Shown in pieces: positions 1 to 64,000 of a DNA stretch of 64,000 nt. Source of the DNA: Salarchaeum sp. JOR-1 (GTDB taxonomy: Archaea; Halobacteriota; Halobacteria; Halobacteriales; Halobacteriaceae); contig NZ_CP042241.1 in assembly GCF_007833275.1 (NCBI RefSeq), positions 1,674,001 through 1,738,000 of the forward strand. Reading direction: 5' to 3'. Under the pieces are notes generated by a model. It did not search any database. It was given only the letters and a program-made list of their open reading frames with translations, and was not told where the DNA came from. Position 1 is the stretch's first letter, and each line of letters begins with the position of its first letter. The position numbers and the translations under genes are program-made.

Positions 1-79
1 ACTCAAGCGGCACCGCGTCCCGACGCGGGTGCGGATTCACGTCCACCGTCCAGTCCCGGTCGAACGCCAACACGTACAT
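1..79 (-). CDS. partial HAD-like haloarchaeal protein (N-terminus only)
   Basis: Only the first 26 codons lie in the window; the gene continues past the left edge. The visible start reads MYVLAFDRDWTVDVNPHP, which fits a haloarchaeal HAD-type phosphatase-like family with an early D-x-D. The start codon overlaps the stop of the upstream ADP-ribosylglycohydrolase gene by one base, so the two are probably co-transcribed and translationally coupled. The family assignment rests on this short segment alone and no catalytic domain can be checked. Confidence 0.5.
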   Translation of the reverse strand, partial: MYVLAFDRDWTVDVNPHPRRDAVPLE

Positions 80-987
80 CACGCCACCTCCACGAGTTGC
101 TCAGCCAGCGTTTCGAGCTCGTCGGCTTCACCAATAGTACGCAACCATCGATCAGGAAGGGAAGACGCTCCGAACCGCGCGCCAGCCACCGCGCCCGCGA
201 TCGCACCAATCGTATCGGTATCACCACCGCGATTCACCGCCGTCACAATCGCCTCCTCGAGGCTGTCACAGCCGAGTCCGTCGTGGAGTGCTGTCTGGAG
301 CGAGTGCACGACATAGCCCGATGTCTCCAACGAACCAGGAGTGTCCCCTTGAGCGAGCGGCCTGAGCGCAGCCACGAGTTCGTCCGGTGCACTCGCGTCG
401 ACGTAGTCCAGGGCATCCCGCAATGGCGTACTTGTGCCTTCCAGGAGACCAGCCACTGTGAGGTTCAGAATCGCGCAGCCATAGGTACACCGCGGATCAG
501 CATGGGTGATTTGTGAGGACTGGCGGCTCACTTCGACAAGGTGCTCCCAGTCGGTCGCGTATGGGATAGCGAGCGGTGGGCACCGCATCACGCTGCCGTT
601 CCCGGCGTTCTGTCCTTCTCGACTCTGTTCCCACACGTGTTGGCCTGCCTCGTCCCAGGTGTCGCCGTGTTTGAGGCGACTGAGCGTCCGCATCGTCATC
701 CGCCCGATGTCGAACGGGTCACTCTCGTACCACGCCACGAACCGCTCGGCGACATCCGCTGGGTCAAACCCCTGGTGTTCGACGAGGCTTCGCGCGATAC
801 ACAGCGCCTGCTCGGTGTCGTCCGTGATCGTTCCAGCGGGCTGATTCCACGTGCCGTGCCCGACCATCTCGTCAAGACGGCCGTACTCTGCGCTGATCTC
901 CGACGCCGCGGCGAACTCAACCGGTCGCCCAAGCGCATCCCCACACGCAAGCCCCAACAACACCCCGCGAGCGTTGTCTCCATCCAT
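79..987 (-). CDS. ADP-ribosylglycohydrolase family protein (DraG-like)
   Basis: This 302-residue protein has the normal length for the ADP-ribosylglycohydrolase family, which removes ADP-ribose from modified proteins or nucleic acids using two Mg ions. Visible metal-binding motifs are ITDDTEQAL near residue 53, GNGSVMRCPPLA near residue 130 and NRGGDTDTIGAIAGAVAGA near residues 250-270, all typical of DraG/ARH. It is a soluble cytoplasmic protein and overlaps the downstream HAD-like gene by one base. Substrate is unknown. In a defence island it could reverse ADP-ribosyl toxins, but nothing nearby looks like a partner ADP-ribosyltransferase. Confidence 0.9.
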   Translation of the reverse strand: MDGDNARGVLLGLACGDALGRPVEFAAASEISAEYGRLDEMVGHGTWNQPAGTITDDTEQALCIARSLVEHQGFDPADVAERFVAWYESDPFDIGRMTMRTLSRLKHGDTWDEAGQHVWEQSREGQNAGNGSVMRCPPLAIPYATDWEHLVEVSRQSSQITHADPRCTYGCAILNLTVAGLLEGTSTPLRDALDYVDASAPDELVAALRPLAQGDTPGSLETSGYVVHSLQTALHDGLGCDSLEEAIVTAVNRGGDTDTIGAIAGAVAGARFGASSLPDRWLRTIGEADELETLAEQLVEVA

Positions 988-1030
988 ACGTACCCCAACG
1001 ACAACATCTTGGAAAAACGTGGGATAGCTA

Positions 1031-1300
1031 TCACTCGCCGGGGTTGGTTCCCGTGCGGAGATTCTCCCGGTACTCGCCCCACGCCTGGTACATCTCCACC
1101 CGCTCCGCTTCGGTCATCGTCTCGTGGTCGTCCTCGTCGTAGAACGGCAACTCCTCTTTTTCCGGCATCGCCATCACGACGCCGAGCGGATAGAGTTGCT
1201 CGTAGTAATTCTCCAACACCCACGCTTCCCCGTGCTCAGCGACAGCTTGCCGGATGTACTGGGCAGCCTCCGGGTATTCTTCTTCGAGATTAGTGGTCAT
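1031..1300 (-). CDS. small acidic hypothetical protein
   Basis: An 89-residue, very acidic, probably helical protein starting MTTNLEEEYPEAAQYI. An in-frame extension to 1333 exists, but the added residues lack the acidic character of the rest, so the ATG at 1300 was chosen. It lies 43 bases upstream of the ADP-ribosylglycohydrolase gene on the same strand and may belong to the same transcript. No domain is recognised. Confidence 0.55.
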   Translation of the reverse strand: MTTNLEEEYPEAAQYIRQAVAEHGEAWVLENYYEQLYPLGVVMAMPEKEELPFYDEDDHETMTEAERVEMYQAWGEYRENLRTGTNPGE

Positions 1301-1354
1301 TGGCAGACGCAGGTATTGCTGCTCTTCGGCCACTTCGAGCCACGCGCGAAACGG

Positions 1355-1711
1355 TCAGGCGCTCGTGAATTCGGCGAGGGAGTGGTTCGGGCTGTCAGTG
1401 TTCCACTTCCCGATCTGGATGAGTTCGAACGTGTCGAGGCGCTCCTCAACTTCCTCGTCGAGTTGTGCCTGCACCGCCGGTGGGAGACTCTCGACGGGGA
1501 GGGCGGTGAGTGCGTGCTGGGTGAGGCGGTAACTGGTAGCGAGGCTCGTCGGGGCGATAATGATGACATCTGCGCCATCGACGTCGTCGAGGGCGAGTTG
1601 GGCATCCCGATACTGGAGCACGGTTGCGTCCAGTTCGTCGACGGGAAACAAGTCGGTCGCATCCCCGTAGTCAATGCTCGCCCCCGCCGACCCAAAATGT
1701 CCTCTGGGCAT
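1355..1711 (-). CDS. hypothetical protein
   Basis: A 118-residue protein beginning MPRGHFGSAGASIDYG. A longer reading from 1735 adds eight hydrophobic residues (MRIYLFLV) encoded by an A+T-rich stretch that looks like promoter sequence, so the internal ATG at 1711 is preferred. The central part (DGADVIIIAPTSLATSYRLT) looks like a folded alpha/beta core and the end is acidic. No known family is recognised. It lies upstream of, and on the same strand as, the small acidic gene and the ADP-ribosylglycohydrolase. Confidence 0.5.
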   Translation of the reverse strand: MPRGHFGSAGASIDYGDATDLFPVDELDATVLQYRDAQLALDDVDGADVIIIAPTSLATSYRLTQHALTALPVESLPPAVQAQLDEEVEERLDTFELIQIGKWNTDSPNHSLAEFTSA

Positions 1712-1719
1712 AACCAAGA

Positions 1720-1732
1720 ATAAATATATTCT
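1720..1732. promoter_or_regulatory. A+T-rich promoter-like patch
   Basis: The sequence aataaatatattc stands out from its G+C-rich surroundings and resembles an archaeal TATA region. It lies between two divergent genes (starts at 1711 minus and 1830 plus), so it could serve either. Spacing to the minus start is short (about 15 nt), and the plus gene would have a leader of roughly 75 nt. Confidence 0.4.
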
Positions 1733-1829
1733 CATTACGCATTAACTTTGTGGTGGGGGACTTCCGTTCCCTCGACTCCACCACTTCCCTCGCCCCCAGT
1801 TTGACTACCCCAGCATCCCACCAGCCGTT

Positions 1830-2636
1830 ATGCCCCGCGATCTCCACGACTGCACCGCGGCCGAACTCGCCACACACTCCGTCGAATCCCTCGACCGCGA
1901 CACCGCTCCAAGTGACGCTGCCGCGTGGCTCACCGAGAACGGCTACGACGCCGCCCCAGTCTACGCTGACGACGACCCAGTCGGCTTCATCCACAAGGAC
2001 GACGTCACCACAGACGACGACGGCGACACTCTCGACGACCACCTCACTCCACTGACCATCGACTACATGATCAGCGGCGACGCCGCCTTCCCCGCCGTCC
2101 TCGACGCCCTCATCGAACACCCCGTCTACTTCCTCGGCAGCCACAACAACGTCACCGGCATCCTCACCCGCGCCGACCTCAACACCGCCCCCGCACGCAT
2201 CTACCTCTTCGACCGCATCACCTACCTCGAAGAACACCTCCGCGAACTCATCCTTGACCAAGCACCGAACTGGAAAGACACGCCCGTCACCCCACAGGAA
2301 CTCGACGACATACACGACCGATACGAAGACGCCCAAGCCGCCAACGTCGCCTTAGACGAGATTCACTACGCACAATTCTCCACGCTCGAAACCATCGTCA
2401 CCAGCGTCGAAGCCTGTTGGGAACCCTGCGGCTTTACCAACAAAGGAACCGCTGAGACTCGCCTCCACGACGTCACCGACCTCCGCAACGACGTCGCCCA
2501 CGCCAACCTCCTCATCGAAAACACCGACAGCAACGACTTCCTCACCGAAGGCCGCACCACGGACAACCTCTACAACACCCTCGACACCATCACCGACATC
2601 CTCGACAACCTGCAAGACGCTGGCTACCACCCGTGA
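1830..2636 (+). CDS. CBS-domain protein with C-terminal HEPN-like domain
   Basis: A 268-residue protein. Residues about 10-65 and 75-125 read as a CBS-type pair (AAWLTENGYDAAPVYADDDPV, then VYFLGSHNNVTGILTRADL), the kind of module that senses adenosyl ligands. The C-terminal half is helical and contains LRNDVAHANLL, an R-N-x-x-x-H motif (Arg219 to His224) typical of HEPN ribonucleases of the Swt1/abortive-infection type. The implied role is ligand-controlled RNA cleavage. The gene stands alone, with no adjacent MNT antitoxin. The CBS assignment is fairly clear; HEPN rests mainly on the motif and helical context. Confidence 0.7.
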   Translation: MPRDLHDCTAAELATHSVESLDRDTAPSDAAAWLTENGYDAAPVYADDDPVGFIHKDDVTTDDDGDTLDDHLTPLTIDYMISGDAAFPAVLDALIEHPVYFLGSHNNVTGILTRADLNTAPARIYLFDRITYLEEHLRELILDQAPNWKDTPVTPQELDDIHDRYEDAQAANVALDEIHYAQFSTLETIVTSVEACWEPCGFTNKGTAETRLHDVTDLRNDVAHANLLIENTDSNDFLTEGRTTDNLYNTLDTITDILDNLQDAGYHP

Positions 2637-2681
2637 CGGGGCGCTGCCCGAACCGGCTTACGCAACACGCAACACCGGGCG

Positions 2682-3029
2682 TTACGCGTCGCTGCCTTCC
2701 TGCTTCGACGGCTTCTTGTATTCCTCGTCGATGTGAACGTCCACGATTTCATCGTCAGCGCGGATGCTCACCAATCCGATCCGCAAAAAGTCGTCACCTG
2801 TTACCTTGCGCTGATCCACGATCGGCTTCACCTGCGAACTCACCCACTCAAGGTCAACTGCCCGGAGGTTAGTCCCGAACAACGCGAATTTAACCGTGTC
2901 ATTTCCTCTGTACGCGAAGATCTCGACCTCGGCGACATCATCATCAGCAGTGTCAGCCGGGTCCGGATAATCCGTGACCGTCTCCATCACTGACTCCACA
3001 ATCTCTTTTCTATCTTCCTGGGTGAACAT
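2682..3029 (-). CDS. hypothetical acidic protein
   Basis: A 115-residue soluble acidic protein starting MFTQEDRKEIVESVME. After a short helical N-terminus it has an alternating beta-strand pattern (AEVEIFAYRGNDTVKFALFG, and later FLRIGLVSIRADDEIVDVHI). No family is recognised. It converges with the CBS-HEPN gene, leaving 45 bases between stops, and has an imperfect inverted repeat 24 bases upstream of its start (3053-3070). Confidence 0.5.
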   Translation of the reverse strand: MFTQEDRKEIVESVMETVTDYPDPADTADDDVAEVEIFAYRGNDTVKFALFGTNLRAVDLEWVSSQVKPIVDQRKVTGDDFLRIGLVSIRADDEIVDVHIDEEYKKPSKQEGSDA

Positions 3030-3394
3030 AGTCCATTGCTGTCACGCGGGAGTTGACGGATCCGCGTCAATCCGTTGTTCGCTACCGATACCTGCCAGCT
3101 GACGATGCCTGGTTAGGATCGTGTCCTATTTTGTCGGATAGTTGCCGCGACAATGTTCTGTGAGGTCTGCCTTAAGGGTTAGGCGAGGTATGCCCAAACC
3201 AGCATCCTACAGAACCTCCCCAACAACCCCTGACGATGCTATTTTCATATCTTTCTATTTTGCATATATCGCCGCCATCTGCGGTATCACTAGCAACAGC
3301 ATCATCACGAATCGGGCAGTATCGGTCGATTTCCATTCCTTCAAAATTTCATCAACTCAGCAACAATTCCCTGTGTTCGTTCGACGAAGTGGCG
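3030..3394. other. intergenic region without a supportable gene
   Basis: Apart from the inverted repeat at 3053-3070 and an A+T-rich patch around 3238-3265 (attttcatatctttctattt), no coding or RNA feature is supported. Short reading frames here have basic, low-complexity translations unlike haloarchaeal proteins. The region probably holds the 3' end of the HNH transcript and the promoter of the 3029 gene. Confidence 0.4.
3053..3070. promoter_or_regulatory. short inverted repeat upstream of the 3029 start
   Basis: TTGACG-gatccg-CGTCAA has six-base perfect arms and a six-base spacer, located 24-41 bases upstream of a minus-strand start codon. It could be an operator. A site this short may also arise by chance. 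Confidence 0.25.
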
Positions 3395-4465
3395 CTATGT
3401 GCGAAGCGTCTCGTCCACCTCCTGAAGCGCGTCAATCGCCTGTTGCAGACGACCGCGCAACTCCTCGTCAACACCATCCGCGTCCTGCCCACCAGACTCC
3501 CGCTCCTCATCGACGACATGGGCGTCCGACCCCGGCTCGAGATCGTCTGCCATTCCCGTTTCCTCTCCTGACTCCGGGGACTGGTCGGCAACCGCATCAA
3601 GTCGCTGCTGTTCATCGCCGGCTTCCTCTGCGGTGTCGGTCGTGACGGAAGGCTGCTCCGAGCGGGTACCGTCAGCCGGTCGGCCACCGCGCGCGAACGC
3701 ATCCAGCGGGAAATCGTACGCACAAGCGCGCTTGTGCTTGTTGAACGTCGTGCGGCGCGACACGCCCAGCACCTCGATGACATCGCTGCGGTCACATCCA
3801 CGTTCGAGCGCTTGCCGGACCTGCTCATCTTCCATCCGCTGCAACAGCAACTGCGGATCGTCCGGAATGTGGCCGCGCGCCGAATTCTCGACCTGCTCGG
3901 TGAGCCCCCACTCCCCGGTCTCGACGTCCTTGTCCACGATCTGCTGGTCGCGCGACTCGACGAGATTGTCCAACCCCATCAGCACCCACAACCGCTCACG
4001 GACCGCTGACACCGACAGGTCAGTCGGAACTCCGGAGACGATGTCGCCCGTCCGGGTCGGCCCCTGCTCTGCCAGGTACCGCAAGATCTCGATATCCTGC
4101 GGGAGCAGCACGCTCTGATCCGCTTCCGTGATCTCGACCGGCGAGTCTTCGGGCGTGGACTGCTGGTGCAGCCACGTGTGACAGGACCGGCACAGCAGCG
4201 TCAGGTTCTCCAGGTCGTGCTCGCTCATCTCGTCCGGGTCGCGTTCGATGTGGTGGACGTGCAGCGTCGCTAACCCGCCTTTCTCCGGGCCGCGCCGCCC
4301 GCACGACTGGCACCGATGCTCGTACGTGGCGAGCACCTCCCGCCGTGTCTCCGGATCGACCGTCTCGTGGCACTCATGCGGACTCCGCTGCCCAGACGGC
4401 GTGTCGTTGTTCGACTCCTCTGTTCCGCTCGCGTCGTCGTGACTTCGTGACTCTGTCGTTGACAT
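3395..4465 (-). CDS. HNH endonuclease with HTH domains
   Basis: A 356-residue protein. An HNH domain occupies about residues 35-95: CQSCGRRG, LHVHHIERDP and CRSCHTWLH supply two zinc-binding CxxC pairs and the catalytic HH. Residues about 122-200 form a winged-helix-like region, and residues about 205-265 contain an HTH-like repeat (VIEVLGVSRRTTFNKHKRA). The last 90 residues are an acidic low-complexity tail ending in a short helix. HNH domains nick or cut DNA with one metal ion. The gene lies 188 bases downstream of the HRAMP operon on the same strand, so it may be an associated nuclease, though it could also be independent. Confidence 0.8.
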   Translation of the reverse strand: MSTTESRSHDDASGTEESNNDTPSGQRSPHECHETVDPETRREVLATYEHRCQSCGRRGPEKGGLATLHVHHIERDPDEMSEHDLENLTLLCRSCHTWLHQQSTPEDSPVEITEADQSVLLPQDIEILRYLAEQGPTRTGDIVSGVPTDLSVSAVRERLWVLMGLDNLVESRDQQIVDKDVETGEWGLTEQVENSARGHIPDDPQLLLQRMEDEQVRQALERGCDRSDVIEVLGVSRRTTFNKHKRACAYDFPLDAFARGGRPADGTRSEQPSVTTDTAEEAGDEQQRLDAVADQSPESGEETGMADDLEPGSDAHVVDEERESGGQDADGVDEELRGRLQQAIDALQEVDETLRT

Positions 4466-4653
4466 CTGTTGCGTGGCTGGTTTGGTTGGGGGGTTCAGCG
4501 ATGTACCGCGCGGGGAGAGGTGTGGGGTATCGCTTCAATCCGCCGTGGCACCTGCGCGGCTACCTATCGAGACGTATCTGCGAGTCTGGCGGCGGCACCC
4601 AGTTACGGATCCGAGCACTCCGCGCGACGTGGAAGGTCTGCTCCGCGGGCATG

Positions 4654-5322
4654 TCAGATCGACCTCGTCGGCGTCAACGACTTCACGCTAAATTCGGATT
4701 TGCTACAGTACTGCTCAGCGACCCGTCCAAGCGCTCGTGTCCGCAACACGTCCGCCACGTTGTGCAAGACGAGCTCACCGAACCGCCCGTCGTCAAACGC
4801 CGCAACAGCTTCCTTACTGTCCGCGAACGGATCCAAGTCACCATACGCGCCATCACATAGCACTTCGTACGCGGCCGCGAGATCACCGTGCTCGTCACCG
4901 TCCACCGTCGTGTTGAACCGATCACTAACGAGCGGCAGTACGTCTGCGTACGCTACATCGACGAACGGCCACGGCACGTCCAGTTGCGCGTATCGCGTTC
5001 GGAGAAACGGCAGATCGAACCCGCCGTTCCACCGCTCACCGTTGTACGCGACCAACAGTACATCCTCATCACACAACCGCTCCTCGACGAATCCGGCGAC
5101 CGCTTTCAACAGGGCGCGCTCAGACTGATGCGTCGAGACCTTCACCAACGTCTCCGTTGCCTCTTCCACTACGTCCTCGACATCGACCGCTGACCGCCCA
5201 CCAGTCTGGACGAACACGCGCACGCCCATCGGCACTGCGAACCCGACGACCGTCACTTCGTCATCAACGTCGAACCCGGTCGTCTCGATATCGAACGCGA
5301 CCTGCTCAAGCGGCGCCGTCAT
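4654..5322 (-). CDS. DEDD-family 3'-5' exonuclease (HRAMP-associated)
   Basis: A 222-residue RNase H-fold exonuclease. Motifs are FDIETTGF near residue 10 (Exo I, DxE), AYNGERWNGGFDLPFL near residue 95 (Exo II, final D) and LHNVADVLRTRAL near residue 195 (Exo III, D). All four acidic residues appear present, so it should be active on DNA or RNA 3' ends. It is the last gene of the five-gene HRAMP-like operon, and its start overlaps the stop of the Cas5-like gene by four bases (ATGA). This makes it a good candidate for the effector or trimming nuclease of a system without a Cas10 or Cas3 nuclease. Confidence 0.8.
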   Translation of the reverse strand: MTAPLEQVAFDIETTGFDVDDEVTVVGFAVPMGVRVFVQTGGRSAVDVEDVVEEATETLVKVSTHQSERALLKAVAGFVEERLCDEDVLLVAYNGERWNGGFDLPFLRTRYAQLDVPWPFVDVAYADVLPLVSDRFNTTVDGDEHGDLAAAYEVLCDGAYGDLDPFADSKEAVAAFDDGRFGELVLHNVADVLRTRALGRVAEQYCSKSEFSVKSLTPTRSI

Positions 5323-6293
5323 CGCTCACCGTCACCTCCAGCGGTCGCATCGTCACGCACAGTGTCCACTGCTGCACTCGCAGTGACCCTCTCCCCGACA
5401 CGATCCGCGCCAGCCGGCCGCACCCGCAGCTCGCCGAACCCGAACCGCGAGTGCGACCCGACACGCAACACGCCGTTCACCGCCGTCTCCAGGGGGTCAC
5501 TGCCAGTGTACTCGACGCACTGCCCGTGATCCACCACCCCAAGCACGTACTCGTCATCACCATCGACGACCCGCGTCTCCCGCCGCCGCACTCCCGCATC
5601 CGGAACGCCCCACCACCATGGGACATCCTGGTCGTCCGCGCCCGGGTACTCCGTCGATAACACGTACGGCGACACCAACTCCAACTCGTAGGTATCTGCG
5701 TCGGCCAGCCGCGAGTAATCGAGGTCCTCGAGCGTCACCGTCTGCGTGTCGGCCACCGACAACTCACCGAACCCGTAATTCCGACCACCACCAACCCGCA
5801 GGCCATCCAGCACGTCCTCCGCCACCGGCACGACCTCGTCAGCGCCACCGTCATGCAAGTACGCATGCACGTACCACTGCACCGACCGCCGCCGATTCCG
5901 CTGGCCCTCCGGCTTCCCGAACCAACACTCAGACGCGAACACCTGCCGACCGCCGTACTGCTGGACATCCAGCGCGTTGTGCGCGTCCCGCGGCCGCGAC
6001 TCCAACAACCACCGCTGCGCCGCATCACGGAACACGAACAAATCAGCGTACGCTTCGACGGGCGGCAACGACTGCCCGAGCTTCCCCGCGTACCCATCCT
6101 CCGAGTGCGCCGCCGGGTACTCACCGTACTCCCCAGACACGAACACCCCGTGACTCACCTGCAACCGCTCCCGAACCGCGTCGTCGCTCACCTGGCGCGC
6201 GACGGCGTTGAACAGCGCGTGCCCCGTCACGAAATACGGATGCCCGAAGTACGGCGCCTCCAACTCGAACAACACCTGCTGAACAGTCGTCAT
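5319..6293 (-). CDS. Cas5-like RAMP protein of HRAMP-type system
   Basis: A 324-residue protein with two glycine-rich loops diagnostic of RAMP ferredoxin folds: GGGRNYGFGEL around residues 165-178 and VGSHSRFGFGELRVRP around residues 276-291. The N-terminus (FELEAPYFGHPYFVTGHALFNAV) resembles the first strand and helix of Cas5/Cmr3/Csm4-like proteins. Such proteins cap the 5' handle of guide RNA in class 1 CRISPR effectors. It is translationally coupled to genes on both sides. Haloarchaeal loci with diverged Cas5 and Cas7 but no CRISPR array have been described as HRAMP, and this gene fits. Distinguishing Cas5-like from a two-domain Cas6-like RAMP needs structure comparison. Confidence 0.7.
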   Translation of the reverse strand: MTTVQQVLFELEAPYFGHPYFVTGHALFNAVARQVSDDAVRERLQVSHGVFVSGEYGEYPAAHSEDGYAGKLGQSLPPVEAYADLFVFRDAAQRWLLESRPRDAHNALDVQQYGGRQVFASECWFGKPEGQRNRRRSVQWYVHAYLHDGGADEVVPVAEDVLDGLRVGGGRNYGFGELSVADTQTVTLEDLDYSRLADADTYELELVSPYVLSTEYPGADDQDVPWWWGVPDAGVRRRETRVVDGDDEYVLGVVDHGQCVEYTGSDPLETAVNGVLRVGSHSRFGFGELRVRPAGADRVGERVTASAAVDTVRDDATAGGDGER

Positions 6294-7078
6294 CGCGCAT
6301 CACCCCCAGCCCCACTCGTCGCGTCGACGTAGTCCTCAATCAACTGCATCGCCACCGACCACGACCGCACACGCCGCAGCTGCGCATCCAACACACGCCA
6401 CTGTCGCTCGCCGTCCACATTGAGCGGGAGTTCGGGCAGCCGCGACCACACGTCCGCGAACGACCGCGCCGGCGCCGACCCGAGCGCTGCCGCCGGCCGA
6501 CCATCCGGGTCAGCCGTCATCCGCAACGACACCGGCCCTGCTTCCAGAACCGTGCGATGGGGCGTCACCGCGTCATCCGGATCATCAACGACTAAGGACA
6601 GCTCGTCGAACGCCGCGCCGGCGCGGTAATTCGACAGCAACGCCGCCGCCAACAACACGTGGTACTTCAGCGACGTGTACGGGTAATACGTCGCCTCGTT
6701 GAACACCGCCGCCGCGTCCGACTCCAGCCACGCCGCATGCGCCGACTCCGGCTCCTCAATCGCCACCAACTCCCGTACTGCGTTGCGGAACGCGTCCACG
6801 CTCGTCTCCTTGGTCACCGTCTCTCCAGTCAGCAGCGACACCCGGAACGGCGAATCATGCGCCGGGAGCGTCTGCTCCGGATCACCGCGCGGCCGACTCA
6901 GCATCGCCGCATCCGCGTCCGCACCACGCGGTACCGGCTCATTCACACGCTGCCCAGCAACCTCCTCGACAGCTCCCTCGTGAGACCGCCCCCGAAGCTT
7001 GTGTACATCGTGCCGATACACCGCCAGCATCGGCGGCGCCTCCGTCTCACCATCGCTTTTCGCAGCTGCTGCCGTCAC
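6290..7078 (-). CDS. uncharacterised conserved component of HRAMP-type operon
   Basis: A 262-residue protein lying between the Cas7-like and Cas5-like genes with four-base overlaps on both sides, so it is probably a stoichiometric subunit. The N-terminal 90 residues look disordered and charged. The middle (TYYPYTSLKYHVLLAAALL, about residues 145-165) is helical and hydrophobic, followed by short strands and a helical C-terminus (SWSVAMQLIEDYVDATS). No catalytic motif is visible. By position it matches the uncharacterised conserved protein reported for HRAMP loci, and could act as a small-subunit or large-subunit analogue. Confidence 0.6.
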   Translation of the reverse strand: MTAAAAKSDGETEAPPMLAVYRHDVHKLRGRSHEGAVEEVAGQRVNEPVPRGADADAAMLSRPRGDPEQTLPAHDSPFRVSLLTGETVTKETSVDAFRNAVRELVAIEEPESAHAAWLESDAAAVFNEATYYPYTSLKYHVLLAAALLSNYRAGAAFDELSLVVDDPDDAVTPHRTVLEAGPVSLRMTADPDGRPAAALGSAPARSFADVWSRLPELPLNVDGERQWRVLDAQLRRVRSWSVAMQLIEDYVDATSGAGGDAR

Positions 7079-8037
7079 GACCCATCACCTCCCCGCGACG
7101 GCACCGACAACTCACCATCCCGCATCGCCGTCCGCGCCTGCAACGCCCTGACGAACTCAGGACGCACCTTCGACCGCCCCACCTCATCCTTCTCCGCCAT
7201 CGCAGCCGTCTCGTCCTGCGCGCGGTTGAATACGCGCCGCACCTCCTGCTCCGAGTACAGCGGATTCACCACCCAAACATCCGCGATGCCGGCGCCGAAG
7301 TTTCGCGCGCCGCCGACCTGGAACGCGAACTCATCACTGTGCGCATCGAGGAACGACACAGCCTCGAGGAGGAGCCCGATGAACTCCGGTTTCAGTTCGC
7401 GGAGCGTCAGCTTCCACGTCCCCTCGACGTTCCCGAGCACATCCCGCTCCGCGTGCCGGAGTGGCTGCCCGCCATCCTCGTCATTCCGCGACCGGACCTG
7501 ATTCGAGAGCTGGCGATAGTGCGCCTCGGCTTCGCCGTCGAGCACGTCCACGTTGCGCCGGATCGGAGAGAACGACACCGGCCGCCGCAGCAACTTCCCC
7601 GGCTGATCGCCGAACCCACCGAACAGGTCGTAAATGACACAGCCCGCATCGTGGTCGTCCAAGCACGCCCCCTTCTCGTGATACCCCGACTCGAGATCAC
7701 GCTCGTACGTCTCCGCACGCATATAGTCAGCATCCGATTCGCCCGGATGGCACGCCGTCGCGCCCGCAACCTGAACGACCTGCTCGCAGCCGTGCCGCAG
7801 CCACCCCGACAACGTGAACGGTGAGATCTGCCCCTCGATCTGATTCATCGGGTCGTCGGCCTCGTACCGATCCGCCGACGCATGATGCCGATCCGTAACG
7901 ATCCCATCGCCCGGCGCAAGCAGGTCGATTTCAATCCCGACATACACGTCCGGGAACAGCATCTCCTTGACCGACCGCGGCAGCTCCAACTCGACATCGA
8001 GATGCGACGCCGCCAGCCCCGACTCGTCCGCCGTCAT
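7075..8037 (-). CDS. Cas7-like RAMP protein (Csm3-type) of HRAMP-type system
   Basis: A 320-residue protein with a recognisable Cas7/Csm3 pattern: an early conserved helix ISPFTLSGWLRHGCEQV (residues about 72-88), then CVIYDLFGGFGDQPGK (residues about 131-147, the C..LFG segment of Csm3/Cmr4-like proteins) and a C-terminal glycine-rich loop GGARNFGAG (residues about 239-248). Cas7 proteins polymerise along guide RNA to form the effector backbone. The Asp used by Csm3 for target RNA cleavage cannot be placed with confidence by eye. The gene overlaps its neighbours by four bases on each side, and no CRISPR array is present in the window. Confidence 0.75.
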   Translation of the reverse strand: MTADESGLAASHLDVELELPRSVKEMLFPDVYVGIEIDLLAPGDGIVTDRHHASADRYEADDPMNQIEGQISPFTLSGWLRHGCEQVVQVAGATACHPGESDADYMRAETYERDLESGYHEKGACLDDHDAGCVIYDLFGGFGDQPGKLLRRPVSFSPIRRNVDVLDGEAEAHYRQLSNQVRSRNDEDGGQPLRHAERDVLGNVEGTWKLTLRELKPEFIGLLLEAVSFLDAHSDEFAFQVGGARNFGAGIADVWVVNPLYSEQEVRRVFNRAQDETAAMAEKDEVGRSKVRPEFVRALQARTAMRDGELSVPSRGGDGS

Positions 8038-8570
8038 CGCTGACCACCCCAGTTCAACCCGCGAACCCCCTCATCATCCGACTGTTCCGATCGACGACGG
8101 GCCTCACCCACCGAAAGCTTCACCGACGACCGCTCCTCCTCCCCATCATTCGAACTCACCGCCACATCCACACTCACACCATCACCGCTCGGAACTTCCC
8201 GAACCGACTTCGTCGAAGCCTCACTCACCGCTACCACCTCCGGCGCGAGCAACACCGGCCACGACGACTGCGTCGCCGCATCAGAACACCACCCAACACG
8301 GCCTTCAACCAGCAACTCTCGCACGCCCAGCGTGAACTCCTTCGGCGGCTCGTGCCGCCCATCACCGCAAACGACGTATCCGACCTGAAACATCACCCTC
8401 CCAGCCGGCCGGAACACGTACACCGTGACCGGGTCACCCTCGTGAAGAAAAGAGCCGCACACTTGACACGCTGCGGCCCCTTCCCCGAGCGAAATATAAT
8501 TTATTTTATGTATATCTTCAATTAGCGGTGCGACGCTGCCTTCTTGTATTTCCGAATCTGATTTCTTCAT
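8034..8570 (-). CDS. small zinc-binding haloarchaeal protein, first gene of the HRAMP operon
   Basis: The frame opens at 8669, but the first 33 residues of that version are basic and unlike the acidic rest, and their DNA forms three stem-loops. The ATG at 8570 (MKKSDSEIQE) is therefore preferred, giving 178 residues. Two CxxC/CG..H-type metal-binding groups are visible: CQVCGSFLHEGD and VVCGDGRHEPP. The C-terminal third is low-complexity and acidic. This resembles a family of haloarchaeal zinc-ribbon proteins with the pattern EFTLGVRELLVEGR. It overlaps the Cas7-like gene by four bases. Its role in the system is unknown. Confidence 0.6.
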   Translation of the reverse strand: MKKSDSEIQEGSVAPLIEDIHKINYISLGEGAAACQVCGSFLHEGDPVTVYVFRPAGRVMFQVGYVVCGDGRHEPPKEFTLGVRELLVEGRVGWCSDAATQSSWPVLLAPEVVAVSEASTKSVREVPSGDGVSVDVAVSSNDGEEERSSVKLSVGEARRRSEQSDDEGVRGLNWGGQR

Positions 8571-8592
8571 GGGTTCTTGGGCGGTATCCGGA

Positions 8593-8642
8593 ACCCAGCC
8601 TGGGTGCTGCAACACCCGGGCACTTCTGTTGATCAGTGCCCG
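8593..8642 (-). promoter_or_regulatory. hairpin-rich leader of the HRAMP operon
   Basis: Three perfect inverted repeats lie within 50 bases. ACCCAG-c-CTGGGT is at 8593-8605. GGGTG-ctgcaa-CACCC is at 8602-8617 and shares bases with the first, so the two hairpins exclude each other. CGGGCAC with a 12-base loop to GTGCCCG is at 8617-8642. If transcription starts near 8658, as the TATA-like box at 8680-8689 predicts, these lie in an untranslated leader of about 88 nt before the 8570 start. The overlapping stems suggest an attenuator or a structured RNA. G+C-rich DNA forms hairpins readily, so function is inference. Confidence 0.45.
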
Positions 8643-8656
8643 ACGACTGAGTTCAC

Positions 8657-8710
8657 ATCCATTAGTCATGCGTCTATTGGGATAAACCTTTGGACGCTCG
8701 ACTAATGGAT
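8657..8710. promoter_or_regulatory. 18-bp inverted repeat flanking the HRAMP promoter (probable operator)
   Basis: The left arm atccattagtcatgcgtc (8657-8674) and right arm gacgctcgactaatggat (8693-8710) match as reverse complements at 16 of 18 positions, separated by 18 bases. The spacer contains a TATA-like box on the minus strand (ggtttatccc, 8680-8689) placed about 27 nt before a predicted start at 8658. A dimeric regulator bound to both arms would sit over the promoter. The divergent HTH gene at 8755 is the obvious candidate. Confidence 0.6.
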
Positions 8711-8754
8711 ATTCATCCAGCAGTCATATGTGAAAAGGCACTCACGTCACTACT

Positions 8755-8985
8755 ATGGGCGAGCGGGACCGGGACGAAGAAAGTGGGAAATTTACTGAGG
8801 AGTACCCTCCTCAAGAGTTTCTGGAAGCCCTGTCTGAAATCGGTCCAAGTGGCACGACGGATATCTCAGATCACATCGGGTGTGACCGCCGGACTGCCTA
8901 TCTGAAATTGAAATCCCTCGAAGAGGAGGGCAAGGTTAGAAGCAAAAAAGTCGGAAATTCTCTCCTCTGGGAACTGGACGAGTAG
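8755..8985 (+). CDS. small winged-helix transcriptional regulator
   Basis: A 76-residue protein that is essentially one winged-helix domain: FLEALSEIGPSGTTDISDHI (helices 1-2), CDRRTAYLKLKSLEEEGKV (recognition helix and turn) and VGNSLLWELDE (wing). It resembles haloarchaeal ArsR/MarR-like mini-regulators. A TATA-like tcatatgt at 8724-8731 lies about 27 bases before the ATG. It diverges from the HRAMP operon, with the 18-bp inverted repeat between them, and may repress that operon. Its stop lies 21 bases from the brxL stop in convergent orientation. Confidence 0.8.
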   Translation: MGERDRDEESGKFTEEYPPQEFLEALSEIGPSGTTDISDHIGCDRRTAYLKLKSLEEEGKVRSKKVGNSLLWELDE

Positions 8986-9006
8986 CTTTCTACCTATCGC
9001 GCGAGA

Positions 9007-11034
9007 TCACTCCAACTCTATTGCTTTACTAGCTGCGTCAAGCGGATCAGTGTAGAATACGAGCTGAAGTTGATCAAGGAGTTCATCAGGTATCTTCGCC
9101 AAATCTTCTTTGTTCTTCGCAGGAAGCAGCACCGTCTTTGCCCCCGAATCAGCAGCTAACTGGAGCTTATCGACAAGGGAGCTAACAGCGACCAGCTCTC
9201 CCATTAAACTCATAGCACCTAGTACCACGGCTTGCGGACGGACTGGTCGGTCCAGAATACCCGAGACGATCCCTACGAGTAGTCCAACACTCGTCTCGCC
9301 GCCTTCACTCGCGTCAGATGGATTGAGCACCTGAACGTTGATGTCGTACTCATCCAGCGTTTCATCCCGGCGAAGCTCTCGCATATTCGCCTGAAGATAG
9401 TCACACGCTGTCTCGAACGATTCCTTCATATCACTACCCGGGGTTCCTGAGATGTTCGTCTTGCCTGAGCCCGGAAGTGCCTGTGTTTCAATCCGGAACG
9501 GTGCGTGGCGACCCTCGCTGTTTCCGATAGTGTAGACCGTCCCAGGCTGCTGTGTTCCCGGGGGAATAAGCGTCTCATCAGCCTCCTCCGGCACCGGGAC
9601 GTAGATCTCCTCTTTCGTCTCAAGATCGAGGTACGAGAACTCCACTGCCCGGTATTCCATTCCTCCCATCCGCTTCAGCTGCTCCTTCACCCTTCTCCGG
9701 CCCTCCATTGCGAATTCGAGGTATTCGCGGAGTTCTTCCTTGGTGTACTCTCCATGCGGGTGAAGTAATTTGAGTAGACCAGAGACGGTTTTCCGGACAG
9801 CCTTCTCGTCTCGTTGATTCAGGTGATCTCCGAATGCGAACTCCTCGTTGATCACGTCGCTGTAGGATTCCTTCCGGAGTTCGCGTACGAATTCAGCGAA
9901 GTAGTCCACGATGAATCCGAACTGGTCACCGAAGAACTCGGAGCGCATCTTCGGGACTTCCCATCCCGGGAGGTAGTAGTGGAAGCGGTCAATGAGGGCG
10001 AGATCCTGCATATCTTCGGGGAACGGTTCGAAGAGGTGGGAGCTCTTGAGAACGCCTTCCACGTCGAGGTCGATGTTTCCGACGTAGACCATCGAAGCCT
10101 GTGCTGTGAGCTCTTCAGTTCCGCGTGAGAAGCTCCCGGACTCCATGTAGTCTTTGAGCATCTGGACTGCTTCCGAGTCGCTGAACTGGAGTCCGCCAAC
10201 TTCGTCAAAGGCGACGACGTCCCAGCGGCCGACGAGTCCAATCCGACCGGTGTTGAGGTTCAGGAAGAGCTTCGCAACGGTCGTCTTACCGCCGGAAATG
10301 AGGATGGAGTGCGGGCTAATCTCACGGTAGAGGTAGCTCTTCCCGGTTCCACGGGGACCCAGCTCGACGTAGTTGTAGTTCGACTCAACGAGCGGAATAC
10401 ATCGAGTGAGGAAGAGAAACTTCTCGCGCTCCGAAAACGCGGAAGGATCGTATCCGACACTTTGGAGCAGGAGGTCAAGCCATTCGTCGCGCGTGAATTC
10501 ACGGCGACGTTCTTTCAGCTGGTCGAGATCGAGATTCGATACCTGAATCGGTTTGAACGAGTCGATTCCGAACAGGCTCTTCGGGCTGTTTGCGTTGTCT
10601 GGGAGGTATTCCAGGTCGATGATGGCCCACACACCACCGCCGAGGAGCTTGGGATGTTTGCTGACGAGATGCTCGTTGACCTCGACGTCGCTCAGGCCGA
10701 GATTCACGAACGAGCCGATGTAGGCGTCCTGTTGCTCGTCGAGTCGGACGTTCACTTTGTCGATGACTCGGTAGCGCCCTCGCTCGCGCACTTCGCTCTT
10801 GACGAATTCGGCTTCGTCAGGTCGGACGAAGTGCTTCGACAGAATCTCTTTGACCTTTTCGAGCCCCTCCTCAAGTGATTCCTCATCATCCGTGGCGCAG
10901 TACTGCCCGATGAGGTACTCCAGAACGTACGTGGGAACGTTCGCGCCAGATTTGATGTCCTGAACGAGATCCTTCCGGACGACGCGTCCGGGAAAGACGT
11001 CGAGGGCTTTCTGATCGACGTCCTCAGTTGTCAT
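9007..11034 (-). CDS. brxL: BREX protein BrxL (Lon-like ATPase/protease-fold)
   Basis: A 675-residue protein, the usual size for BrxL. It has an AAA+ core with Walker A GPRGTGKS near residue 228 and Walker B VVAFDEVGG near residue 275. A C-terminal Lon (S16) domain spans about residues 510-675, with the conserved end SLVDKLQLAADSGAKTVLLPA. BrxL is a DNA-binding hexameric or dodecameric AAA+ factor needed for phage restriction in type 1 BREX and is dispensable for methylation. It is the last gene of the minus-strand BREX cluster, 123 bases downstream of pglZ. Whether the Lon-type Ser-Lys dyad is intact is unclear from the sequence alone. Confidence 0.9.
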   Translation of the reverse strand: MTTEDVDQKALDVFPGRVVRKDLVQDIKSGANVPTYVLEYLIGQYCATDDEESLEEGLEKVKEILSKHFVRPDEAEFVKSEVRERGRYRVIDKVNVRLDEQQDAYIGSFVNLGLSDVEVNEHLVSKHPKLLGGGVWAIIDLEYLPDNANSPKSLFGIDSFKPIQVSNLDLDQLKERRREFTRDEWLDLLLQSVGYDPSAFSEREKFLFLTRCIPLVESNYNYVELGPRGTGKSYLYREISPHSILISGGKTTVAKLFLNLNTGRIGLVGRWDVVAFDEVGGLQFSDSEAVQMLKDYMESGSFSRGTEELTAQASMVYVGNIDLDVEGVLKSSHLFEPFPEDMQDLALIDRFHYYLPGWEVPKMRSEFFGDQFGFIVDYFAEFVRELRKESYSDVINEEFAFGDHLNQRDEKAVRKTVSGLLKLLHPHGEYTKEELREYLEFAMEGRRRVKEQLKRMGGMEYRAVEFSYLDLETKEEIYVPVPEEADETLIPPGTQQPGTVYTIGNSEGRHAPFRIETQALPGSGKTNISGTPGSDMKESFETACDYLQANMRELRRDETLDEYDINVQVLNPSDASEGGETSVGLLVGIVSGILDRPVRPQAVVLGAMSLMGELVAVSSLVDKLQLAADSGAKTVLLPAKNKEDLAKIPDELLDQLQLVFYTDPLDAASKAIELE

Positions 11035-11157
11035 TATAAAGGAGAAACAGAGCCGGGGGCATATTGGTGTCGGTAAAACTGGGCCAATCCACTATCGACG
11101 ACTGCTTCGAATCTACTCTCGGGCCGGCCAGCACAAATCGCTGAGAACGGGCAGTGT

Positions 11158-13584
11158 TTAGACGTCGAATCCCATGTCGTCATCTCCGAAGAGCAGATCG
11201 AGCTTGACCGTCTGCTTGCTTATCGTCTCTCTGGTGTCGGTGTCTATGACTTCGAATTGCACACTGTCCTCGCCGGAGATCGCGCCCTGTTTGAGCCGGA
11301 CTCGGGTGGTATTGGTTCCCGGCGAAATCTCCATCGAAGCAGGGTCTGCAACAGGCTCGCCGTCGATGTTCGCACGGACTTCCAGGGTCGGTGCTGGGTC
11401 GAAGGCAACTTGGCCGCTTTTGGCCTCGATCTCCACGGGGACGATGGAGTTCGTGATCGGATTAGGGATGGAAACGTCGTAGGTGATCGACGCGCTCTCC
11501 TCGATTTCTTCGGTCGTTACGGTGAGGCACGGAACAAGTAGCTCCTGAAGTGAAATTCCACCGTGGAAATAGCGCATGTTCCCACCCTGTGCTTTGAAGC
11601 ACGCGACACTTCGGGGGAACAGTAACTTCAGGTTGGGGGCGTCGATTCCGAGATCAGACAGCACATCCGGGCCCATCTCGATGAACTCGTCCGTATCGAC
11701 GAGTGGGGTATCGCTGTCCGCAGCGGCGAACCGTCGCTTTACGATAGGGGCGAGGTCAGGGGATTCGACCTTGAGGTCGTCAGACAACCGGTCCGTGTAG
11801 AGGAACCCGTGATCGCTCGTGATGACGAACCGGGTATATCCTGCTTGCTTGAGCCGCTGGACCGTACGTTCGACATCGTCAACGTGCGAGGCGACTTGGC
11901 TGAACGCTTCGTCGTCGTCGAGATTCTCACCGAGTTTGTCTATCGTCCCGGAGTAGACGACACGGGGAACCGGCTCGGACTCGGTCAGCTCTTCCAGCGA
12001 GATGTCGCTCACCTCGTCCATGTCCACGACTTCGAAGCCCGCGTTGCTGAGCCGTTCGACGCGATCCGATTTGCCGTTCATCGCCTCGCCGCCGCTGGTC
12101 ACGACGAGGTCGTCATCGTCCAGAGAGAGTCCGAGTTCTCCGGGGAGGTGTGCAGCCATCCCGACTTCGGTAATCGACGGCAGCGCTGCGCTGACAGCAC
12201 TCAGGTTCTGTTCGAAGTCGGTTCGTCGGCCGAGATTCTCCTTGATAGCTTCGGCGAGTTCGTAGCGTAGGCCGTCACAGATGATGATTGCTGTCCCGTC
12301 CTCCAAGTCAGCAAACTCCTCGTAGAACGAGGTTTGTGGTGTTCCGAGCGTCGGGTCGTCACTCAGGATATCGGCGAGCGGGCGATTGACGTCCTGGAGG
12401 AAGGACATGTAGTGTCTGGTGACCCGCCGTTTCACCATCGGTTCCTTGGGGTAGACGAACGTGGTCTTCCGGGTTGCATCGATGTATCGCCGATAGGATG
12501 CGTCGATCTGCCACCAGCCGTCTTCGCGCGTGTAGGCTTGAGCGAATTCTTCTGACGTGAGGGTCTTCGCCTCGTCCGCGTCAACGGTTCCAATCTGCTG
12601 GAGGGTTTCGATGGCTCGGGCAGGGACGGACCAATCGACGAGGTCCTCGTTGCTCCAGAAGCTGTTCTGCCGGGTCGTGACGGTCTGTTCGAGATCTGCG
12701 GCGATGTCGGGAAGATCAGCGTACGTCTCTTCAGCGAGTCGTTCCATCACGAGCCGGATGAGGCCCATGTCGATGCCCTTGAACGCCGTAGCGTCCCAGT
12801 GGGCACGCTCCGATTCCACCACGGCCTCCGCGAGGTCGTAGTCTTCTTCGATTCGTTCGGCGTAGCGTCGGAACTCGGCAGGCGCGTACTGCTGCCACTC
12901 GTCGCAGAACGCCGCAGCAGCGCGGGTGTCGTCCGCCGCGAGTTCGTCGTACCGGGACGTCGGAGCGCGGCTGGCCACCTCACCGAAGAGAAGCTGAGTC
13001 GCTAGCTCTTTCGGGTCGAGCCCCGCCGTGACACCGTACTCCTCTCGGAGTTGCGCGTCCCAGGCGTCGGCCATCGCGTTGTCCTCGATTGTCTCACGAT
13101 ATTCTTCAGGGTTCGATAGGTATGCTCGCACCCAATCATCCGTCTCCGGGCCAGCGGTGTCGAAGAGAACGCAGAAGAACGATAGGCGCTGAACCTCGCG
13201 GTTCTGGCCCCAGTCCTCATACGCGTCAGGAATCTCTTTGTCGTGCTCGACGAGAAACTGCGTGACAGGGGTGTCATCGATATCCTGGCCGACGCGGTAC
13301 TGTCGTCCGAGGGCGTGGATATCGCGGAACCACTCAGCGTCGTTCCGTGATTCAGGGATGTAGAACAGCCAGTTCTTCTCGTAGTCCGGATCCTCCTCGT
13401 GGAGGCGACGCTTCAGTTCGAAATAGCTGCCGTCGTAGCGGGCGAGCGTGACGTCGTTGAGTGCAGCTTCGACCTCGTCGAGGACACCTTTGTACTTCTC
13501 CTGAGCGTCGTACCACACCCAGACCGGATGTCGGTCGAACTTCTGCCGGAGTTCCGTGATAATGCTGTCCGCAAGATCACCCAT
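11158..13584 (-). CDS. pglZ: BREX phosphatase-domain protein PglZ
   Basis: An 808-residue PglZ. The N-terminal half is helical and variable (starts MGDLADSIITELRQKF). The alkaline-phosphatase-like core begins with TAIIICDGLRYELAEAI near residue 431 (metal-binding D) and contains RFVITSDHGFLYTD near residue 590 (DHG motif). The last 130 residues form beta-rich Ig-like segments, as in other PglZ proteins. PglZ is required for BREX methylation and restriction and interacts with PglX. The gene starts seven bases after the pglX stop, indicating coupled translation. Confidence 0.93.
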   Translation of the reverse strand: MGDLADSIITELRQKFDRHPVWVWYDAQEKYKGVLDEVEAALNDVTLARYDGSYFELKRRLHEEDPDYEKNWLFYIPESRNDAEWFRDIHALGRQYRVGQDIDDTPVTQFLVEHDKEIPDAYEDWGQNREVQRLSFFCVLFDTAGPETDDWVRAYLSNPEEYRETIEDNAMADAWDAQLREEYGVTAGLDPKELATQLLFGEVASRAPTSRYDELAADDTRAAAAFCDEWQQYAPAEFRRYAERIEEDYDLAEAVVESERAHWDATAFKGIDMGLIRLVMERLAEETYADLPDIAADLEQTVTTRQNSFWSNEDLVDWSVPARAIETLQQIGTVDADEAKTLTSEEFAQAYTREDGWWQIDASYRRYIDATRKTTFVYPKEPMVKRRVTRHYMSFLQDVNRPLADILSDDPTLGTPQTSFYEEFADLEDGTAIIICDGLRYELAEAIKENLGRRTDFEQNLSAVSAALPSITEVGMAAHLPGELGLSLDDDDLVVTSGGEAMNGKSDRVERLSNAGFEVVDMDEVSDISLEELTESEPVPRVVYSGTIDKLGENLDDDEAFSQVASHVDDVERTVQRLKQAGYTRFVITSDHGFLYTDRLSDDLKVESPDLAPIVKRRFAAADSDTPLVDTDEFIEMGPDVLSDLGIDAPNLKLLFPRSVACFKAQGGNMRYFHGGISLQELLVPCLTVTTEEIEESASITYDVSIPNPITNSIVPVEIEAKSGQVAFDPAPTLEVRANIDGEPVADPASMEISPGTNTTRVRLKQGAISGEDSVQFEVIDTDTRETISKQTVKLDLLFGDDDMGFDV

Positions 13585-13591
13585 ATATCGA

Positions 13592-16500
13592 TTACCTCGA
13601 ATAACTCGATTTTATCTTTGGGAGTCCAGTTTCAAGAACTTCATACTGATCCCACTCCTTGATGTTCTCCCAGATGCCCTTCTCAACATCGACGCCGACA
13701 CCGTCGTCGATCATCCGGTCGATGGTGTCACGGAACTCCCTGATGTCGTTGAGGTCATTTTGGACTTCTTCTTTTCTGTTCAAGAGTTCCGTATCTGGAC
13801 TATCTCCCTTAGTCTGGGTGTTTAGCGTCTCAAGTTCGTTTTCGAGTTCATCAATGCGGGGATCAAGGTACTGGCCACGGAGCTTCGGAAGCGTATTCGC
13901 GTCGATGTCGTGGTAATAAACGAAGCAACTGAATGCGCCATTCGGACTCTCGATCTGCCAATAGATCGGATTGGTTTGGCCCCTTCGATTGTACTCTTTA
14001 CAGTGGTTATACCTGAAGTACCGCTCTCGTACCCAAGTGCGAAGATCCCGACCGATTAAACTCTGGATCTCTTTTTCAACTTGGCCGTAGTCTTGAAAGA
14101 GTTCTTCGGCTGTCGTTACGAACAACCTCTCGTATTCATCAGCGTGGTCACTGATATCTAGGATCCCATCGTTTTCGGGGGTTGGTGCATCGTAGTAGCC
14201 GAACAGCGAGCCAAAGATCACGGATACGATACTCCCCGCGGCTTTCTCCGTTTGATCATCGGAGTACTGGCCGATTTCTTTCTTTATTTCGGCGACTGTC
14301 AGAGGGGACACTTCGAATTCATGGCTAAGCTCTATCACATCCAATTCGGACGAACCGGAGACCTCTCTCCTAATCTCATTCCAGTACTCGGAATCAACTA
14401 CCCGCCGAACCTTGTCCGCAAAAACGTCTGGAAGTTCAGCATCATTATCCTTGCAAACGTAAGGATATTTGATTAGTTCAGCGTTTCCTTCTTCAGATAT
14501 TTGTTTTCTAGACGCTCTGTCAATACCGTAATTATCGTAGACGAGTTCGGAAATCACACCACTTGCGAGGGCGACTTTCGCATCTATCATATCCGTATAG
14601 TAACACAATTCGTCGTAATTGTTTCTGAATACAGTATTGTCGAACTCCAACGATTTATCCTCGATTGCAGCTTGCTGTTTCCGCTGTTCGAGACAGTACT
14701 TGGCCCAATATTCCACACTCTCTAGTTCGTCAGGAGATGGATCAAACGGGATATTTTCTACGTCGCCTGGATTAAAATGTAACCCGGGGTTCAGACCCTT
14801 CATGATATATCTATTGAGGTCGGAGTTCAAGTAACCCAGAAGATAATACATCAGGTCATCTGCAATATCTATCTTGTAAGCTGTTTTACTGTGAATGGCT
14901 TCTTCTGTTAGATACTTCGCGGTGAAGTCGCTGCTGAAGTCTCGGAAAACGATTGCGGGATTGAACATTTCCGGGATCTCTGAGAAGCCTTGGATGTTTT
15001 TCCCATGTTTCTTGGCATACTGCTTGATATTTTCCCCATTATTCTCCCATCGAACAAGAGTGTCCGTATAATCATAATAATCCGTATCACGACCGTTATC
15101 GACCCACGGTTCGTAGTCCGATTTCGCATTTGCTTCCGTGACTTCCCAGAATTTCCTGAGATGGTGATCGTTATCGCCAGTAACGATTCCACTGAATGTC
15201 TCTACGTATTGGTCAAGGGTATTATGTTTGTCAAATAGAGACAGAACATCCTGCCCAAACCAATAAACGAACGTGTTATTTCCAATTCCAGTAAAGCTAT
15301 TCTGATTTACGACATATACGTCTGGATGATCACCCTCTGTACGAAGACTCTCCTGAATTTGGTTTAAACCCTCTATTTTCTTTTCGAACGTCGAGTATCG
15401 CTCAAGCTCATGTGTAAGTCTATAGAACCGCGACTTCTCAAAGTTTTCATCATTATTCCGGATGACGAAGGCAATAGTGTACGAATCTTTTTGCTGATCG
15501 AATCCGTATCGAGACAGGTGAAGTCCTTCAGTTATCTGGGTCTCGTCAATTAGTTTTTCCCTGATTTTCCTGTATGACTTCAACATCAGAAGATCTTCCG
15601 GCGTAACCAAAGAAGCGTATCCATCGTCAGCAGTAAGTTCGGTTCCTCTCTCGATGAAGCAGGTATAAGAATTCCTATAAGACATGAAGTTACTTTTAAG
15701 GAAATTTTTCAGATTATCTCCCATCTTCTGACTAACGAGATACGGCGGATTTGATAATACAACATCATATTCGTGTACCAAAACATCAAGGATTTCGACC
15801 GTCTTTCCGACTTCTCCCGCAAACATCTCTCCAATAGCATTATTCTGCTCTAAAGCCTGTGAGGCCAAGTTACTCACCTGATCTAAAAGTCGCTGTTTAA
15901 CTTCTGCCCAAGTTTCTTCTTGGCCTTCACCTGACACGAAAGAGCTCTGTGTTGCGAGAGTCCCTTCGCTAGTGAACTTCGCCTGCCCGGATTTTCGGAT
16001 GGCATCTCGGTGTTCTTCTAATATCTCGTCGATCCGTTCTTCTATACGGATTAAGCTTCCAAACTCCCGGATGTCAGCAAAACTATCCCAGATCTGTTCA
16101 ATAATTTCCTCCTCCAGCTCGGATCGCGCACTTTCAAGAACCTCCTTTTTCCGATCTCCATTGATTAGTACTGCATCACCAGAAACAATATTTATCTGAG
16201 GAATTGTCACTTCAGGAGATTTTTCTTTCGCTTTGAGATACAAGGAAAGAGCTGCAATTTGTGCCGCTCCTGAATCAATATCTATTCCATAGAGGTTATT
16301 ACGTAGAATTTCTCGGGGAATGTGCTCTTTCGGATATTTTCCTTCTTCCAGATACATCTGGTAGAGAACGTCAAATGCGTAAAAGAGCATGTGTCCGCTT
16401 CCACATGCAGGGTCGAGCACGGTAATCTCTTCAACCGGCTTCTCTTCACGATCATATAACGAATCATCAACCGGGGAGAGATAGAAGCAGTTATCTTCAG

Positions 16501-17311
16501 TATGTATATCCGTCATGTCACCCTGCATTTCGAGCCATGTTCGACCCAGCGTGTTATCGACCATCCACTCGACTATGTATCGCGGTGTGAATAGCTGGGT
16601 TTTCGTAGCGATATCCGTCCCTGCGATCTTGTAGTTCTCTTCGTCAACGCGTTCGTCAATCTCTTCGCGTTCTTCCTCACCGAAGTACTGGTACACCCAG
16701 CCCAGAGCTTCGTCACTTTCCCAGGCTTCGTCGTCGATTGCGTCCAGTTCGTCAAGGACTTCTTCTCGAACCTGCGCGTCGAGGTCGATGGCGGTGTGTT
16801 CGGATTCCTCGAAGATCATCCGAATCTCCGCACCGATCTCCTGGTACGCGAGGTCGAGTGCGGCACCGAAACCGTCGTCTGGAGCGTTGGTTAGCTCGCC
16901 AGCGATCTCCGCCACGGTGTGGTGCATGTACGACCGGTTGCCGTACTCTGGACGCTCGGTGATGGTTTCCTCGACGAGACCGCGAACCTCGATGGTCTTC
17001 AGCGCGACAAAGCGGTTGAGGTAGGTCTTCGTTGCTTCGCGGACGTAGTTTGTGATCGACCGCTCCAAGTCGCCTTCCGTGGATTCGAGTTCTCGTTCGA
17101 TGGCAGCATCCAGCGTTCGTCGAGTGTGGCGTTCTTCTGCGGACAGGTGAGAGAGGTCTTCGAGCGGGAGACGCTTGTCCTCGTAGATACCGTACTTTTC
17201 GAGTTGTCGGCGAAGCTCGTCTTCGAGGGTATGGCGCGTGCTGAGAATGGTGCTTCGGATGGTTGAGCGTTGATCCGACGAGAGACCAGGTTGACCGTGT
17301 GTCGTGGACAT
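13592..17311 (-). CDS. pglX: BREX adenine-specific DNA methyltransferase PglX
   Basis: A 1,239-residue N6-adenine methyltransferase that marks host DNA so BREX spares it. The SAM-binding motif LDPACGSGHMLFYAFD is near residue 315 and the catalytic NPPY (YDVVLSNPPYLVSQKM) near residue 520. The rest is helical spacer and target-recognition region with a coiled-coil segment near the C-terminus. The ATG at 17311 (MSTTHGQPG) is preferred over an upstream in-frame ATG at 17395, whose extra residues are non-acidic. Base composition changes inside the gene: about 14.25-16.5 kb is clearly A+T-rich (16 of 60 bases G or C in 15661-15720), while both ends match the island average. Confidence 0.93.
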   Translation of the reverse strand: MSTTHGQPGLSSDQRSTIRSTILSTRHTLEDELRRQLEKYGIYEDKRLPLEDLSHLSAEERHTRRTLDAAIERELESTEGDLERSITNYVREATKTYLNRFVALKTIEVRGLVEETITERPEYGNRSYMHHTVAEIAGELTNAPDDGFGAALDLAYQEIGAEIRMIFEESEHTAIDLDAQVREEVLDELDAIDDEAWESDEALGWVYQYFGEEEREEIDERVDEENYKIAGTDIATKTQLFTPRYIVEWMVDNTLGRTWLEMQGDMTDIHTEDNCFYLSPVDDSLYDREEKPVEEITVLDPACGSGHMLFYAFDVLYQMYLEEGKYPKEHIPREILRNNLYGIDIDSGAAQIAALSLYLKAKEKSPEVTIPQINIVSGDAVLINGDRKKEVLESARSELEEEIIEQIWDSFADIREFGSLIRIEERIDEILEEHRDAIRKSGQAKFTSEGTLATQSSFVSGEGQEETWAEVKQRLLDQVSNLASQALEQNNAIGEMFAGEVGKTVEILDVLVHEYDVVLSNPPYLVSQKMGDNLKNFLKSNFMSYRNSYTCFIERGTELTADDGYASLVTPEDLLMLKSYRKIREKLIDETQITEGLHLSRYGFDQQKDSYTIAFVIRNNDENFEKSRFYRLTHELERYSTFEKKIEGLNQIQESLRTEGDHPDVYVVNQNSFTGIGNNTFVYWFGQDVLSLFDKHNTLDQYVETFSGIVTGDNDHHLRKFWEVTEANAKSDYEPWVDNGRDTDYYDYTDTLVRWENNGENIKQYAKKHGKNIQGFSEIPEMFNPAIVFRDFSSDFTAKYLTEEAIHSKTAYKIDIADDLMYYLLGYLNSDLNRYIMKGLNPGLHFNPGDVENIPFDPSPDELESVEYWAKYCLEQRKQQAAIEDKSLEFDNTVFRNNYDELCYYTDMIDAKVALASGVISELVYDNYGIDRASRKQISEEGNAELIKYPYVCKDNDAELPDVFADKVRRVVDSEYWNEIRREVSGSSELDVIELSHEFEVSPLTVAEIKKEIGQYSDDQTEKAAGSIVSVIFGSLFGYYDAPTPENDGILDISDHADEYERLFVTTAEELFQDYGQVEKEIQSLIGRDLRTWVRERYFRYNHCKEYNRRGQTNPIYWQIESPNGAFSCFVYYHDIDANTLPKLRGQYLDPRIDELENELETLNTQTKGDSPDTELLNRKEEVQNDLNDIREFRDTIDRMIDDGVGVDVEKGIWENIKEWDQYEVLETGLPKIKSSYSR

Positions 17312-17519
17312 GGATATTAGAGGGTCGTGTACTGCCACGAAACGGGCGGGACGGCAGTACGCTGTGTCGTGATTCCCGCCCGCGATGACATACAACCAGC
17401 AAGTGCTCGGCGTGTCTTATATTGTTGGGGTTAGAAGTGATGCGCCAGGATGCTCAGGACTCCTTCGAAAAATCGGTATCGGTGGGAAATCTTCTCGCCT
17501 TGAAACGTCGCCCGCATGA

Positions 17520-17529
17520 AATTTATAAG
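17520..17529 (+). promoter_or_regulatory. TATA-like box of the Mrr-like gene
   Basis: aatttataag lies about 26 bases before the ATG at 17551, the spacing expected for a leaderless haloarchaeal transcript. This decides the start codon in favour of 17551 over an in-frame upstream codon at 17422. Confidence 0.6.
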
Positions 17530-17550
17530 CTGCCCGGATGGACGCCAGTT

Positions 17551-18498
17551 ATGGTCAGCGCGTATATTGTTCGGCGAACGCCAGCGGGGACTGACCGTAT
17601 GGAGGAATTCCTCCAAGAGGAGATGGTTGCGATAGGTTGGTCCACGTTGGGTGATTTATCCGAAGCGGATAAACAGGAAATCCGAAATCGGCTTGAGAAG
17701 GAGTACCCGGATGACGATCCCAGAGCGATCGGACTCAGGGTCGGCTATATCAATCGGCTCGTCAATAAAATGGATGAGGGGAATACGGTTCTTGTTCCGC
17801 GATATGGTAACGTCTACGTTGGCGAAGTTACAGGGGAGTATGAGTACAAAGAGTCGTTATCTGAGGACTATGCCCATCAACGTCCGATAGATTGGAGGTT
17901 TAACAAATCTGCCATTGATGGGCAGAAAGCACCACAGAAGATTCACAAGAAGCTCTATCCGGGAACAGTCAGTCATACGGTTCAGGACCTGGATGATAAA
18001 AATGCGGTTGAAACGTTTCTCAAACAGTCAGCTGGTGCCGAGAAAATCCGGTATTTTGAACTCCTCCAAGATGGCGAACTCTATGGAATCAATAAGAAAA
18101 CCATTGAGGAAGCCATGCTCACCGTTTTCCAGCGGTACTATCCTACGATGCGTGGCGCTGGAACGAGAGGGGACGATGAAGGAGATACGGACCTAATTGC
18201 TGAAAACCTCCCAGGTGATCTTACTGTTCGCATCCAGATCAAGCATTACGGGGACGGCGATCTTGGCACCGAGCCTATAGACCAGCTTGCCAAATCGATG
18301 GATGACGGCGATAGAGGAATCGTGGCCACAGTCGGCCAGGTTAGTCCGGCCGCCGAGAAGCACGCTGCGGATTCAGATTACGAGATCTCGTTAATTGATG
18401 GGTGGGAGTTCACAGAGTTGGTGTTCGAACATAGAACTGAGTTTTCAAGGAGTGAACGGCGACTGCTGGGTCTCGACTCACTTCCGCAAGTAACCTGA
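17551..18498 (+). CDS. Mrr-like restriction endonuclease inserted in the BREX cluster
   Basis: A 315-residue protein starting MVSAYIVRRTPAG. The N-terminal half (about residues 1-130) is a mixed alpha/beta specificity-type region with AIGWSTLGDLSE and VPRYGNVYVGEVTGEYEY. The C-terminal half is a PD-(D/E)XK nuclease of Mrr type: GTRGDDEGDTDLIAE supplies the catalytic Asp, TVRIQIKHYGDG the Q-x-K, and SLIDGWEFTELVFEH the terminal helix. Mrr proteins cut modified DNA. The gene lies on the plus strand between brxC and pglX, opposite to the BREX genes, with its own promoter. It has lower G+C than brxC, consistent with separate acquisition. Confidence 0.8.
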   Translation: MVSAYIVRRTPAGTDRMEEFLQEEMVAIGWSTLGDLSEADKQEIRNRLEKEYPDDDPRAIGLRVGYINRLVNKMDEGNTVLVPRYGNVYVGEVTGEYEYKESLSEDYAHQRPIDWRFNKSAIDGQKAPQKIHKKLYPGTVSHTVQDLDDKNAVETFLKQSAGAEKIRYFELLQDGELYGINKKTIEEAMLTVFQRYYPTMRGAGTRGDDEGDTDLIAENLPGDLTVRIQIKHYGDGDLGTEPIDQLAKSMDDGDRGIVATVGQVSPAAEKHAADSDYEISLIDGWEFTELVFEHRTEFSRSERRLLGLDSLPQVT

Positions 18499-18628
18499 AT
18501 AATGGACTGGCTTCCCAAATCTCGTCGGGAAAACCGTGAACGGTTCAGGATTCCCTACCCCAGTTGGAGCCTTTGAACCCGAAGAAAATGGATTCTATCT
18601 CAAAATATGGGCCGTGTCGGTGTGCGGG

Positions 18629-21600
18629 CTACCTAAACCGAATTTCAACGTCGCCGTCTTGATCGAGAAGTTCTTCGACCTTTTCTCGGAGGTCGGCGAT
18701 TGGCTCCTCGATGTCGTCCGGCTCAGTCACGACGGTGCTCCCGAAGATGGCGGACGTATCCACCTTCTCGCGGATCTTCCCATCGTCGTCATCTTCTTCG
18801 AGGTCGTCGATTTCGTTCTTGGCTGAGCTCTCGTACGCATCGACGGTCTGGATGTGCTCGATGAGGCGCGTGAGCGAGGGTGTGGGATTGATGTGGTCCT
18901 TGGCGGAGATATCCAGATCAACCGATCCTTCGCCCTGGCGCTCCGTCAAGTCCGATATTGCCGACTCCAGATCATCGTCGTCGATGTCGTCGCCTGCGTA
19001 CGCCCGGACGTTGTCGATGGAAGCGGTGTAGGTCTCGTAGCGCTGCTCGTACAGATCCTCGTACGTTGAGGCGAAAGCTTGTGCTGCTGTTCGATAATAT
19101 GTTTTAACATCATTCCACAGATCGACGACGCCCTCTGTGTGAAGTGTGTTCTTGACGCGGTTGGCTGCCTCACGTGCTTCATCGCTAACGTGAACGATAT
19201 CGTGATCAGCTGCTTCGTCCACGAGCGTCTCCCACTCTCCAGAGATGAAGTTCTGAATCGTCTCGTACTCCTTCAGGTGGTTCTCGCCGCCCTTCTCGCC
19301 ACAGAACTCGGCTACCGCTTTCGCCGTTTTGGCGAGGTCCTCCAATTCGTCCTCGAACTCGACGAACTTTTTGATACGCTTGGCGGATGTAGGCTGTTCG
19401 AGCAGGTTTTTGAGTCGGGTCTGGAACTGCTCGACATCGTCAGCCAGCGGGAAGTCCACCCGCCGCAGCTGCGAAAGCAGGGTACTCGTGATAGATACCC
19501 AGTCGTTCGCTTCATCCCGAATCCCCTCATCAACGGCTTGGTCCGTGGATTTGACCTTGCGGTCGAACAGCCGGTCGAGGAGCTGCTTGGCGTCAGTCCG
19601 GGTTTCGACATCGACGGTTTCCCGTTCGTCGAACGAGGTGGACTTGAACTTCGTGACCTGGGTGAACAGCTCCTGTGCACCATCCTCCGTGTACGTGCCG
19701 TACGTTCGCTCCTTGTAGGTCGGGATGATTGAACCGTTCCGGAAGAGGACGGCAGCAGCGAGCCTGACAACTTCGCGGCTCCAGCCATATGGCGGCTCTG
19801 CGAAATGGTCAATCAGGTCTTCTCCTGTCCGATCTTCTCCGGATTTTTCTCGGCGTTGAATTTCATCCTCGACTTCGGAGGCGATGCGGGCCTCCGCGAT
19901 GAGCTCGCCGTCCTGAACGACACCGAGATCAGTAAATACCGAGGGCAGTGACGAGTCCTGCAAGTCGCCGAAGATCTGCTCGATGTGTCGGTCTTTGACC
20001 GAGGCAGAACCGTGCTTGAAGTTCGTGAAGACCTTCGGGATGGCGTTGTCGGTCTTTCGAGCGACGAGTGAACTCAGCGAGGTGTTGGTCGCGTCGAACT
20101 CCTCGGTATCGCCATTGTAGATGAGCACACCGCGCTGGAAGCTGCGTTTGAACTCGCGCTCGACTTCGTTGCGGAGGCGCTGGAGGTCCTCCTGTTTCTG
20201 TCCGAGTGCTTCCTGTTCTTCTTGGCTGAGTTCGTTGCCACGCTTCTCTTTGACGACGGTGTTGATCTGGTAGATCGATTTGAGCTTGTCGTAGATGGCG
20301 TGTTGCTTCTCGTCGTCGGCGATCCAGTAGAGAGTATCGTCCTCGCTGAAGCTCTGCGTCTTCAGACCGTCCGGGTCGAGGTCCTCGTATCGCTGGTAGA
20401 TCGGCGAGTAGGTTTTCAGGTCGATGTGCCCCTTGGACGTGATTTCTTCGCCGTCGATGTTCAGGTTCAGCTGGAACGTTTGCCCCTCGTAGTTGACGCG
20501 TGAGGTTTCGTCGAGGATGTCATTCAGGAAGCGCTTGGACGACCGGCGGATATCGCCAGGACCAACTTCGATCCCCTTGATCTCGTTTTCGAGCTCACGC
20601 TCGGTTTCGCGGAGGAACCGATATCCCTCTTCGCTCCGACCGACGAATCCAGCGTCAACGAGCGCGTCAAGCGTGTCTTCTACCTCACCCTCTAACTCCT
20701 GAGTCGGGCCGAGTTCTCGCTGGAGAGACGTAGCAATGTTGTCCGCTGTGTTCGGAATCCAGGGAAGCTGTTGGAGGAGGTAGAGAGATTTGAGGACGCG
20801 CCGTGCGGTTTCCGTGTCGGCATCCTTCGGTTTCGCCTCGCGGATGGATTTGACGTCACTGCTGGGGATGTCGTTGCTAATCTCCTCGAAGATCATGTCC
20901 AGCGTGACCAGCGCCCCGAGTTCCTCGTTGTAGAGGTACTGCTCGTCTTTGAGGACGCTCTGTGTGACGTCAATCAGCGTCCGCTCACTCCCGGCCAACT
21001 GATCGTCGGAGCCTTTCCCGAGTGACTTGAAGATTTCCGGGAGGATGTCGAGCTGGTAGGGAAGGAATGGGTAACAGTCGATGAAGTTGTCCTTCGTAAT
21101 CGGTTTTAGACTTTGGCTAGATTCGAGTTTATACTTTGCCGAGAGGAATCCTTCATGCTCGTCGTAAAGACCACCGATTGTACCCCTGTACTCACCTTTT
21201 TTACTGAGAACGCGGTCGCGGACGACCTTATCGAGGTTTTCGGAGGTGAGGTCGAACCGGTGTGGGAAGCGGTCGATGACCTTCGATTCCTCGGCTTCTT
21301 TTTCCAGCACGCCGGGAATCAGCTGCTGGAGCTGCTCCTGAGACGTGACCCCGAGGAAGATTTTCCCCTTGCCCTTCTGTCCGAATTCCTCAACGATGCT
21401 CTGTAGCTCCAGGAGGAGTTGTCCGTCGTCGCCGATGAATTGAGAGATCTCGTCGATGAAGACGAAGTACCGACAGTTGTCACCCGTCTCTTCCTCTCGT
21501 TTCTCGACGTAGTCAATGATATCCTCAGCGAGCGTCGAAGGGTTGATCAGGACGTTATCCCGGACGTCATCAATCGCCCGAGCTGCATCGTCCTCGTCGT

Positions 21601-22270
21601 CAAATTCATCGGTTGCCTCGACCAAGGCGGTCTCCATGTCCGACCGGACGAACATAGCGTCCTTGCGGGCTTCCGTCCAGTCCTTCCCGGTGTTCGCCTC
21701 GATGGCGTTGACGAAGTCGTCGTAGACTCCCCGAGATTCGAGTTCCTGCTCCATTTGGGCGACCCAGGGCATCGACGCGTAGCCACGCGAGGTGTTGAAC
21801 TCCCGGTGAATGATCTCCGTGATTGACTCGCTACCGGAGGCATCAGCTTTCGCGCCGATCTGGAACATCAACACCTCCGAGTCGAATTTCTGCGTCACGG
21901 AGCCGACCGCACCGTCGAGCATTTCGTTGCCCTCGATGCGATCCCGGAACATGTCGGCTGCCTGGGTATCGTCGAATTCGCGGTTTTCTAGGACGTGCCC
22001 GAGGATCTTCATGAAGTGGCTCTTCCCGGAGCCGAAGAACCCCGAGACCCACATGCCAACGTCCTCCGTCTGGGCGTGTTCGGTGTCGATGACGGCCTCT
22101 AATGCGTCCGAAAAGTGCCGTTCGAGCTGCGGTGTGAGGATGTACTCTTCGAGCTCTTTCTTGACGACACTCGGGTCGTCGTTGTCTACTTTGACGACGC
22201 GGTCGATCTTCCGGTTAATCGACCGGTAGAAGATTTCGTGTATCTGGTGTGATGTAGTAGTGTCACTCAT
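18629..22270 (-). CDS. brxC: BREX ATPase BrxC
   Basis: A 1,213-residue protein of the BrxC/PglY family (DUF6079-type). It opens with MSDTTTSHQIHEIFYR and has Walker A SGFFGSGKSHFMKILG near residue 78 and a Walker B-like region FVFIDEISQFIGDDGQ near residue 275. The C-terminal 400 residues are mainly helical and acidic. BrxC is a large STAND/AAA-type ATPase essential for BREX methylation and defence. Its start overlaps the end of brxB by eight bases. The downstream pglX is separated from it by the oppositely oriented Mrr-like gene. Confidence 0.93.
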   Translation of the reverse strand: MSDTTTSHQIHEIFYRSINRKIDRVVKVDNDDPSVVKKELEEYILTPQLERHFSDALEAVIDTEHAQTEDVGMWVSGFFGSGKSHFMKILGHVLENREFDDTQAADMFRDRIEGNEMLDGAVGSVTQKFDSEVLMFQIGAKADASGSESITEIIHREFNTSRGYASMPWVAQMEQELESRGVYDDFVNAIEANTGKDWTEARKDAMFVRSDMETALVEATDEFDDEDDAARAIDDVRDNVLINPSTLAEDIIDYVEKREEETGDNCRYFVFIDEISQFIGDDGQLLLELQSIVEEFGQKGKGKIFLGVTSQEQLQQLIPGVLEKEAEESKVIDRFPHRFDLTSENLDKVVRDRVLSKKGEYRGTIGGLYDEHEGFLSAKYKLESSQSLKPITKDNFIDCYPFLPYQLDILPEIFKSLGKGSDDQLAGSERTLIDVTQSVLKDEQYLYNEELGALVTLDMIFEEISNDIPSSDVKSIREAKPKDADTETARRVLKSLYLLQQLPWIPNTADNIATSLQRELGPTQELEGEVEDTLDALVDAGFVGRSEEGYRFLRETERELENEIKGIEVGPGDIRRSSKRFLNDILDETSRVNYEGQTFQLNLNIDGEEITSKGHIDLKTYSPIYQRYEDLDPDGLKTQSFSEDDTLYWIADDEKQHAIYDKLKSIYQINTVVKEKRGNELSQEEQEALGQKQEDLQRLRNEVEREFKRSFQRGVLIYNGDTEEFDATNTSLSSLVARKTDNAIPKVFTNFKHGSASVKDRHIEQIFGDLQDSSLPSVFTDLGVVQDGELIAEARIASEVEDEIQRREKSGEDRTGEDLIDHFAEPPYGWSREVVRLAAAVLFRNGSIIPTYKERTYGTYTEDGAQELFTQVTKFKSTSFDERETVDVETRTDAKQLLDRLFDRKVKSTDQAVDEGIRDEANDWVSITSTLLSQLRRVDFPLADDVEQFQTRLKNLLEQPTSAKRIKKFVEFEDELEDLAKTAKAVAEFCGEKGGENHLKEYETIQNFISGEWETLVDEAADHDIVHVSDEAREAANRVKNTLHTEGVVDLWNDVKTYYRTAAQAFASTYEDLYEQRYETYTASIDNVRAYAGDDIDDDDLESAISDLTERQGEGSVDLDISAKDHINPTPSLTRLIEHIQTVDAYESSAKNEIDDLEEDDDDGKIREKVDTSAIFGSTVVTEPDDIEEPIADLREKVEELLDQDGDVEIRFR

Positions 22271-22832
22271 GTTCGATCACCCTTGCGCGGTAATATGTTC
22301 CTTCAGATTCATCGAGGAATCGTAAGCTCTTGTCATCGACTTTCGCCGGATAACAGAATACGATTGGGGTATCGTCCGGCGTATTCGTTTCTAATTGCCC
22401 CATTAGAGTGGAAGCGCTTGCAAATGGGTAGAGAATACCCATTCGGTAGACAATAACGGTATCCGCTTTCTCTGCCTGTTCTGCAATTGCTGATGCCAAC
22501 TTCCCCATTCCACCGTCGTCCAGCAACGATGATTTCAGGCCATCGAGCAGCTGCTCTTTGTCTCGGCGTTCAAGGTCGATGACGCTATCTAAAATCCCGC
22601 GTTCTTCGAGAGTTGTGAAGACCAGGTCTCGCATATCAATCCCGGCGACGTTCTGGTCGTGATATTCCAGTTTTTCAATAAGGTTCTGGACCTCCTCGTC
22701 AACCTCAATTTCGTCGGCTGGATCGTACGTGAAGACAATAAACGGGACACCCGCTCGTTTCCCAACCTCGTCACGATCATCTCGAACAAGTCGTTCAACC
22801 TCTTCGAGCCGTTCCTGAAACTCAGAAGGCAT
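22263..22832 (-). CDS. brxB: BREX protein BrxB
   Basis: A 189-residue protein matching BrxB (DUF1788) in length and pattern: an N-terminal helix (FQERLEEVERLVRD), the central VPFIVFTYDPADEI, and a C-terminal DTVIVYRMGILYPFASASTL followed by PIVFCYPAKVDDKSL. BrxB is required for BREX function and is thought to bridge BrxC and other subunits. The gene overlaps brxA by 11 bases and brxC by eight. Confidence 0.85.
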   Translation of the reverse strand: MPSEFQERLEEVERLVRDDRDEVGKRAGVPFIVFTYDPADEIEVDEEVQNLIEKLEYHDQNVAGIDMRDLVFTTLEERGILDSVIDLERRDKEQLLDGLKSSLLDDGGMGKLASAIAEQAEKADTVIVYRMGILYPFASASTLMGQLETNTPDDTPIVFCYPAKVDDKSLRFLDESEGTYYRARVIEHE

Positions 22833-23634
22833 CGATGAGGCCCTCCATACTGTCGTACTTTCTCACGAGGCGTTGTGTAGAGCCGCGTTTCTCATAGTTT
22901 ACGTACTGAGGAGAGATATCTCGAATCCGCCGCTGCACCTCTGACTCGTTCATGAGGAATAGTTTCCAGTCGTCGTGTTCGATGATCTCTGATGCGGAAT
23001 TTACGCCTTTCTGGAATAGTCGATACACCACGTACGCGACGGTCTCATCAGGGATGTATGTGACTGCGAATTCCTTCCGCTGGGTTCCCTCCATGAGACC
23101 GAAGTTGCGGAGAGCGGTGAGGTACTTCGTAGCGGCTTCGTTTATTGTCGATTCCGAGCGATCCCGTATGTCGGCGTAGTTATCCTGAATCGATTCGATG
23201 AACTCGACGATGTCTACTGCTTGGACAGAGAGAGTTCCACGCTCAAATTCAGGATAGAGGAAATCCGTTGTGACGAGCCGAATAAACGAATCTTGGGCGA
23301 ATTCGTAGTAGAGACACCAGTCTATGACGTCACTACGAACATCCGAGCTTATCACCTTCATTAGCGGAGTTTCCGTATACTCCTCTTTGTCTGGGATGTG
23401 CCGACGCGTAACTTCCCGGAGAATATTCGTTCGATACTCGTCGGTGTTCTTATTCAGGATGTTACCCTCGACGACCTGCTGCTCTAGCTCCTCATAAGAA
23501 CCACACTCTACGTAGGTTTGGAGGATTCTTTTTGTCTCGTCGATATACGTACTGTGGTGAGCGATTTTCGGGTCGAGGCTCTCTTCTGGCTCAATCCCTT
23601 CTTCATCCTCTGGCTCGACGTGTTCGTTACTCAT
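22822..23634 (-). CDS. brxA: BREX protein BrxA (DUF1819)
   Basis: A 270-residue, slightly long BrxA. After an acidic N-terminal 20 residues it has the helical DUF1819 pattern: NILREVTRRHIPDKEE, then ALRNFGLMEGTQRKEF and a C-terminal HDDWKLFLMNESEVQRRI ending in a Tyr- and Arg-rich tail. BrxA is a DNA-binding winged-helix-like subunit of type 1 BREX. Assignment rests on gene order and this pattern. It overlaps brxB by 11 bases and follows the brxE-like gene by nine. Confidence 0.8.
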   Translation of the reverse strand: MSNEHVEPEDEEGIEPEESLDPKIAHHSTYIDETKRILQTYVECGSYEELEQQVVEGNILNKNTDEYRTNILREVTRRHIPDKEEYTETPLMKVISSDVRSDVIDWCLYYEFAQDSFIRLVTTDFLYPEFERGTLSVQAVDIVEFIESIQDNYADIRDRSESTINEAATKYLTALRNFGLMEGTQRKEFAVTYIPDETVAYVVYRLFQKGVNSASEIIEHDDWKLFLMNESEVQRRIRDISPQYVNYEKRGSTQRLVRKYDSMEGLIDAF

Positions 23635-23643
23635 ACGAACTCA

Positions 23644-24300
23644 TCACGCGTTCTCCGATTTAAGTTCTGACTCAAGGTTGTAGTACGGCACCTGAAGCTG
23701 ATCGGTACACTGTCCGTATCCTCGAAGGAAAGTGGTGAGAATTCTCCATTTATCGGGCTCAATCTCATCTTGGGTATAGCCCTTCTCGCCGATTAGATAT
23801 GATTCGCCAGGACCCGGACTCTGCTGAGGCTCAGTGGTGTCTGTACTGGAGATGTTCGACGCAGTTGCGGTAATAATACCGTCTGTCCATCCCTTCCCCA
23901 GCGACTGGACCGATAGGTCTTCGAGCGCTTCAAACGTCAGATCGTCGTCGCCTTCCAGCTCCTCAATGGCAGCGGTAAGGCGTGATTCTATCTGGGGCCC
24001 GAAGGAGAAAAGTGAGATTGAATCATCAGCAACCCGATCTGATTCTGCTTTGCGGCCAACTTTCAATGCGAGAGTAACTCGGGATTTCAGCTTTGTTTTT
24101 GGGGTTACTTCAGACAGCCGAGTACGACCAGTCTCAGATAGAACCCGGGATTCCCACCAATTCTGATTACTCGATTCACCGATCCGTTCTACTACAAGAC
24201 GGGAAGCGACAAGATCCAGAAAGAAGTCATTGGCAATTCCTGCTTTCTCGAGCGTTTCTCTGGTTGAGGCGAACACGTCGGCGACGTCAGCGGAGGTCAT
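23644..24300 (-). CDS. BrxE-like protein, first gene of the BREX cluster
   Basis: A 218-residue protein starting MTSADVADVFASTRE (an in-frame ATG at 24348 is also possible). It contains VVERIGESSNQNWWESRVL, close to the R-hGE-x-x-x-x-WW-x-S pattern of BrxE proteins described from type 6 BREX, followed by a helical region. The C-terminal part contains a linker and KWRILTTFLRGYGQC. BrxE is not part of canonical type 1 BREX, whose order otherwise applies here. Biochemical role unknown. The start codon abuts a possible start of the divergent phosphoesterase gene. Confidence 0.6.
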   Translation of the reverse strand: MTSADVADVFASTRETLEKAGIANDFFLDLVASRLVVERIGESSNQNWWESRVLSETGRTRLSEVTPKTKLKSRVTLALKVGRKAESDRVADDSISLFSFGPQIESRLTAAIEELEGDDDLTFEALEDLSVQSLGKGWTDGIITATASNISSTDTTEPQQSPGPGESYLIGEKGYTQDEIEPDKWRILTTFLRGYGQCTDQLQVPYYNLESELKSENA

Positions 24301-24420
24301 ATGTACACACACAATAGGGGAGGTTTTAGAACCAGCGTCTCTGGCCACCCCGAGCTTCCGTCGGAGTTAGAAGTAATCGCCGAGTTGATATCACCCGACG
24401 GAAATGGATTCGTATATACA

Positions 24421-25725
24421 ATGGGCGCTGGGAATGAGTTGACTGAGCTCTACGATTCTCTGACTGTTCTTTATGGGTCACTGCCGTCTGGAACGGATCC
24501 GGAATGGAGGGAGGCGTTGAAATCCGTCCTCTATGGTGGGGAGTTGTTGGCTGATGAGGCTTCCTGTTACGGGAAACAACAGAATGAGCGGAATCGTGGG
24601 AAGCGGAAGGAGTACGCGCGCCGGCATGGGAACGGGGAGCGGGTGACAGAGTTTTCGGCGATCACAGTGGCGGAGCCGCGACTAGAGGACAAGCGGTACG
24701 TGCCGTCTGGGGCTGTGTTGCCGGTTGCGCCTGAGTCTGGTGAAGTTCTTCCCGTGAAGGTGTCGGGGGATGAGGTGGATCGTGCGATTGTGTTGCTTTC
24801 TGAGTTCCCGGCTGAACCAGCAGCTGATCGGCCAGGTGATGGTGTCGATGTGTTGCTTGATCCGGAGCGAGTTCGGCAAGTGCGGAAGCGTGTCACTGGC
24901 GGTGAGGAGACGTCTATCCTGTTCGTGAGTGATACTCACTTTGGGTACGAGAATCGTGCGATTACGGGGAGCGGAAAGACTGTGTCGTGGATTGACGAGA
25001 TCTCAAGTATTGATACAGTAAAGCGGGTCGTTGAGATTGCTATCGACAGGGATGTGGATGCGGTCCTCCATACTGGCGACATCTTGGATCACGAAGTTGA
25101 GGCTGACACGTTGGAGGCTGTAGCGTTCTGGTTCGAAGTGCTATCTGAAAGCGGAATCCCCGTGTACTGTATTGTCGGGTCGCACGATCATACTTCGTAT
25201 GAACCAGAGTATCCGGACTCTGTTAACGGGATTTCGTGGCTGAAAGAACAGGTGAAGAAGGGACGCCTCACAGAGTTGTCAACGAGCCCAACCACTGTCG
25301 CTGGCGGCCCTGTTGATGCGTACGGGATCCCTGCGGGGAACGTGGGGATTGATGATGTGGGGAAGTTCCAGTCACGCGAGTGGACACCGTCCAATATCGC
25401 GTTCGGGGCAGCGTCGCCTGGACCGAATATCCTTTGTCTACACGATGGAGTGACGCCGTATCGGGGGTCCGATGCTGACGTTGAGTTGGATCAGTTACTC
25501 GCCCAATCGCGCGTCTCGTTTGACTGCGTGCTGATCGGCGATGAGCACCGCCCGAAGAACCGGGATTTCGAGGACGGGTATACGTTTGAAGCCGGTGATG
25601 AGACACCGGTGTTCTACACGGGGCCAGCGATACGGATTAGTGAGCCGTACCAGAACCGCGACGCGTTCGTGACTGAGCTGTCAATCTCTGATACAGGGGT
25701 GACAACGAAGCGGCACTCGGTATGA
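24421..25725 (+). CDS. calcineurin-like phosphoesterase with undescribed N-terminal domain
   Basis: Residues from about nt 24916 onward form a metallophosphoesterase: SILFVSDTHFGYE (D-x-H), VLHTGDILDHE (GD), CIVGSHDHTSYE (GSHDH replacing GNHDH), ILCLHDGVTPY and LIGDEHRPKN (last histidine motif). It probably acts on nucleic acids or nucleotides, as SbcD-like enzymes do. The first 150 residues match a region of the giant helicase gene (about 43490-43900), sharing SCYGKQQNERN/SYGEQQGSRN and the end LLSEFPAEP/LLQEFPAEP. The frame extends to an ATG at 24301, but that abuts the brxE-like start with no promoter space, so 24421 was chosen; this is uncertain. Confidence 0.7.
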   Translation: MGAGNELTELYDSLTVLYGSLPSGTDPEWREALKSVLYGGELLADEASCYGKQQNERNRGKRKEYARRHGNGERVTEFSAITVAEPRLEDKRYVPSGAVLPVAPESGEVLPVKVSGDEVDRAIVLLSEFPAEPAADRPGDGVDVLLDPERVRQVRKRVTGGEETSILFVSDTHFGYENRAITGSGKTVSWIDEISSIDTVKRVVEIAIDRDVDAVLHTGDILDHEVEADTLEAVAFWFEVLSESGIPVYCIVGSHDHTSYEPEYPDSVNGISWLKEQVKKGRLTELSTSPTTVAGGPVDAYGIPAGNVGIDDVGKFQSREWTPSNIAFGAASPGPNILCLHDGVTPYRGSDADVELDQLLAQSRVSFDCVLIGDEHRPKNRDFEDGYTFEAGDETPVFYTGPAIRISEPYQNRDAFVTELSISDTGVTTKRHSV

Positions 25726-25783
25726 CTGCGAGCGTTCGTAGATACCCAAGTGCTGATAACCACAACCGCCCTCCCATCCGATA

Positions 25784-26017
25784 ATGCAGCGCTTCTCCAA
25801 GGGAGATCGCGTCCGAATCGATATTCCTGATGAGACAGATCCTGATCACCAGGAGTATCACGGGGAGCACGGGCGAGTTGTTGCAGTGCTGAGTGACGAT
25901 GCGGATTCGGTCACTGCTGACGAGCGGGATGCGCAGCTCTACCGGGTTGCGTTTGATTCGGGTGAGACCGCTGATTTCCGGTGGCGTGACTTGCGGCCGC
26001 CGCTCGACGACTCATAG
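25784..26017 (+). CDS. small KOW/SH3-like beta-barrel protein
   Basis: A 77-residue protein (starts MQRFSKGDRVRIDIPDE) with a GDRVRI-xxx-HGEHGRVVAVLSDD pattern and YRVAFDSGETADFRWRDLRPP, matching small haloarchaeal KOW- or nitrile-hydratase-beta-like barrels that may bind RNA or protein. It lies 58 bases after the phosphoesterase on the same strand and may share its transcript. Function unknown. Confidence 0.6.
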   Translation: MQRFSKGDRVRIDIPDETDPDHQEYHGEHGRVVAVLSDDADSVTADERDAQLYRVAFDSGETADFRWRDLRPPLDDS

Positions 26018-26204
26018 CAGGCAGAATCGTGTTTTCCTTCGAGTTCTTCTCGAAGACAGAACAGCCAGCATATGTCCAGAAATTGGAAGGTGGAGTAGTG
26101 TCAGACTCAGAGTATGGGGTTCAGTAACGCGATCGCATTTTATTCAGCCGAACCTCACTGAATAATCTGTTAGGGTTTCGTTGCCTTGCACCGTCTATAG
26201 AAGC
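26018..26204. other. short intergenic stretch
   Basis: 187 bases between convergent genes, A+T-rich around 26135-26165 (cattttattcagcc). No gene or clear hairpin terminator is supported. Confidence 0.3.
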
Positions 26205-26882
26205 TCAATCGCTGCTAGTAGCGCTAACACCCTCCGGTTCCGAAATCCGTAGTAACCCTGAGACACCGAGTACATCTTCGATGATTTCATGCACGATATT
26301 AATGTGCTCTCTGTTGGTAAGATGCGAATCCACAGCAACGAGTGTCGAGATCGAATACTGACGAGAGATTTCGACAGCATCGACGAGAATCTCACAATCA
26401 TGGCCAATATCGAGATCCCGCCTGAGCCGACGTAACAGCTGATCGTTGCTCTGCTGCGGGAAACACCGGTCAATCAATTCTTCCGAAAGCTGCACCTGAT
26501 ACAGTTCTATATCCTGAAGACAGCGACGTAGTGTCGATAGCTGCTCTCGCTTATCCATATCGTACCAGCTCATCTGGATATCGTCACGGAAATGACTCCG
26601 GTCGTTCGGACTGACGTGGATATCCCGATCACGCGGCTCGTAGTCGAAAATCTCGTTGTCAGTATCGCGAAGGTAGGCAATCACGTCATCGTAGAGATTG
26701 TACCGGCGTTCACAGAGCGCATCGAACTCGTCGTTGGCCTTCCCGCCAATCACCGTATAGAACGACTCATCATCGATGAGTCGTTGACAGCCTCGATCCT
26801 CCTCAAGATCCCCTGGAAGGTGGGAATACACGTAATTAACCATCACCGAGGTATCCAAGTTGAGTTGGGGGGCCTCGCTCAT
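26205..26882 (-). CDS. PIN-like nuclease domain protein
   Basis: A 225-residue protein starting MSEAPQLNLDTSVMVNYVYS. The early LDTSVM supplies a PIN-type first Asp (Asp10), ANDEFDALCERR may give the conserved Glu, and STLVAVDSHLTNREH supplies a late Asp. PIN domains are Mg-dependent RNases, common as toxins. It is longer than a minimal VapC (about 130 residues), with an inserted helical region. Its start overlaps the stop of the upstream gene by four bases (ATGA), suggesting a two-gene toxin-antitoxin-like or nuclease-partner unit. Confidence 0.6.
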   Translation of the reverse strand: MSEAPQLNLDTSVMVNYVYSHLPGDLEEDRGCQRLIDDESFYTVIGGKANDEFDALCERRYNLYDDVIAYLRDTDNEIFDYEPRDRDIHVSPNDRSHFRDDIQMSWYDMDKREQLSTLRRCLQDIELYQVQLSEELIDRCFPQQSNDQLLRRLRRDLDIGHDCEILVDAVEISRQYSISTLVAVDSHLTNREHINIVHEIIEDVLGVSGLLRISEPEGVSATSSD

Positions 26883-27901
26883 TCAGTCCCCTCCAAAACC
26901 TCTCTTGCCATTTCGTGCAGATGAGCCATCTGCTCCTCGTCAACTCGCTGGGAGTGATGGCCAGCTCGTGGAAATAGATCCGTATCAGCACATCGCTCGC
27001 TCATCCGATTTCGTTGAGACAGTAGGTCTTCGTGGAAGCTCGTAAACCGGTCTGTGTGCTCTTCGACCAAGTGGTGGCGGTTTGGGCCCTCTGCGGTTTG
27101 CGTGGAAATGTACAGTGCTGGGTATCGCCAGACATCGTAATAGAAGTACGGCGCGAGATCCTGTAACAGGCTTTCTTGCTCGCTCGATACTGACTCGAGG
27201 TTCGTGAGTTGCGCAAACACCTGCTCAATCACATCTGTTCCTCGAGTCACTAAGTCCACTATCTCAGACAGCTCGTCGATCTTCGCAAGCTCGAGATGGA
27301 GGTCAGAAATGAGCAACCGGAACTCTCGTTCGTCCGATTCAGACAGTAGTCTTCCCTGTGAGCCTCCGCCGAAATCCGCCAGCGAATGATTCGTTGTTTC
27401 CTGCTCAACTGTCTCATCCAAGGTTTCGAGGTGCTCTCGGATGTCCGTAGACGTGAGATATAGGTCGGTGTACTCGTCAGGAGCACATTCCTGGTAGAAG
27501 TCGCGAAGGAAGTCGAATTTCCCGGTATACCAAACTTCCCGTAGGTCGTAATCGTCGAAGAAAACCTCGGACGCGAAGTAGTCCCGATACTGTTGCACTT
27601 CTTCATTTTCCCCGTGATCGCGTCGAATTCCAGCCGTATTGGTGGTCATCCGGCCCGGAGCGTTGTCGGGCTCACCGGCGACCTTCGTGTAGGCGCCAGC
27701 AAGGTACCAACTGTAGGTGACAGGGAGGTCGAACTCCTTAATCGCGAAGTAGCACAGTTTCTCCTGCTCTGTTCGCGTGATGTTTCGACCAGGATCGTCG
27801 AACACATCCTCTACTGCAAGCTCAATACCGCGTAGAAGCGCATCTGCATAGGGTTCCTCCTCACTATATGGGTTGTTCGCGCCCGGTGTGGGAGGAGTCA
27901 T
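26879..27901 (-). CDS. partner of the PIN-like gene, family not recognised
   Basis: A 340-residue, mainly helical acidic protein. The N-terminal region has NITRTEQEKLCYFAIKEFDL followed by PVTYSWYLAGAY, reminiscent of the SocA/Panacea antitoxin-type opening in which an early helix is followed by a Tyr-rich GxY segment, but the match is weak. The rest is helices with no catalytic motif. It is coupled by a four-base overlap to the PIN-like gene and precedes it, which is typical of antitoxin-first pairs. Confidence 0.5.
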   Translation of the reverse strand: MTPPTPGANNPYSEEEPYADALLRGIELAVEDVFDDPGRNITRTEQEKLCYFAIKEFDLPVTYSWYLAGAYTKVAGEPDNAPGRMTTNTAGIRRDHGENEEVQQYRDYFASEVFFDDYDLREVWYTGKFDFLRDFYQECAPDEYTDLYLTSTDIREHLETLDETVEQETTNHSLADFGGGSQGRLLSESDEREFRLLISDLHLELAKIDELSEIVDLVTRGTDVIEQVFAQLTNLESVSSEQESLLQDLAPYFYYDVWRYPALYISTQTAEGPNRHHLVEEHTDRFTSFHEDLLSQRNRMSERCADTDLFPRAGHHSQRVDEEQMAHLHEMAREVLEGTE

Positions 27902-28241
27902 GATTGGAGTATTCCCGCTATGATGCGGATAGGTTTTGTGATACTGCTTGGCAGCTCGATACCTGCTGGTGCGTGCTGTTCTTAGTATTGTATTCCACAG
28001 GGATAGTCAAAGATGGTAGCCTCGGACTGAAAGTGAAATGTGATAGGCTTCTTTTGTCACTACGGATTTGAGCACCCCCGATCACGATCTTCATCGGTGA
28101 CCGATTCGCACCCTATCTTGCACGTCAATCGGTGAGATATCACTAATTAGTCAATTGTTTCACTAGATTGGCAAGAGTCTTTTTCGACGTCTCGTTTCTG
28201 GCGGGGAAAGGATCATCTGCTGGCTCTATGACTGTAGCCGT
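27902..28241. other. divergent intergenic region with palindromic half-sites
   Basis: This separates the minus-strand PIN pair from the plus-strand HNH gene. It contains ATCGGT-g-ACCGAT (28093-28105, perfect six-base arms) and a third half-site caatcggtga at about 28127-28136. These could bind an autoregulator of the PIN pair. No gene is supported; an antisense frame here only shadows the HNH gene. Confidence 0.35.
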
Positions 28242-29228
28242 ATGCCTCCGGATCGGCTTCGCAGTATTGTTCCATTGTTTGGCGGTGGGACGCGGTATGT
28301 CGAGACGTTGGACGCGATTCTCGAGTTTGTCGAGGCGCATCAGCCGACGACGGATGAACTCGTTGGGTGGCATCGGGGATCGTTTGCGAATGTGTCGAGT
28401 CGGGAGTCGATTCTGCGGCGGGTGCGGTATTTGCAGCAGGTCGGATTCCTCCGCCAAGCGAACGAGCATTGGGAGCTCGGCGATGCAGGTCGGGAGTACG
28501 TTGAGCAGGGCGATGTGGGGACGTTGCTGCGGATTATGTGTGATCGGAACGTCGGATTGAGGAGTCTTTTGTATGCGTTGGTTGCTGGGCCGATGACGCT
28601 CGGGGAGGTGAGTGAGCAGCAGCTCGATACGCATCCGGAGTTGGGGTGGAGTCGCGGGGAGACGGACATGGCGAAACAGCGAGTGAATTGGCTGCGGAGT
28701 ATGGGGCTCGTCGAGAAGCAAGGTGACGAGTACGCGTTGACGGATGACGGGCGAGCGTTCGTGGAGCGTGCGGTGGCGGAGTGGGCTGATTCAGACTGGA
28801 CACCGTCGGTGAGTGATGCCGAGATGCGTGCGGGGACGTACGAAGCGACGGTCCACGCTCGGTCGGTTGATCCGGAGTTCCGGGCGACGGTGCTGTCACG
28901 GCATGACCGAACGTGCCCGATTTCCGGAGTGGATCATCCCGGCCTGCTAGACGTGGCGCATGTCCTCTCGTGGAGCGACTATCCGGACCACCGGGCCGAC
29001 CTCTCGAACGTGCTGGCCCTCAGCAAGACACACCACGCGGCCTTTGACCGGGAGCTGTTCACGATTGATCAGGACTACCGGCTGCGTGTGAACCCGGAAT
29101 TCGAGAGCGAGAGTGACCTGTTACAGCGGACGATCATTGACCGTGAAGGGGAACGGATCTCGATTCCGGAGGAGAGTCTGGAGCCACAGTACGTCTCGGA
29201 GCATAATGCGTCGCTTGAGTGGGTGTGA
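28242..29228 (+). CDS. HNH endonuclease with N-terminal winged helices
   Basis: A 328-residue protein. Residues 1-190 hold two winged-helix-like units (ESILRRVRYLQQVGFLRQA... and AKQRVNWLRSMGLVEKQGDEYAL). The C-terminal HNH domain (HNH_2 type, about residues 215-300) reads CPISGVDHPGLLDVAHVLSW, then DLSNVLALSKTHHAAFDREL, supplying the catalytic His pair. Similar proteins are common haloarchaeal restriction-like nucleases, and the winged helices probably give DNA specificity. It stands 86 bases before the SbcD-like gene on the same strand. Confidence 0.85.
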   Translation: MPPDRLRSIVPLFGGGTRYVETLDAILEFVEAHQPTTDELVGWHRGSFANVSSRESILRRVRYLQQVGFLRQANEHWELGDAGREYVEQGDVGTLLRIMCDRNVGLRSLLYALVAGPMTLGEVSEQQLDTHPELGWSRGETDMAKQRVNWLRSMGLVEKQGDEYALTDDGRAFVERAVAEWADSDWTPSVSDAEMRAGTYEATVHARSVDPEFRATVLSRHDRTCPISGVDHPGLLDVAHVLSWSDYPDHRADLSNVLALSKTHHAAFDRELFTIDQDYRLRVNPEFESESDLLQRTIIDREGERISIPEESLEPQYVSEHNASLEWV

Positions 29229-29314
29229 GTGAATCGTACTGGTTGGGTGGTGATTGAGTTGCGGGTTAATCTGACCGCGGGATTTACGTCAATTACCCCG
29301 CACTTGCTTAGCAG

Positions 29315-30601
29315 ATGGCTTCACTCGAGGTTCTGTGTACGGCGGATATCCATATTGGACGCCGTCCGAGTCGGCTTCCCGATAGATTTGATTCGGTTGA
29401 ATTCTCGCCGCGACAGGTCTGGGCTGATCTTGCGGCGACGGCTGTGAATCGGGGAGTGGATGCGGTCGTCGTTGCGGGGGATCTCGTGGATAGCGAAAAC
29501 AGGTACGCCGAGGCGTTCGGGGCTGTTGAGTCTGTGGCGACGACGCTGGCGGAGGCAGAGATTCCGCTCGTCGTTGTCGCCGGTAACCACGATGCCGACG
29601 TGCTGCCGGACCTGGCCGATGCAATTGATCACCTCCAGTTGCTCGGCCGGAACGGGACGTGGGAACGAACGTCTCTCACCGACGCAGATGATGATTCGCT
29701 TCTTCATCTTGAGGGGTGGTCGTTCCCGGGTCGGTACCATCACGAGAGTCCGTTAGCCACGTACGACCTGTCCGACGACGGTGTGCCGCGTCTCGGCGTT
29801 GTCCACGCAGACGTGAGTGACGAGGATCGGTACGCTCCAGTTGCCGTAGATGACTTGGCGACAAGTGGGCACACGGCGTGGGTGCTTGGGCACCTCCACG
29901 TCCCGGGGACACGCCACGACAACCCGCCGGTTCTCTATCCGGGCTCCCTACAGCCGCTGGACCCGAGCGAGACTGGCGGTCACGGGGCGTGGTTGCTCTC
30001 GGTCGGGACTGACGGCACGGTTGAGGCAGAGCCGCTCGGGTCGGCGACACTGCACTACGAGGAGGTCACCGTCTCAACAGCCCCCGAGGAGGGATTCCAC
30101 GACATCGTCGATGCCACGCACGAGCAGTTGCGTGACGTAGTCACCGAGTGTGGTGCTGAAACCGAGCTTTTAGCGGTCAAATTGGTGATTGAGGGGCGGA
30201 CGGACGCACATACCGACCTACGCACTCGACGTGGGGAACTCGAACAGATTGAACTCACGGAAGGCGGGACGACAGTGCGGGTCATCGATGTCAATATTAA
30301 CACGAGCCCCTCGATCGACCTCGCTGAGCGCGCCGGCGACGATGATCCAATCGGGTATTTGGCCGGACTGTTGCGCGCACTCGACGGGGATGAACCCATA
30401 GAACCCTACCAAGACGTCATTGAGGCGGCGCATGCGAGTGTCCGAGAGACGCACGACTCCAACGCGTATCGGGAACTCAAGAGCCATGATGAGTCCTATA
30501 CTCGTCCGACGGAAGCCGAAACGAAAGACGTTCTTCGCCAACAGGCGCGGCGGCTCGTTGATGCGTTCGTTGAGCAACAGGGGGTGACGGCCGATGAGTG
30601 A
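29315..30601 (+). CDS. SbcD/Mre11-like (YhaO-type) DNA repair phosphoesterase
   Basis: A 428-residue metallophosphoesterase with all signature motifs: LCTADIHIGRRPSR (D-x-H), VVVAGDLVDSENRY (GD), VVAGNHDADVLPD (GNHD), VVHADVS and VLGHLHVPG (GH-x-H), followed by a C-terminal helical capping region. It should act with the ATPase encoded next as a nuclease on DNA ends. The gene overlaps that ATPase by eight bases. The partner's membrane hairpin makes this pair closer to bacterial YhaO/YhaN than to canonical archaeal Mre11/Rad50. Confidence 0.85.
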   Translation: MASLEVLCTADIHIGRRPSRLPDRFDSVEFSPRQVWADLAATAVNRGVDAVVVAGDLVDSENRYAEAFGAVESVATTLAEAEIPLVVVAGNHDADVLPDLADAIDHLQLLGRNGTWERTSLTDADDDSLLHLEGWSFPGRYHHESPLATYDLSDDGVPRLGVVHADVSDEDRYAPVAVDDLATSGHTAWVLGHLHVPGTRHDNPPVLYPGSLQPLDPSETGGHGAWLLSVGTDGTVEAEPLGSATLHYEEVTVSTAPEEGFHDIVDATHEQLRDVVTECGAETELLAVKLVIEGRTDAHTDLRTRRGELEQIELTEGGTTVRVIDVNINTSPSIDLAERAGDDDPIGYLAGLLRALDGDEPIEPYQDVIEAAHASVRETHDSNAYRELKSHDESYTRPTEAETKDVLRQQARRLVDAFVEQQGVTADE

Positions 30602-33600
30602 ACCCGCCCCGACCGACGCCGACCAGGCTGACACTGAGCGTGACACAGTGGACGAGCGGGAGACGCCTATCGCTATTGACGCCGTCACGATCGACCGGGC
30701 GCCGGGCTTCGAGACGGCTGGCTTCACGCTCGAGGACTTCTCTCCTGGTGTCAACGTTGTCTACGGGGCGAATGCGGCTGGGAAGACGACGCTGTCGGAG
30801 GCGATTCGGTGGTCGCTGTGGCCGGACGAGGCGCCGGCGTCGGCGAACGTACGGACGGCGCTCACCTATGATGGCGAATCGCGGCGGATCGAACTCAACG
30901 GTGGCGTCGCTGACCACATCCGGGATGGCGCGTCCGCTGATCCAATCCCGGTGCCGTCTCTCCATGGTGGCCGTCGGTATTCGCTCTCGCTGCACGATAT
31001 GCTCCAGGAGGAAACAGACGACGGCGAATTTGCGAACGTCATCCAGCGCGAATCGACTGGCGGGTTCAATATTGATGCTGTCCGGGAAGAGTTCGGTCTC
31101 AGTGGCGGGGCGAGTCCAGCTACGCGGGGGATTAGTGAGACGCAGGAGGCGGAGGATGCCATCGAACGGGTTGAGGAGTTGCGGCGGGAGGCTCCGGATC
31201 TTGAGGAGGAACGCGCGCGGCTACGCCAGCTGGAGGATGATCTTGCGGCTGCTGCCACCGCGCGAGATCGCGTCGATCTCCTTGAGACGGCGATCGCGTA
31301 CAAAGAGGCGCAAGACGACTACGATCAGCAGGTCGAAAAGGTAGAGTCGTTCCCGGACGAGCTGGAGTCGTTCGACGGTGATGAACTGGAGCAGCTTGAG
31401 ACGGTTAAAGAGAACATTGAGGAACAGAAGCGTCAAGAACAGGAGGCGGCTGCGAAATACCGCGCGGCTGCTGAAACGCTAGCAGAGGCGGACCTCCCCG
31501 AAGACGGCGTTAACGATGAGGATTTACAGACGCTGCGAGAGCACCGTGACGATCTTGCTGCCGCTGAAGACGACCGTGATCGGTTAGAGCGAGAAGTAGC
31601 TGAGGCAACGGCTGAGCGCGATGAGATTCGGGAGAAGATTCCCCTCGACCTTGATGATGAGACACTCCGAGAGGTTGAGACGGATGACCTTGCTGAACTC
31701 CGATCGTTCGTCAGCAAAGTGGCTGAAGTCGAGGGCAAGCAGCGGGTCAAAGCTGCCGTTGACGAGTGGCTCGGCGATGATTCCGAGGGGCAGAAGGATC
31801 GGGGAACGCTTGAGAGTGGGCGGAACGCGCTTGAAAACTGGCTTGCAGCCCCATCAGAACAAGCCACTGCCGACGAGCGGAGTCGCGGACCCGTTGTAGC
31901 GGCCGTCGCAGCTGGAGTCTTGACAGCGCTCTCGGGAATCGTGATTGCACTGCTGGTCAATCCGGCTGGCGTCCTGCTGACGCTCTTGGGTCTCGGCCTG
32001 GCTGGATACGCGGCGCTCAGTGCGAGGAGCGACGATACCAGTACGGACTCTGCTCGGGCGACCCATGCGGAGACGTTCCGGCAGGCCGGGCTTGAGGAAC
32101 CGGCCACGTGGGAAGCCGACGCGGTCAGAGATCGGTTAGGCGATATCCGCGAGCGGCTGAGCAGTATCGAAGTTGACGAGCAGGAAGCAAAGAAGCGGGA
32201 TGAACTCCGCGCGCAGTTCGATATCGAGGACGTCAAGGATGAGTTGGAGACGGCCCGGGAACGGATTCAGGACCGGTTCGACACCGACGTCGATGACGAT
32301 ATTGAGCTGGCGGTGACCGTCGAGCGTATCGAGCGCTGGCAGGCGGCCGACGAAGCCGTCACGAGCAAAGAGGCGGCATTGGAGGAAGCAAAGAACCAGG
32401 TCGAGAAGTATCGTGAGCAATTCTGTGCGACGGTCGAGCCGTACACGACCGAGACGTACTCCTACGAGGTTGAAACGAGTGCCGACGCAACGGCTGCTAT
32501 CAAGGGTCTTGAACAGCGGCAGCGCGACTACGAGGACGCGACGCAGCGCCTCACAGAGGTTGAGGGGAGTGTCGCGGAGGCACATGACGAACTCGAACAG
32601 TACAGAGCGGAGTGGGAGTCACTGTTCACGGAACGTGGCTTGGAGCCGGACAACCGGGACCGGCTTGAGGAGCTGTGTGAGCAATACTTGGAGTACGAAG
32701 CAGCCGTCAAATCGAAAGACAAGGCGGAGACCACTCTCGAGAATCGGTGTGACGATCTTCGTGACCACGATGCCTACGACGAGGCGATCGAAGAGCGAAA
32801 CAGAGACGACTTGGAAGCGGAATTAGAGGAAAAGCGAGAGACGGCAAGCGAACACGACGACCTCTTACAGGAGAAAACAGAGTTGGAGAAGGACATCGAG
32901 GATGCGAAAGCATCGACGGAGATCGCTGACGCTGTCCAGGAACGGGACGAAGCCTTGGCGGCGCTTGAGGAAAGACTCGATTCGGACGTCGCTGATGCGG
33001 TCACGGATACCCTGTTAGAGTTCGTGGAGACGGAGACGATTAGTAGTAATCAAGAGCCGGTGTTTCAGCGGGCAGACGTTCTCTTGCGTCGAATTACTGA
33101 CGGGCAGTTCGAGCTCAGACTCGATGACGGAACCTTCAGAGCGTACGACACGGGCGAACAGCGGCGTGTCGATTTGAACAATCTCTCGAGTGGAACGCGA
33201 GTGCAGGTGCTGCTCGCGGTTCGGGTCGCCTTCGTTGAACACCGGGAGCAGGAGACCGCGCCACCGTTGTTGCTTGACGAGACGCTGGCGCCGTTCGACG
33301 ACCAACGAGCTGAAACAGTCCTCGACACTGTGATTGATTTGGCGCGAGACGGGCGGCAAGTGTTCTACTTCACGGCGCGACACGACGAACGCGCACGCTG
33401 GGAGACCCGCCTCGAAGAAGCGGACGTTGAGTACAGTCTCCAGCACCTGACCGCGAGCGACGAGCATGACCCTATCGCGGAGCCGCCGACGCTTGATACG
33501 CCCGGTGCGATTGACGTGCCAGAGCCGGACGGCGGCGACCACTGGACGTATCGTGAGCGACTAGACGTGCCGACGTTCGACCCACGACAGGGCGCGGCCT

Positions 33601-34151
33601 CGGCGCCGCTCTGGTACGTGACCGACGACCCGGAGGTACTGTATCGACTCCGGGCTGCTGGCATCGAACGCTGGGGGCATCTCAAATCGTTATTGGAGGT
33701 CGGTGCCGTTGACGGCCTCCTGTCGGAGACGTCCCGAGAGCAGGTTCGGCGGCACGGCGCGGCATTGGAAGCGTTCGTCGAGGCGTATACGGTCGGACGC
33801 GGGAAGGCTGTTGACCGTGACGTGCTAGAAGCCAGCGGCGCCGTCAGCGACAACTTCATTGACGAAGTGAGTGCGCTGGCGGATCGGGTCGATGGCGATC
33901 CAGACGCGCTTCTTGAGGGGCTGCCAGACATCAGTCACTTCCGGCAGGACAAAATCGATGAACTCCGGGACTACCTCCGCGACGAGGGCTACCTTGATCC
34001 GCGCCCGAAGCGGCCTGACGACCAGATCCGGTCAGCAGTGGTTGATGCCTACTGTCAGCACGGACTGGAACCAAATACCGCGGCAACGGCCGCAGACAGA
34101 CTCCTTAATCGGATTTCAACGGATTCTGAGGGGAGCGAGACAACGGACTGA
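30594..34151 (+). CDS. SbcC/YhaN-like coiled-coil ATPase with membrane hairpin
   Basis: An 1,185-residue SMC/Rad50-type ATPase. Walker A is YGANAAGKTTLSEAIRW (near residue 62). The signature LNNLSSGTRVQVLLAVRVAF and Walker B PPLLLDETLAPFDD lie around residues 860-900, separated by long Glu/Arg-rich coiled coils. The coil is interrupted near residues 435-480 by two hydrophobic segments (VVAAVAAGVLTALSGIVIA and GVLLTLLGLGLAGYAALSA), a transmembrane hairpin as in YhaN. A C-terminal extension of about 200 residues has helix-hairpin-helix-like repeats (LRAAGIERWGHLKSL). It probably tethers a DNA-end nuclease to the membrane. Confidence 0.85.
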   Translation: MSEPAPTDADQADTERDTVDERETPIAIDAVTIDRAPGFETAGFTLEDFSPGVNVVYGANAAGKTTLSEAIRWSLWPDEAPASANVRTALTYDGESRRIELNGGVADHIRDGASADPIPVPSLHGGRRYSLSLHDMLQEETDDGEFANVIQRESTGGFNIDAVREEFGLSGGASPATRGISETQEAEDAIERVEELRREAPDLEEERARLRQLEDDLAAAATARDRVDLLETAIAYKEAQDDYDQQVEKVESFPDELESFDGDELEQLETVKENIEEQKRQEQEAAAKYRAAAETLAEADLPEDGVNDEDLQTLREHRDDLAAAEDDRDRLEREVAEATAERDEIREKIPLDLDDETLREVETDDLAELRSFVSKVAEVEGKQRVKAAVDEWLGDDSEGQKDRGTLESGRNALENWLAAPSEQATADERSRGPVVAAVAAGVLTALSGIVIALLVNPAGVLLTLLGLGLAGYAALSARSDDTSTDSARATHAETFRQAGLEEPATWEADAVRDRLGDIRERLSSIEVDEQEAKKRDELRAQFDIEDVKDELETARERIQDRFDTDVDDDIELAVTVERIERWQAADEAVTSKEAALEEAKNQVEKYREQFCATVEPYTTETYSYEVETSADATAAIKGLEQRQRDYEDATQRLTEVEGSVAEAHDELEQYRAEWESLFTERGLEPDNRDRLEELCEQYLEYEAAVKSKDKAETTLENRCDDLRDHDAYDEAIEERNRDDLEAELEEKRETASEHDDLLQEKTELEKDIEDAKASTEIADAVQERDEALAALEERLDSDVADAVTDTLLEFVETETISSNQEPVFQRADVLLRRITDGQFELRLDDGTFRAYDTGEQRRVDLNNLSSGTRVQVLLAVRVAFVEHREQETAPPLLLDETLAPFDDQRAETVLDTVIDLARDGRQVFYFTARHDERARWETRLEEADVEYSLQHLTASDEHDPIAEPPTLDTPGAIDVPEPDGGDHWTYRERLDVPTFDPRQGAASAPLWYVTDDPEVLYRLRAAGIERWGHLKSLLEVGAVDGLLSETSREQVRRHGAALEAFVEAYTVGRGKAVDRDVLEASGAVSDNFIDEVSALADRVDGDPDALLEGLPDISHFRQDKIDELRDYLRDEGYLDPRPKRPDDQIRSAVVDAYCQHGLEPNTAATAADRLLNRISTDSEGSETTD

Positions 34152-34214
34152 GCGCGCCTCGATTCAAAACCTGTCTAGTGATCTTGAGCATCTAGATAGC
34201 TGGGGGAATCGAGG

Positions 34215-34952
34215 TCAGGCGATGTCGGCGGCGGTCCGACGATAGGTGTCGTCAATGTTGGGTCCCCCAAGTGCTGTGTAGAGGTCGATGAGGTCTGCAA
34301 CGTCGCTGCGGCAGTAGTCTTTGAGGAGTTGTGTGAGTTCGCGGTGGACGCTGGTGTGTTCGATGCCGGCTGCGACGTTTTGCACGTATTTGTCGCCGAG
34401 GGTCTGCCCGATGTGTTTGCCTTGGACAGCGTTCCCGTCGATTCCGGAGAGATAGGTGTCAGGGAGGTCGTAGTCGTCGTACCAGACGCTGTCGTTATCG
34501 ATGCCGACGAGGTCGTAGACTTTCCAGTCGGGAAGGATGTGCTGGTCATCCCAGAGCTCGGCTTCGTACTCGTCGGCGGCCGCGAGTGCGACATCAACGT
34601 GGTTCTCGAACAAAGCTTCTGTTCGTGCCGAGAAGTTGCGGTCAGCATTAGCATCGATGTCGTGGGCCCAGTTCAGCAAGTGCGTGCCGTCGAACCAGGT
34701 GCCGTTGTACGTGAGGAGACGATCGACGCTGCGGTGGTCACACCATTCGAAGAGGCGCTCGTAGAGGTCGATCGTGTGCTGGTCGTCCCAGTCGCCCCGT
34801 CGGAACAACACCTCGGTTTCTGGTGTGCCGTTCAGGTCGTCAGCGTACGCGAGGCTGACGGCGAAGAATTCGAAGTACTGAGTGTCATTCGAGTTCTCCG
34901 GCGGCTCTTCGAACGGGCTCGCGGTTTCAATGTCGAGGACAAGGGTACCCAT
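34215..34952 (-). CDS. DEDD-family 3'-5' exonuclease-like protein
   Basis: A 245-residue RNase H-fold protein: MGTLVLDIETASPF (Exo I DxE), LLTYNGTWFDGTHLLNWA (Exo II D), and LLKDYCRSDVADLIDLY (Exo III with D). It resembles the DnaQ/PolB-exonuclease-like proteins found as single genes in haloarchaea, and is distinct from the one in the HRAMP operon. It converges with the SbcC/YhaN-like gene (63 bases between stops). Likely role: DNA 3'-end trimming. Confidence 0.8.
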   Translation of the reverse strand: MGTLVLDIETASPFEEPPENSNDTQYFEFFAVSLAYADDLNGTPETEVLFRRGDWDDQHTIDLYERLFEWCDHRSVDRLLTYNGTWFDGTHLLNWAHDIDANADRNFSARTEALFENHVDVALAAADEYEAELWDDQHILPDWKVYDLVGIDNDSVWYDDYDLPDTYLSGIDGNAVQGKHIGQTLGDKYVQNVAAGIEHTSVHRELTQLLKDYCRSDVADLIDLYTALGGPNIDDTYRRTAADIA

Positions 34953-35314
34953 CTAAACAGACCTCCAGATGTTGTGCCCGCCGGACAGTACGATGTTTGT
35001 TGTGGACGCCGATCTGGAGTTGAGTACCTCAGTGGTGGATACTCACATGACGACTCCCTTCGTTCGCGGATCCAGCGAGGTGGACAGGAACAGTTGAACG
35101 TGACGAAGGGCTGTTCTATACCTGCTCGCAGACGGATTAGTGAGTGGTGCGGGTACCGCACCGTGTTCTTGGCTGACGGTGCGATTTCTGGGCGGGAAGG
35201 ATAGAGAATCAGGATTCGGTTTGAGTGCCCGAGTCGTTCCGGGCCTCTGTGTCATGATCGAGATTAACCGAGCCGGTCCTGAAGAATTATTCTGCCTTGG
35301 TGCCAAATCGGGGT
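34953..35314. other. divergent intergenic region with a 17-bp palindrome
   Basis: No gene is supported. It contains GGTGCGG-gta-CCGCACC (35146-35162, seven-base perfect arms) and, at 35281-35293, gaagaattattct, a TATA-like box about 27 bases before the regulator's ATG at 35315. The palindrome may be an operator or a hairpin terminator. Confidence 0.4.
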
Positions 35315-35917
35315 ATGCAGATACCGACGGGAGAGGATATCAGGTCGGCGCGTGAGAACAAAGGGTTGACTCAGTCCGAACTTGCTGAGCGTGCAGGGGT
35401 GTCTCAACCGCTGATTGCTCGAATCGAGGGAGAAGATGTTGATCCGACTATAGATACGCTCTATAGTGTGGTTTCGGTGCTCAATAGCTCGACCTCGGAG
35501 TTGGAAGAAGAGGAGGTCAAGATATCGATGCCCTCTGTTTTGAAGGACGCACGGAAACGAACTGGATATACCCAGGGTGAGTTAGCTGAGGTTGCGGATG
35601 TTTCGCAGCCGCTTATTTCTCGGATTGAACGACAGGATGTGAATCCAAAAGCATCCACGTTGCGGGAACTGTTTAGTCATCTGGATCCATTGCCAGAGTC
35701 TGACGGTGAGGCGGCATCCAAGCAGTCTACAACGGAATCTGATTTGATTGAGAAGATTGAGTGGGAGTTTGAGAATGTAGAGGGGAGTTCGTCTCAGTCT
35801 GCGGTAGAAGAGAAGGGAACAAGCACCAGTGAAAATAAACGATGTTCCGAGTGCGGTTCCGACCTCGATCCGTATCCGGATCCGAGCTACTGTCCTGACT
35901 GTGGAAATGCACTTTGA
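35315..35917 (+). CDS. tandem XRE-type HTH regulator with C-terminal zinc ribbon
   Basis: A 200-residue protein starting MQIPTGEDIRSARENKG. It has two Cro/C1-type HTH domains: SELAERAGVSQPLIARIEGE (about residues 19-38) and GELAEVADVSQPLISRIERQ (about residues 94-113). An acidic linker follows, then a C-terminal zinc ribbon (CSECGSDL...YCPDCGNAL, two CxxC pairs). The duplicated HTH suggests a monomer that binds DNA as a pseudo-dimer. The ATG at 35315 is favoured over an upstream TTG by the TATA-like box at 35281-35293. It may control neighbouring defence genes. Confidence 0.85.
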   Translation: MQIPTGEDIRSARENKGLTQSELAERAGVSQPLIARIEGEDVDPTIDTLYSVVSVLNSSTSELEEEEVKISMPSVLKDARKRTGYTQGELAEVADVSQPLISRIERQDVNPKASTLRELFSHLDPLPESDGEAASKQSTTESDLIEKIEWEFENVEGSSSQSAVEEKGTSTSENKRCSECGSDLDPYPDPSYCPDCGNAL

Positions 35918-36117
35918 AGATCCGTGAAGGATTCGAGGGAATCGAAGACTGTCCCACTCATGATATAGACATCTGCATATTTCACAGAGATTTGATGATC
36001 GCAGTGGCGGGGGTGGCGATTACCGGTAAACGACGAGAGCAGTCATTATCAGAGAACCTAGAGTACTAAGCGAGAGCTGACCGAAGCACTAACTGAGCGG
36101 GCCGTGTTATCGCGGTT

Positions 36118-36897
36118 ATGGATATTTTTGGCAACGGTGACGACGATGACGAGGGCCCAACCGAGACGCAACAGCGCGTTGAAACGGTCGTTGACTCCTT
36201 GCGAGCCGAGCAAATACAACTCTCGGAAGTCGTACAACGTCTTGACGGATCGGTTGAGGAGCGCCCCGTTGCGGCTCGGGTTCTGGTCCAAGCAGCCCTG
36301 CACAACTCGAATACGGTCGAAGGCATTGTTGAGGGAGTGATCGACCGGCTTGCAGAGCGAGAGCTAGCGCGTCCAGTTGCCGAAAATTTGCTCGTCTCCA
36401 CCGAGAGCTTACGTACCAATGGTATCGACTACCCGACCGTCGCAGAAGGGTCGCTTGATGCGCTCGAGGAAGCGTTCCGCCGAATCGAGACAGTACGGAC
36501 AGGGCGTTCCGAGGAAGTTCTCGGCGGGGGAGCGAGTGAGACCGTCCTCGCCACCGAACTCCGAGGCCACGCCGACTCTGTTGGGGGGCGCAAGCAGTTA
36601 GTCACCGAGGCGACCGCGGATGCGTTTGAAGCTGTACCAATGGCACTCGCGCGGCAAGCAAACATGGATCCAATCGACACATTAGTTGAGATGCGGAGCG
36701 AGTGTGAGGCTGGCAACACGGTCGGAATTAACACGGAAGAGAGCGAACTCCGGAACGGCGGGGAGTTGGCGATCAGCGAGATGGAGCTCCGGACGCGACT
36801 GACCGACGGGGTGGCGCTTGCTGGAATCGTCGCCCTCACGCAGGGCACAGTGACACAGCTTGGGACACTTACCAGCCACGATCCGAATCTAGATTGA
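36118..36897 (+). CDS. helical acidic protein of unknown function
   Basis: A 259-residue protein (starts MDIFGNGDDDDEGPTETQQR) made of amphipathic helices, including LDGSVEERPVAARVLVQAAL, and a region with GGGASETVLATELRGHADSV. No known domain, membrane segment or metal motif is visible. It lies between the XRE regulator and the giant helicase gene, which ends in convergent orientation. Confidence 0.55.
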   Translation: MDIFGNGDDDDEGPTETQQRVETVVDSLRAEQIQLSEVVQRLDGSVEERPVAARVLVQAALHNSNTVEGIVEGVIDRLAERELARPVAENLLVSTESLRTNGIDYPTVAEGSLDALEEAFRRIETVRTGRSEEVLGGGASETVLATELRGHADSVGGRKQLVTEATADAFEAVPMALARQANMDPIDTLVEMRSECEAGNTVGINTEESELRNGGELAISEMELRTRLTDGVALAGIVALTQGTVTQLGTLTSHDPNLD

Positions 36898-37105
36898 GTG
36901 CAATGCCATCCCCGCCTCCGTGTTATCGGGGGCAAATCCGGTATTCGCACTGCCGTACGCAAAGCCTGGCCATGATTCTGAGGATTGGGTCCGCCCTGCA
37001 ACAGTGGTCGATGGGTGAAGTACTGTGCCAGTCCCCGCGCTCCCGATGGTTAACAGTGCCTGGCGGCGTGTTAATTATGGAGACAGTGCTGTTGGACGCT
37101 GTTCT

Positions 37106-40100
37106 TCACCAGGCTTCGTATCCGTCGCCGTGCTCGGTAGCCTGCTTCACCTCTGCAATCTGGGTGTCGTACACTGTGCGCAGGAGGCTGAGACACAAAT
37201 TGGCTTCAACATCTGGTTGTTGCGAGCCGCTTGTCACGGTGGCGTAGTTGTCGCCTTCAGAATCAATCGTCAGATTGTATTGATCTACTGCCTCTTGGAG
37301 TGCTGTTTTCTGTGAGGGTGTGAGGCGAGTCAGATTGTGTGAGCCATTGAGATATTGGTAGTGGGTGTCTGTCTCACCGTTGTTCTCGAATGTCAGGTTG
37401 ATCCAGTGGTCCGAGTGGTCGTCCCGGTTGAGGTGCTTTTCGAAGAGGCTAGTGAGTTGGTCAGATCGATTCGAATCGTGCTTCGAACGGTCAATGGCGC
37501 CCTCAGATGAACTATGTTGGTCGATTTTCGAGCTGATATACTCTGCTGCATCGCTTATGTCGCTGGCATGTGTTCCTGTCTCGGCAAAGCGATATTTTGT
37601 GCCGTCGTTCGTTGTGAACGTGATCCATTGGGTCGCAATATTGTTTGTCGCCTCCACGTCGGTGATTTGATCGTAACTGAAGGAACGACTCTCATCTCGT
37701 TGGTCCAATCCGGCAACGTAGCAGATTCGTTGGTCGGTGATCAGGAGGAATCGGGAGCCGCTGGTTGTCTTATCGTGGTGTGGCGTTTCCTCTGTCTCAT
37801 CCGGGGATATTTTCCGTAGACCTTTGTATTGATGCCAGAATACGTATGCCAGATATTCATCCGGTCGCAGGTAGTCAACGAGTTGCTGATCGATGAGACG
37901 TCCATCCGTTTTTGTCAGAATGGTCTCTGAGAAGGAGCCTTTTGCCTGACTCACTAGTTGCGAGGGAGAGCGTTCCTCAGGGGTGCTCCTATCGCTTTGC
38001 TCGGAATTCGGATTCGTCTCACCGTGGTTCTCGGTTAGTTCTTTTAAATTTTGATCGGCAAGTGCGTGACACTGCTCTGAATCCTTCCAGTGATTCCTGA
38101 ACGCGTCCTCACTGTTGAAGACTTTCTCATCGCAGTAGGGGCAAGGAACCATCCAGCCTTTATTGGGGAAGTCCAGCCAGGGGAACGACCCATCTGAACT
38201 CTCAATGTCGAGATTGACGCTGGGTTGCTGTGTGTGTGAATCTTGCTTATCGCTATTCGATGGTGAGTCTGTCTCTGCTTGGTTAGCTGTCTCCTCAGTC
38301 GTACGTGACTCAATCGTTTCGAGGATACTGGTCCACTCTTGTTGGGAGATCTGACTTGCTTCCGGTGGAGTTGGTGCGGGACCATTGCACCGATCTGCGT
38401 TTACCCAGTGAGTTACAAATGCGTCTTTCGTGTTGTTGATGTGTGAGTCGCAGTAGGGGCAGGGGACTTGCCACTGTGATCGGTCATAGTTGAGGAAAGG
38501 GAACGACTCAGGTTCTTTTTGACCTGGTGGTGTAGCGTCCTCTGACTCCGGTTCTGATGGGTCGTCACTCGGTGCTGAAGCCGAAACAGACGGATAAATT
38601 CGAGAGAGGAGCACTGAGTCGGGGTGTTTCGTCTCGTTCAGCGTGACTTTGTCTCCCCTCTTGATGAACTCTTCCTCCTCAAGAAGACTGAGTGCCTCGC
38701 CGATACGAGTCTGAATCCGGTTCCCGCGGCGCTGGTACCCGAACAGTCGCGTCGTCTCAAGGACGATATCGTCCTCCTTGATCGCACCGCCTTCCCGGAG
38801 CACGACAGTGATTGCTTTGGCGATCTCTTCGAGTGGGATTTCGTCGATCGTTCGCGTGTCTGAATCCGTGTTAATTCGGATATCGAATTCCAGTTCGTCG
38901 AGCGGTGGCCACAGGAATTCGCCGTGTTCGTAGACCTTGTCCTGCCTCTCGAGTTCGTCGAGGCGGTTTCGGAAGATTCGTTGGACTTTCTGCCCAGCCC
39001 GTGATTGACCCCAGACATCGAGGTAGGTCTGCATCGCGGTGTCGTATTTGATGGGGCCATTCTGGACGACGGTGTCCTGAATTGAATTCCGATTTGCTTG
39101 ATCCATCCCCTGTTTGTCGGAATCGTACCGTTCGTCCCACTCAAGCGAGGGTTCTTCGAACTCGGTGATCTCGTCGTGCTCAACCTTCGAATCGACCTCC
39201 ATGACTTCGGGTTCGTGCGAGGGGATGTCAGGGTCGTCTGTGGAGAACGACTGGCCGTCGAGCAGGTCCTCAACTTTCTCGTTGATCTTTCTGATCTCGC
39301 GCTCCTGGTTGGACGCCCAGTCGGGGGACCAGATTCGGTGAATTGTCCAGCCCAACTCCTCAAGCACCATCTGCCGGGTCCGGTCTCGGTCTCGGGCTGT
39401 CTTCGAGGAGTGGTACGCGGCCCCGTCGCACTCGATACCGAGGATGAATTTCCCGGGGTGTTCTGGGTGCTTGATTGCTAAGTCGATACTGTAGCTGGAG
39501 CTCTGTACTTGCGAGACGACATCGTACCCTTCTGCTTCGAGTGCGTCGTATACCGCTTCTTCGAACTGTGAATCGAAATCGAGCGTGTCTGTCACTTCGT
39601 CGTCTCGGACGAGGGCCTGTTCGCCTTTGCGGGCGTATTCGAGGTAGTTCTTGAAGTGCTTGGCACCGGTGCTATTCGAGCCTGAGAGGTCGATGTCGCC
39701 GGGGAGCATCGAGCAGACGACCGTGATGTGTTCTTTCGCCCGCGTCACTGCCACGTTGAGGCGTCGTTCGCCACCGCTCTTGTTGATCGGGCCGAAATTC
39801 GTCGAGATCGTGCCGTCTTGAGCGGGCCCGTAGCCGACACTGAAGATCATCCGGTCTCGTTCGTCGCCCTGAACCATTTCGAGGTTCTTGATGAAGAACT
39901 CGTCGAGCACGTCGTCTTGACTGACGAACGCATCAAGCACGGGGCTCTCCTCACGTCGCTCAGCGAGCGCGTCTCGGATAGCTTGTTCTTGGGCGCTGCT
40001 GAACGCGACGACGCCGAGGCTCTTATCACTCCGTTCTTCTGCGTGTTCCTCGATTAGATCGACGACTCGCTGTGCTTCGACCTCGTTTTGTCTCGAGCCA

Positions 40101-43100
40101 CCCCGGTCGTAGACGCCGTCTTCGACGTACTCGAAGTCCACCCCAGTTTCAACGTCGGGGTCGTTCTCCGGGAACGTCCGCAGACTATTGTTGTAGTAGT
40201 GGTAGTTCGAGAATTGAATGAGTTCCTCAGTACGGCTTCGGTAGTGCCATCGGAGGTTCTTCTCGGGGAGGACAGAGGCTGTTTCTTCGAGAATGCTGTC
40301 GAGGTCTTCACGTACGTCTTCCGTGGTTTCCACGTCGGATTGGAAGAACGACGTCGGCGGGAGTTGTTTCGTGTCGCCCGCGATAACCGCTTGATCGGCA
40401 CGGATAAGACTGCTCACAGCGTCCTGCGGCATGATCTGTGAGGCCTCATCGAACACGACGGTGTCGAACTCGATTGAGTCCGCTTTGAGGTACTGCGCGA
40501 CCGACAGCGGACTCATCATGAAACACGGCGTGAGCTGCGTGATGAATGAGCCTGCTTCGTCGAACAACTCACGAAGCGGCTTGTGCTTGCGTTGCTTTTC
40601 CGCTTCTCGGCGTACGAGGACCTGCTCCGCGCTGGAGGCGTGCTCAAGATCCAACGAAGGCCGGCGTTTCGTCACTTCGTGTTGGATTTCGATCTTTGCG
40701 AGTTCCTGTTGTTCCTTGTCCAAGCGGCGGAATTCCTCGACGTACCGTTCCATCTCGTCCGCGTTGAACGATCCGAGACCTGTTTGCTCGTATACGCTGT
40801 TGAGCCATTTCGTGTAGAATCGCTTCTTGAACGCCGAGACGAGATGGTCACTCTTGTAGTCCCCCTGGAGGAACCGCTCGACGTACTTCTCACAGACTGT
40901 GTCACGGACAGTGTCCAGTTGTGAGGCGAACTGGACGCGGCGCTGCAAGGCAGGGACGTCACCACGAAGCTCCTGAAGTGTCTCCGACAGTTCGGGGAAC
41001 GACGCCTGCCGGAGTGGCGTACCATTGACCTGCATCTTTTCGATGTTCATCGCGTTCTCGAAGAACGCGGCAGCGTCGTCGTAGTCCGCGAGCGCTGCGT
41101 TCGTCCGCTCGAGTAACGGCTCCACGCTTGGAAGCGTGTTCTCAACCAGGGACTCGACGATCGGGTTCGTGAACGTGGAGTCGTGCTCGTCGAGCCTGGC
41201 GACCCACCGCTGGGCCTGGGTTAGCGTCTCCCAATCCGTATCACCGCCCTCGTACAGCGGTCCGAGACGCTCTATGACGCCCCGGAAATCTTCTCTCCGG
41301 TCTTCAATTCGCTGGACCTCTGCGAGTTTGCGTGTATCTTCGAGGAGTTGGTCATGGCTCGGATCGTAGTCGTCTCGAGCGTGGGTCGTGATCTTTCGCT
41401 TGAGCGACCGATAGCTCGGTTTGACTACCTTCAGCATTCCGTATGCTGCGAGTTCGTTGTTGAGCTCCGCGCCGTTCGCAGAGAAGAAACTCCGCTGGTA
41501 GTGGTCTGAAAGCTCATCGATGAGCGATTCGCGCTCTTGTTCCAGTTCTGCGAGTTCCTCGAACCGTCCGCCTTCCTGTGCGAACGACCCGTCGAAGAAT
41601 GCGTCTTGCCAGGCGATATCCGGGCGGTTCGAGACGTGCTGTAACAGTTGCTTCACCTCACGGAATTCAGCAAGAGAGTCCGGCCGAAGACCTAATTCAG
41701 CTTCAAGCTCGTCTGCAACGTCTTGCAGCGTCTCGATAGCTTCGACCTGCCGCTCTAGGGACTGGCGCATCGAGTCGCCAGTATCGACACCCCACTGTCG
41801 GAGCGTGGTGTGTCGCCACGGGCTCGTTTCGTAGGTGTCGATTTCCTCATCGAAGCGCGCGAGCGTCTCTAACTCATCGATGGCGGTTTCGAGTGTCTCT
41901 TGGCCCACGCTCAGTGGCTGTGTGATGCCGACATCGATGCGGGGAACGTCTGCGTGTTTGCTCACGATGCCGAACGCTTGGTACGCCGTCAGATCCCATC
42001 CGTCAGGGGAGTAGAACAGTTGTTGCCCGTATTGATTGATGGTGTCTCGCCGTTCGCGGAGTTTTCCGAGCCGTTTGGCGCGATTGTCCGCGGGTTTGAT
42101 TTGCGGGGCCTTCAGTTCGGTTTCGAGGCTCCCGAGGACGTCCGTATTGGTTGCTTTCTCACCGTGAACTTCGAGACAGAACCGACCGAGGCCGACATCG
42201 TCGAGTCGATTTTTGACCACGTCGAGTGCTGCCTGCTTTTCGCTCACGAACAGGACACGCTCGCCGGCAGCGAGTTTCTCCGCGATGATGTTCGCAATTG
42301 TCTGGCTCTTCCCGGTCCCGGGTGGTCCTTGAAGCACGAAGCTCTTGCCTCGTTTCGCCGCCTCAATTGCTTCCTGTTGACTGGAATCGGCGTCGAGCAC
42401 TTGGTACGTGTCGATGGGATCGACGACGTCGTCGAGTTCGGAGGCTTTCGGCGTCGTGATGTCTCCTTCGGCTTTTTGGAGCGGTTCCATCTCGCCGTTG
42501 AGCGCTTGGATAATTGGGTCGTCTTTGATTGCCTCTCGGTTGCGCTCGAGGTCGGAGTAGAGACTGTACTTGGTGAAGTCGAAGATCCCCAACACTGCGT
42601 CCGGTTGAATCGTCCATCGATCGAAGCCGCGCAGCGTTTCGTATACTGCTTCGAATGCGGCGTCGATCTCTGCGAGTGAGAGCGCGTTGTCCGCGGGCAG
42701 GCTAATTCCTCGTTCGGCCGCGAGTTTCTTGCGGAGCGCGGGATTGAGCCGGAGTCCTTCTGCTTTTGGTTTGAGAACGTAGTCGTGTTTCTCCTCGTCC
42801 TGAAGCGTCTTCTCTTCTAATTCGACGGGAGCGAGGAACAGTGGTGAGCGGTTCGCTTCGTCGCTGTGGTCTACGCTGTACCAACGCAACATCCCGAGCG
42901 AGATGTGCAGGGAATCGACCCCACGCTCCCGAAGGTACTGCTTGTTCTTGAGCGCGATCTGGGATAGCGAGTTTGCCGCTTCATCCGGTGCCCGCGTTGG
43001 CAGTACTTCATTCGTTGCGATGTCAGGCTGGTCGTCTTCGTCGTCCTCTGTCGGCCGTTTCCGAATGAAGAGCTCACCGTCGCCGTCAATCTCGCCGGCG

Positions 43101-46100
43101 ATAGTCGTGGGGTTCGCGTCCTCGAACGGGAGGTCTTTCGTCTTCGTTGGTTTGAATGAGACGAGTTTGTTCCGGCGGGTCAGGTCGAGCAGCTGAGATT
43201 TCCACTCGTCGATCTTTCTATCTAATGAATCGCCGTTTGCGGCGGTATCGTCGCTAACTGCTTGTTCCTCCTCGTACTCGGTGATCGGATCGACATCTTG
43301 TGCCCAGAAGATCGTCTGTTCGGGCGCACCGTTGTCCATCTCAGTACTGGGTTCTGCCTCTTGATCAGTGTCGTCTTGTTCTAGAGTTGTCTCGTCCTCT
43401 TCGACAGGTGCAGTTGTTTCGGACGTGGAATCGTCGTTGTCCGTTTCTGGTGGTTGTGATTTGGATCGCTCGCTGCTTGCGGGTTCGGGTTCTGCGGGGA
43501 ACTCTTGGAGGAGTGCCAGTGCTTCGTCCAGTTCGTCGTCGGACGAGACTGCAATCGGGAGCGGTACTTCTGATTGTGGCGCGACCGGGAGATAGATTTG
43601 TTCCTCAGGATCAATGACCTGCTGTTCGATGAGCACCGCGGCATCCTCGTCCCCCAAGCGCTCGGTTTGTGCGAGCTGATACTCAGTGACCATCTCCCCG
43701 TCACCGAACGCTTGGCGGTATTCCGCCATCTTGTGGGGGTTTCGAGAGCCCTGTTGTTCACCATAGCTCGGACTGTCATCAGTTAATCCGTCCCCGAATA
43801 CGACGTCGGTAACTGCGGCTTGCCAGCGGTTCATTGAATCATCGCCATCGACGCGATATGCCGTCCGCTCGGACTCGACAAGCCGTTCGAGAAGCGATGC
43901 GAAGGTTCGGAAGAGCTCGTAGTATTCGGCGAGCGGATTCGGCTCTACTTGCGCCGCAGTCTCATCGTCAGCGGTTGGTTCTCCGCTGTCGTCCAGTTGG
44001 TCTACGCCCGCTGCTCGCCGCGCATCGCCAATTGAGTCGAAGTAATTGTAGACGACAGTGGCACTGAATGGGGCATGTTCGTTGATGTCATTTACTGAGG
44101 GTGATTTCTCGAGTGTTGTGGCGACCTCACGGAGGCCTGAGAGGACGTCCTCCCGAGTGTACGTGCTCTGTTGCGATCCTTTGGGTTCGAACCCTGCTTC
44201 TCGAATTGCGTCGGACCACGAACCGAAGGCGTTCTCAAACTGACTGATAGCATACTCGCCCCGGTTCATCATCTCGATCTTGGTGGGCACCTCCCCGAGC
44301 TCCGTTTTCAGACGGCGAATCTCATCGAGCAGATCGTCTTCGGTGGGATGTTCCTGGTTGGATTCGGTCTCAGTACTGGAATCCGATTTCGACTGTGTGG
44401 TTTCCTCAGTGGGTGAGTCGCCTTTCACGAGGGATTCGGCTTTGTCGCTGGCCCAGATGAGACTGTCGCTATCGCGGAAGTGATAGTCTGCGAGTTCAGA
44501 TTGTAGGTACTCATGAACGTCGCTTCCAGATGACAGCCCCCACCGGTCCTGTAACGCCGCGTTCTTTGTTGGTTGGAGTCGGACGAGGTCTTCGATTCGG
44601 TTGCGCTTTGTCGCTGACAACGTCTCCGCGTCGCTCGACTCGGATTTCACCACGCTTTGCTCATTCTGTGACTTGTCGTCCGCCGTCTCTGCCGGCCCGT
44701 TTGTGTCTGTTTCGTCAGTGAGTGGTGGGTTATCCTCGCTGTGTTCCCAGGCGTATTCTTCCCATTCGCCTAGGATGGTCTCGACATCGTCGTCAGCGGC
44801 TTGCACAGCGTCGTGGAGTGCCGTCAGATCAGCCTGATTGATGATTTCCTTGTCCCACTCGTATTCCCCGTCAGCATCAAGCGAATCGATAAATTGTGCG
44901 CCCTCTCCCAAGAGCGTTCCAACGACATCGCCGTCTATCGGCCCGGACAGTGCAAAGCCAGGTAGCTTATCGAAACGGTGTCCGAGCGAGCAGAACCCTG
45001 CTGCTTGCTCGATTATCTGCTTACCGTCTTCCCGTGGGATAGCTGCGTCCTCGGTCGGGGGGACGCCGACGACGTTGTAGAACATCGCGTGCTTGGGCGT
45101 ATCGTCAGGGTTGCGAAGCACACGCCCGATGCGCTGAACGAGTTCCTGATTGACGCCACCAGTAGCCATATTGATTGCCACTGACGCGTGCTGCATATCG
45201 ACGCCTTCACCCAGCAGGTCACCGGTTCCGATGAGGACGCCCGAACTTTCCGGCTCGTCGAACTCCTCGATCGTTTCGAGCTGTTCTCCCCTGCTCTGTG
45301 AGCCAGACACGAGATACACCGAGGAGGGATTCGCCACGACGTCGGTGATCCGTGATTCTAATTCCTCGACCTGTGCGTTGCTATCCGCAAGCACGACGAC
45401 CTTCTCCGTCGTGTGATGTTCGACAACGAGATTGACCACCACATCCAATGTCGGCGAAAGGTTCCACTGTTTCGTCCGCCGCGAGAAGAGGCGGGTGACT
45501 AAGTCGCGGAACGCGTCGTCTTCTTGTTTTAGCGAGTTCCCTTCCGTCGTATGGGAGAATCGGCGGACGTCTTCGTAGGTTCGGAGTCGGCGGTCAGTCT
45601 CGAGGGATAGTTCACCTTGCCGGAGACGTTGCCGGAACTCTTGGAATGATCGTTCCGCTCGTTCTGCGGTTTTTTCGAGATCATCACCGACGACGTCGTA
45701 GGGTGCATAATGAACTTCCCAGTCAAACGAAGGAATAACGCCGTTCTTTCTCGCCTCTGTGACGGTGTATCGCTTGGCTCTAGGGCCAATACTGTTAGAA
45801 AGGCGTTCCTCGATACGTTCGCTGTCGCTACCCGCGTCGTCAACAGAACCGGACATTGCCAAGACGTTGCCATCGAATTCGTCGAGGAGTGATCCCCACT
45901 CGCTGCCGGTCGCGTAATGGTGTGCTTCGTCGAGGAGTACGAGGTCGTAGGCTACTCGGTCTTCGTTGACAAGGGACTGCGGGGTACGGAAGTGGATCGT
46001 ACCCCATTCGAGCGTGATATCGTTGCTCCCTGTCGTTCGCTCTTGGGGGATGTTGAGGTGCTTTTCGAACTCCCGCCGCCACTGTTCAAGGATGAGTTCG

Positions 46101-46906
46101 CTGTGCGCGACGATGAGCACGTCGTCGCTGCCGGTCGAATCCACGGGATCGGCTACGCCACCGATAGCTTGATCCTCTGGATGCAGTTCACCGTACTGGA
46201 GCGCAATGGCACCGAGGCCGAGGACCGTTTTCCCAGTGGCCGTTGCCATATCCACGTAGCCACGCTTGTCGTGCTCCCACCACTTTTCCAGCGCGTCGCG
46301 CTGGTGTTCCCACAGCGGCGTCATCATCTGGGGCTCGTCCAAGAGCGAAAGCAAGCCCTGCGAGGCGCTATTCTCGATTTCAGTCAACAGGAGATCGACG
46401 TTCGATGCGATGGTCTCGTTGTTGAACAGTTGCGTCGTGATGTCGGAGACCGTTGCACCAGAGAGGTCAAACGAGACACTCAGGTCCTCTCCGACGTGCC
46501 GGGTGAGTAATTTTTCGAGCACTGCCTCGGTCGCCTTTTCCACATCGTCAATGCCGAGATCACTCGTCGAAATATCATAACTGAGCTCATTGAGCTGGTA
46601 TGCCAGAAGACCGAGCTTCTCATCACTGACCTTCTCTTCCAGCACCGCGGGCAAATCGGCGTACCGCCCAGCGGATTTCTTCAGCCCCCGACGGTAATAG
46701 GTTCCTAACTCTTGGCCGAAGTTGTCCTTCGTAAGTGAGAGGTCGCTAATTTGGATGCCGGACGAGAGATCCTTCGCGGTCTCATCAATGTAGGGTGACC
46801 ACTCCGTTTTGGGCCGTTTGACGAGGAATTCGTCGTGATAGTTCTCGCCAGCGGACTGAATCCCTATCGCTCTGTCATCCGCGATATCGTCAATATTCCG
46901 TCCCAT
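37106..46906 (-). CDS. giant SF2 helicase - DUF4011/SF1 helicase - MTES_1575 nuclease fusion
   Basis: This is a single 3,266-residue reading frame. Domains in order: SF2 helicase (MATATGKT near residue 222, LLDEAHH near 330, GEGVDM and QRIGRVLRN near 592); two homing-nuclease-associated repeats (about 860-968); a domain shared with the 24421 phosphoesterase (about 1002-1140); DUF4011 (about 1235-1490); SF1 helicase (QGPPGTGKS near 1530, VFDEASQIMP near 2153, NVAVTRAKEH near 2387); PD-(D/E)XK MTES_1575-type nuclease (IECDGAAYHSS, about 2442-2540); DUF3320 (about 2585-2670); winged helix; two C2H2-like zinc fingers (PCPYCD, about 2811-2840 and 2920-2950); and a PH-like domain (about 3035-3125). 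DUF4011-helicase-nuclease proteins act as single-gene antiviral systems (Hhe type). The fused SF2 half is unusual. Confidence 0.85.
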   Translation of the reverse strand: MGRNIDDIADDRAIGIQSAGENYHDEFLVKRPKTEWSPYIDETAKDLSSGIQISDLSLTKDNFGQELGTYYRRGLKKSAGRYADLPAVLEEKVSDEKLGLLAYQLNELSYDISTSDLGIDDVEKATEAVLEKLLTRHVGEDLSVSFDLSGATVSDITTQLFNNETIASNVDLLLTEIENSASQGLLSLLDEPQMMTPLWEHQRDALEKWWEHDKRGYVDMATATGKTVLGLGAIALQYGELHPEDQAIGGVADPVDSTGSDDVLIVAHSELILEQWRREFEKHLNIPQERTTGSNDITLEWGTIHFRTPQSLVNEDRVAYDLVLLDEAHHYATGSEWGSLLDEFDGNVLAMSGSVDDAGSDSERIEERLSNSIGPRAKRYTVTEARKNGVIPSFDWEVHYAPYDVVGDDLEKTAERAERSFQEFRQRLRQGELSLETDRRLRTYEDVRRFSHTTEGNSLKQEDDAFRDLVTRLFSRRTKQWNLSPTLDVVVNLVVEHHTTEKVVVLADSNAQVEELESRITDVVANPSSVYLVSGSQSRGEQLETIEEFDEPESSGVLIGTGDLLGEGVDMQHASVAINMATGGVNQELVQRIGRVLRNPDDTPKHAMFYNVVGVPPTEDAAIPREDGKQIIEQAAGFCSLGHRFDKLPGFALSGPIDGDVVGTLLGEGAQFIDSLDADGEYEWDKEIINQADLTALHDAVQAADDDVETILGEWEEYAWEHSEDNPPLTDETDTNGPAETADDKSQNEQSVVKSESSDAETLSATKRNRIEDLVRLQPTKNAALQDRWGLSSGSDVHEYLQSELADYHFRDSDSLIWASDKAESLVKGDSPTEETTQSKSDSSTETESNQEHPTEDDLLDEIRRLKTELGEVPTKIEMMNRGEYAISQFENAFGSWSDAIREAGFEPKGSQQSTYTREDVLSGLREVATTLEKSPSVNDINEHAPFSATVVYNYFDSIGDARRAAGVDQLDDSGEPTADDETAAQVEPNPLAEYYELFRTFASLLERLVESERTAYRVDGDDSMNRWQAAVTDVVFGDGLTDDSPSYGEQQGSRNPHKMAEYRQAFGDGEMVTEYQLAQTERLGDEDAAVLIEQQVIDPEEQIYLPVAPQSEVPLPIAVSSDDELDEALALLQEFPAEPEPASSERSKSQPPETDNDDSTSETTAPVEEDETTLEQDDTDQEAEPSTEMDNGAPEQTIFWAQDVDPITEYEEEQAVSDDTAANGDSLDRKIDEWKSQLLDLTRRNKLVSFKPTKTKDLPFEDANPTTIAGEIDGDGELFIRKRPTEDDEDDQPDIATNEVLPTRAPDEAANSLSQIALKNKQYLRERGVDSLHISLGMLRWYSVDHSDEANRSPLFLAPVELEEKTLQDEEKHDYVLKPKAEGLRLNPALRKKLAAERGISLPADNALSLAEIDAAFEAVYETLRGFDRWTIQPDAVLGIFDFTKYSLYSDLERNREAIKDDPIIQALNGEMEPLQKAEGDITTPKASELDDVVDPIDTYQVLDADSSQQEAIEAAKRGKSFVLQGPPGTGKSQTIANIIAEKLAAGERVLFVSEKQAALDVVKNRLDDVGLGRFCLEVHGEKATNTDVLGSLETELKAPQIKPADNRAKRLGKLRERRDTINQYGQQLFYSPDGWDLTAYQAFGIVSKHADVPRIDVGITQPLSVGQETLETAIDELETLARFDEEIDTYETSPWRHTTLRQWGVDTGDSMRQSLERQVEAIETLQDVADELEAELGLRPDSLAEFREVKQLLQHVSNRPDIAWQDAFFDGSFAQEGGRFEELAELEQERESLIDELSDHYQRSFFSANGAELNNELAAYGMLKVVKPSYRSLKRKITTHARDDYDPSHDQLLEDTRKLAEVQRIEDRREDFRGVIERLGPLYEGGDTDWETLTQAQRWVARLDEHDSTFTNPIVESLVENTLPSVEPLLERTNAALADYDDAAAFFENAMNIEKMQVNGTPLRQASFPELSETLQELRGDVPALQRRVQFASQLDTVRDTVCEKYVERFLQGDYKSDHLVSAFKKRFYTKWLNSVYEQTGLGSFNADEMERYVEEFRRLDKEQQELAKIEIQHEVTKRRPSLDLEHASSAEQVLVRREAEKQRKHKPLRELFDEAGSFITQLTPCFMMSPLSVAQYLKADSIEFDTVVFDEASQIMPQDAVSSLIRADQAVIAGDTKQLPPTSFFQSDVETTEDVREDLDSILEETASVLPEKNLRWHYRSRTEELIQFSNYHYYNNSLRTFPENDPDVETGVDFEYVEDGVYDRGGSRQNEVEAQRVVDLIEEHAEERSDKSLGVVAFSSAQEQAIRDALAERREESPVLDAFVSQDDVLDEFFIKNLEMVQGDERDRMIFSVGYGPAQDGTISTNFGPINKSGGERRLNVAVTRAKEHITVVCSMLPGDIDLSGSNSTGAKHFKNYLEYARKGEQALVRDDEVTDTLDFDSQFEEAVYDALEAEGYDVVSQVQSSSYSIDLAIKHPEHPGKFILGIECDGAAYHSSKTARDRDRTRQMVLEELGWTIHRIWSPDWASNQEREIRKINEKVEDLLDGQSFSTDDPDIPSHEPEVMEVDSKVEHDEITEFEEPSLEWDERYDSDKQGMDQANRNSIQDTVVQNGPIKYDTAMQTYLDVWGQSRAGQKVQRIFRNRLDELERQDKVYEHGEFLWPPLDELEFDIRINTDSDTRTIDEIPLEEIAKAITVVLREGGAIKEDDIVLETTRLFGYQRRGNRIQTRIGEALSLLEEEEFIKRGDKVTLNETKHPDSVLLSRIYPSVSASAPSDDPSEPESEDATPPGQKEPESFPFLNYDRSQWQVPCPYCDSHINNTKDAFVTHWVNADRCNGPAPTPPEASQISQQEWTSILETIESRTTEETANQAETDSPSNSDKQDSHTQQPSVNLDIESSDGSFPWLDFPNKGWMVPCPYCDEKVFNSEDAFRNHWKDSEQCHALADQNLKELTENHGETNPNSEQSDRSTPEERSPSQLVSQAKGSFSETILTKTDGRLIDQQLVDYLRPDEYLAYVFWHQYKGLRKISPDETEETPHHDKTTSGSRFLLITDQRICYVAGLDQRDESRSFSYDQITDVEATNNIATQWITFTTNDGTKYRFAETGTHASDISDAAEYISSKIDQHSSSEGAIDRSKHDSNRSDQLTSLFEKHLNRDDHSDHWINLTFENNGETDTHYQYLNGSHNLTRLTPSQKTALQEAVDQYNLTIDSEGDNYATVTSGSQQPDVEANLCLSLLRTVYDTQIAEVKQATEHGDGYEAW

Positions 46907-46931
46907 GATGAAACGCGGAGGCTGTCTCTTC

Positions 46932-46957
46932 CGATATGATAACTCGTGACGAGTTAT
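46932..46957 (-). promoter_or_regulatory. promoter and palindromic operator of the giant helicase gene
   Basis: On the minus strand, tatcatatc (46932-46940) lies about 29 bases before the start at 46906, TATA-like and leaderless. Directly upstream, ATAACTCG-tga-CGAGTTAT (46939-46957) is a perfect inverted repeat with eight-base arms and a three-base spacer that overlaps the TFB/TATA site. A bound repressor would block transcription. Confidence 0.55.
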
Positions 46958-47017
46958 GTAGATTGTGCTGACAGCAGTAAGAGTATCCTAATCCCCGCTC
47001 CATCAACATATCCAATA

Positions 47018-48388
47018 CTATTTACGCGGCCAACACTCAGAAATATTATCTGAAAGCTCGGGGAGCCATTCGGGATATCGCTGGTACTGTCTGCTTGAGG
47101 TGAGGAGATCGCTCCCGTTGAGATGAGTGACAGTGTCGCTTGTGCCGGACGATGTGACGCCGTTCGTGAGAAGAAGGGTGCTGATTGTGACGTCTGAGTT
47201 GTCGATGAGGTACTCGTCATCCTGAGTGGCGAATCGGCGGTACGTGAGGAGTTCTTCGAGGCCCTGTTTGAGCGTCTGAGTTGCGTTGGAGTACTTTACT
47301 TCGCCGAGGAGAACGCTGACGAGTTGGTCGTCGGATGTAGTGTCGTAGATTTCGATTATGATGTCTGGGCGGCCGCTGTAGAGGACGGGGTCGTTGGTGT
47401 CTCCAGTGAGGGTTTCGAGGGTGGTGCTGTAGTCGGTGAGGGCGTCGGCATAGCGTGCGAATTGAGGGTGGGTTGGGCGGTCTGTGGTGTCGAGTGGTTC
47501 GTGGAAGCTGAGGTTGCCGGTGCTGTCGTGGTGGATCTCGATTCGCTGGTTGTCTGATTCGAGGTGAGCTAGGGCGTCGCTTTGGCCGTCGATTGGTTGG
47601 AGTGCGAACCCGGGGGTGTGGCGGTTGAGGATTCGGATGATGCGGAAGCAGCAGAAGAGTTCGAAAAGGGTTGGGGTCGCGCTCGGGACGATGAGTGTCT
47701 CGGCAAGGAGGTCGGTGACATCCGGGTCGAACGTGTCGGCTTCGAGGCGCTGATACGTGTCGTAGAGGTCATACGCGTCGGTGTAGAGTTCGAGGCGAGA
47801 GCGACGGGCGGTGGTCATATCCTGCATGGAGACAGAGATTGTCTGCCCGTCGCTGATCCGGTTCAGGTGGACGTTTTGGTTGTAGAGCCGATCGAACCGT
47901 GCCAGCTGGTCGTCAGTCCAGTACTCGCGCCGCCAGTCGTATTCGACAGCTTCGAGGTCGTTCGTGACTGTTCGATGGATCTCCCAGAGCAAGCGTTTCA
48001 GAACGCGGTTCTCGGGGATGTCGTACTCGGTGTATGGCGTGTTGCAGACGTAGCGGCTGCGGTCGGCGTAGCCGGTTTCGGAGCGGGTTCGGAGTGTGGC
48101 GCTCCAGTTGATTGACCCGCGGACTTCGCCTTGGGTGTGGATGTCTTCGCGTTGATGTTCGGTTTTGATGCGACGAACCCGGTCGGGGAGTGAAGTGACG
48201 AAGTCGTGGACAGTGGAGGCGAGGCAGAAGTGGATGCGTTTGATTCGATCCCAGTCGTCGATGTCGAGGCCCTCGTAATCGAGGGAGTGGGAGAGTGCGT
48301 GCGTGTTGAGAGTCCCGCTGCGAAGGTACGTACTCAGTTCTTCGGTGGTGGTGTTGACAAGCTCGGTCGCTGTGAGACTACGTGTCAT
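47018..48388 (-). CDS. McrC-like restriction subunit with PD-(D/E)XK nuclease
   Basis: A 456-residue protein starting MTRSLTATELVNTTTE at 48388; upstream frame extension lies within mcrB and is basic, so it is rejected. It overlaps the mcrB-like stop by 11 bases. The N-terminal two thirds are helical with DIPENRVLKRLLWEI, typical of DUF2357/McrC-like proteins. The nuclease core reads YSGRPDIIIEIYD (catalytic Asp) then VSVLLGEVKYSNATQTL (E-x-K), with a Gln-rich helix after. McrC is the endonuclease subunit activated by McrB GTPase translocation on modified DNA. Confidence 0.8.
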   Translation of the reverse strand: MTRSLTATELVNTTTEELSTYLRSGTLNTHALSHSLDYEGLDIDDWDRIKRIHFCLASTVHDFVTSLPDRVRRIKTEHQREDIHTQGEVRGSINWSATLRTRSETGYADRSRYVCNTPYTEYDIPENRVLKRLLWEIHRTVTNDLEAVEYDWRREYWTDDQLARFDRLYNQNVHLNRISDGQTISVSMQDMTTARRSRLELYTDAYDLYDTYQRLEADTFDPDVTDLLAETLIVPSATPTLFELFCCFRIIRILNRHTPGFALQPIDGQSDALAHLESDNQRIEIHHDSTGNLSFHEPLDTTDRPTHPQFARYADALTDYSTTLETLTGDTNDPVLYSGRPDIIIEIYDTTSDDQLVSVLLGEVKYSNATQTLKQGLEELLTYRRFATQDDEYLIDNSDVTISTLLLTNGVTSSGTSDTVTHLNGSDLLTSSRQYQRYPEWLPELSDNISECWPRK

Positions 48389-51300
48389 CGTCGAACGTGA
48401 TGCCGAAGAAGTCGGTTGCTTTCTGCTGGAGGACGTCCCCGTTGAGATCCAGATCAACAGTTCCGTTCTCGGTTTCGACGTTCTGGTCGGTGAGTGACCG
48501 GATCAACCGTTTCTGCTGGTCCGGCCGCATCCCCTCTAACTGCGGGTACACGAGCGAGACGACCGCGGACGTGAGCGCATCGGTGCGTGTCCCGCTGGTG
48601 TGGTCGTATGAGTCAAGATACCGGATGATGTCGTAGACGATGGAAGGACCGATGACGCGGTGTTCGTTGATGCGGTGCCACAGGACTGCGACGACGGGGT
48701 AGACATTTTGGAGGATGGGGCGGAGTGTTTCGTCGTCGGTGAGCCAGGCGGTCGCGTAGTTGTCGTCCTTGTCGGGGTTGAGGAGTGACGTTCGAACCTG
48801 GTTGTCGTCGGTTGTGAGTGGTGGGACGCCGACGTGGACGAAGTTGAAGCGCCGCATGAAGGCGTACGACATTTCGTACAGTGAGGTTTTGTCGTAGGTG
48901 TTCATCGTAGCAAGTAACCGCCACGACGGGGTGACTGGGAAGGCATCCGGATTCCCGATGATGTCTGCAAGTTCGTCGTCAGTCGCGGATTCAGACAGGG
49001 AGCGAAGTTCGACGGTTCGATCACGTTCGTATGGAAGTTCAGTCGAGTCCCCAGACAAGACCGAGAAGAGTTGTCCGAATGCTTTGTCGATGTCTGAGCG
49101 ATTAATCTCGTCGATGACGAGCCACTCGTTTACGACGCGGTCTTGGCGGAAGCACTTGAGGAACAGGCGCGGTTCGAAGAGGAGTTCCTGGCCGCCGTCA
49201 CTCGTTGATGGGACGTACCCGCCGATGGTGTCGAACGCAGTCCATTCGGAGGTCGCCGTCGTGAACCGGTAGCCATCGACTTGGTCGTACGCTGTTGCAG
49301 TCTCACAGATCGCCTTGGCGAGTTTGGTTTTCCCGGTGCCCGGCGGGCCCGTGAAGATGATGTGTTTCCCGGAGCGCAGGGATGCCTCGATTTCACGTCG
49401 GAGCCGGTCAGCGTCCTCAAAGTAGAGACCATCCGGAACGGAGATCTCGATATCGGGAGTGGTGAGTTTCGTTGCGAGTTGGTCGATGGCATCCTGTGAG
49501 ACACCCTCTCTGACAGGCTCCTCCAGTGCGAGAATCGTTTCAAATTCGTCTTCAGAGAGCGGGAAGAGACTCCCTTGTGCGCGATTTGCGATTGGGTCAG
49601 CGTCTTCGAGGTCTGGAATTGCGTTGAGGTCGGCCCAGCTGATCCCGTCGATACGCCGGTCGAACTGGATTCGGATACCGGCTGTTGCATCCTCGTTGTC
49701 TTCGGCCGCCGAGTCCGGTGTAGCGGCAGTGCCGCTGGATGATTCAGTATCTGGATGGAGGCCTTTGGTCACTGTGCCTTCAGCGACGATCTCTTTCACT
49801 GGAGTGGATTCGTAGAAGAGGACACGGTCTCCGGGCTTGGCTGTTGAGAAGGCTTCGAAGAGGCGTTTTTTGTTGCCCTTCTCGTTGTATGCGGTATAGC
49901 GAACCTCACTACCGTCAGCGATTTCGTCGACGGACCAAATCGAGGGATTCGCGGTTGCCCAGAAATAGTTCGTGCTCTGAGGCGGTTCGTACTCGGGGAG
50001 TTCGACGTCGGACTCTGTGAGGAGATATTGGCCTGCTTCGGGGGTGAGATGACACAGATAGGCTTGAATGACGTTGCCGTTCTTGTCGAGCGGGTAGCGA
50101 CTTTTGTCTTGCCTGTAGTCGGGTTCTTGGAGTGTTTCGCGGATTTCGCCAAGTGGCAGTGGGTCGTCAAGGTGTGCTGTGGTGACGTCGAGACGGTAGT
50201 ATTCTCCACCCTCCATCTCTGTTCGATACGCTTCATCGGTGACGACAGAACACACACGAATCGCCTGGTCCGTGTAGTGGAAGACGACGTCGCCCGCCTC
50301 AAGGACAGTTAGATCTCGCTGCCATTTCGTGTCCTGCGAACGAAGATATTCTTCTTCGAGCTCCACCTCTCGGTTCTGGTTGACCCAATAGAAATCCACA
50401 TCTTCGAGGTGGTCTCCTGCAACGTCATGATCTGGAGCGTCTTCGATCCTTTCTGACGGCTCCTCACCGGTCAAGTCTGACAGGTCAATATCCCCTTCAT
50501 CGTGTCGTTTGAACACGTGGGCTGCGATTTGGAAGTCGGTCGCCCAGGTAGGTGGTGTTTCGGCGTATTGAACCAGGTCGTACTCGTCAATGATCGTCTC
50601 GACGTCTTCCAGGAATGATTTGTAGTGGCTGACTGAGGTCGTGTTTTTCTGCGGAGGGTCAGCGTTGAGTGCTTCGAAAGCGGTGACAGCAGGCTTGTTC
50701 AACGGAATAAACGTATCCGGTTCAATTGTTGCGAGTGCTTCAGACGCGGCGGACATCCCGAATCCGGGGAGCTCAAGTACGTCCTCAAGCTCTTCTGTTT
50801 CAGCGGCTCTCCGAAAGGTGTCTGCAACTTCGTCGGGAGAGTGGTCCTTAAGGAGGTCTTCGACTGTACTATCGGTGTGCCGGCTGACGGTCCAACGAAG
50901 TGAGTTGAGCCAAGCCTTGAGAGTGTCGTGGGATGGGTTCGTTAGGAAGGCGTCAGCATTCTCTTCCCTCTGTTTGATTTCCTGCCAGGAGTCGGTTAGC
51001 GGCTGTTCGGTGGTTTCGCCGGTATCGAATTGGTCTAGGTCTTGCTGTTCGAGCCAATTGAAGAAGCTATCCAAGTGCCTGAAGTCCTCTTTGAACGGGT
51101 ACTCGGCGCGTACCTCGTGGAATTTCTCTACCTCGTTAAGATAGGATGTGAGTCGGCCGGACATTTCGTAGCCGAAGAAGTTCTGCATCCCCGTTCGTGA
51201 CCGGTCGTTGCTGATCGGGTATTTCGTCGGGTGAAGGAAGTACAGAATCGGAGAGATAATCCCGTTCTGAACCCCCTCGATTTCGAGTGCAGCGAACTCG

Positions 51301-51713
51301 TCGATGGCCGCATCAATCTCCTCGCGGTCATCGGACGTAATAGCCGTCGAAAAGAGGTCGAACACCGCTTCTTCATGTCCATCAACCGGCACCGTGTACG
51401 TCCCTTTTCCAACGATCCCCGTCCCTTGGTCGATCCGATCCTTGATGTCGGATTTCGCGTCGCTCTCGATATCGAGGTCGTCAATTCGCTTCTTCTTGCG
51501 TTCTGGTTGGAAGGCGTCGTCGTTCTGGCAGAGATTATAGACTGTGCGCGTCGCTGACTTGTCGATAGATCCCGTGTCAACGAGTGCCTGAACCAACCGA
51601 CGAATAGCCTTTGACGTATTCTGAACGTGGGCTTTGTCTCGTTCCCAGTCGTACTCATCGACGTATCGATCGACCAACTCGTCAATATCCACAGACGAGG
51701 AACTGGTAGCCAT
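48378..51713 (-). CDS. McrB-like AAA+ GTPase with two EVE/PUA-like domains
   Basis: A 1,111-residue protein; the ATG at 51713 (MATSSSSVDIDEL) is supported by a TATA-like box at 51740-51750. The N-terminal 400 residues are helical with GFGMSAASEALATI and similar HhH-like elements. Two modified-base reader domains follow: FYWVNQNREVELEEEYL (about residues 434-530) and NYFWATANPSIWSVDEI (about 585-690, EVE type). The AAA+ core has TGPPGTGKTKLAKAI near residue 787, WLVIDEINRSDIDKAFG near 862 and the McrB-type MNTYDKTSLYEM near 938. It should recognise modified DNA and drive the McrC-like nuclease encoded next. Confidence 0.88.
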   Translation of the reverse strand: MATSSSSVDIDELVDRYVDEYDWERDKAHVQNTSKAIRRLVQALVDTGSIDKSATRTVYNLCQNDDAFQPERKKKRIDDLDIESDAKSDIKDRIDQGTGIVGKGTYTVPVDGHEEAVFDLFSTAITSDDREEIDAAIDEFAALEIEGVQNGIISPILYFLHPTKYPISNDRSRTGMQNFFGYEMSGRLTSYLNEVEKFHEVRAEYPFKEDFRHLDSFFNWLEQQDLDQFDTGETTEQPLTDSWQEIKQREENADAFLTNPSHDTLKAWLNSLRWTVSRHTDSTVEDLLKDHSPDEVADTFRRAAETEELEDVLELPGFGMSAASEALATIEPDTFIPLNKPAVTAFEALNADPPQKNTTSVSHYKSFLEDVETIIDEYDLVQYAETPPTWATDFQIAAHVFKRHDEGDIDLSDLTGEEPSERIEDAPDHDVAGDHLEDVDFYWVNQNREVELEEEYLRSQDTKWQRDLTVLEAGDVVFHYTDQAIRVCSVVTDEAYRTEMEGGEYYRLDVTTAHLDDPLPLGEIRETLQEPDYRQDKSRYPLDKNGNVIQAYLCHLTPEAGQYLLTESDVELPEYEPPQSTNYFWATANPSIWSVDEIADGSEVRYTAYNEKGNKKRLFEAFSTAKPGDRVLFYESTPVKEIVAEGTVTKGLHPDTESSSGTAATPDSAAEDNEDATAGIRIQFDRRIDGISWADLNAIPDLEDADPIANRAQGSLFPLSEDEFETILALEEPVREGVSQDAIDQLATKLTTPDIEISVPDGLYFEDADRLRREIEASLRSGKHIIFTGPPGTGKTKLAKAICETATAYDQVDGYRFTTATSEWTAFDTIGGYVPSTSDGGQELLFEPRLFLKCFRQDRVVNEWLVIDEINRSDIDKAFGQLFSVLSGDSTELPYERDRTVELRSLSESATDDELADIIGNPDAFPVTPSWRLLATMNTYDKTSLYEMSYAFMRRFNFVHVGVPPLTTDDNQVRTSLLNPDKDDNYATAWLTDDETLRPILQNVYPVVAVLWHRINEHRVIGPSIVYDIIRYLDSYDHTSGTRTDALTSAVVSLVYPQLEGMRPDQQKRLIRSLTDQNVETENGTVDLDLNGDVLQQKATDFFGITFDDDT

Positions 51714-51739
51714 ATTGCTGGAAACCAACACACGAATCT

Positions 51740-51750
51740 CATAAAGGTAT
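51740..51750 (-). promoter_or_regulatory. TATA-like box of the mcrB-like gene
   Basis: On the minus strand, tatacctttat lies about 30 bases before the ATG at 51713, within the 56-base gap after the AAA ATPase stop. It implies that mcrBC can be transcribed separately from the upstream ATPase gene. Confidence 0.5.
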
Positions 51751-51769
51751 ACCGCTGTTGTTAGTGGTG

Positions 51770-53446
51770 TCAGCAGATGAGGAGGAACAGCCAGTATGGC
51801 AAATAGCAGATCTGCTCATCGTCTTTTTTGGTGACAAGAGATTGGTTCTCGCTAATGCTCTTGGGTAAACTGTCTGTTATGATGAATCGATATGGAGCAT
51901 TGTATTCTAGGGCTCGAAGTTCTTCGCTGTCGGATTTCGTGTGCTGACCAGATTCGGGATCGAACTCTTCGGCGATCGTTTCAGCGTTGTCGGTGTAAGG
52001 GTGGTAGGAGAGAACGAATGGGAGAACGGAGCCGTCTCGGTGCAGAATATAGTCAACGAGACCTGAGTCAGTTTCTGTGTATTCGACGTCGTACGCGCCA
52101 ACGTGGAATGCGAGTCGTTTCGCGTGGTCGAAGGCGACAGTGCGGGCGAGTTTGTGTTCGAATTCGTGGTTGAGGGTGTCTTGTCGTTCGTAGGCTTCGA
52201 AGCCGTGGTGTTCCTGGCGTTGGGAGAGGAGGACGAGGTGTCGTGGGTTGCGGAGGTACAGACGAGTGCGGCGGTAGCGTCTGAGTGAGTAGTCGTGTGA
52301 CTCGGTGACTGCAATCCCTTCGTCTAAGGCGTCGAGGTAACTATCGACGGTTCGCCTGTCTACGCCGATTTGATCGCTGAGAGCAGTGTATTGTAGTTCT
52401 TCGCCAGCGTTGGTGGCGGCGATCGCGCTGAGTCGGTGGAGATTTTCGGGTTGTTGGATGGATCGGTACTTAGCGAGTTCCTTGTAGAGGAAGAGGAAGA
52501 AATGAGACTTTGAGAGTTCATTTCGAATGGATGGGTCGTCTGTTCGGTGGAGTGTGCCTCCTGTTCGCAGGTACGCACGCGCGGCGTCGTGGAGGGTGTC
52601 TCGCTCGTCGGCGTCGAAGAGGTCAAAGTAGAGTTCAGAGAGTGTTTTGACAGCGGATTCGAGGCTGGTCTCGGAGCTCCGTCGGGACAGTCCGTCTCGA
52701 ATCGTTTTGATTGGAGAGGGGCCTTCCAATCCCGGTGTCTGGTATGCTTCGAGTCGAGTCTGGAACGCTTCATCGAGGTCGAGACCCAGGCCTACACCAG
52801 TTTGGACTGTGTCGATGAATTTCATCGGAAGGATCGGCCAGGCTTCGAACTCGTCGATACTATCGGCGTTTTCCGCATTCGATAAATCAACTTGCGATTC
52901 GACGATACCGGTCAGGAATAGGTATGTGTCCTCGTCTACGATGTCTACCAATGCTTCCTTGCGTTCTTCATCGAGATCGAGAGCCTGTACGTCGTCGAGG
53001 AGGATGAATTTCTGTCCTTGGCGCGGTGCGACGTGGGTTTGGAAGTAGTCGATAACCTGTTCGAGGCGGGTGATACCGGCGCCTGCTCGTTCGAGTTGAT
53101 AGAGCGAGTCTTCCAAGGGGATATACAGGACTTGCCTGGGCGAAATGGAGGATGTAACTTCGAGTTCTCGACTGCGTTGTGGAAATTCGGTTGTGTCGAG
53201 GAGTGCTGCGGCGAGTTGGTGGAGGAGAGTGGTCTTTCCGATGCCCGTCTGCCCGTAAATTCCGTAGACTAAACTCTCAACATCATCGGTGAGATGAGAG
53301 TTTGTTCGCTTTAGGATCTGGTGGAAATCGGATCGAGGAGTAAGGTCTGTCGCCTGCGATAGTTCTGGAGAAGTACCGTCGCTCCACCACTGATTGTGGT
53401 GTTCGGCGTCGTCAATGAACTCTTCTGCGCTCCCTGTCCCGAGCAT
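51770..53446 (-). CDS. archaeal AAA ATPase (AAA_14/DUF4143-like) with winged helix
   Basis: A 558-residue protein. The P-loop is YGIYGQTGIGKTTLLHQL near residue 65, Walker B is KFILLDDVQALDLD near residue 148. A winged helix (ALSDQIGVDRRTVDSYLDAL, about residue 355-375) precedes a C-terminal domain shaped like the PD-(D/E)XK fold of DUF4143 (SGLVDYILHRDGSVLPFVLS). The usual E-x-K pair is replaced, so the nuclease is probably inactive. These archaeal ATPases are common in mobile elements and defence islands. It lies just upstream of mcrB on the same strand and diverges from the Argonaute operon. Confidence 0.75.
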   Translation of the reverse strand: MLGTGSAEEFIDDAEHHNQWWSDGTSPELSQATDLTPRSDFHQILKRTNSHLTDDVESLVYGIYGQTGIGKTTLLHQLAAALLDTTEFPQRSRELEVTSSISPRQVLYIPLEDSLYQLERAGAGITRLEQVIDYFQTHVAPRQGQKFILLDDVQALDLDEERKEALVDIVDEDTYLFLTGIVESQVDLSNAENADSIDEFEAWPILPMKFIDTVQTGVGLGLDLDEAFQTRLEAYQTPGLEGPSPIKTIRDGLSRRSSETSLESAVKTLSELYFDLFDADERDTLHDAARAYLRTGGTLHRTDDPSIRNELSKSHFFLFLYKELAKYRSIQQPENLHRLSAIAATNAGEELQYTALSDQIGVDRRTVDSYLDALDEGIAVTESHDYSLRRYRRTRLYLRNPRHLVLLSQRQEHHGFEAYERQDTLNHEFEHKLARTVAFDHAKRLAFHVGAYDVEYTETDSGLVDYILHRDGSVLPFVLSYHPYTDNAETIAEEFDPESGQHTKSDSEELRALEYNAPYRFIITDSLPKSISENQSLVTKKDDEQICYLPYWLFLLIC

Positions 53447-53470
53447 AGTGACGATTATCTCGGGCTAGTA

Positions 53471-53480
53471 CAAATATTCA
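53471..53480 (-). promoter_or_regulatory. TATA-like box of the AAA ATPase gene
   Basis: tgaatatttg on the minus strand is centred about 29 bases before the ATG at 53446, fitting a leaderless transcript. Confidence 0.5.
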
Positions 53481-53671
53481 TGCATTCGGATGTCCCTATC
53501 TTGGTTCTATCCTCGTATTATGGCCTATATCGGCGTTCGAGATGGTCGTTCATATCCAGTCCGCCACTGAGAGACAGCTCAAGGACCGAGTAACCGGCAG
53601 ATGTGGTACATATTCCGGATATCTGTTGGTGCTATAATTTAGTTTCCGTGTTTCAGATGTATCTAGTGGAA

Positions 53672-53682
53672 ACCTATTTATG
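53672..53682 (+). promoter_or_regulatory. TATA-like box of the Argonaute operon
   Basis: acctatttatg is centred about 29 bases before the ATG at 53707. No Shine-Dalgarno is visible, so a leaderless message is likely. Confidence 0.55.
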
Positions 53683-53706
53683 CTGGGCGGGTATTGGTCA
53701 ATGTAG

Positions 53707-56358
53707 ATGGTAGTGAAGGCCGACATTGAGGATGGGAAACAGATCGACATCCGGCTGCTCGTTACCGGGGTTGACGAGTGGAATCACGACGATGTCGCGC
53801 GGAAAATCGAACTGGAGGATACCGATGGAGCGACGATAGAGCTGACGGTTTTCCATAATAACGAGATCGCTGACTTCGAGTGGGAGGTCGGACGCTGGTA
53901 CCTGCTCGAGAACGCGGTCGGGAACGAATTCCGCGGCGAGATGCAGCTCAACCCCGGCTATGACTTGAGCGTCACACCACTGGATGATCCGCCGACCGCT
54001 GCCGGAGATGACGGGCCAACAGACGACGAGTCCACCGTCGAGAAATCCTCGACTTCGTCAGCTGCGGCCGACGAGGGAGGGTTCGTTCGGGGGACTGAGG
54101 TTGGTGACGGCCCGCGTCCGACAGCGGACGGTGGAGGGGAGCTCCTGCACCAGCAACCTCTGTCTGAGGGGAACTATCTGCTGCATTTCGAACTCGGGGA
54201 GTTGCGGGAACTCACGGTACACGAGTATGAACTCCGTGCGACCGGGAGCGGAGGGATCGATCCCGACGACTTCACGAACGGGGTTGAGGGGTTCACGGCG
54301 AAAGCAGCGAACTACTACCAGTCACGGATCGGGAGTCCCGTAACGACGGCCGATGCGTCCCGTCGCCGCATTTACGCGACCGAGAAACTCCACGAGACGA
54401 TTTCGGTTCACGGATACACTATCAAGTCCGTCCACAAAGGCGAGACGACGCTGGAGGCGCGCTCGTACACGAACGAGGGACCGCTCCAAGAGTTCGTCAA
54501 GCAAGATGTGAAACGAGCGGTCGCGGGGCGTTTTGAGGTGTCGGGGATCGATTCGATCATCGAACCAACCCCGCAGCGAACCGCGAACAGCGGCTTGTTC
54601 GAGGCCTATCGGAAGTACAAGTGCCGGATTCGCGTCGATGCAGATGGAACTGTAATCCTCGGAGTGAACGTCGCGTACCACCTAGAATCGACGTTTTCCG
54701 CCGCTGAGTGGGTGGAACGCGGGCACGAGATCGCCGGGGTGAACGTCGAGCACGATACTGACCTGTACGACAGCGCTCGCACGGCAACAGTCAAAGAAAT
54801 CATCGACATGGACTACGACGATGTGCTGGACGGGCCTGGCGTCCCGATGTCGGAGTACCACGAGAAGCACGTCGAGCAGGAGGTTATCAATTCGATGCGC
54901 GCTGGCGACCCGACTATCGCCGACCTACAGTACGGGAGCGACGAGGATTCGATCTTCCCGCAACTCCTGGAATACTGCAAGGTCATCCCAACGTTCGACC
55001 AACTGGGGCGCGTCGATGAAACGTTCCTGAACGTCATCCACAACGAGAGCCGGATGAAACCAGAGGAACGATTCAATGTCGTCACGTCGTTCGTGGACCT
55101 GCTCGGGCCGACACCGTACTTCAACTTCGATCCCGTCCCGCAGCCCACGAACGCGGGGTACCGGGAGCACAAGACGCCGAATATCCCGAACCTGCGATTT
55201 GGTGATGGGAACACCGGCTTCTACGGCCGTGGTGGGCTGGAAACCAAAGGGTACGGCGTCTACAAAACACCGGAGTCGTTCGACATCATCGCGTTGTATC
55301 CTGCCGATGAAGAAGACGCATCTCACCGGTATGTCCTCTCGCTGCTCAATAAACTCGCTGACTACGACGCAAGTCCCACAGCATTCGACGAAGAGACGTA
55401 CGAACTCGGCTCGGAGTTCCACTACTCCCAGTCCGCACAGAACGCGAGTGAGTACGATGCGGCGCTGATCGTCGTTCCAGATGAAGATGAGGCCGCGGCG
55501 GCGGATTACGACGACCCGTATCCGGAATTCAAGCGTCGGCTCGGCCAGCTCGGCGTGCCGAGTCAGATGATTTCTGTCGATAATCTTGGCAACGACAACT
55601 ACTGCGGGAACATCTGTTCCTCGCTCGTTGGGAAAGCGGGCGGTGTGCCGTGGCGGATCGATGACATCCCCGGAGACGTGGACGCGTTCGTCGGTCTCGA
55701 CGTGACGTACGACCACGCTACCAAGCAACATCTCGGTGCGGCGGCGAACGTTATCATGGCCGACGGGACGATCCTCGCATCAGAGGCCGTCACGAAGCAG
55801 GCTGGCGAGACCTTCGACGAAGATGACGTGGCGAATGTGATCAAGCACGTCCTGGAGATTTTCGCAGAGGAGGAGGGACGGCCGCCACGGCATGTGGTTA
55901 TCCACCGGGACGGGAAGTTCTATCTCGACGTCGAGAATCTCATCAGTCGTCTCGACAAGGCGCGTGACCTCATTCAGCAGTTCGACCTCGTCGAGATTCG
56001 GAAGTCCGGCAATCCGCGCATCGCCGAGTACGATGAATCGAATTCTCGATTCGATCTGGCGGACAAGGGCGTTGCCTTCCATGTCCACAATGGCGAGCAC
56101 TCGTATCTCACCACGACTGGTGGGAAGGAAGGCAGTCCAGGGACTCCGCGGCCTCTGCAAATCGTGAAGCGACACGGGTCCACCGATCTGGACACTCTCG
56201 CCGAGCAGACCTACTGGTTGTCAGAAGCCCACGTCGGCTCGCTGAGCCGGTCAACTCGGCTCCCGATCACGACGTACTACGCCGACAAGTGCGCCGACTT
56301 CGCCATGAACGGCTACCTCACCAAAGGCAGCGTCATCCGCGGTGTCCCCTACATCTAA
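53707..56358 (+). CDS. long prokaryotic Argonaute with N-terminal OB-fold (NgAgo-like)
   Basis: An 883-residue Argonaute. Residues about 10-95 form an OB-fold-like domain (IDIRLLVTGVDEWNHDD... to LNPGYDLSVTPLDD) joined by an acidic linker to the N, PAZ and MID regions. The MID-PIWI junction has NDNYCGNICSSLVGKAGGVP. The PIWI catalytic tetrad looks complete: Asp665 (FVGLDVTYDH), Glu701 (KQAGETFDED), Asp735 (VIHRDGKFYL) and Asp860 (TTYYADKCAD). Length, OB-fold and motif spacing match the Natronobacterium gregoryi protein. Guide-directed cleavage of invading DNA is the likely role. It opens a five-gene plus-strand operon of DNA-processing enzymes. Confidence 0.92.
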   Translation: MVVKADIEDGKQIDIRLLVTGVDEWNHDDVARKIELEDTDGATIELTVFHNNEIADFEWEVGRWYLLENAVGNEFRGEMQLNPGYDLSVTPLDDPPTAAGDDGPTDDESTVEKSSTSSAAADEGGFVRGTEVGDGPRPTADGGGELLHQQPLSEGNYLLHFELGELRELTVHEYELRATGSGGIDPDDFTNGVEGFTAKAANYYQSRIGSPVTTADASRRRIYATEKLHETISVHGYTIKSVHKGETTLEARSYTNEGPLQEFVKQDVKRAVAGRFEVSGIDSIIEPTPQRTANSGLFEAYRKYKCRIRVDADGTVILGVNVAYHLESTFSAAEWVERGHEIAGVNVEHDTDLYDSARTATVKEIIDMDYDDVLDGPGVPMSEYHEKHVEQEVINSMRAGDPTIADLQYGSDEDSIFPQLLEYCKVIPTFDQLGRVDETFLNVIHNESRMKPEERFNVVTSFVDLLGPTPYFNFDPVPQPTNAGYREHKTPNIPNLRFGDGNTGFYGRGGLETKGYGVYKTPESFDIIALYPADEEDASHRYVLSLLNKLADYDASPTAFDEETYELGSEFHYSQSAQNASEYDAALIVVPDEDEAAAADYDDPYPEFKRRLGQLGVPSQMISVDNLGNDNYCGNICSSLVGKAGGVPWRIDDIPGDVDAFVGLDVTYDHATKQHLGAAANVIMADGTILASEAVTKQAGETFDEDDVANVIKHVLEIFAEEEGRPPRHVVIHRDGKFYLDVENLISRLDKARDLIQQFDLVEIRKSGNPRIAEYDESNSRFDLADKGVAFHVHNGEHSYLTTTGGKEGSPGTPRPLQIVKRHGSTDLDTLAEQTYWLSEAHVGSLSRSTRLPITTYYADKCADFAMNGYLTKGSVIRGVPYI

Positions 56359-56421
56359 CGATGACCCAGCACAGCGCAGCGCAATCGACCACGCGACTAT
56401 CAGCACACTGGTGACCTGGAA

Positions 56422-58542
56422 ATGACGAAAACGGAATTCGAAGCGACAGTCGAGTTCGATGACGGCAGCACAGCAGAGTTGGAAATGGCTGCTGACAAAT
56501 CGTGGGACAGCTTCCTGAATTACTTCGGTGACGCTCAGCACGTCTATTGCGTCACGTACAGTCAGTCCCCGGCATTCATCTACAAGATGTTTCAGAATCA
56601 AGACCTCTCAGTGGAGACGCTGGAGGTCATCGTGGGTGACAACCAGCACGACGATTATCGGCGCTCACTGAAGAACACGAGCAACGCCAAGAAAATCGCC
56701 GCCCAACTGGAGTCACTTCGTCGCAACGACGAGCTTCTCATCCATACTGTCGATTCCGCTCGCGTTCTCCTTCATACGAAACTCTACATCGTCGAAAACC
56801 AGGACGGGTCGCGGACGCTCATCTGTGGGTCGGCGAATCTGTCCAAGCAAGCCTGGCAAGGGAGCAAACAGACGAACGTCAATATCGCTTGGCGGACGGA
56901 CGGGGACACGCCCGTTGATGAGTGGTTCGAGCGGCTTTATGCGGTCCACAAGGATTACGCGACGCCGTTTATGGAAGATCTCACGGAAGAAATCGAGGGG
57001 GCGGACTCGGCAGACGAAGAGGCGAAGATCTACGACATCTGGCTGGGTGGGGATGAGTTCAGTGATGATCCCGTTGCCGAGTTGAACGCCCGGCTCGACG
57101 ACGCAGTTGATGAAGACCAGGTCAATACGTACAACGTCGTTACTGAGTCCGAAGAGGCGGAGAATGCAGTAATGGCCGCCGAAGACACCGACACTGACCC
57201 GACCGAAATCAGTCAGGACAAGCGCGTGCGCCTTTCCCCGCAGGGCCTGGAAGACGCGATCTCGAATCTGGACGGTACGCTGTCGGCCAATAACATCCGG
57301 ATTAACGATGGCGAGATCGTGGCGACGCCAGCAGGGATCGCGCGGTACAAAGAGACATTCACCGGGTATCCTGATCTCAATGTCGATAGAGAGGAGAAAA
57401 CAGTCGGGCTGCGGGTTGATGACTCCGTCCTCGAATTAACGGCTCCCCTCCCGGACGATCCGAAGGAAGTCGCTGACGCGCTCGACCTGATCGAGGACTA
57501 CGTCGAAACAGTCGGCGAATTCGGAGAGACACGGACGACCAAGGAGACGCGCGCGCACTTCTACGAGGGGGTGATCTACTTCTGCTGGGCGCCGTTCGCC
57601 AACTACTGCGCCCACCACTACGCCGAATACGAATCCGCGGAGCTCGACAAGGACCTGCCGTTCCTGTTCCTTCACGGCGACAACGACAGCGGGAAAGGCA
57701 TGTTCCTGCGGTTCGGGGCCCGGCTCATCTCGAACGGGTACGTACAGGAGGTCACGACCGGAGACGACTTTGTCAAAAACAACATCGAGCGTGCTCGTGC
57801 GTCGGACACTGTTTTCCCGTACATCGTTGACGACGTGGCGAAGTCGAAGATCGACCGGGACATCATCAAGTCGTACTGGGAGGGCAAGTGGGATGGCTCC
57901 ATCCAGATGCCGACGTTCATTTTCTCCTCGAACGATTCGACGAAGCCGAAATCCGAGCTTCGGACCCGTATGAAGACGCTGGATTTCAACGTCAACTTCT
58001 CCGAGCTGGAAAAGGATGAACGGGAAGCCGCCGCGCAAATCGCGGGCCAGGCGGACAGTTGCAATTTGTTCCCGTGGTTCGCTCACCTGTTCTTACAGCG
58101 GGACATCACGCTTCCCGACCAGGCCGACCGACTCGCAGATGCTCGTGATGTGTTCGCGGAGCTGTACGCGTACGCCGACAAGGAACCACCAAAGTATGTC
58201 CCGCTGGAGAAGCCCGCAGAGCAGAAGCACGATCCCGGCCGGCGAAAGTGGATCAGTGCGCTCTCAGATGACCTGTGCGAGCTCGAATTCAAAGACGACG
58301 GGCGCGTCGTTGCAGATTTCTCGGCACATCTGGACCAGCAGAATTGCTGGGAATTCCAGAAAGCGACCCCGGCACACATCCGAGCGAATATTTACGGCGC
58401 CGCGGTGCAGTTCGAGAGCGCAGATCGCTTCCGGGGTTGGATTGATGACCCCGGCGTCATCGATGATGCACGAGGGGAGTCACAAAGAGCTGCTGACGAC
58501 AGCGGCGTCTTATCGCGGGTCACACGGCTCGTTCGTGGGTAA
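56422..58542 (+). CDS. PLD-family nuclease fused to an SF3-like ATPase
   Basis: A 706-residue protein. The N-terminal 200 residues are a phospholipase-D-type nuclease with one HKD motif: LLHTKLYIVENQDGS and ICGSANLSKQAWQG (H-x-K then G-S-x-N, about residues 117-146), so it probably works as a dimer. After an acidic linker, residues about 380-600 form a P-loop ATPase: FLFLHGDNDSGKGMFLRF (Walker A with Gly where Ser/Thr is usual), VFPYIVDDVAKSKID and TFIFSSNDSTKPKSELRTR (an Asn/Arg sensor region), like SF3/primase-helicase ATPases. It follows ago by 63 bases. The altered Walker A may reduce ATP hydrolysis. Confidence 0.8.
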   Translation: MTKTEFEATVEFDDGSTAELEMAADKSWDSFLNYFGDAQHVYCVTYSQSPAFIYKMFQNQDLSVETLEVIVGDNQHDDYRRSLKNTSNAKKIAAQLESLRRNDELLIHTVDSARVLLHTKLYIVENQDGSRTLICGSANLSKQAWQGSKQTNVNIAWRTDGDTPVDEWFERLYAVHKDYATPFMEDLTEEIEGADSADEEAKIYDIWLGGDEFSDDPVAELNARLDDAVDEDQVNTYNVVTESEEAENAVMAAEDTDTDPTEISQDKRVRLSPQGLEDAISNLDGTLSANNIRINDGEIVATPAGIARYKETFTGYPDLNVDREEKTVGLRVDDSVLELTAPLPDDPKEVADALDLIEDYVETVGEFGETRTTKETRAHFYEGVIYFCWAPFANYCAHHYAEYESAELDKDLPFLFLHGDNDSGKGMFLRFGARLISNGYVQEVTTGDDFVKNNIERARASDTVFPYIVDDVAKSKIDRDIIKSYWEGKWDGSIQMPTFIFSSNDSTKPKSELRTRMKTLDFNVNFSELEKDEREAAAQIAGQADSCNLFPWFAHLFLQRDITLPDQADRLADARDVFAELYAYADKEPPKYVPLEKPAEQKHDPGRRKWISALSDDLCELEFKDDGRVVADFSAHLDQQNCWEFQKATPAHIRANIYGAAVQFESADRFRGWIDDPGVIDDARGESQRAADDSGVLSRVTRLVRG

Positions 58543-58547
58543 CACAA

Positions 58548-60608
58548 ATGGTTGAACACGCATCTCACCGGGAGTTTGACGGGACGTTAGTCACGGCATC
58601 ATTCGGGAGCGAAACCGTCGAACGGACAGCGCGGGAGGAATACCGTACGCTCCTCGACGAGCACGATTCTGAGGAAGTACTCGTCATTACGGGGGCACCG
58701 ACGAGTACGGACACGTTCCGGGAGACGTTAGGTGCGGAGTTGCCGGGTGCGGCGACGCCGTACGTGACGTCGCTCGTCGTGCATGCGACCGATGTCGTTA
58801 ATCAGACCGATGACCGCGTGATTCTCTCTGACGCGCTGCGGCGAGAACTCCTCCACCGGTTCCTCGCTGACTACGAGTGGGAGACAGAGTACCTCCAGCG
58901 GGCGTCTGACCAGCCGTCATTCATCGAAGACGTGGACGCGGTGATGAGCACGATCTCCTGGCAAACGGTCGCCCCTGACGAAACCCCGGAACTCCGTGAC
59001 ATCACTACTGCGCTTGACGCGTTCCATGATTGGCTCGCTGAGCACGATCATATGGAGCGCGGCCAACTCATCTCGGAAGCGCTCGATGTCCTCTCAGGGG
59101 ATGACCGCGACGATGTCGTCGATTTCGAGGCGGTGCTCGCAGTCGAGTTTGAGGAGTTCTTCCCGCTCGACCGTGCGTATCTCGACGCGCTCGCAGGGGA
59201 CTGTGAGATCGTCTGTATCGCCGAGGAGAACGCGAGTGTGCGCCGCACGTGGGTCGAGACAGGCCCTATCACGGAGTACGTTTCGTTCAGCGAGTCGCGC
59301 CGCGGGGCGTCGGAGACACCCTTAACGCGGCCGGCTGCCACGGCAGCGTATTTCGCCGATGAGGCGGTTCCGGCAGACCCAGAGACGGGGTCGGTGTCCG
59401 TCCTCGCTACAGACTCCAGTGACGAGCAACTCGCCGAGGTCGCCAACGAGATTGAAGACCTTGTCGCGCGGTCGGACTGGAGCTACGACGACATCGCTGT
59501 CGCCACGAAACAAAGTGGGAGTACGGTTACGGACACGATCGAAGCGCTGGAGCGCGCTGGGGTTCCAGCGGAATCGATGACTGTCACTGGGTTTGGTGAC
59601 GATCCTGCGATTCGGGAACTCCTCGCTGCCGTCCGGCATCTCGCAGCGGACGGGGAGGATGACGTGCCCGACCACGGGCCGGACCTCGATACGGAGCGCT
59701 TGGAGCGCGTCCGCGAGATGGACAGCCTCGAAGAGGGGATCCGTTGGTGGGCGACAGACTCAGGGTTGAAAGAACGGATCGCGGAGCGAGCCTCACCCTT
59801 GGATGCGCGCTCGCAGTTCGGGAACGTCCGGCGGGCGTTCCGAATGGCCGAGTTCCTCGACGACACCGGGTTCCTGGACGCGACCTGGGAGTCCTTCGAG
59901 GCGATGCTCGAACGCGCCCACGAGTACGCCCCGCAGCAGAACCAGACGAGTGCGACGGACCTCGACGGTGGCGTCCGCGTGGACCACCTGCAAGCTATCA
60001 AGAACGAGTCGTTCCGCGCGGTGTTTCTCGTGAATCTCGTCGATAGCGAGTACCCGGGTGACCCGTTCCTGACGCGGTTGTTCCCGACCGAGCGGGTTGC
60101 GTCGATGCCGGACTACCCTGGTGTCACGGACCTCGACGAAGGGGACGTGGATGCGACGTTCCCGACCGAATCGACGGCGTCGAGTCGGCCGTTCGCGCGG
60201 TATCACACGGAACACGCGCGGCGACGCCTGGCGATTGGGGCTGGCGCTGCGGACGAGCACCTGTACTGTTGTCTGTACGAGTACGAGGACACCGCGTTGG
60301 AAGAGCGTGCGCAGGCGTCGCGGTTCCTCACGGCAGCGTATGATGACCTCCCGTGGGTGTCTGAGGCCGACGAGCCACGGATCACGAGTGAGCAGGCAGC
60401 AGAAGACTATCTGCTGTCGCGGGTTGATGACGCGCTCGCTGAAGTCCGCCGCGCGAACAGCCAGGATGTGACCGTGTCGCTTGACGAGGTCGAAGCGGAA
60501 CTGGGGGAGATCCAGGATGTGCTTGACGAGAGTGGCGAGCGCGGTGAGGAGCTTCGGAAGGCGTTGCGTGCGCGTGTCGAGTTCGCTAACGGGGAGGTGC
60601 GACGATGA
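58548..60608 (+). CDS. AddB/RecC-like inactivated helicase subunit
   Basis: A 686-residue protein laid out like an SF1A helicase without a Walker A. The N-terminal P-loop position reads VTASFGSETVERTAREEY. Later helicase elements remain: DVVDFEAVLAVEFEEFF, YDDIAVATKQSGSTVTDTI, and a motif V-like VDHLQAIKNESFRAVFLVNL followed by SEYPGDPF. This pattern fits AddB/RecC-type partners that scan DNA beside an active helicase. It starts five bases after the PLD gene and overlaps the Cas4-like nuclease gene by four (ATGA). The AddA-like helicase and nuclease follow, so the three probably form one complex. Confidence 0.75.
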   Translation: MVEHASHREFDGTLVTASFGSETVERTAREEYRTLLDEHDSEEVLVITGAPTSTDTFRETLGAELPGAATPYVTSLVVHATDVVNQTDDRVILSDALRRELLHRFLADYEWETEYLQRASDQPSFIEDVDAVMSTISWQTVAPDETPELRDITTALDAFHDWLAEHDHMERGQLISEALDVLSGDDRDDVVDFEAVLAVEFEEFFPLDRAYLDALAGDCEIVCIAEENASVRRTWVETGPITEYVSFSESRRGASETPLTRPAATAAYFADEAVPADPETGSVSVLATDSSDEQLAEVANEIEDLVARSDWSYDDIAVATKQSGSTVTDTIEALERAGVPAESMTVTGFGDDPAIRELLAAVRHLAADGEDDVPDHGPDLDTERLERVREMDSLEEGIRWWATDSGLKERIAERASPLDARSQFGNVRRAFRMAEFLDDTGFLDATWESFEAMLERAHEYAPQQNQTSATDLDGGVRVDHLQAIKNESFRAVFLVNLVDSEYPGDPFLTRLFPTERVASMPDYPGVTDLDEGDVDATFPTESTASSRPFARYHTEHARRRLAIGAGAADEHLYCCLYEYEDTALEERAQASRFLTAAYDDLPWVSEADEPRITSEQAAEDYLLSRVDDALAEVRRANSQDVTVSLDEVEAELGEIQDVLDESGERGEELRKALRARVEFANGEVRR

Positions 60609-61510
60609 GCAACGTGTCCCTCTCTCCGTCACGGTTGGCGACGTACGCGACGTGTCCCCGACAGTACGACTACAGTTACGTCCAGGACGTGAACGCGCCG
60701 GATCGCACCGAACTGTATCTCAACCAGGGGACGATTTATCACGAGACGATCGAGGAGGTGTGTGACGCGACCGACGCAGACGACTCGCCGGAGACGATCC
60801 ACGAGCGCGCGATGGACATCTTCGACGCGAAGTGGGCCGAACACAGCACCCCGGCGGATTACGAGTCTGAGGCGCACCAGGAATACCAGCGTGTGGAGAA
60901 CCGCGCTGGGATCAAGGCGTTCTTCGATCCGGATGGTGGCGACGGCATCGATCACGCTCGCCAGTCGGTCGCCACTGAGTGCTGGGTGGAGTGCGAACGC
61001 GATTGGCGTGCGCTGCACGGGAAAGCCGATAACGTCCTTCGAACGGAGGACGGGCTTCATGTCATCGACTACAAGCGGAATACCCGCGGTGTGCTGTCGT
61101 CCGGGACAGCAGAGTATCTCGGTGACCACCTCGATGGGGAGGGCCACGAGCCGAAGCGTGTCCGGAATGCGTTCCAGACAGCGGTGTACATCGAGGGCGT
61201 CAAGAACGAACCGTTCTACGAGGACGGGATGGGGGTCCGGTTCAGTTTCTACGGGTTGCTCAACAGTACGTCCTTCGAGAGTACGCCGACAGGGTACGAG
61301 GTGTCTGCCCGTGGGTATCCGCGGGAAACCACGGACATCTACGACGAGCACTACGACACGATCTGGGCGCTCATTCGTGCCGCGCACGACGGTATCACGA
61401 GCGAATCTTACGAGCCGGAGCCGTTCGACCTCATCAACGAGGAGGCGTGTCCGGACTGTGAGTATCGGGAGATGTGTGCTGACCGCCTCTCGGGGGAGGT
61501 GCGACGATGA
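60605..61510 (+). CDS. Cas4/RecB-like PD-(D/E)XK nuclease with Fe-S cysteines
   Basis: A 301-residue nuclease of the PDDEXK_1 group. It shows LSPSRLATYATCPRQYDY (first cluster Cys), GTIYHETIEEV (His), LHGKADNVLRTEDG (Asp), HVIDYKRNTRG (D-x-K of the active site) and FQTAVYIEGV (motif with Gln/Tyr). A C-terminal CPDCEYREMC completes a likely 4Fe-4S site, as in AddB nuclease domains and Cas4. Because the preceding AddB-like protein lacks a nuclease domain, this gene may supply it as a separate polypeptide. It is coupled by ATGA overlaps to the genes on both sides. Confidence 0.85.
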   Translation: MSNVSLSPSRLATYATCPRQYDYSYVQDVNAPDRTELYLNQGTIYHETIEEVCDATDADDSPETIHERAMDIFDAKWAEHSTPADYESEAHQEYQRVENRAGIKAFFDPDGGDGIDHARQSVATECWVECERDWRALHGKADNVLRTEDGLHVIDYKRNTRGVLSSGTAEYLGDHLDGEGHEPKRVRNAFQTAVYIEGVKNEPFYEDGMGVRFSFYGLLNSTSFESTPTGYEVSARGYPRETTDIYDEHYDTIWALIRAAHDGITSESYEPEPFDLINEEACPDCEYREMCADRLSGEVRR

Positions 61511-64000
61511 GCGACGACGAGCATCCATCATGGTACCCGGTTCCGGAGGAGGACATCTCTCCGGAGACCCAACAGCAGGCGATCATCGACTCCGACGCCT
61601 ATCCAATGCGGGTCTTGGCCGGGGCGGGGACGGGGAAGACGTTCACGATGGTGCGGAAGATCGAGTATCTCATCGACGAGGAGGACGTGTCTCCGGATCG
61701 GATTCTCGCGTTGACGTTCACGAACAATGCCGCGGATTCGATGCGGGAGAAGCTCAACGCGAAACTCGGGGCGGCCGGCTACGACATCGATGCGTACACG
61801 TACCACTCGATCTGCAACGAGATCCTCACCGACTACGCCTACGAAGCGGGGCTCGACCCGGACTTCGAGGTGGCGACGGACGCTGAGAAGTACGCCATCG
61901 TGCTGGATGTTCTGGACGACATCGAGTATCGCTCGGTCAAACCCAACGTGTATGGGAGTGACGGGTACGCGTCGGGTGCGGCGTCGAAGCTGCTCAACTT
62001 CATTGGCTCGATGAAGCGCAGCGGCATTACGCCCGACGACATCGATGCCTTCCTCGGGCCGGCTGACCGTGTCTACGAGGCCGCCGAGCTTTCCGAGCGT
62101 GTCGAGGCGATTGCCAGCGATCATCTGGGTGGCCGTTCCGTGTCGAGCGTGCTGGACTCGCTCCCTGACGCACGCGCTGACCTCGTCAACGAACGTGACG
62201 AGTTGGGGACGGAGGGAATGGAAGCCAGCGTGCGCGACTTCTTCGACCGACTCGTGGATCTCTGCGACGCGCTGGAAGCGGCGTTCGAAGCCCACGAGGC
62301 GGGTGACCGGGAGTTACCGGAGAACGCGTATAAGCTCCCGAAATACCTGCTCGGCGGTTACGCGAGTGGTGCGCCGAAAGGGATTCCGGACGATCTCGAC
62401 CTCGAACTCACGGGCCATCTCGCTTCGTTCCTCTCGGACTGTCTCACGGCCCGTGACCTCACCGCGGGCTACGCGGCGTACGAACGCGAACTCGACGAGC
62501 GGAACCTCATTGACTTCGATGGGCTCGTCGTGGAGACAGCTGCCCTGATGGACTCGCCTGTCGGTGAGGAGATCGCTGACAGGTGGGACTACGTGTTCTG
62601 CGACGAATTCCAGGACACGGATCGCCTCCAGTTCGACCTCGTCACCTCACTCGTCACTGAGGACAACCTGTTCGTCGTCGGGGACGACGACCAGGCGATC
62701 TACGAGTGGCGCGGCGCACACGTCGCCAACATCACCGACGAACTCGACGCCGCGTTCGACGCACTCACCGACAAACCCCTGGAGGAGAACTTCCGGTCTC
62801 GACAGCCGATCCTCGACCTGGCGAACGAGGCGATCACGAAACTCGACCACCGCGAACGACACAAGACCCTGACCCGCGTCGACGAACCTGAATACGACGG
62901 GGACACTGTCGCAACCGTCGAACTGCCAGACGATGATGCGGATGTGGACGGCGCAGGCCAGCTTCGCACCGTCGTCCAGAATTTGCTGAGTGGCGCCGCA
63001 GACGCTCTTGACACGGCATACGATCCGGGCGATATCGCGCTGCTCGTCCGGAAGAACGACCACGCCACACCCATCATCGAGGAATTCGAAGACGCCGGCA
63101 TCCCATACCAGGTGGCCGGCGATTTGGCCACAGAATCGGTCGGCGTCGGGACTGTCACGGCCTATCTGAAAGCGCTCGCGCGACCCGAAGACGAGGTGAG
63201 TTGGAATCGCGTCCTGCAAATGCGGTACCGCGTGTGCGACACGGACCTCCGTACCCTCAACACGGGCGACGAGCCACTCGTAGACACACTCCGGGAGACA
63301 CCGCTTGACGAGTTCGAGGAGCCCGACCGCGTCGCGGAGGCGCGCGATCACGTCACGGAACTCCTCGAGATTCGAGACTCGGCGTCGCTCAGCCACCTGT
63401 ACCGTGAACTCACGGACCTCACGAACATCGAGTGGTACCTCAGCGAGCAGGAGCGCCGCGATCTCGCGCAACTCGAAGACGTCATCGAACAGTACGGCGA
63501 CAGTGCCGTCCAGCCGCCACTGACTCCGGAGTTCATCGACTCGCTCGAACACTACGACTCGCTCTTCGACGAGAGTGGGTCCACTCCGACGAGTCAGCCG
63601 GACGTCGCCGGCGATGCAGTGAACGTGATGACCATCCACAAGAGCAAGGGCCTGGACTTCCCGGTCGTCCTCATCCCACAAGTCACGGCCGACGAGTGGG
63701 CACCGAGTTCACGGACGTACGACGCGCTCGAGACAGGCCTATCGGATGGCGCGACCGCGGCATTCGACGAGGATTACCTCACGCGCGATGCGAGAGAAAC
63801 ACGACGCGTGTTCCACGTCGGGATAACGCGCGCCGAAGACATCCTCGTCTTGCAGGGCGACTACGAGGACGACGCCGACGCTGATGAGGAGGGTCATCCC
63901 ATGACTGATGTGGTTCGAGAGATGCTGCCGCCCCGGATTCCGTGGCAACCGGAACGTGGCCATCTCCCAATTTGGGCTGACGTGCAAGAGTGCCTCCCAA
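61507..64000 (+). CDS. UvrD/AddA-like SF1A helicase (3' end outside window)
   Basis: The frame opens with MSDDEHPSWYPVPEED and stays open to the right edge, giving at least 831 residues. SF1A motifs: VLAGAGTGKTFTMVRKI (I), ILALTFTNNAADSMREKL (Ia), YVFCDEFQDTDRLQ (II, DExQ), VGDDDQAIYEWRGA (III), LEENFRSRQPILDLANEA (IV), VMTIHKSKGLDFPVVLIPQ (V) and TRRVFHVGITRAEDILV (VI). It is a 3'-5' DNA translocase of the UvrD/Rep/AddA class and the active motor for the AddB-like and Cas4-like proteins just upstream. Its start overlaps the nuclease stop by four bases. Whether it ends in its own nuclease domain cannot be seen. Confidence 0.9.
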   Translation, partial: MSDDEHPSWYPVPEEDISPETQQQAIIDSDAYPMRVLAGAGTGKTFTMVRKIEYLIDEEDVSPDRILALTFTNNAADSMREKLNAKLGAAGYDIDAYTYHSICNEILTDYAYEAGLDPDFEVATDAEKYAIVLDVLDDIEYRSVKPNVYGSDGYASGAASKLLNFIGSMKRSGITPDDIDAFLGPADRVYEAAELSERVEAIASDHLGGRSVSSVLDSLPDARADLVNERDELGTEGMEASVRDFFDRLVDLCDALEAAFEAHEAGDRELPENAYKLPKYLLGGYASGAPKGIPDDLDLELTGHLASFLSDCLTARDLTAGYAAYERELDERNLIDFDGLVVETAALMDSPVGEEIADRWDYVFCDEFQDTDRLQFDLVTSLVTEDNLFVVGDDDQAIYEWRGAHVANITDELDAAFDALTDKPLEENFRSRQPILDLANEAITKLDHRERHKTLTRVDEPEYDGDTVATVELPDDDADVDGAGQLRTVVQNLLSGAADALDTAYDPGDIALLVRKNDHATPIIEEFEDAGIPYQVAGDLATESVGVGTVTAYLKALARPEDEVSWNRVLQMRYRVCDTDLRTLNTGDEPLVDTLRETPLDEFEEPDRVAEARDHVTELLEIRDSASLSHLYRELTDLTNIEWYLSEQERRDLAQLEDVIEQYGDSAVQPPLTPEFIDSLEHYDSLFDESGSTPTSQPDVAGDAVNVMTIHKSKGLDFPVVLIPQVTADEWAPSSRTYDALETGLSDGATAAFDEDYLTRDARETRRVFHVGITRAEDILVLQGDYEDDADADEEGHPMTDVVREMLPPRIPWQPERGHLPIWADVQECLP

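Follow-up and report, generated by a model that had tools for sequence, protein, structure and literature searches.

One domain on unrelated effectors in and beside haloarchaeal defence systems, with a diverged copy in Hafunaviridae

A single domain of about 140 residues, with one predicted fold, is grafted onto unrelated effectors in or beside several defence systems of haloarchaea, and a diverged copy of it is present in Hafunaviridae. It was recognised in a window of 64,000 nucleotides from Salarchaeum sp. JOR-1 (the whole stretch of DNA analysed), in which a phosphoesterase flanking a BREX operon and a giant helicase both carry it. This module is found under no name in the domain libraries or open-access literature searched. 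The reading somewhat favoured here is that it is a non-catalytic docking (adaptor) module of antiviral proteins, tying unrelated effectors to a common partner. The features concerned are as follows.

9007..23634, minus strand: remaining BREX operon, with brxA, brxB, brxC, pglX, pglZ and brxL (PADLOC)
23644..24348, minus strand: brxE, divergent from the phosphoesterase gene (NCBIfam NF033447 BrxE_fam, 110 bits against a cut-off of 40)
24301-25725, plus strand: phosphoesterase gene, as the listed open reading frame (ORF)
24421..24828, plus strand: module copy, N-terminal in the phosphoesterase, residues 41-176 of the ORF starting at 24301 (blastp with the giant, profile match, AlphaFold model of residues 1-136)
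24913..25722, plus strand: Mre11-like calcineurin phosphoesterase domain (Pfam Metallophos; motifs SDTH, GDILD, GSHDH, LCLHDG and GDEH)
37106..46906, minus strand: giant protein of 3266 residues (Pfam, PADLOC, NCBIfam)
43478..43924, minus strand: module copy, internal in the giant, residues 995-1143 (blastp with the phosphoesterase, AlphaFold model)

The module and its two hosts in the window

The phosphoesterase and the giant share one homologous domain. Their sole significant blastp match joins residues 69-173 of the former to residues 1028-1140 of the latter, with 40% identity (E 1e-16). Longer segments (residues 38-178 and 995-1144) give a local alignment score of 183, against 30 ± 5 and a maximum of 51 in 1000 shuffles, an excess of 28 SD; the two tests rule out chance similarity. 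An earlier note had placed both segments correctly, and the four motif pairs it quoted are all accurate. Neither copy matches Pfam or NCBIfam. None of 53 module copies rises above a Pfam gathering score (best E 0.009, in one member only), and PHROGs yields one weak unnamed family only, in 8 of the 53 (best E 6e-4). A domain private to the phosphoesterase N-terminus was also considered and is ruled out by the other host proteins and by tandem copies.

AlphaFold models the giant's copy, from 31 sequences, with a pLDDT of 92.6 and a pTM of 0.90; for the full phosphoesterase the overall value is 86.6, and most module blocks lie at 83 to 95. Compared by secondary-structure order alone, the two models agree (four helices, short strands, a helix, a short strand and a last helix), and the segments that the earlier note took for one domain do not come out as different folds. 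Sequence and structure searches of the PDB with the module gave nothing convincing (Foldseek best E 5.2, VIA-align best Z 2.9), and a missing match is no proof of a new fold. Conservation falls mainly on Y, G, Q, R and P. The conserved polar motif YGxQQxxRN...EYR...GDG...T could be a ligand site or an active site, a point against the docking reading.

The phosphoesterase is a calcineurin-like metallophosphoesterase by Pfam (Metallophos, 50.6 bits against a gathering score of 21.5, E 4e-13), and its orthologue alignment keeps the DxH, GDxxD, G[ST]HD, H and GDEH motifs. Its true start is likely the ATG at 24421, as the coordinate in the earlier note implied, because conservation across 18 orthologues begins at M41; the protein therefore probably has 434 residues, with the module at about 1-136 and the phosphoesterase at about 165-434. 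The first part of the listed ORF (24301-24421) overlaps the start of brxE, and a start at 24421 leaves a divergent promoter region of about 70 bp. A degenerate module copy is carried by two diverged phosphoesterases (L063, L064).

The giant combines an SF2 helicase (ResIII, Helicase_C), DUF5797, two HNH_repeat units, the module, a DUF4011/AAA_11/AAA_12/MTES_1575 part, zinc fingers and bPH. The DUF4011 part is ProA/Hhe/PDC-S37-like, a DUF4011-SF1 helicase-nuclease. In two other loci (L040, L048), a separate helicase gene, 50-51% identical to the giant's N-terminus, adjoins a gene with module and HNH repeats and is a split form of part of the giant. Adjoining the giant itself is a minus-strand gene pair (47018-51731), whose 1117-residue member has a McrB-like GTPase part and, upstream of it, matches 2gbs (Rpa0253) weakly. 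Homologues of this pair are next to or close to the phosphoesterase gene in several other species (L035, L082, L083) and to the BREX genes in L123. The window also holds, on the plus strand (29315-34151), a second Metallophos gene (29315-30601) overlapping an SMC/ABC-like ATPase gene (30594-34151), an Mre11-Rad50-like pair; relatives of both genes accompany the giant in L126 and the phosphoesterase-module gene in L075.

Spread, architectures and defence neighbours

A two-sequence profile of the module found matches in 47 of 391 haloarchaeal genomes and 29 of 86 genera; with a 53-sequence profile, the counts in three families were 24/170, 22/146 and 9/125 genomes. In a phylum-wide sample of 393 genomes, matches were confined to the window's own order, and tblastn with the module against plasmids returned haloarchaeal records only.

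At least nine architectures carry the module: metallophosphoesterase (MPE); SF2 helicase; the SF2 plus ProA/Hhe-like giant; HNH_repeat+HHH_5+bPH; pentapeptide+HHH_5+PRTase; MPE+HHH_5+PRTase; PQQ propeller; tandem modules; and short proteins. The earlier note had named recurrent fusion to nucleases or helicases in haloarchaea as support for a defence adaptor domain, and such fusion is borne out: the hosts include phosphoesterases and SF2 helicases as well as DNA-binding HNH-repeat proteins and PRTase effectors, and they mostly lie beside known defence genes. The module is N-terminal in phosphoesterases and internal or C-terminal in other hosts. Proteins of 520 and 487 residues have two modules and a tail that looks OB-like by eye only, and others of 435 residues have a C-terminal module; no effector domain is recognised in any of these. 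Module and phosphoesterase occur either fused (in BREX with brxE) or as neighbouring divergent genes, as in L065, where a gene for two modules and the OB-like tail diverges from another phosphoesterase gene.

The module tree clusters copies by architecture (14 label changes against 32.8 expected). The two window copies fall in different groups and so did not arise by recent duplication of one another. The phosphoesterase copies group together with full support and are nested with the module-OB proteins; SF2 and HNH-repeat copies are intermixed. The fusion to phosphoesterase therefore probably has a single origin, and the remaining combinations repeatedly arose or were swapped. Front-end exchange has left a direct trace in two proteins (L089, L091) that are 73.5% identical across 720 C-terminal residues, module included, and have different front parts, a helicase in one and a PQQ beta-propeller in the other.

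In the class sample, the module-phosphoesterase fusion occurs in 18 genomes, 15 of which have it divergent from brxE-A-B-C-pglX. Counted in reverse, 20 close brxE places were found, 19 of them assessable; the fusion is present at 15 of the 19 and missing at four (three genomes). One of the 15 brxE-linked fusions (G052) is frameshifted. Three further copies in the sample lie elsewhere than beside brxE; the fusion follows a BREX-3-like PglXI-BrxC-PglZ set in L035 and a type IIG enzyme with an HKD-Snf2-like helicase in L079. In L061 (5408-6846), a phosphoesterase-module gene runs over two frames and is apparently a broken copy; the BREX locus that it adjoins is otherwise similar. Within the window, the gap between pglX and brxC (17396-18628) contains a plus-strand ORF of 358 residues; it matches nothing in the PDB, and none of the other BREX loci examined showed it.

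Judged from these neighbours, the haloarchaeal module genes probably have a defence role. The neighbouring systems comprise three kinds of BREX, together with Pbe, DprA-PRTase pairs and YprA-type helicase/TGT genes. In L094 and L066, where the module is separate from the phosphoesterase, its gene has BrxC, PglX and PglZ of a second BREX kind nearby (2140, 2201 and 890 bits, respectively). PbeA/PbeC-like neighbours occur in L040, L046, L050 and L091; PbeABCD is an antiviral system of haloarchaea (PMC6459918). All seven PRTase module proteins adjoin DprA, and a pair of this DprA-PRTase kind protects E. coli against phage (PMC9122126). YprA-type DEAD-MZB helicases and/or TGT genes (L042, L044-L047, L092, L093) give neighbourhoods resembling BRIGADE, in which ARMADA-like YprA helicases accompany a 7-deazaguanine biosynthesis cluster and which is described from halophilic archaea only (PMC12458937); L042, compared on these two genes only, has the DEAD-MZB helicase and TGT beside the module protein. 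TGT-like, ~180-residue and HATPase (HATPase_c_3) genes recur together near module genes (L044:7263-12170, L042, L046, L047), either as a DNA-base modification cluster or at a shared insertion site.

The viral copy and the role of the module

The diverged copy, a conserved protein of the halovirus family Hafunaviridae, was found independently by structure and profile searches; it was reached through structure search, not by direct tblastn of the window copies against phages. Foldseek against viral models returned two haloviral proteins (E 5.4e-6 and 9.7e-4), the second a 300-residue Serpecor1 protein, and among Serpecor1 ORFs the sequence profile singled out HrrSp1_655, of the same length. The module HMM matched viral proteins at E 3e-8 and 2.5e-6; those at 3e-8 were HSTV-2 gp102 and HRTV-7 gp104, and the latter has 349 residues, the length of the first Foldseek match. 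The hhalign value is 97% for the HSTV-2 group and a weak 60% for the HF2 group. The copy is present in 41 HF1/HF2-like and 8 HSTV-2-like phage records and lies towards one genome end among the records listed. The early-transcribed arm of HF2 (PMC8707807) has it as first ORF. Serpecor1 also has its own metallo-phosphatase gene, overlapping a hypothetical-protein gene (L096:10906-13319) in what is possibly a viral SbcCD-like pair.

Under the docking reading, the module would bring each effector, whether phosphoesterase, helicase or PRTase, to a ligand common to all. The simplest candidate is a conserved protein or nucleoprotein of the host that is engaged during copying of foreign DNA; effectors from any system could then share one point of detection or activation. 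Within the window, this would bring together at one place the Mre11-like BREX phosphoesterase and the SF2/ProA-like giant. That there is one common partner, target or signal is what we infer, and the module probably marks a docking point shared in the arms race between haloarchaea and their viruses. Haloviruses may imitate it; their copy could act as a decoy occupying the ligand or could use the ligand for the virus. A more far-reaching version, which we consider unlikely, makes one host factor the hub for many unrelated effectors and the early-expressed Hafunaviridae protein a competing mimic that blunts several defence systems at once.

The main rival, possible though rather doubtful, is that the module is a nucleic-acid-binding domain reading DNA structure or modification together with adjoining HHH and HNH-repeat parts. 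It is often fused to HHH_5, HNH_repeat, helicases and Mre11-like nucleases, and many of the genes nearby belong to DNA-modification systems (BREX, Pbe, TGT-containing loci); the DNA-binding parts on so many hosts run contrary to docking, and the module may itself bind nucleic acid. However, it is also attached to PRTase toxin-like and propeller proteins, and it matched no known DNA-binding fold, which by itself proves little. Nor is it less acidic than its hosts are elsewhere: the mean charge per residue is -0.089 in the module and -0.083 in the remainder, and the module is the more acidic of the two in 34 of 59. Charge is thus uninformative on DNA binding.

An intramolecular gate, autoinhibitory or activating, could act in each effector with no common external partner, and the differing place of the module, N-terminal in phosphoesterases and internal or C-terminal elsewhere, is consistent with this; yet the proteins of 520, 487 and 435 residues have the module and no recognised effector domain, and a single ligand is a simpler account than a fold that gates catalytic domains of unrelated kinds. 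The gate is quite improbable. Least probable of all is a module that is itself enzymatic, processing a ligand or nucleotide and so making or removing a signal. Its conserved YGxQQxxRN/EYR/GDG motif is polar, but the only invariant columns of the weighted profile are P and L, with no catalytic-looking polar set among them, several proteins have two copies, and the fusion to unrelated enzymes is reminiscent of an adaptor.

Were the module a docking tag, whatever it binds would serve as a control point shared by haloarchaeal immunity of the BREX, Pbe, DprA-PRTase and helicase types, and the viral protein would be a candidate for broad counter-defence. The module profile also offers a means of finding further haloarchaeal immune proteins.

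Comparison with known systems

Like BREX with BrxE (type 6-like), the window has brxE-A-B-C and pglX, together with pglZ and brxL, and the phosphoesterase is a recurrent divergent neighbour; it differs in having brxL, and brxD/brxHI were not seen in the window. The effector section and main-text terms of a BREX survey contain no such phosphoesterase among auxiliary effectors (PMC12839542).

The phosphoesterase domain resembles Mre11 both by sequence and by predicted fold (best Foldseek matches Mre11, E 1.4e-12). In contrast to Mre11/SbcD nucleases, it scores 60.8 bits against the cut-off of 550 of NCBIfam Mre11_Halo (NF041030), its last motif is GDEH rather than GHxH, no Rad50 partner directly adjoins it, and it has an extra N-terminal module. 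Residues 1212-2726 of the giant align with the DUF4011 helicase-nucleases ProA (NF058533, 1290 bits against a curated 1500) and Hhe (NF042953, 826 against 2000), but a second (SF2) helicase, HNH repeats and the module stand ahead of that part. As in ShosTA and other DprA-PRTase pairs, the PRTase C-terminus matches ShosT and PsyrT (L049, the one tested) and DprA is the next gene, whereas the module proteins have long N-terminal parts with pentapeptide or phosphoesterase, HHH_5 and module.

Adaptor domains common to immune effectors, such as the effector-associated and death-like domains of bacterial conflict systems, are a known kind. The module resembles them as a small, probably non-catalytic domain moved between unrelated effectors and sensors, but it differs in lacking a Pfam match and, for its predicted fold, a convincing PDB match, and in being known so far from haloarchaea and their viruses only. 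Its reach over BREX, Pbe, DprA-PRTase and helicase systems in one archaeal class, together with a viral counterpart, is new to our knowledge.
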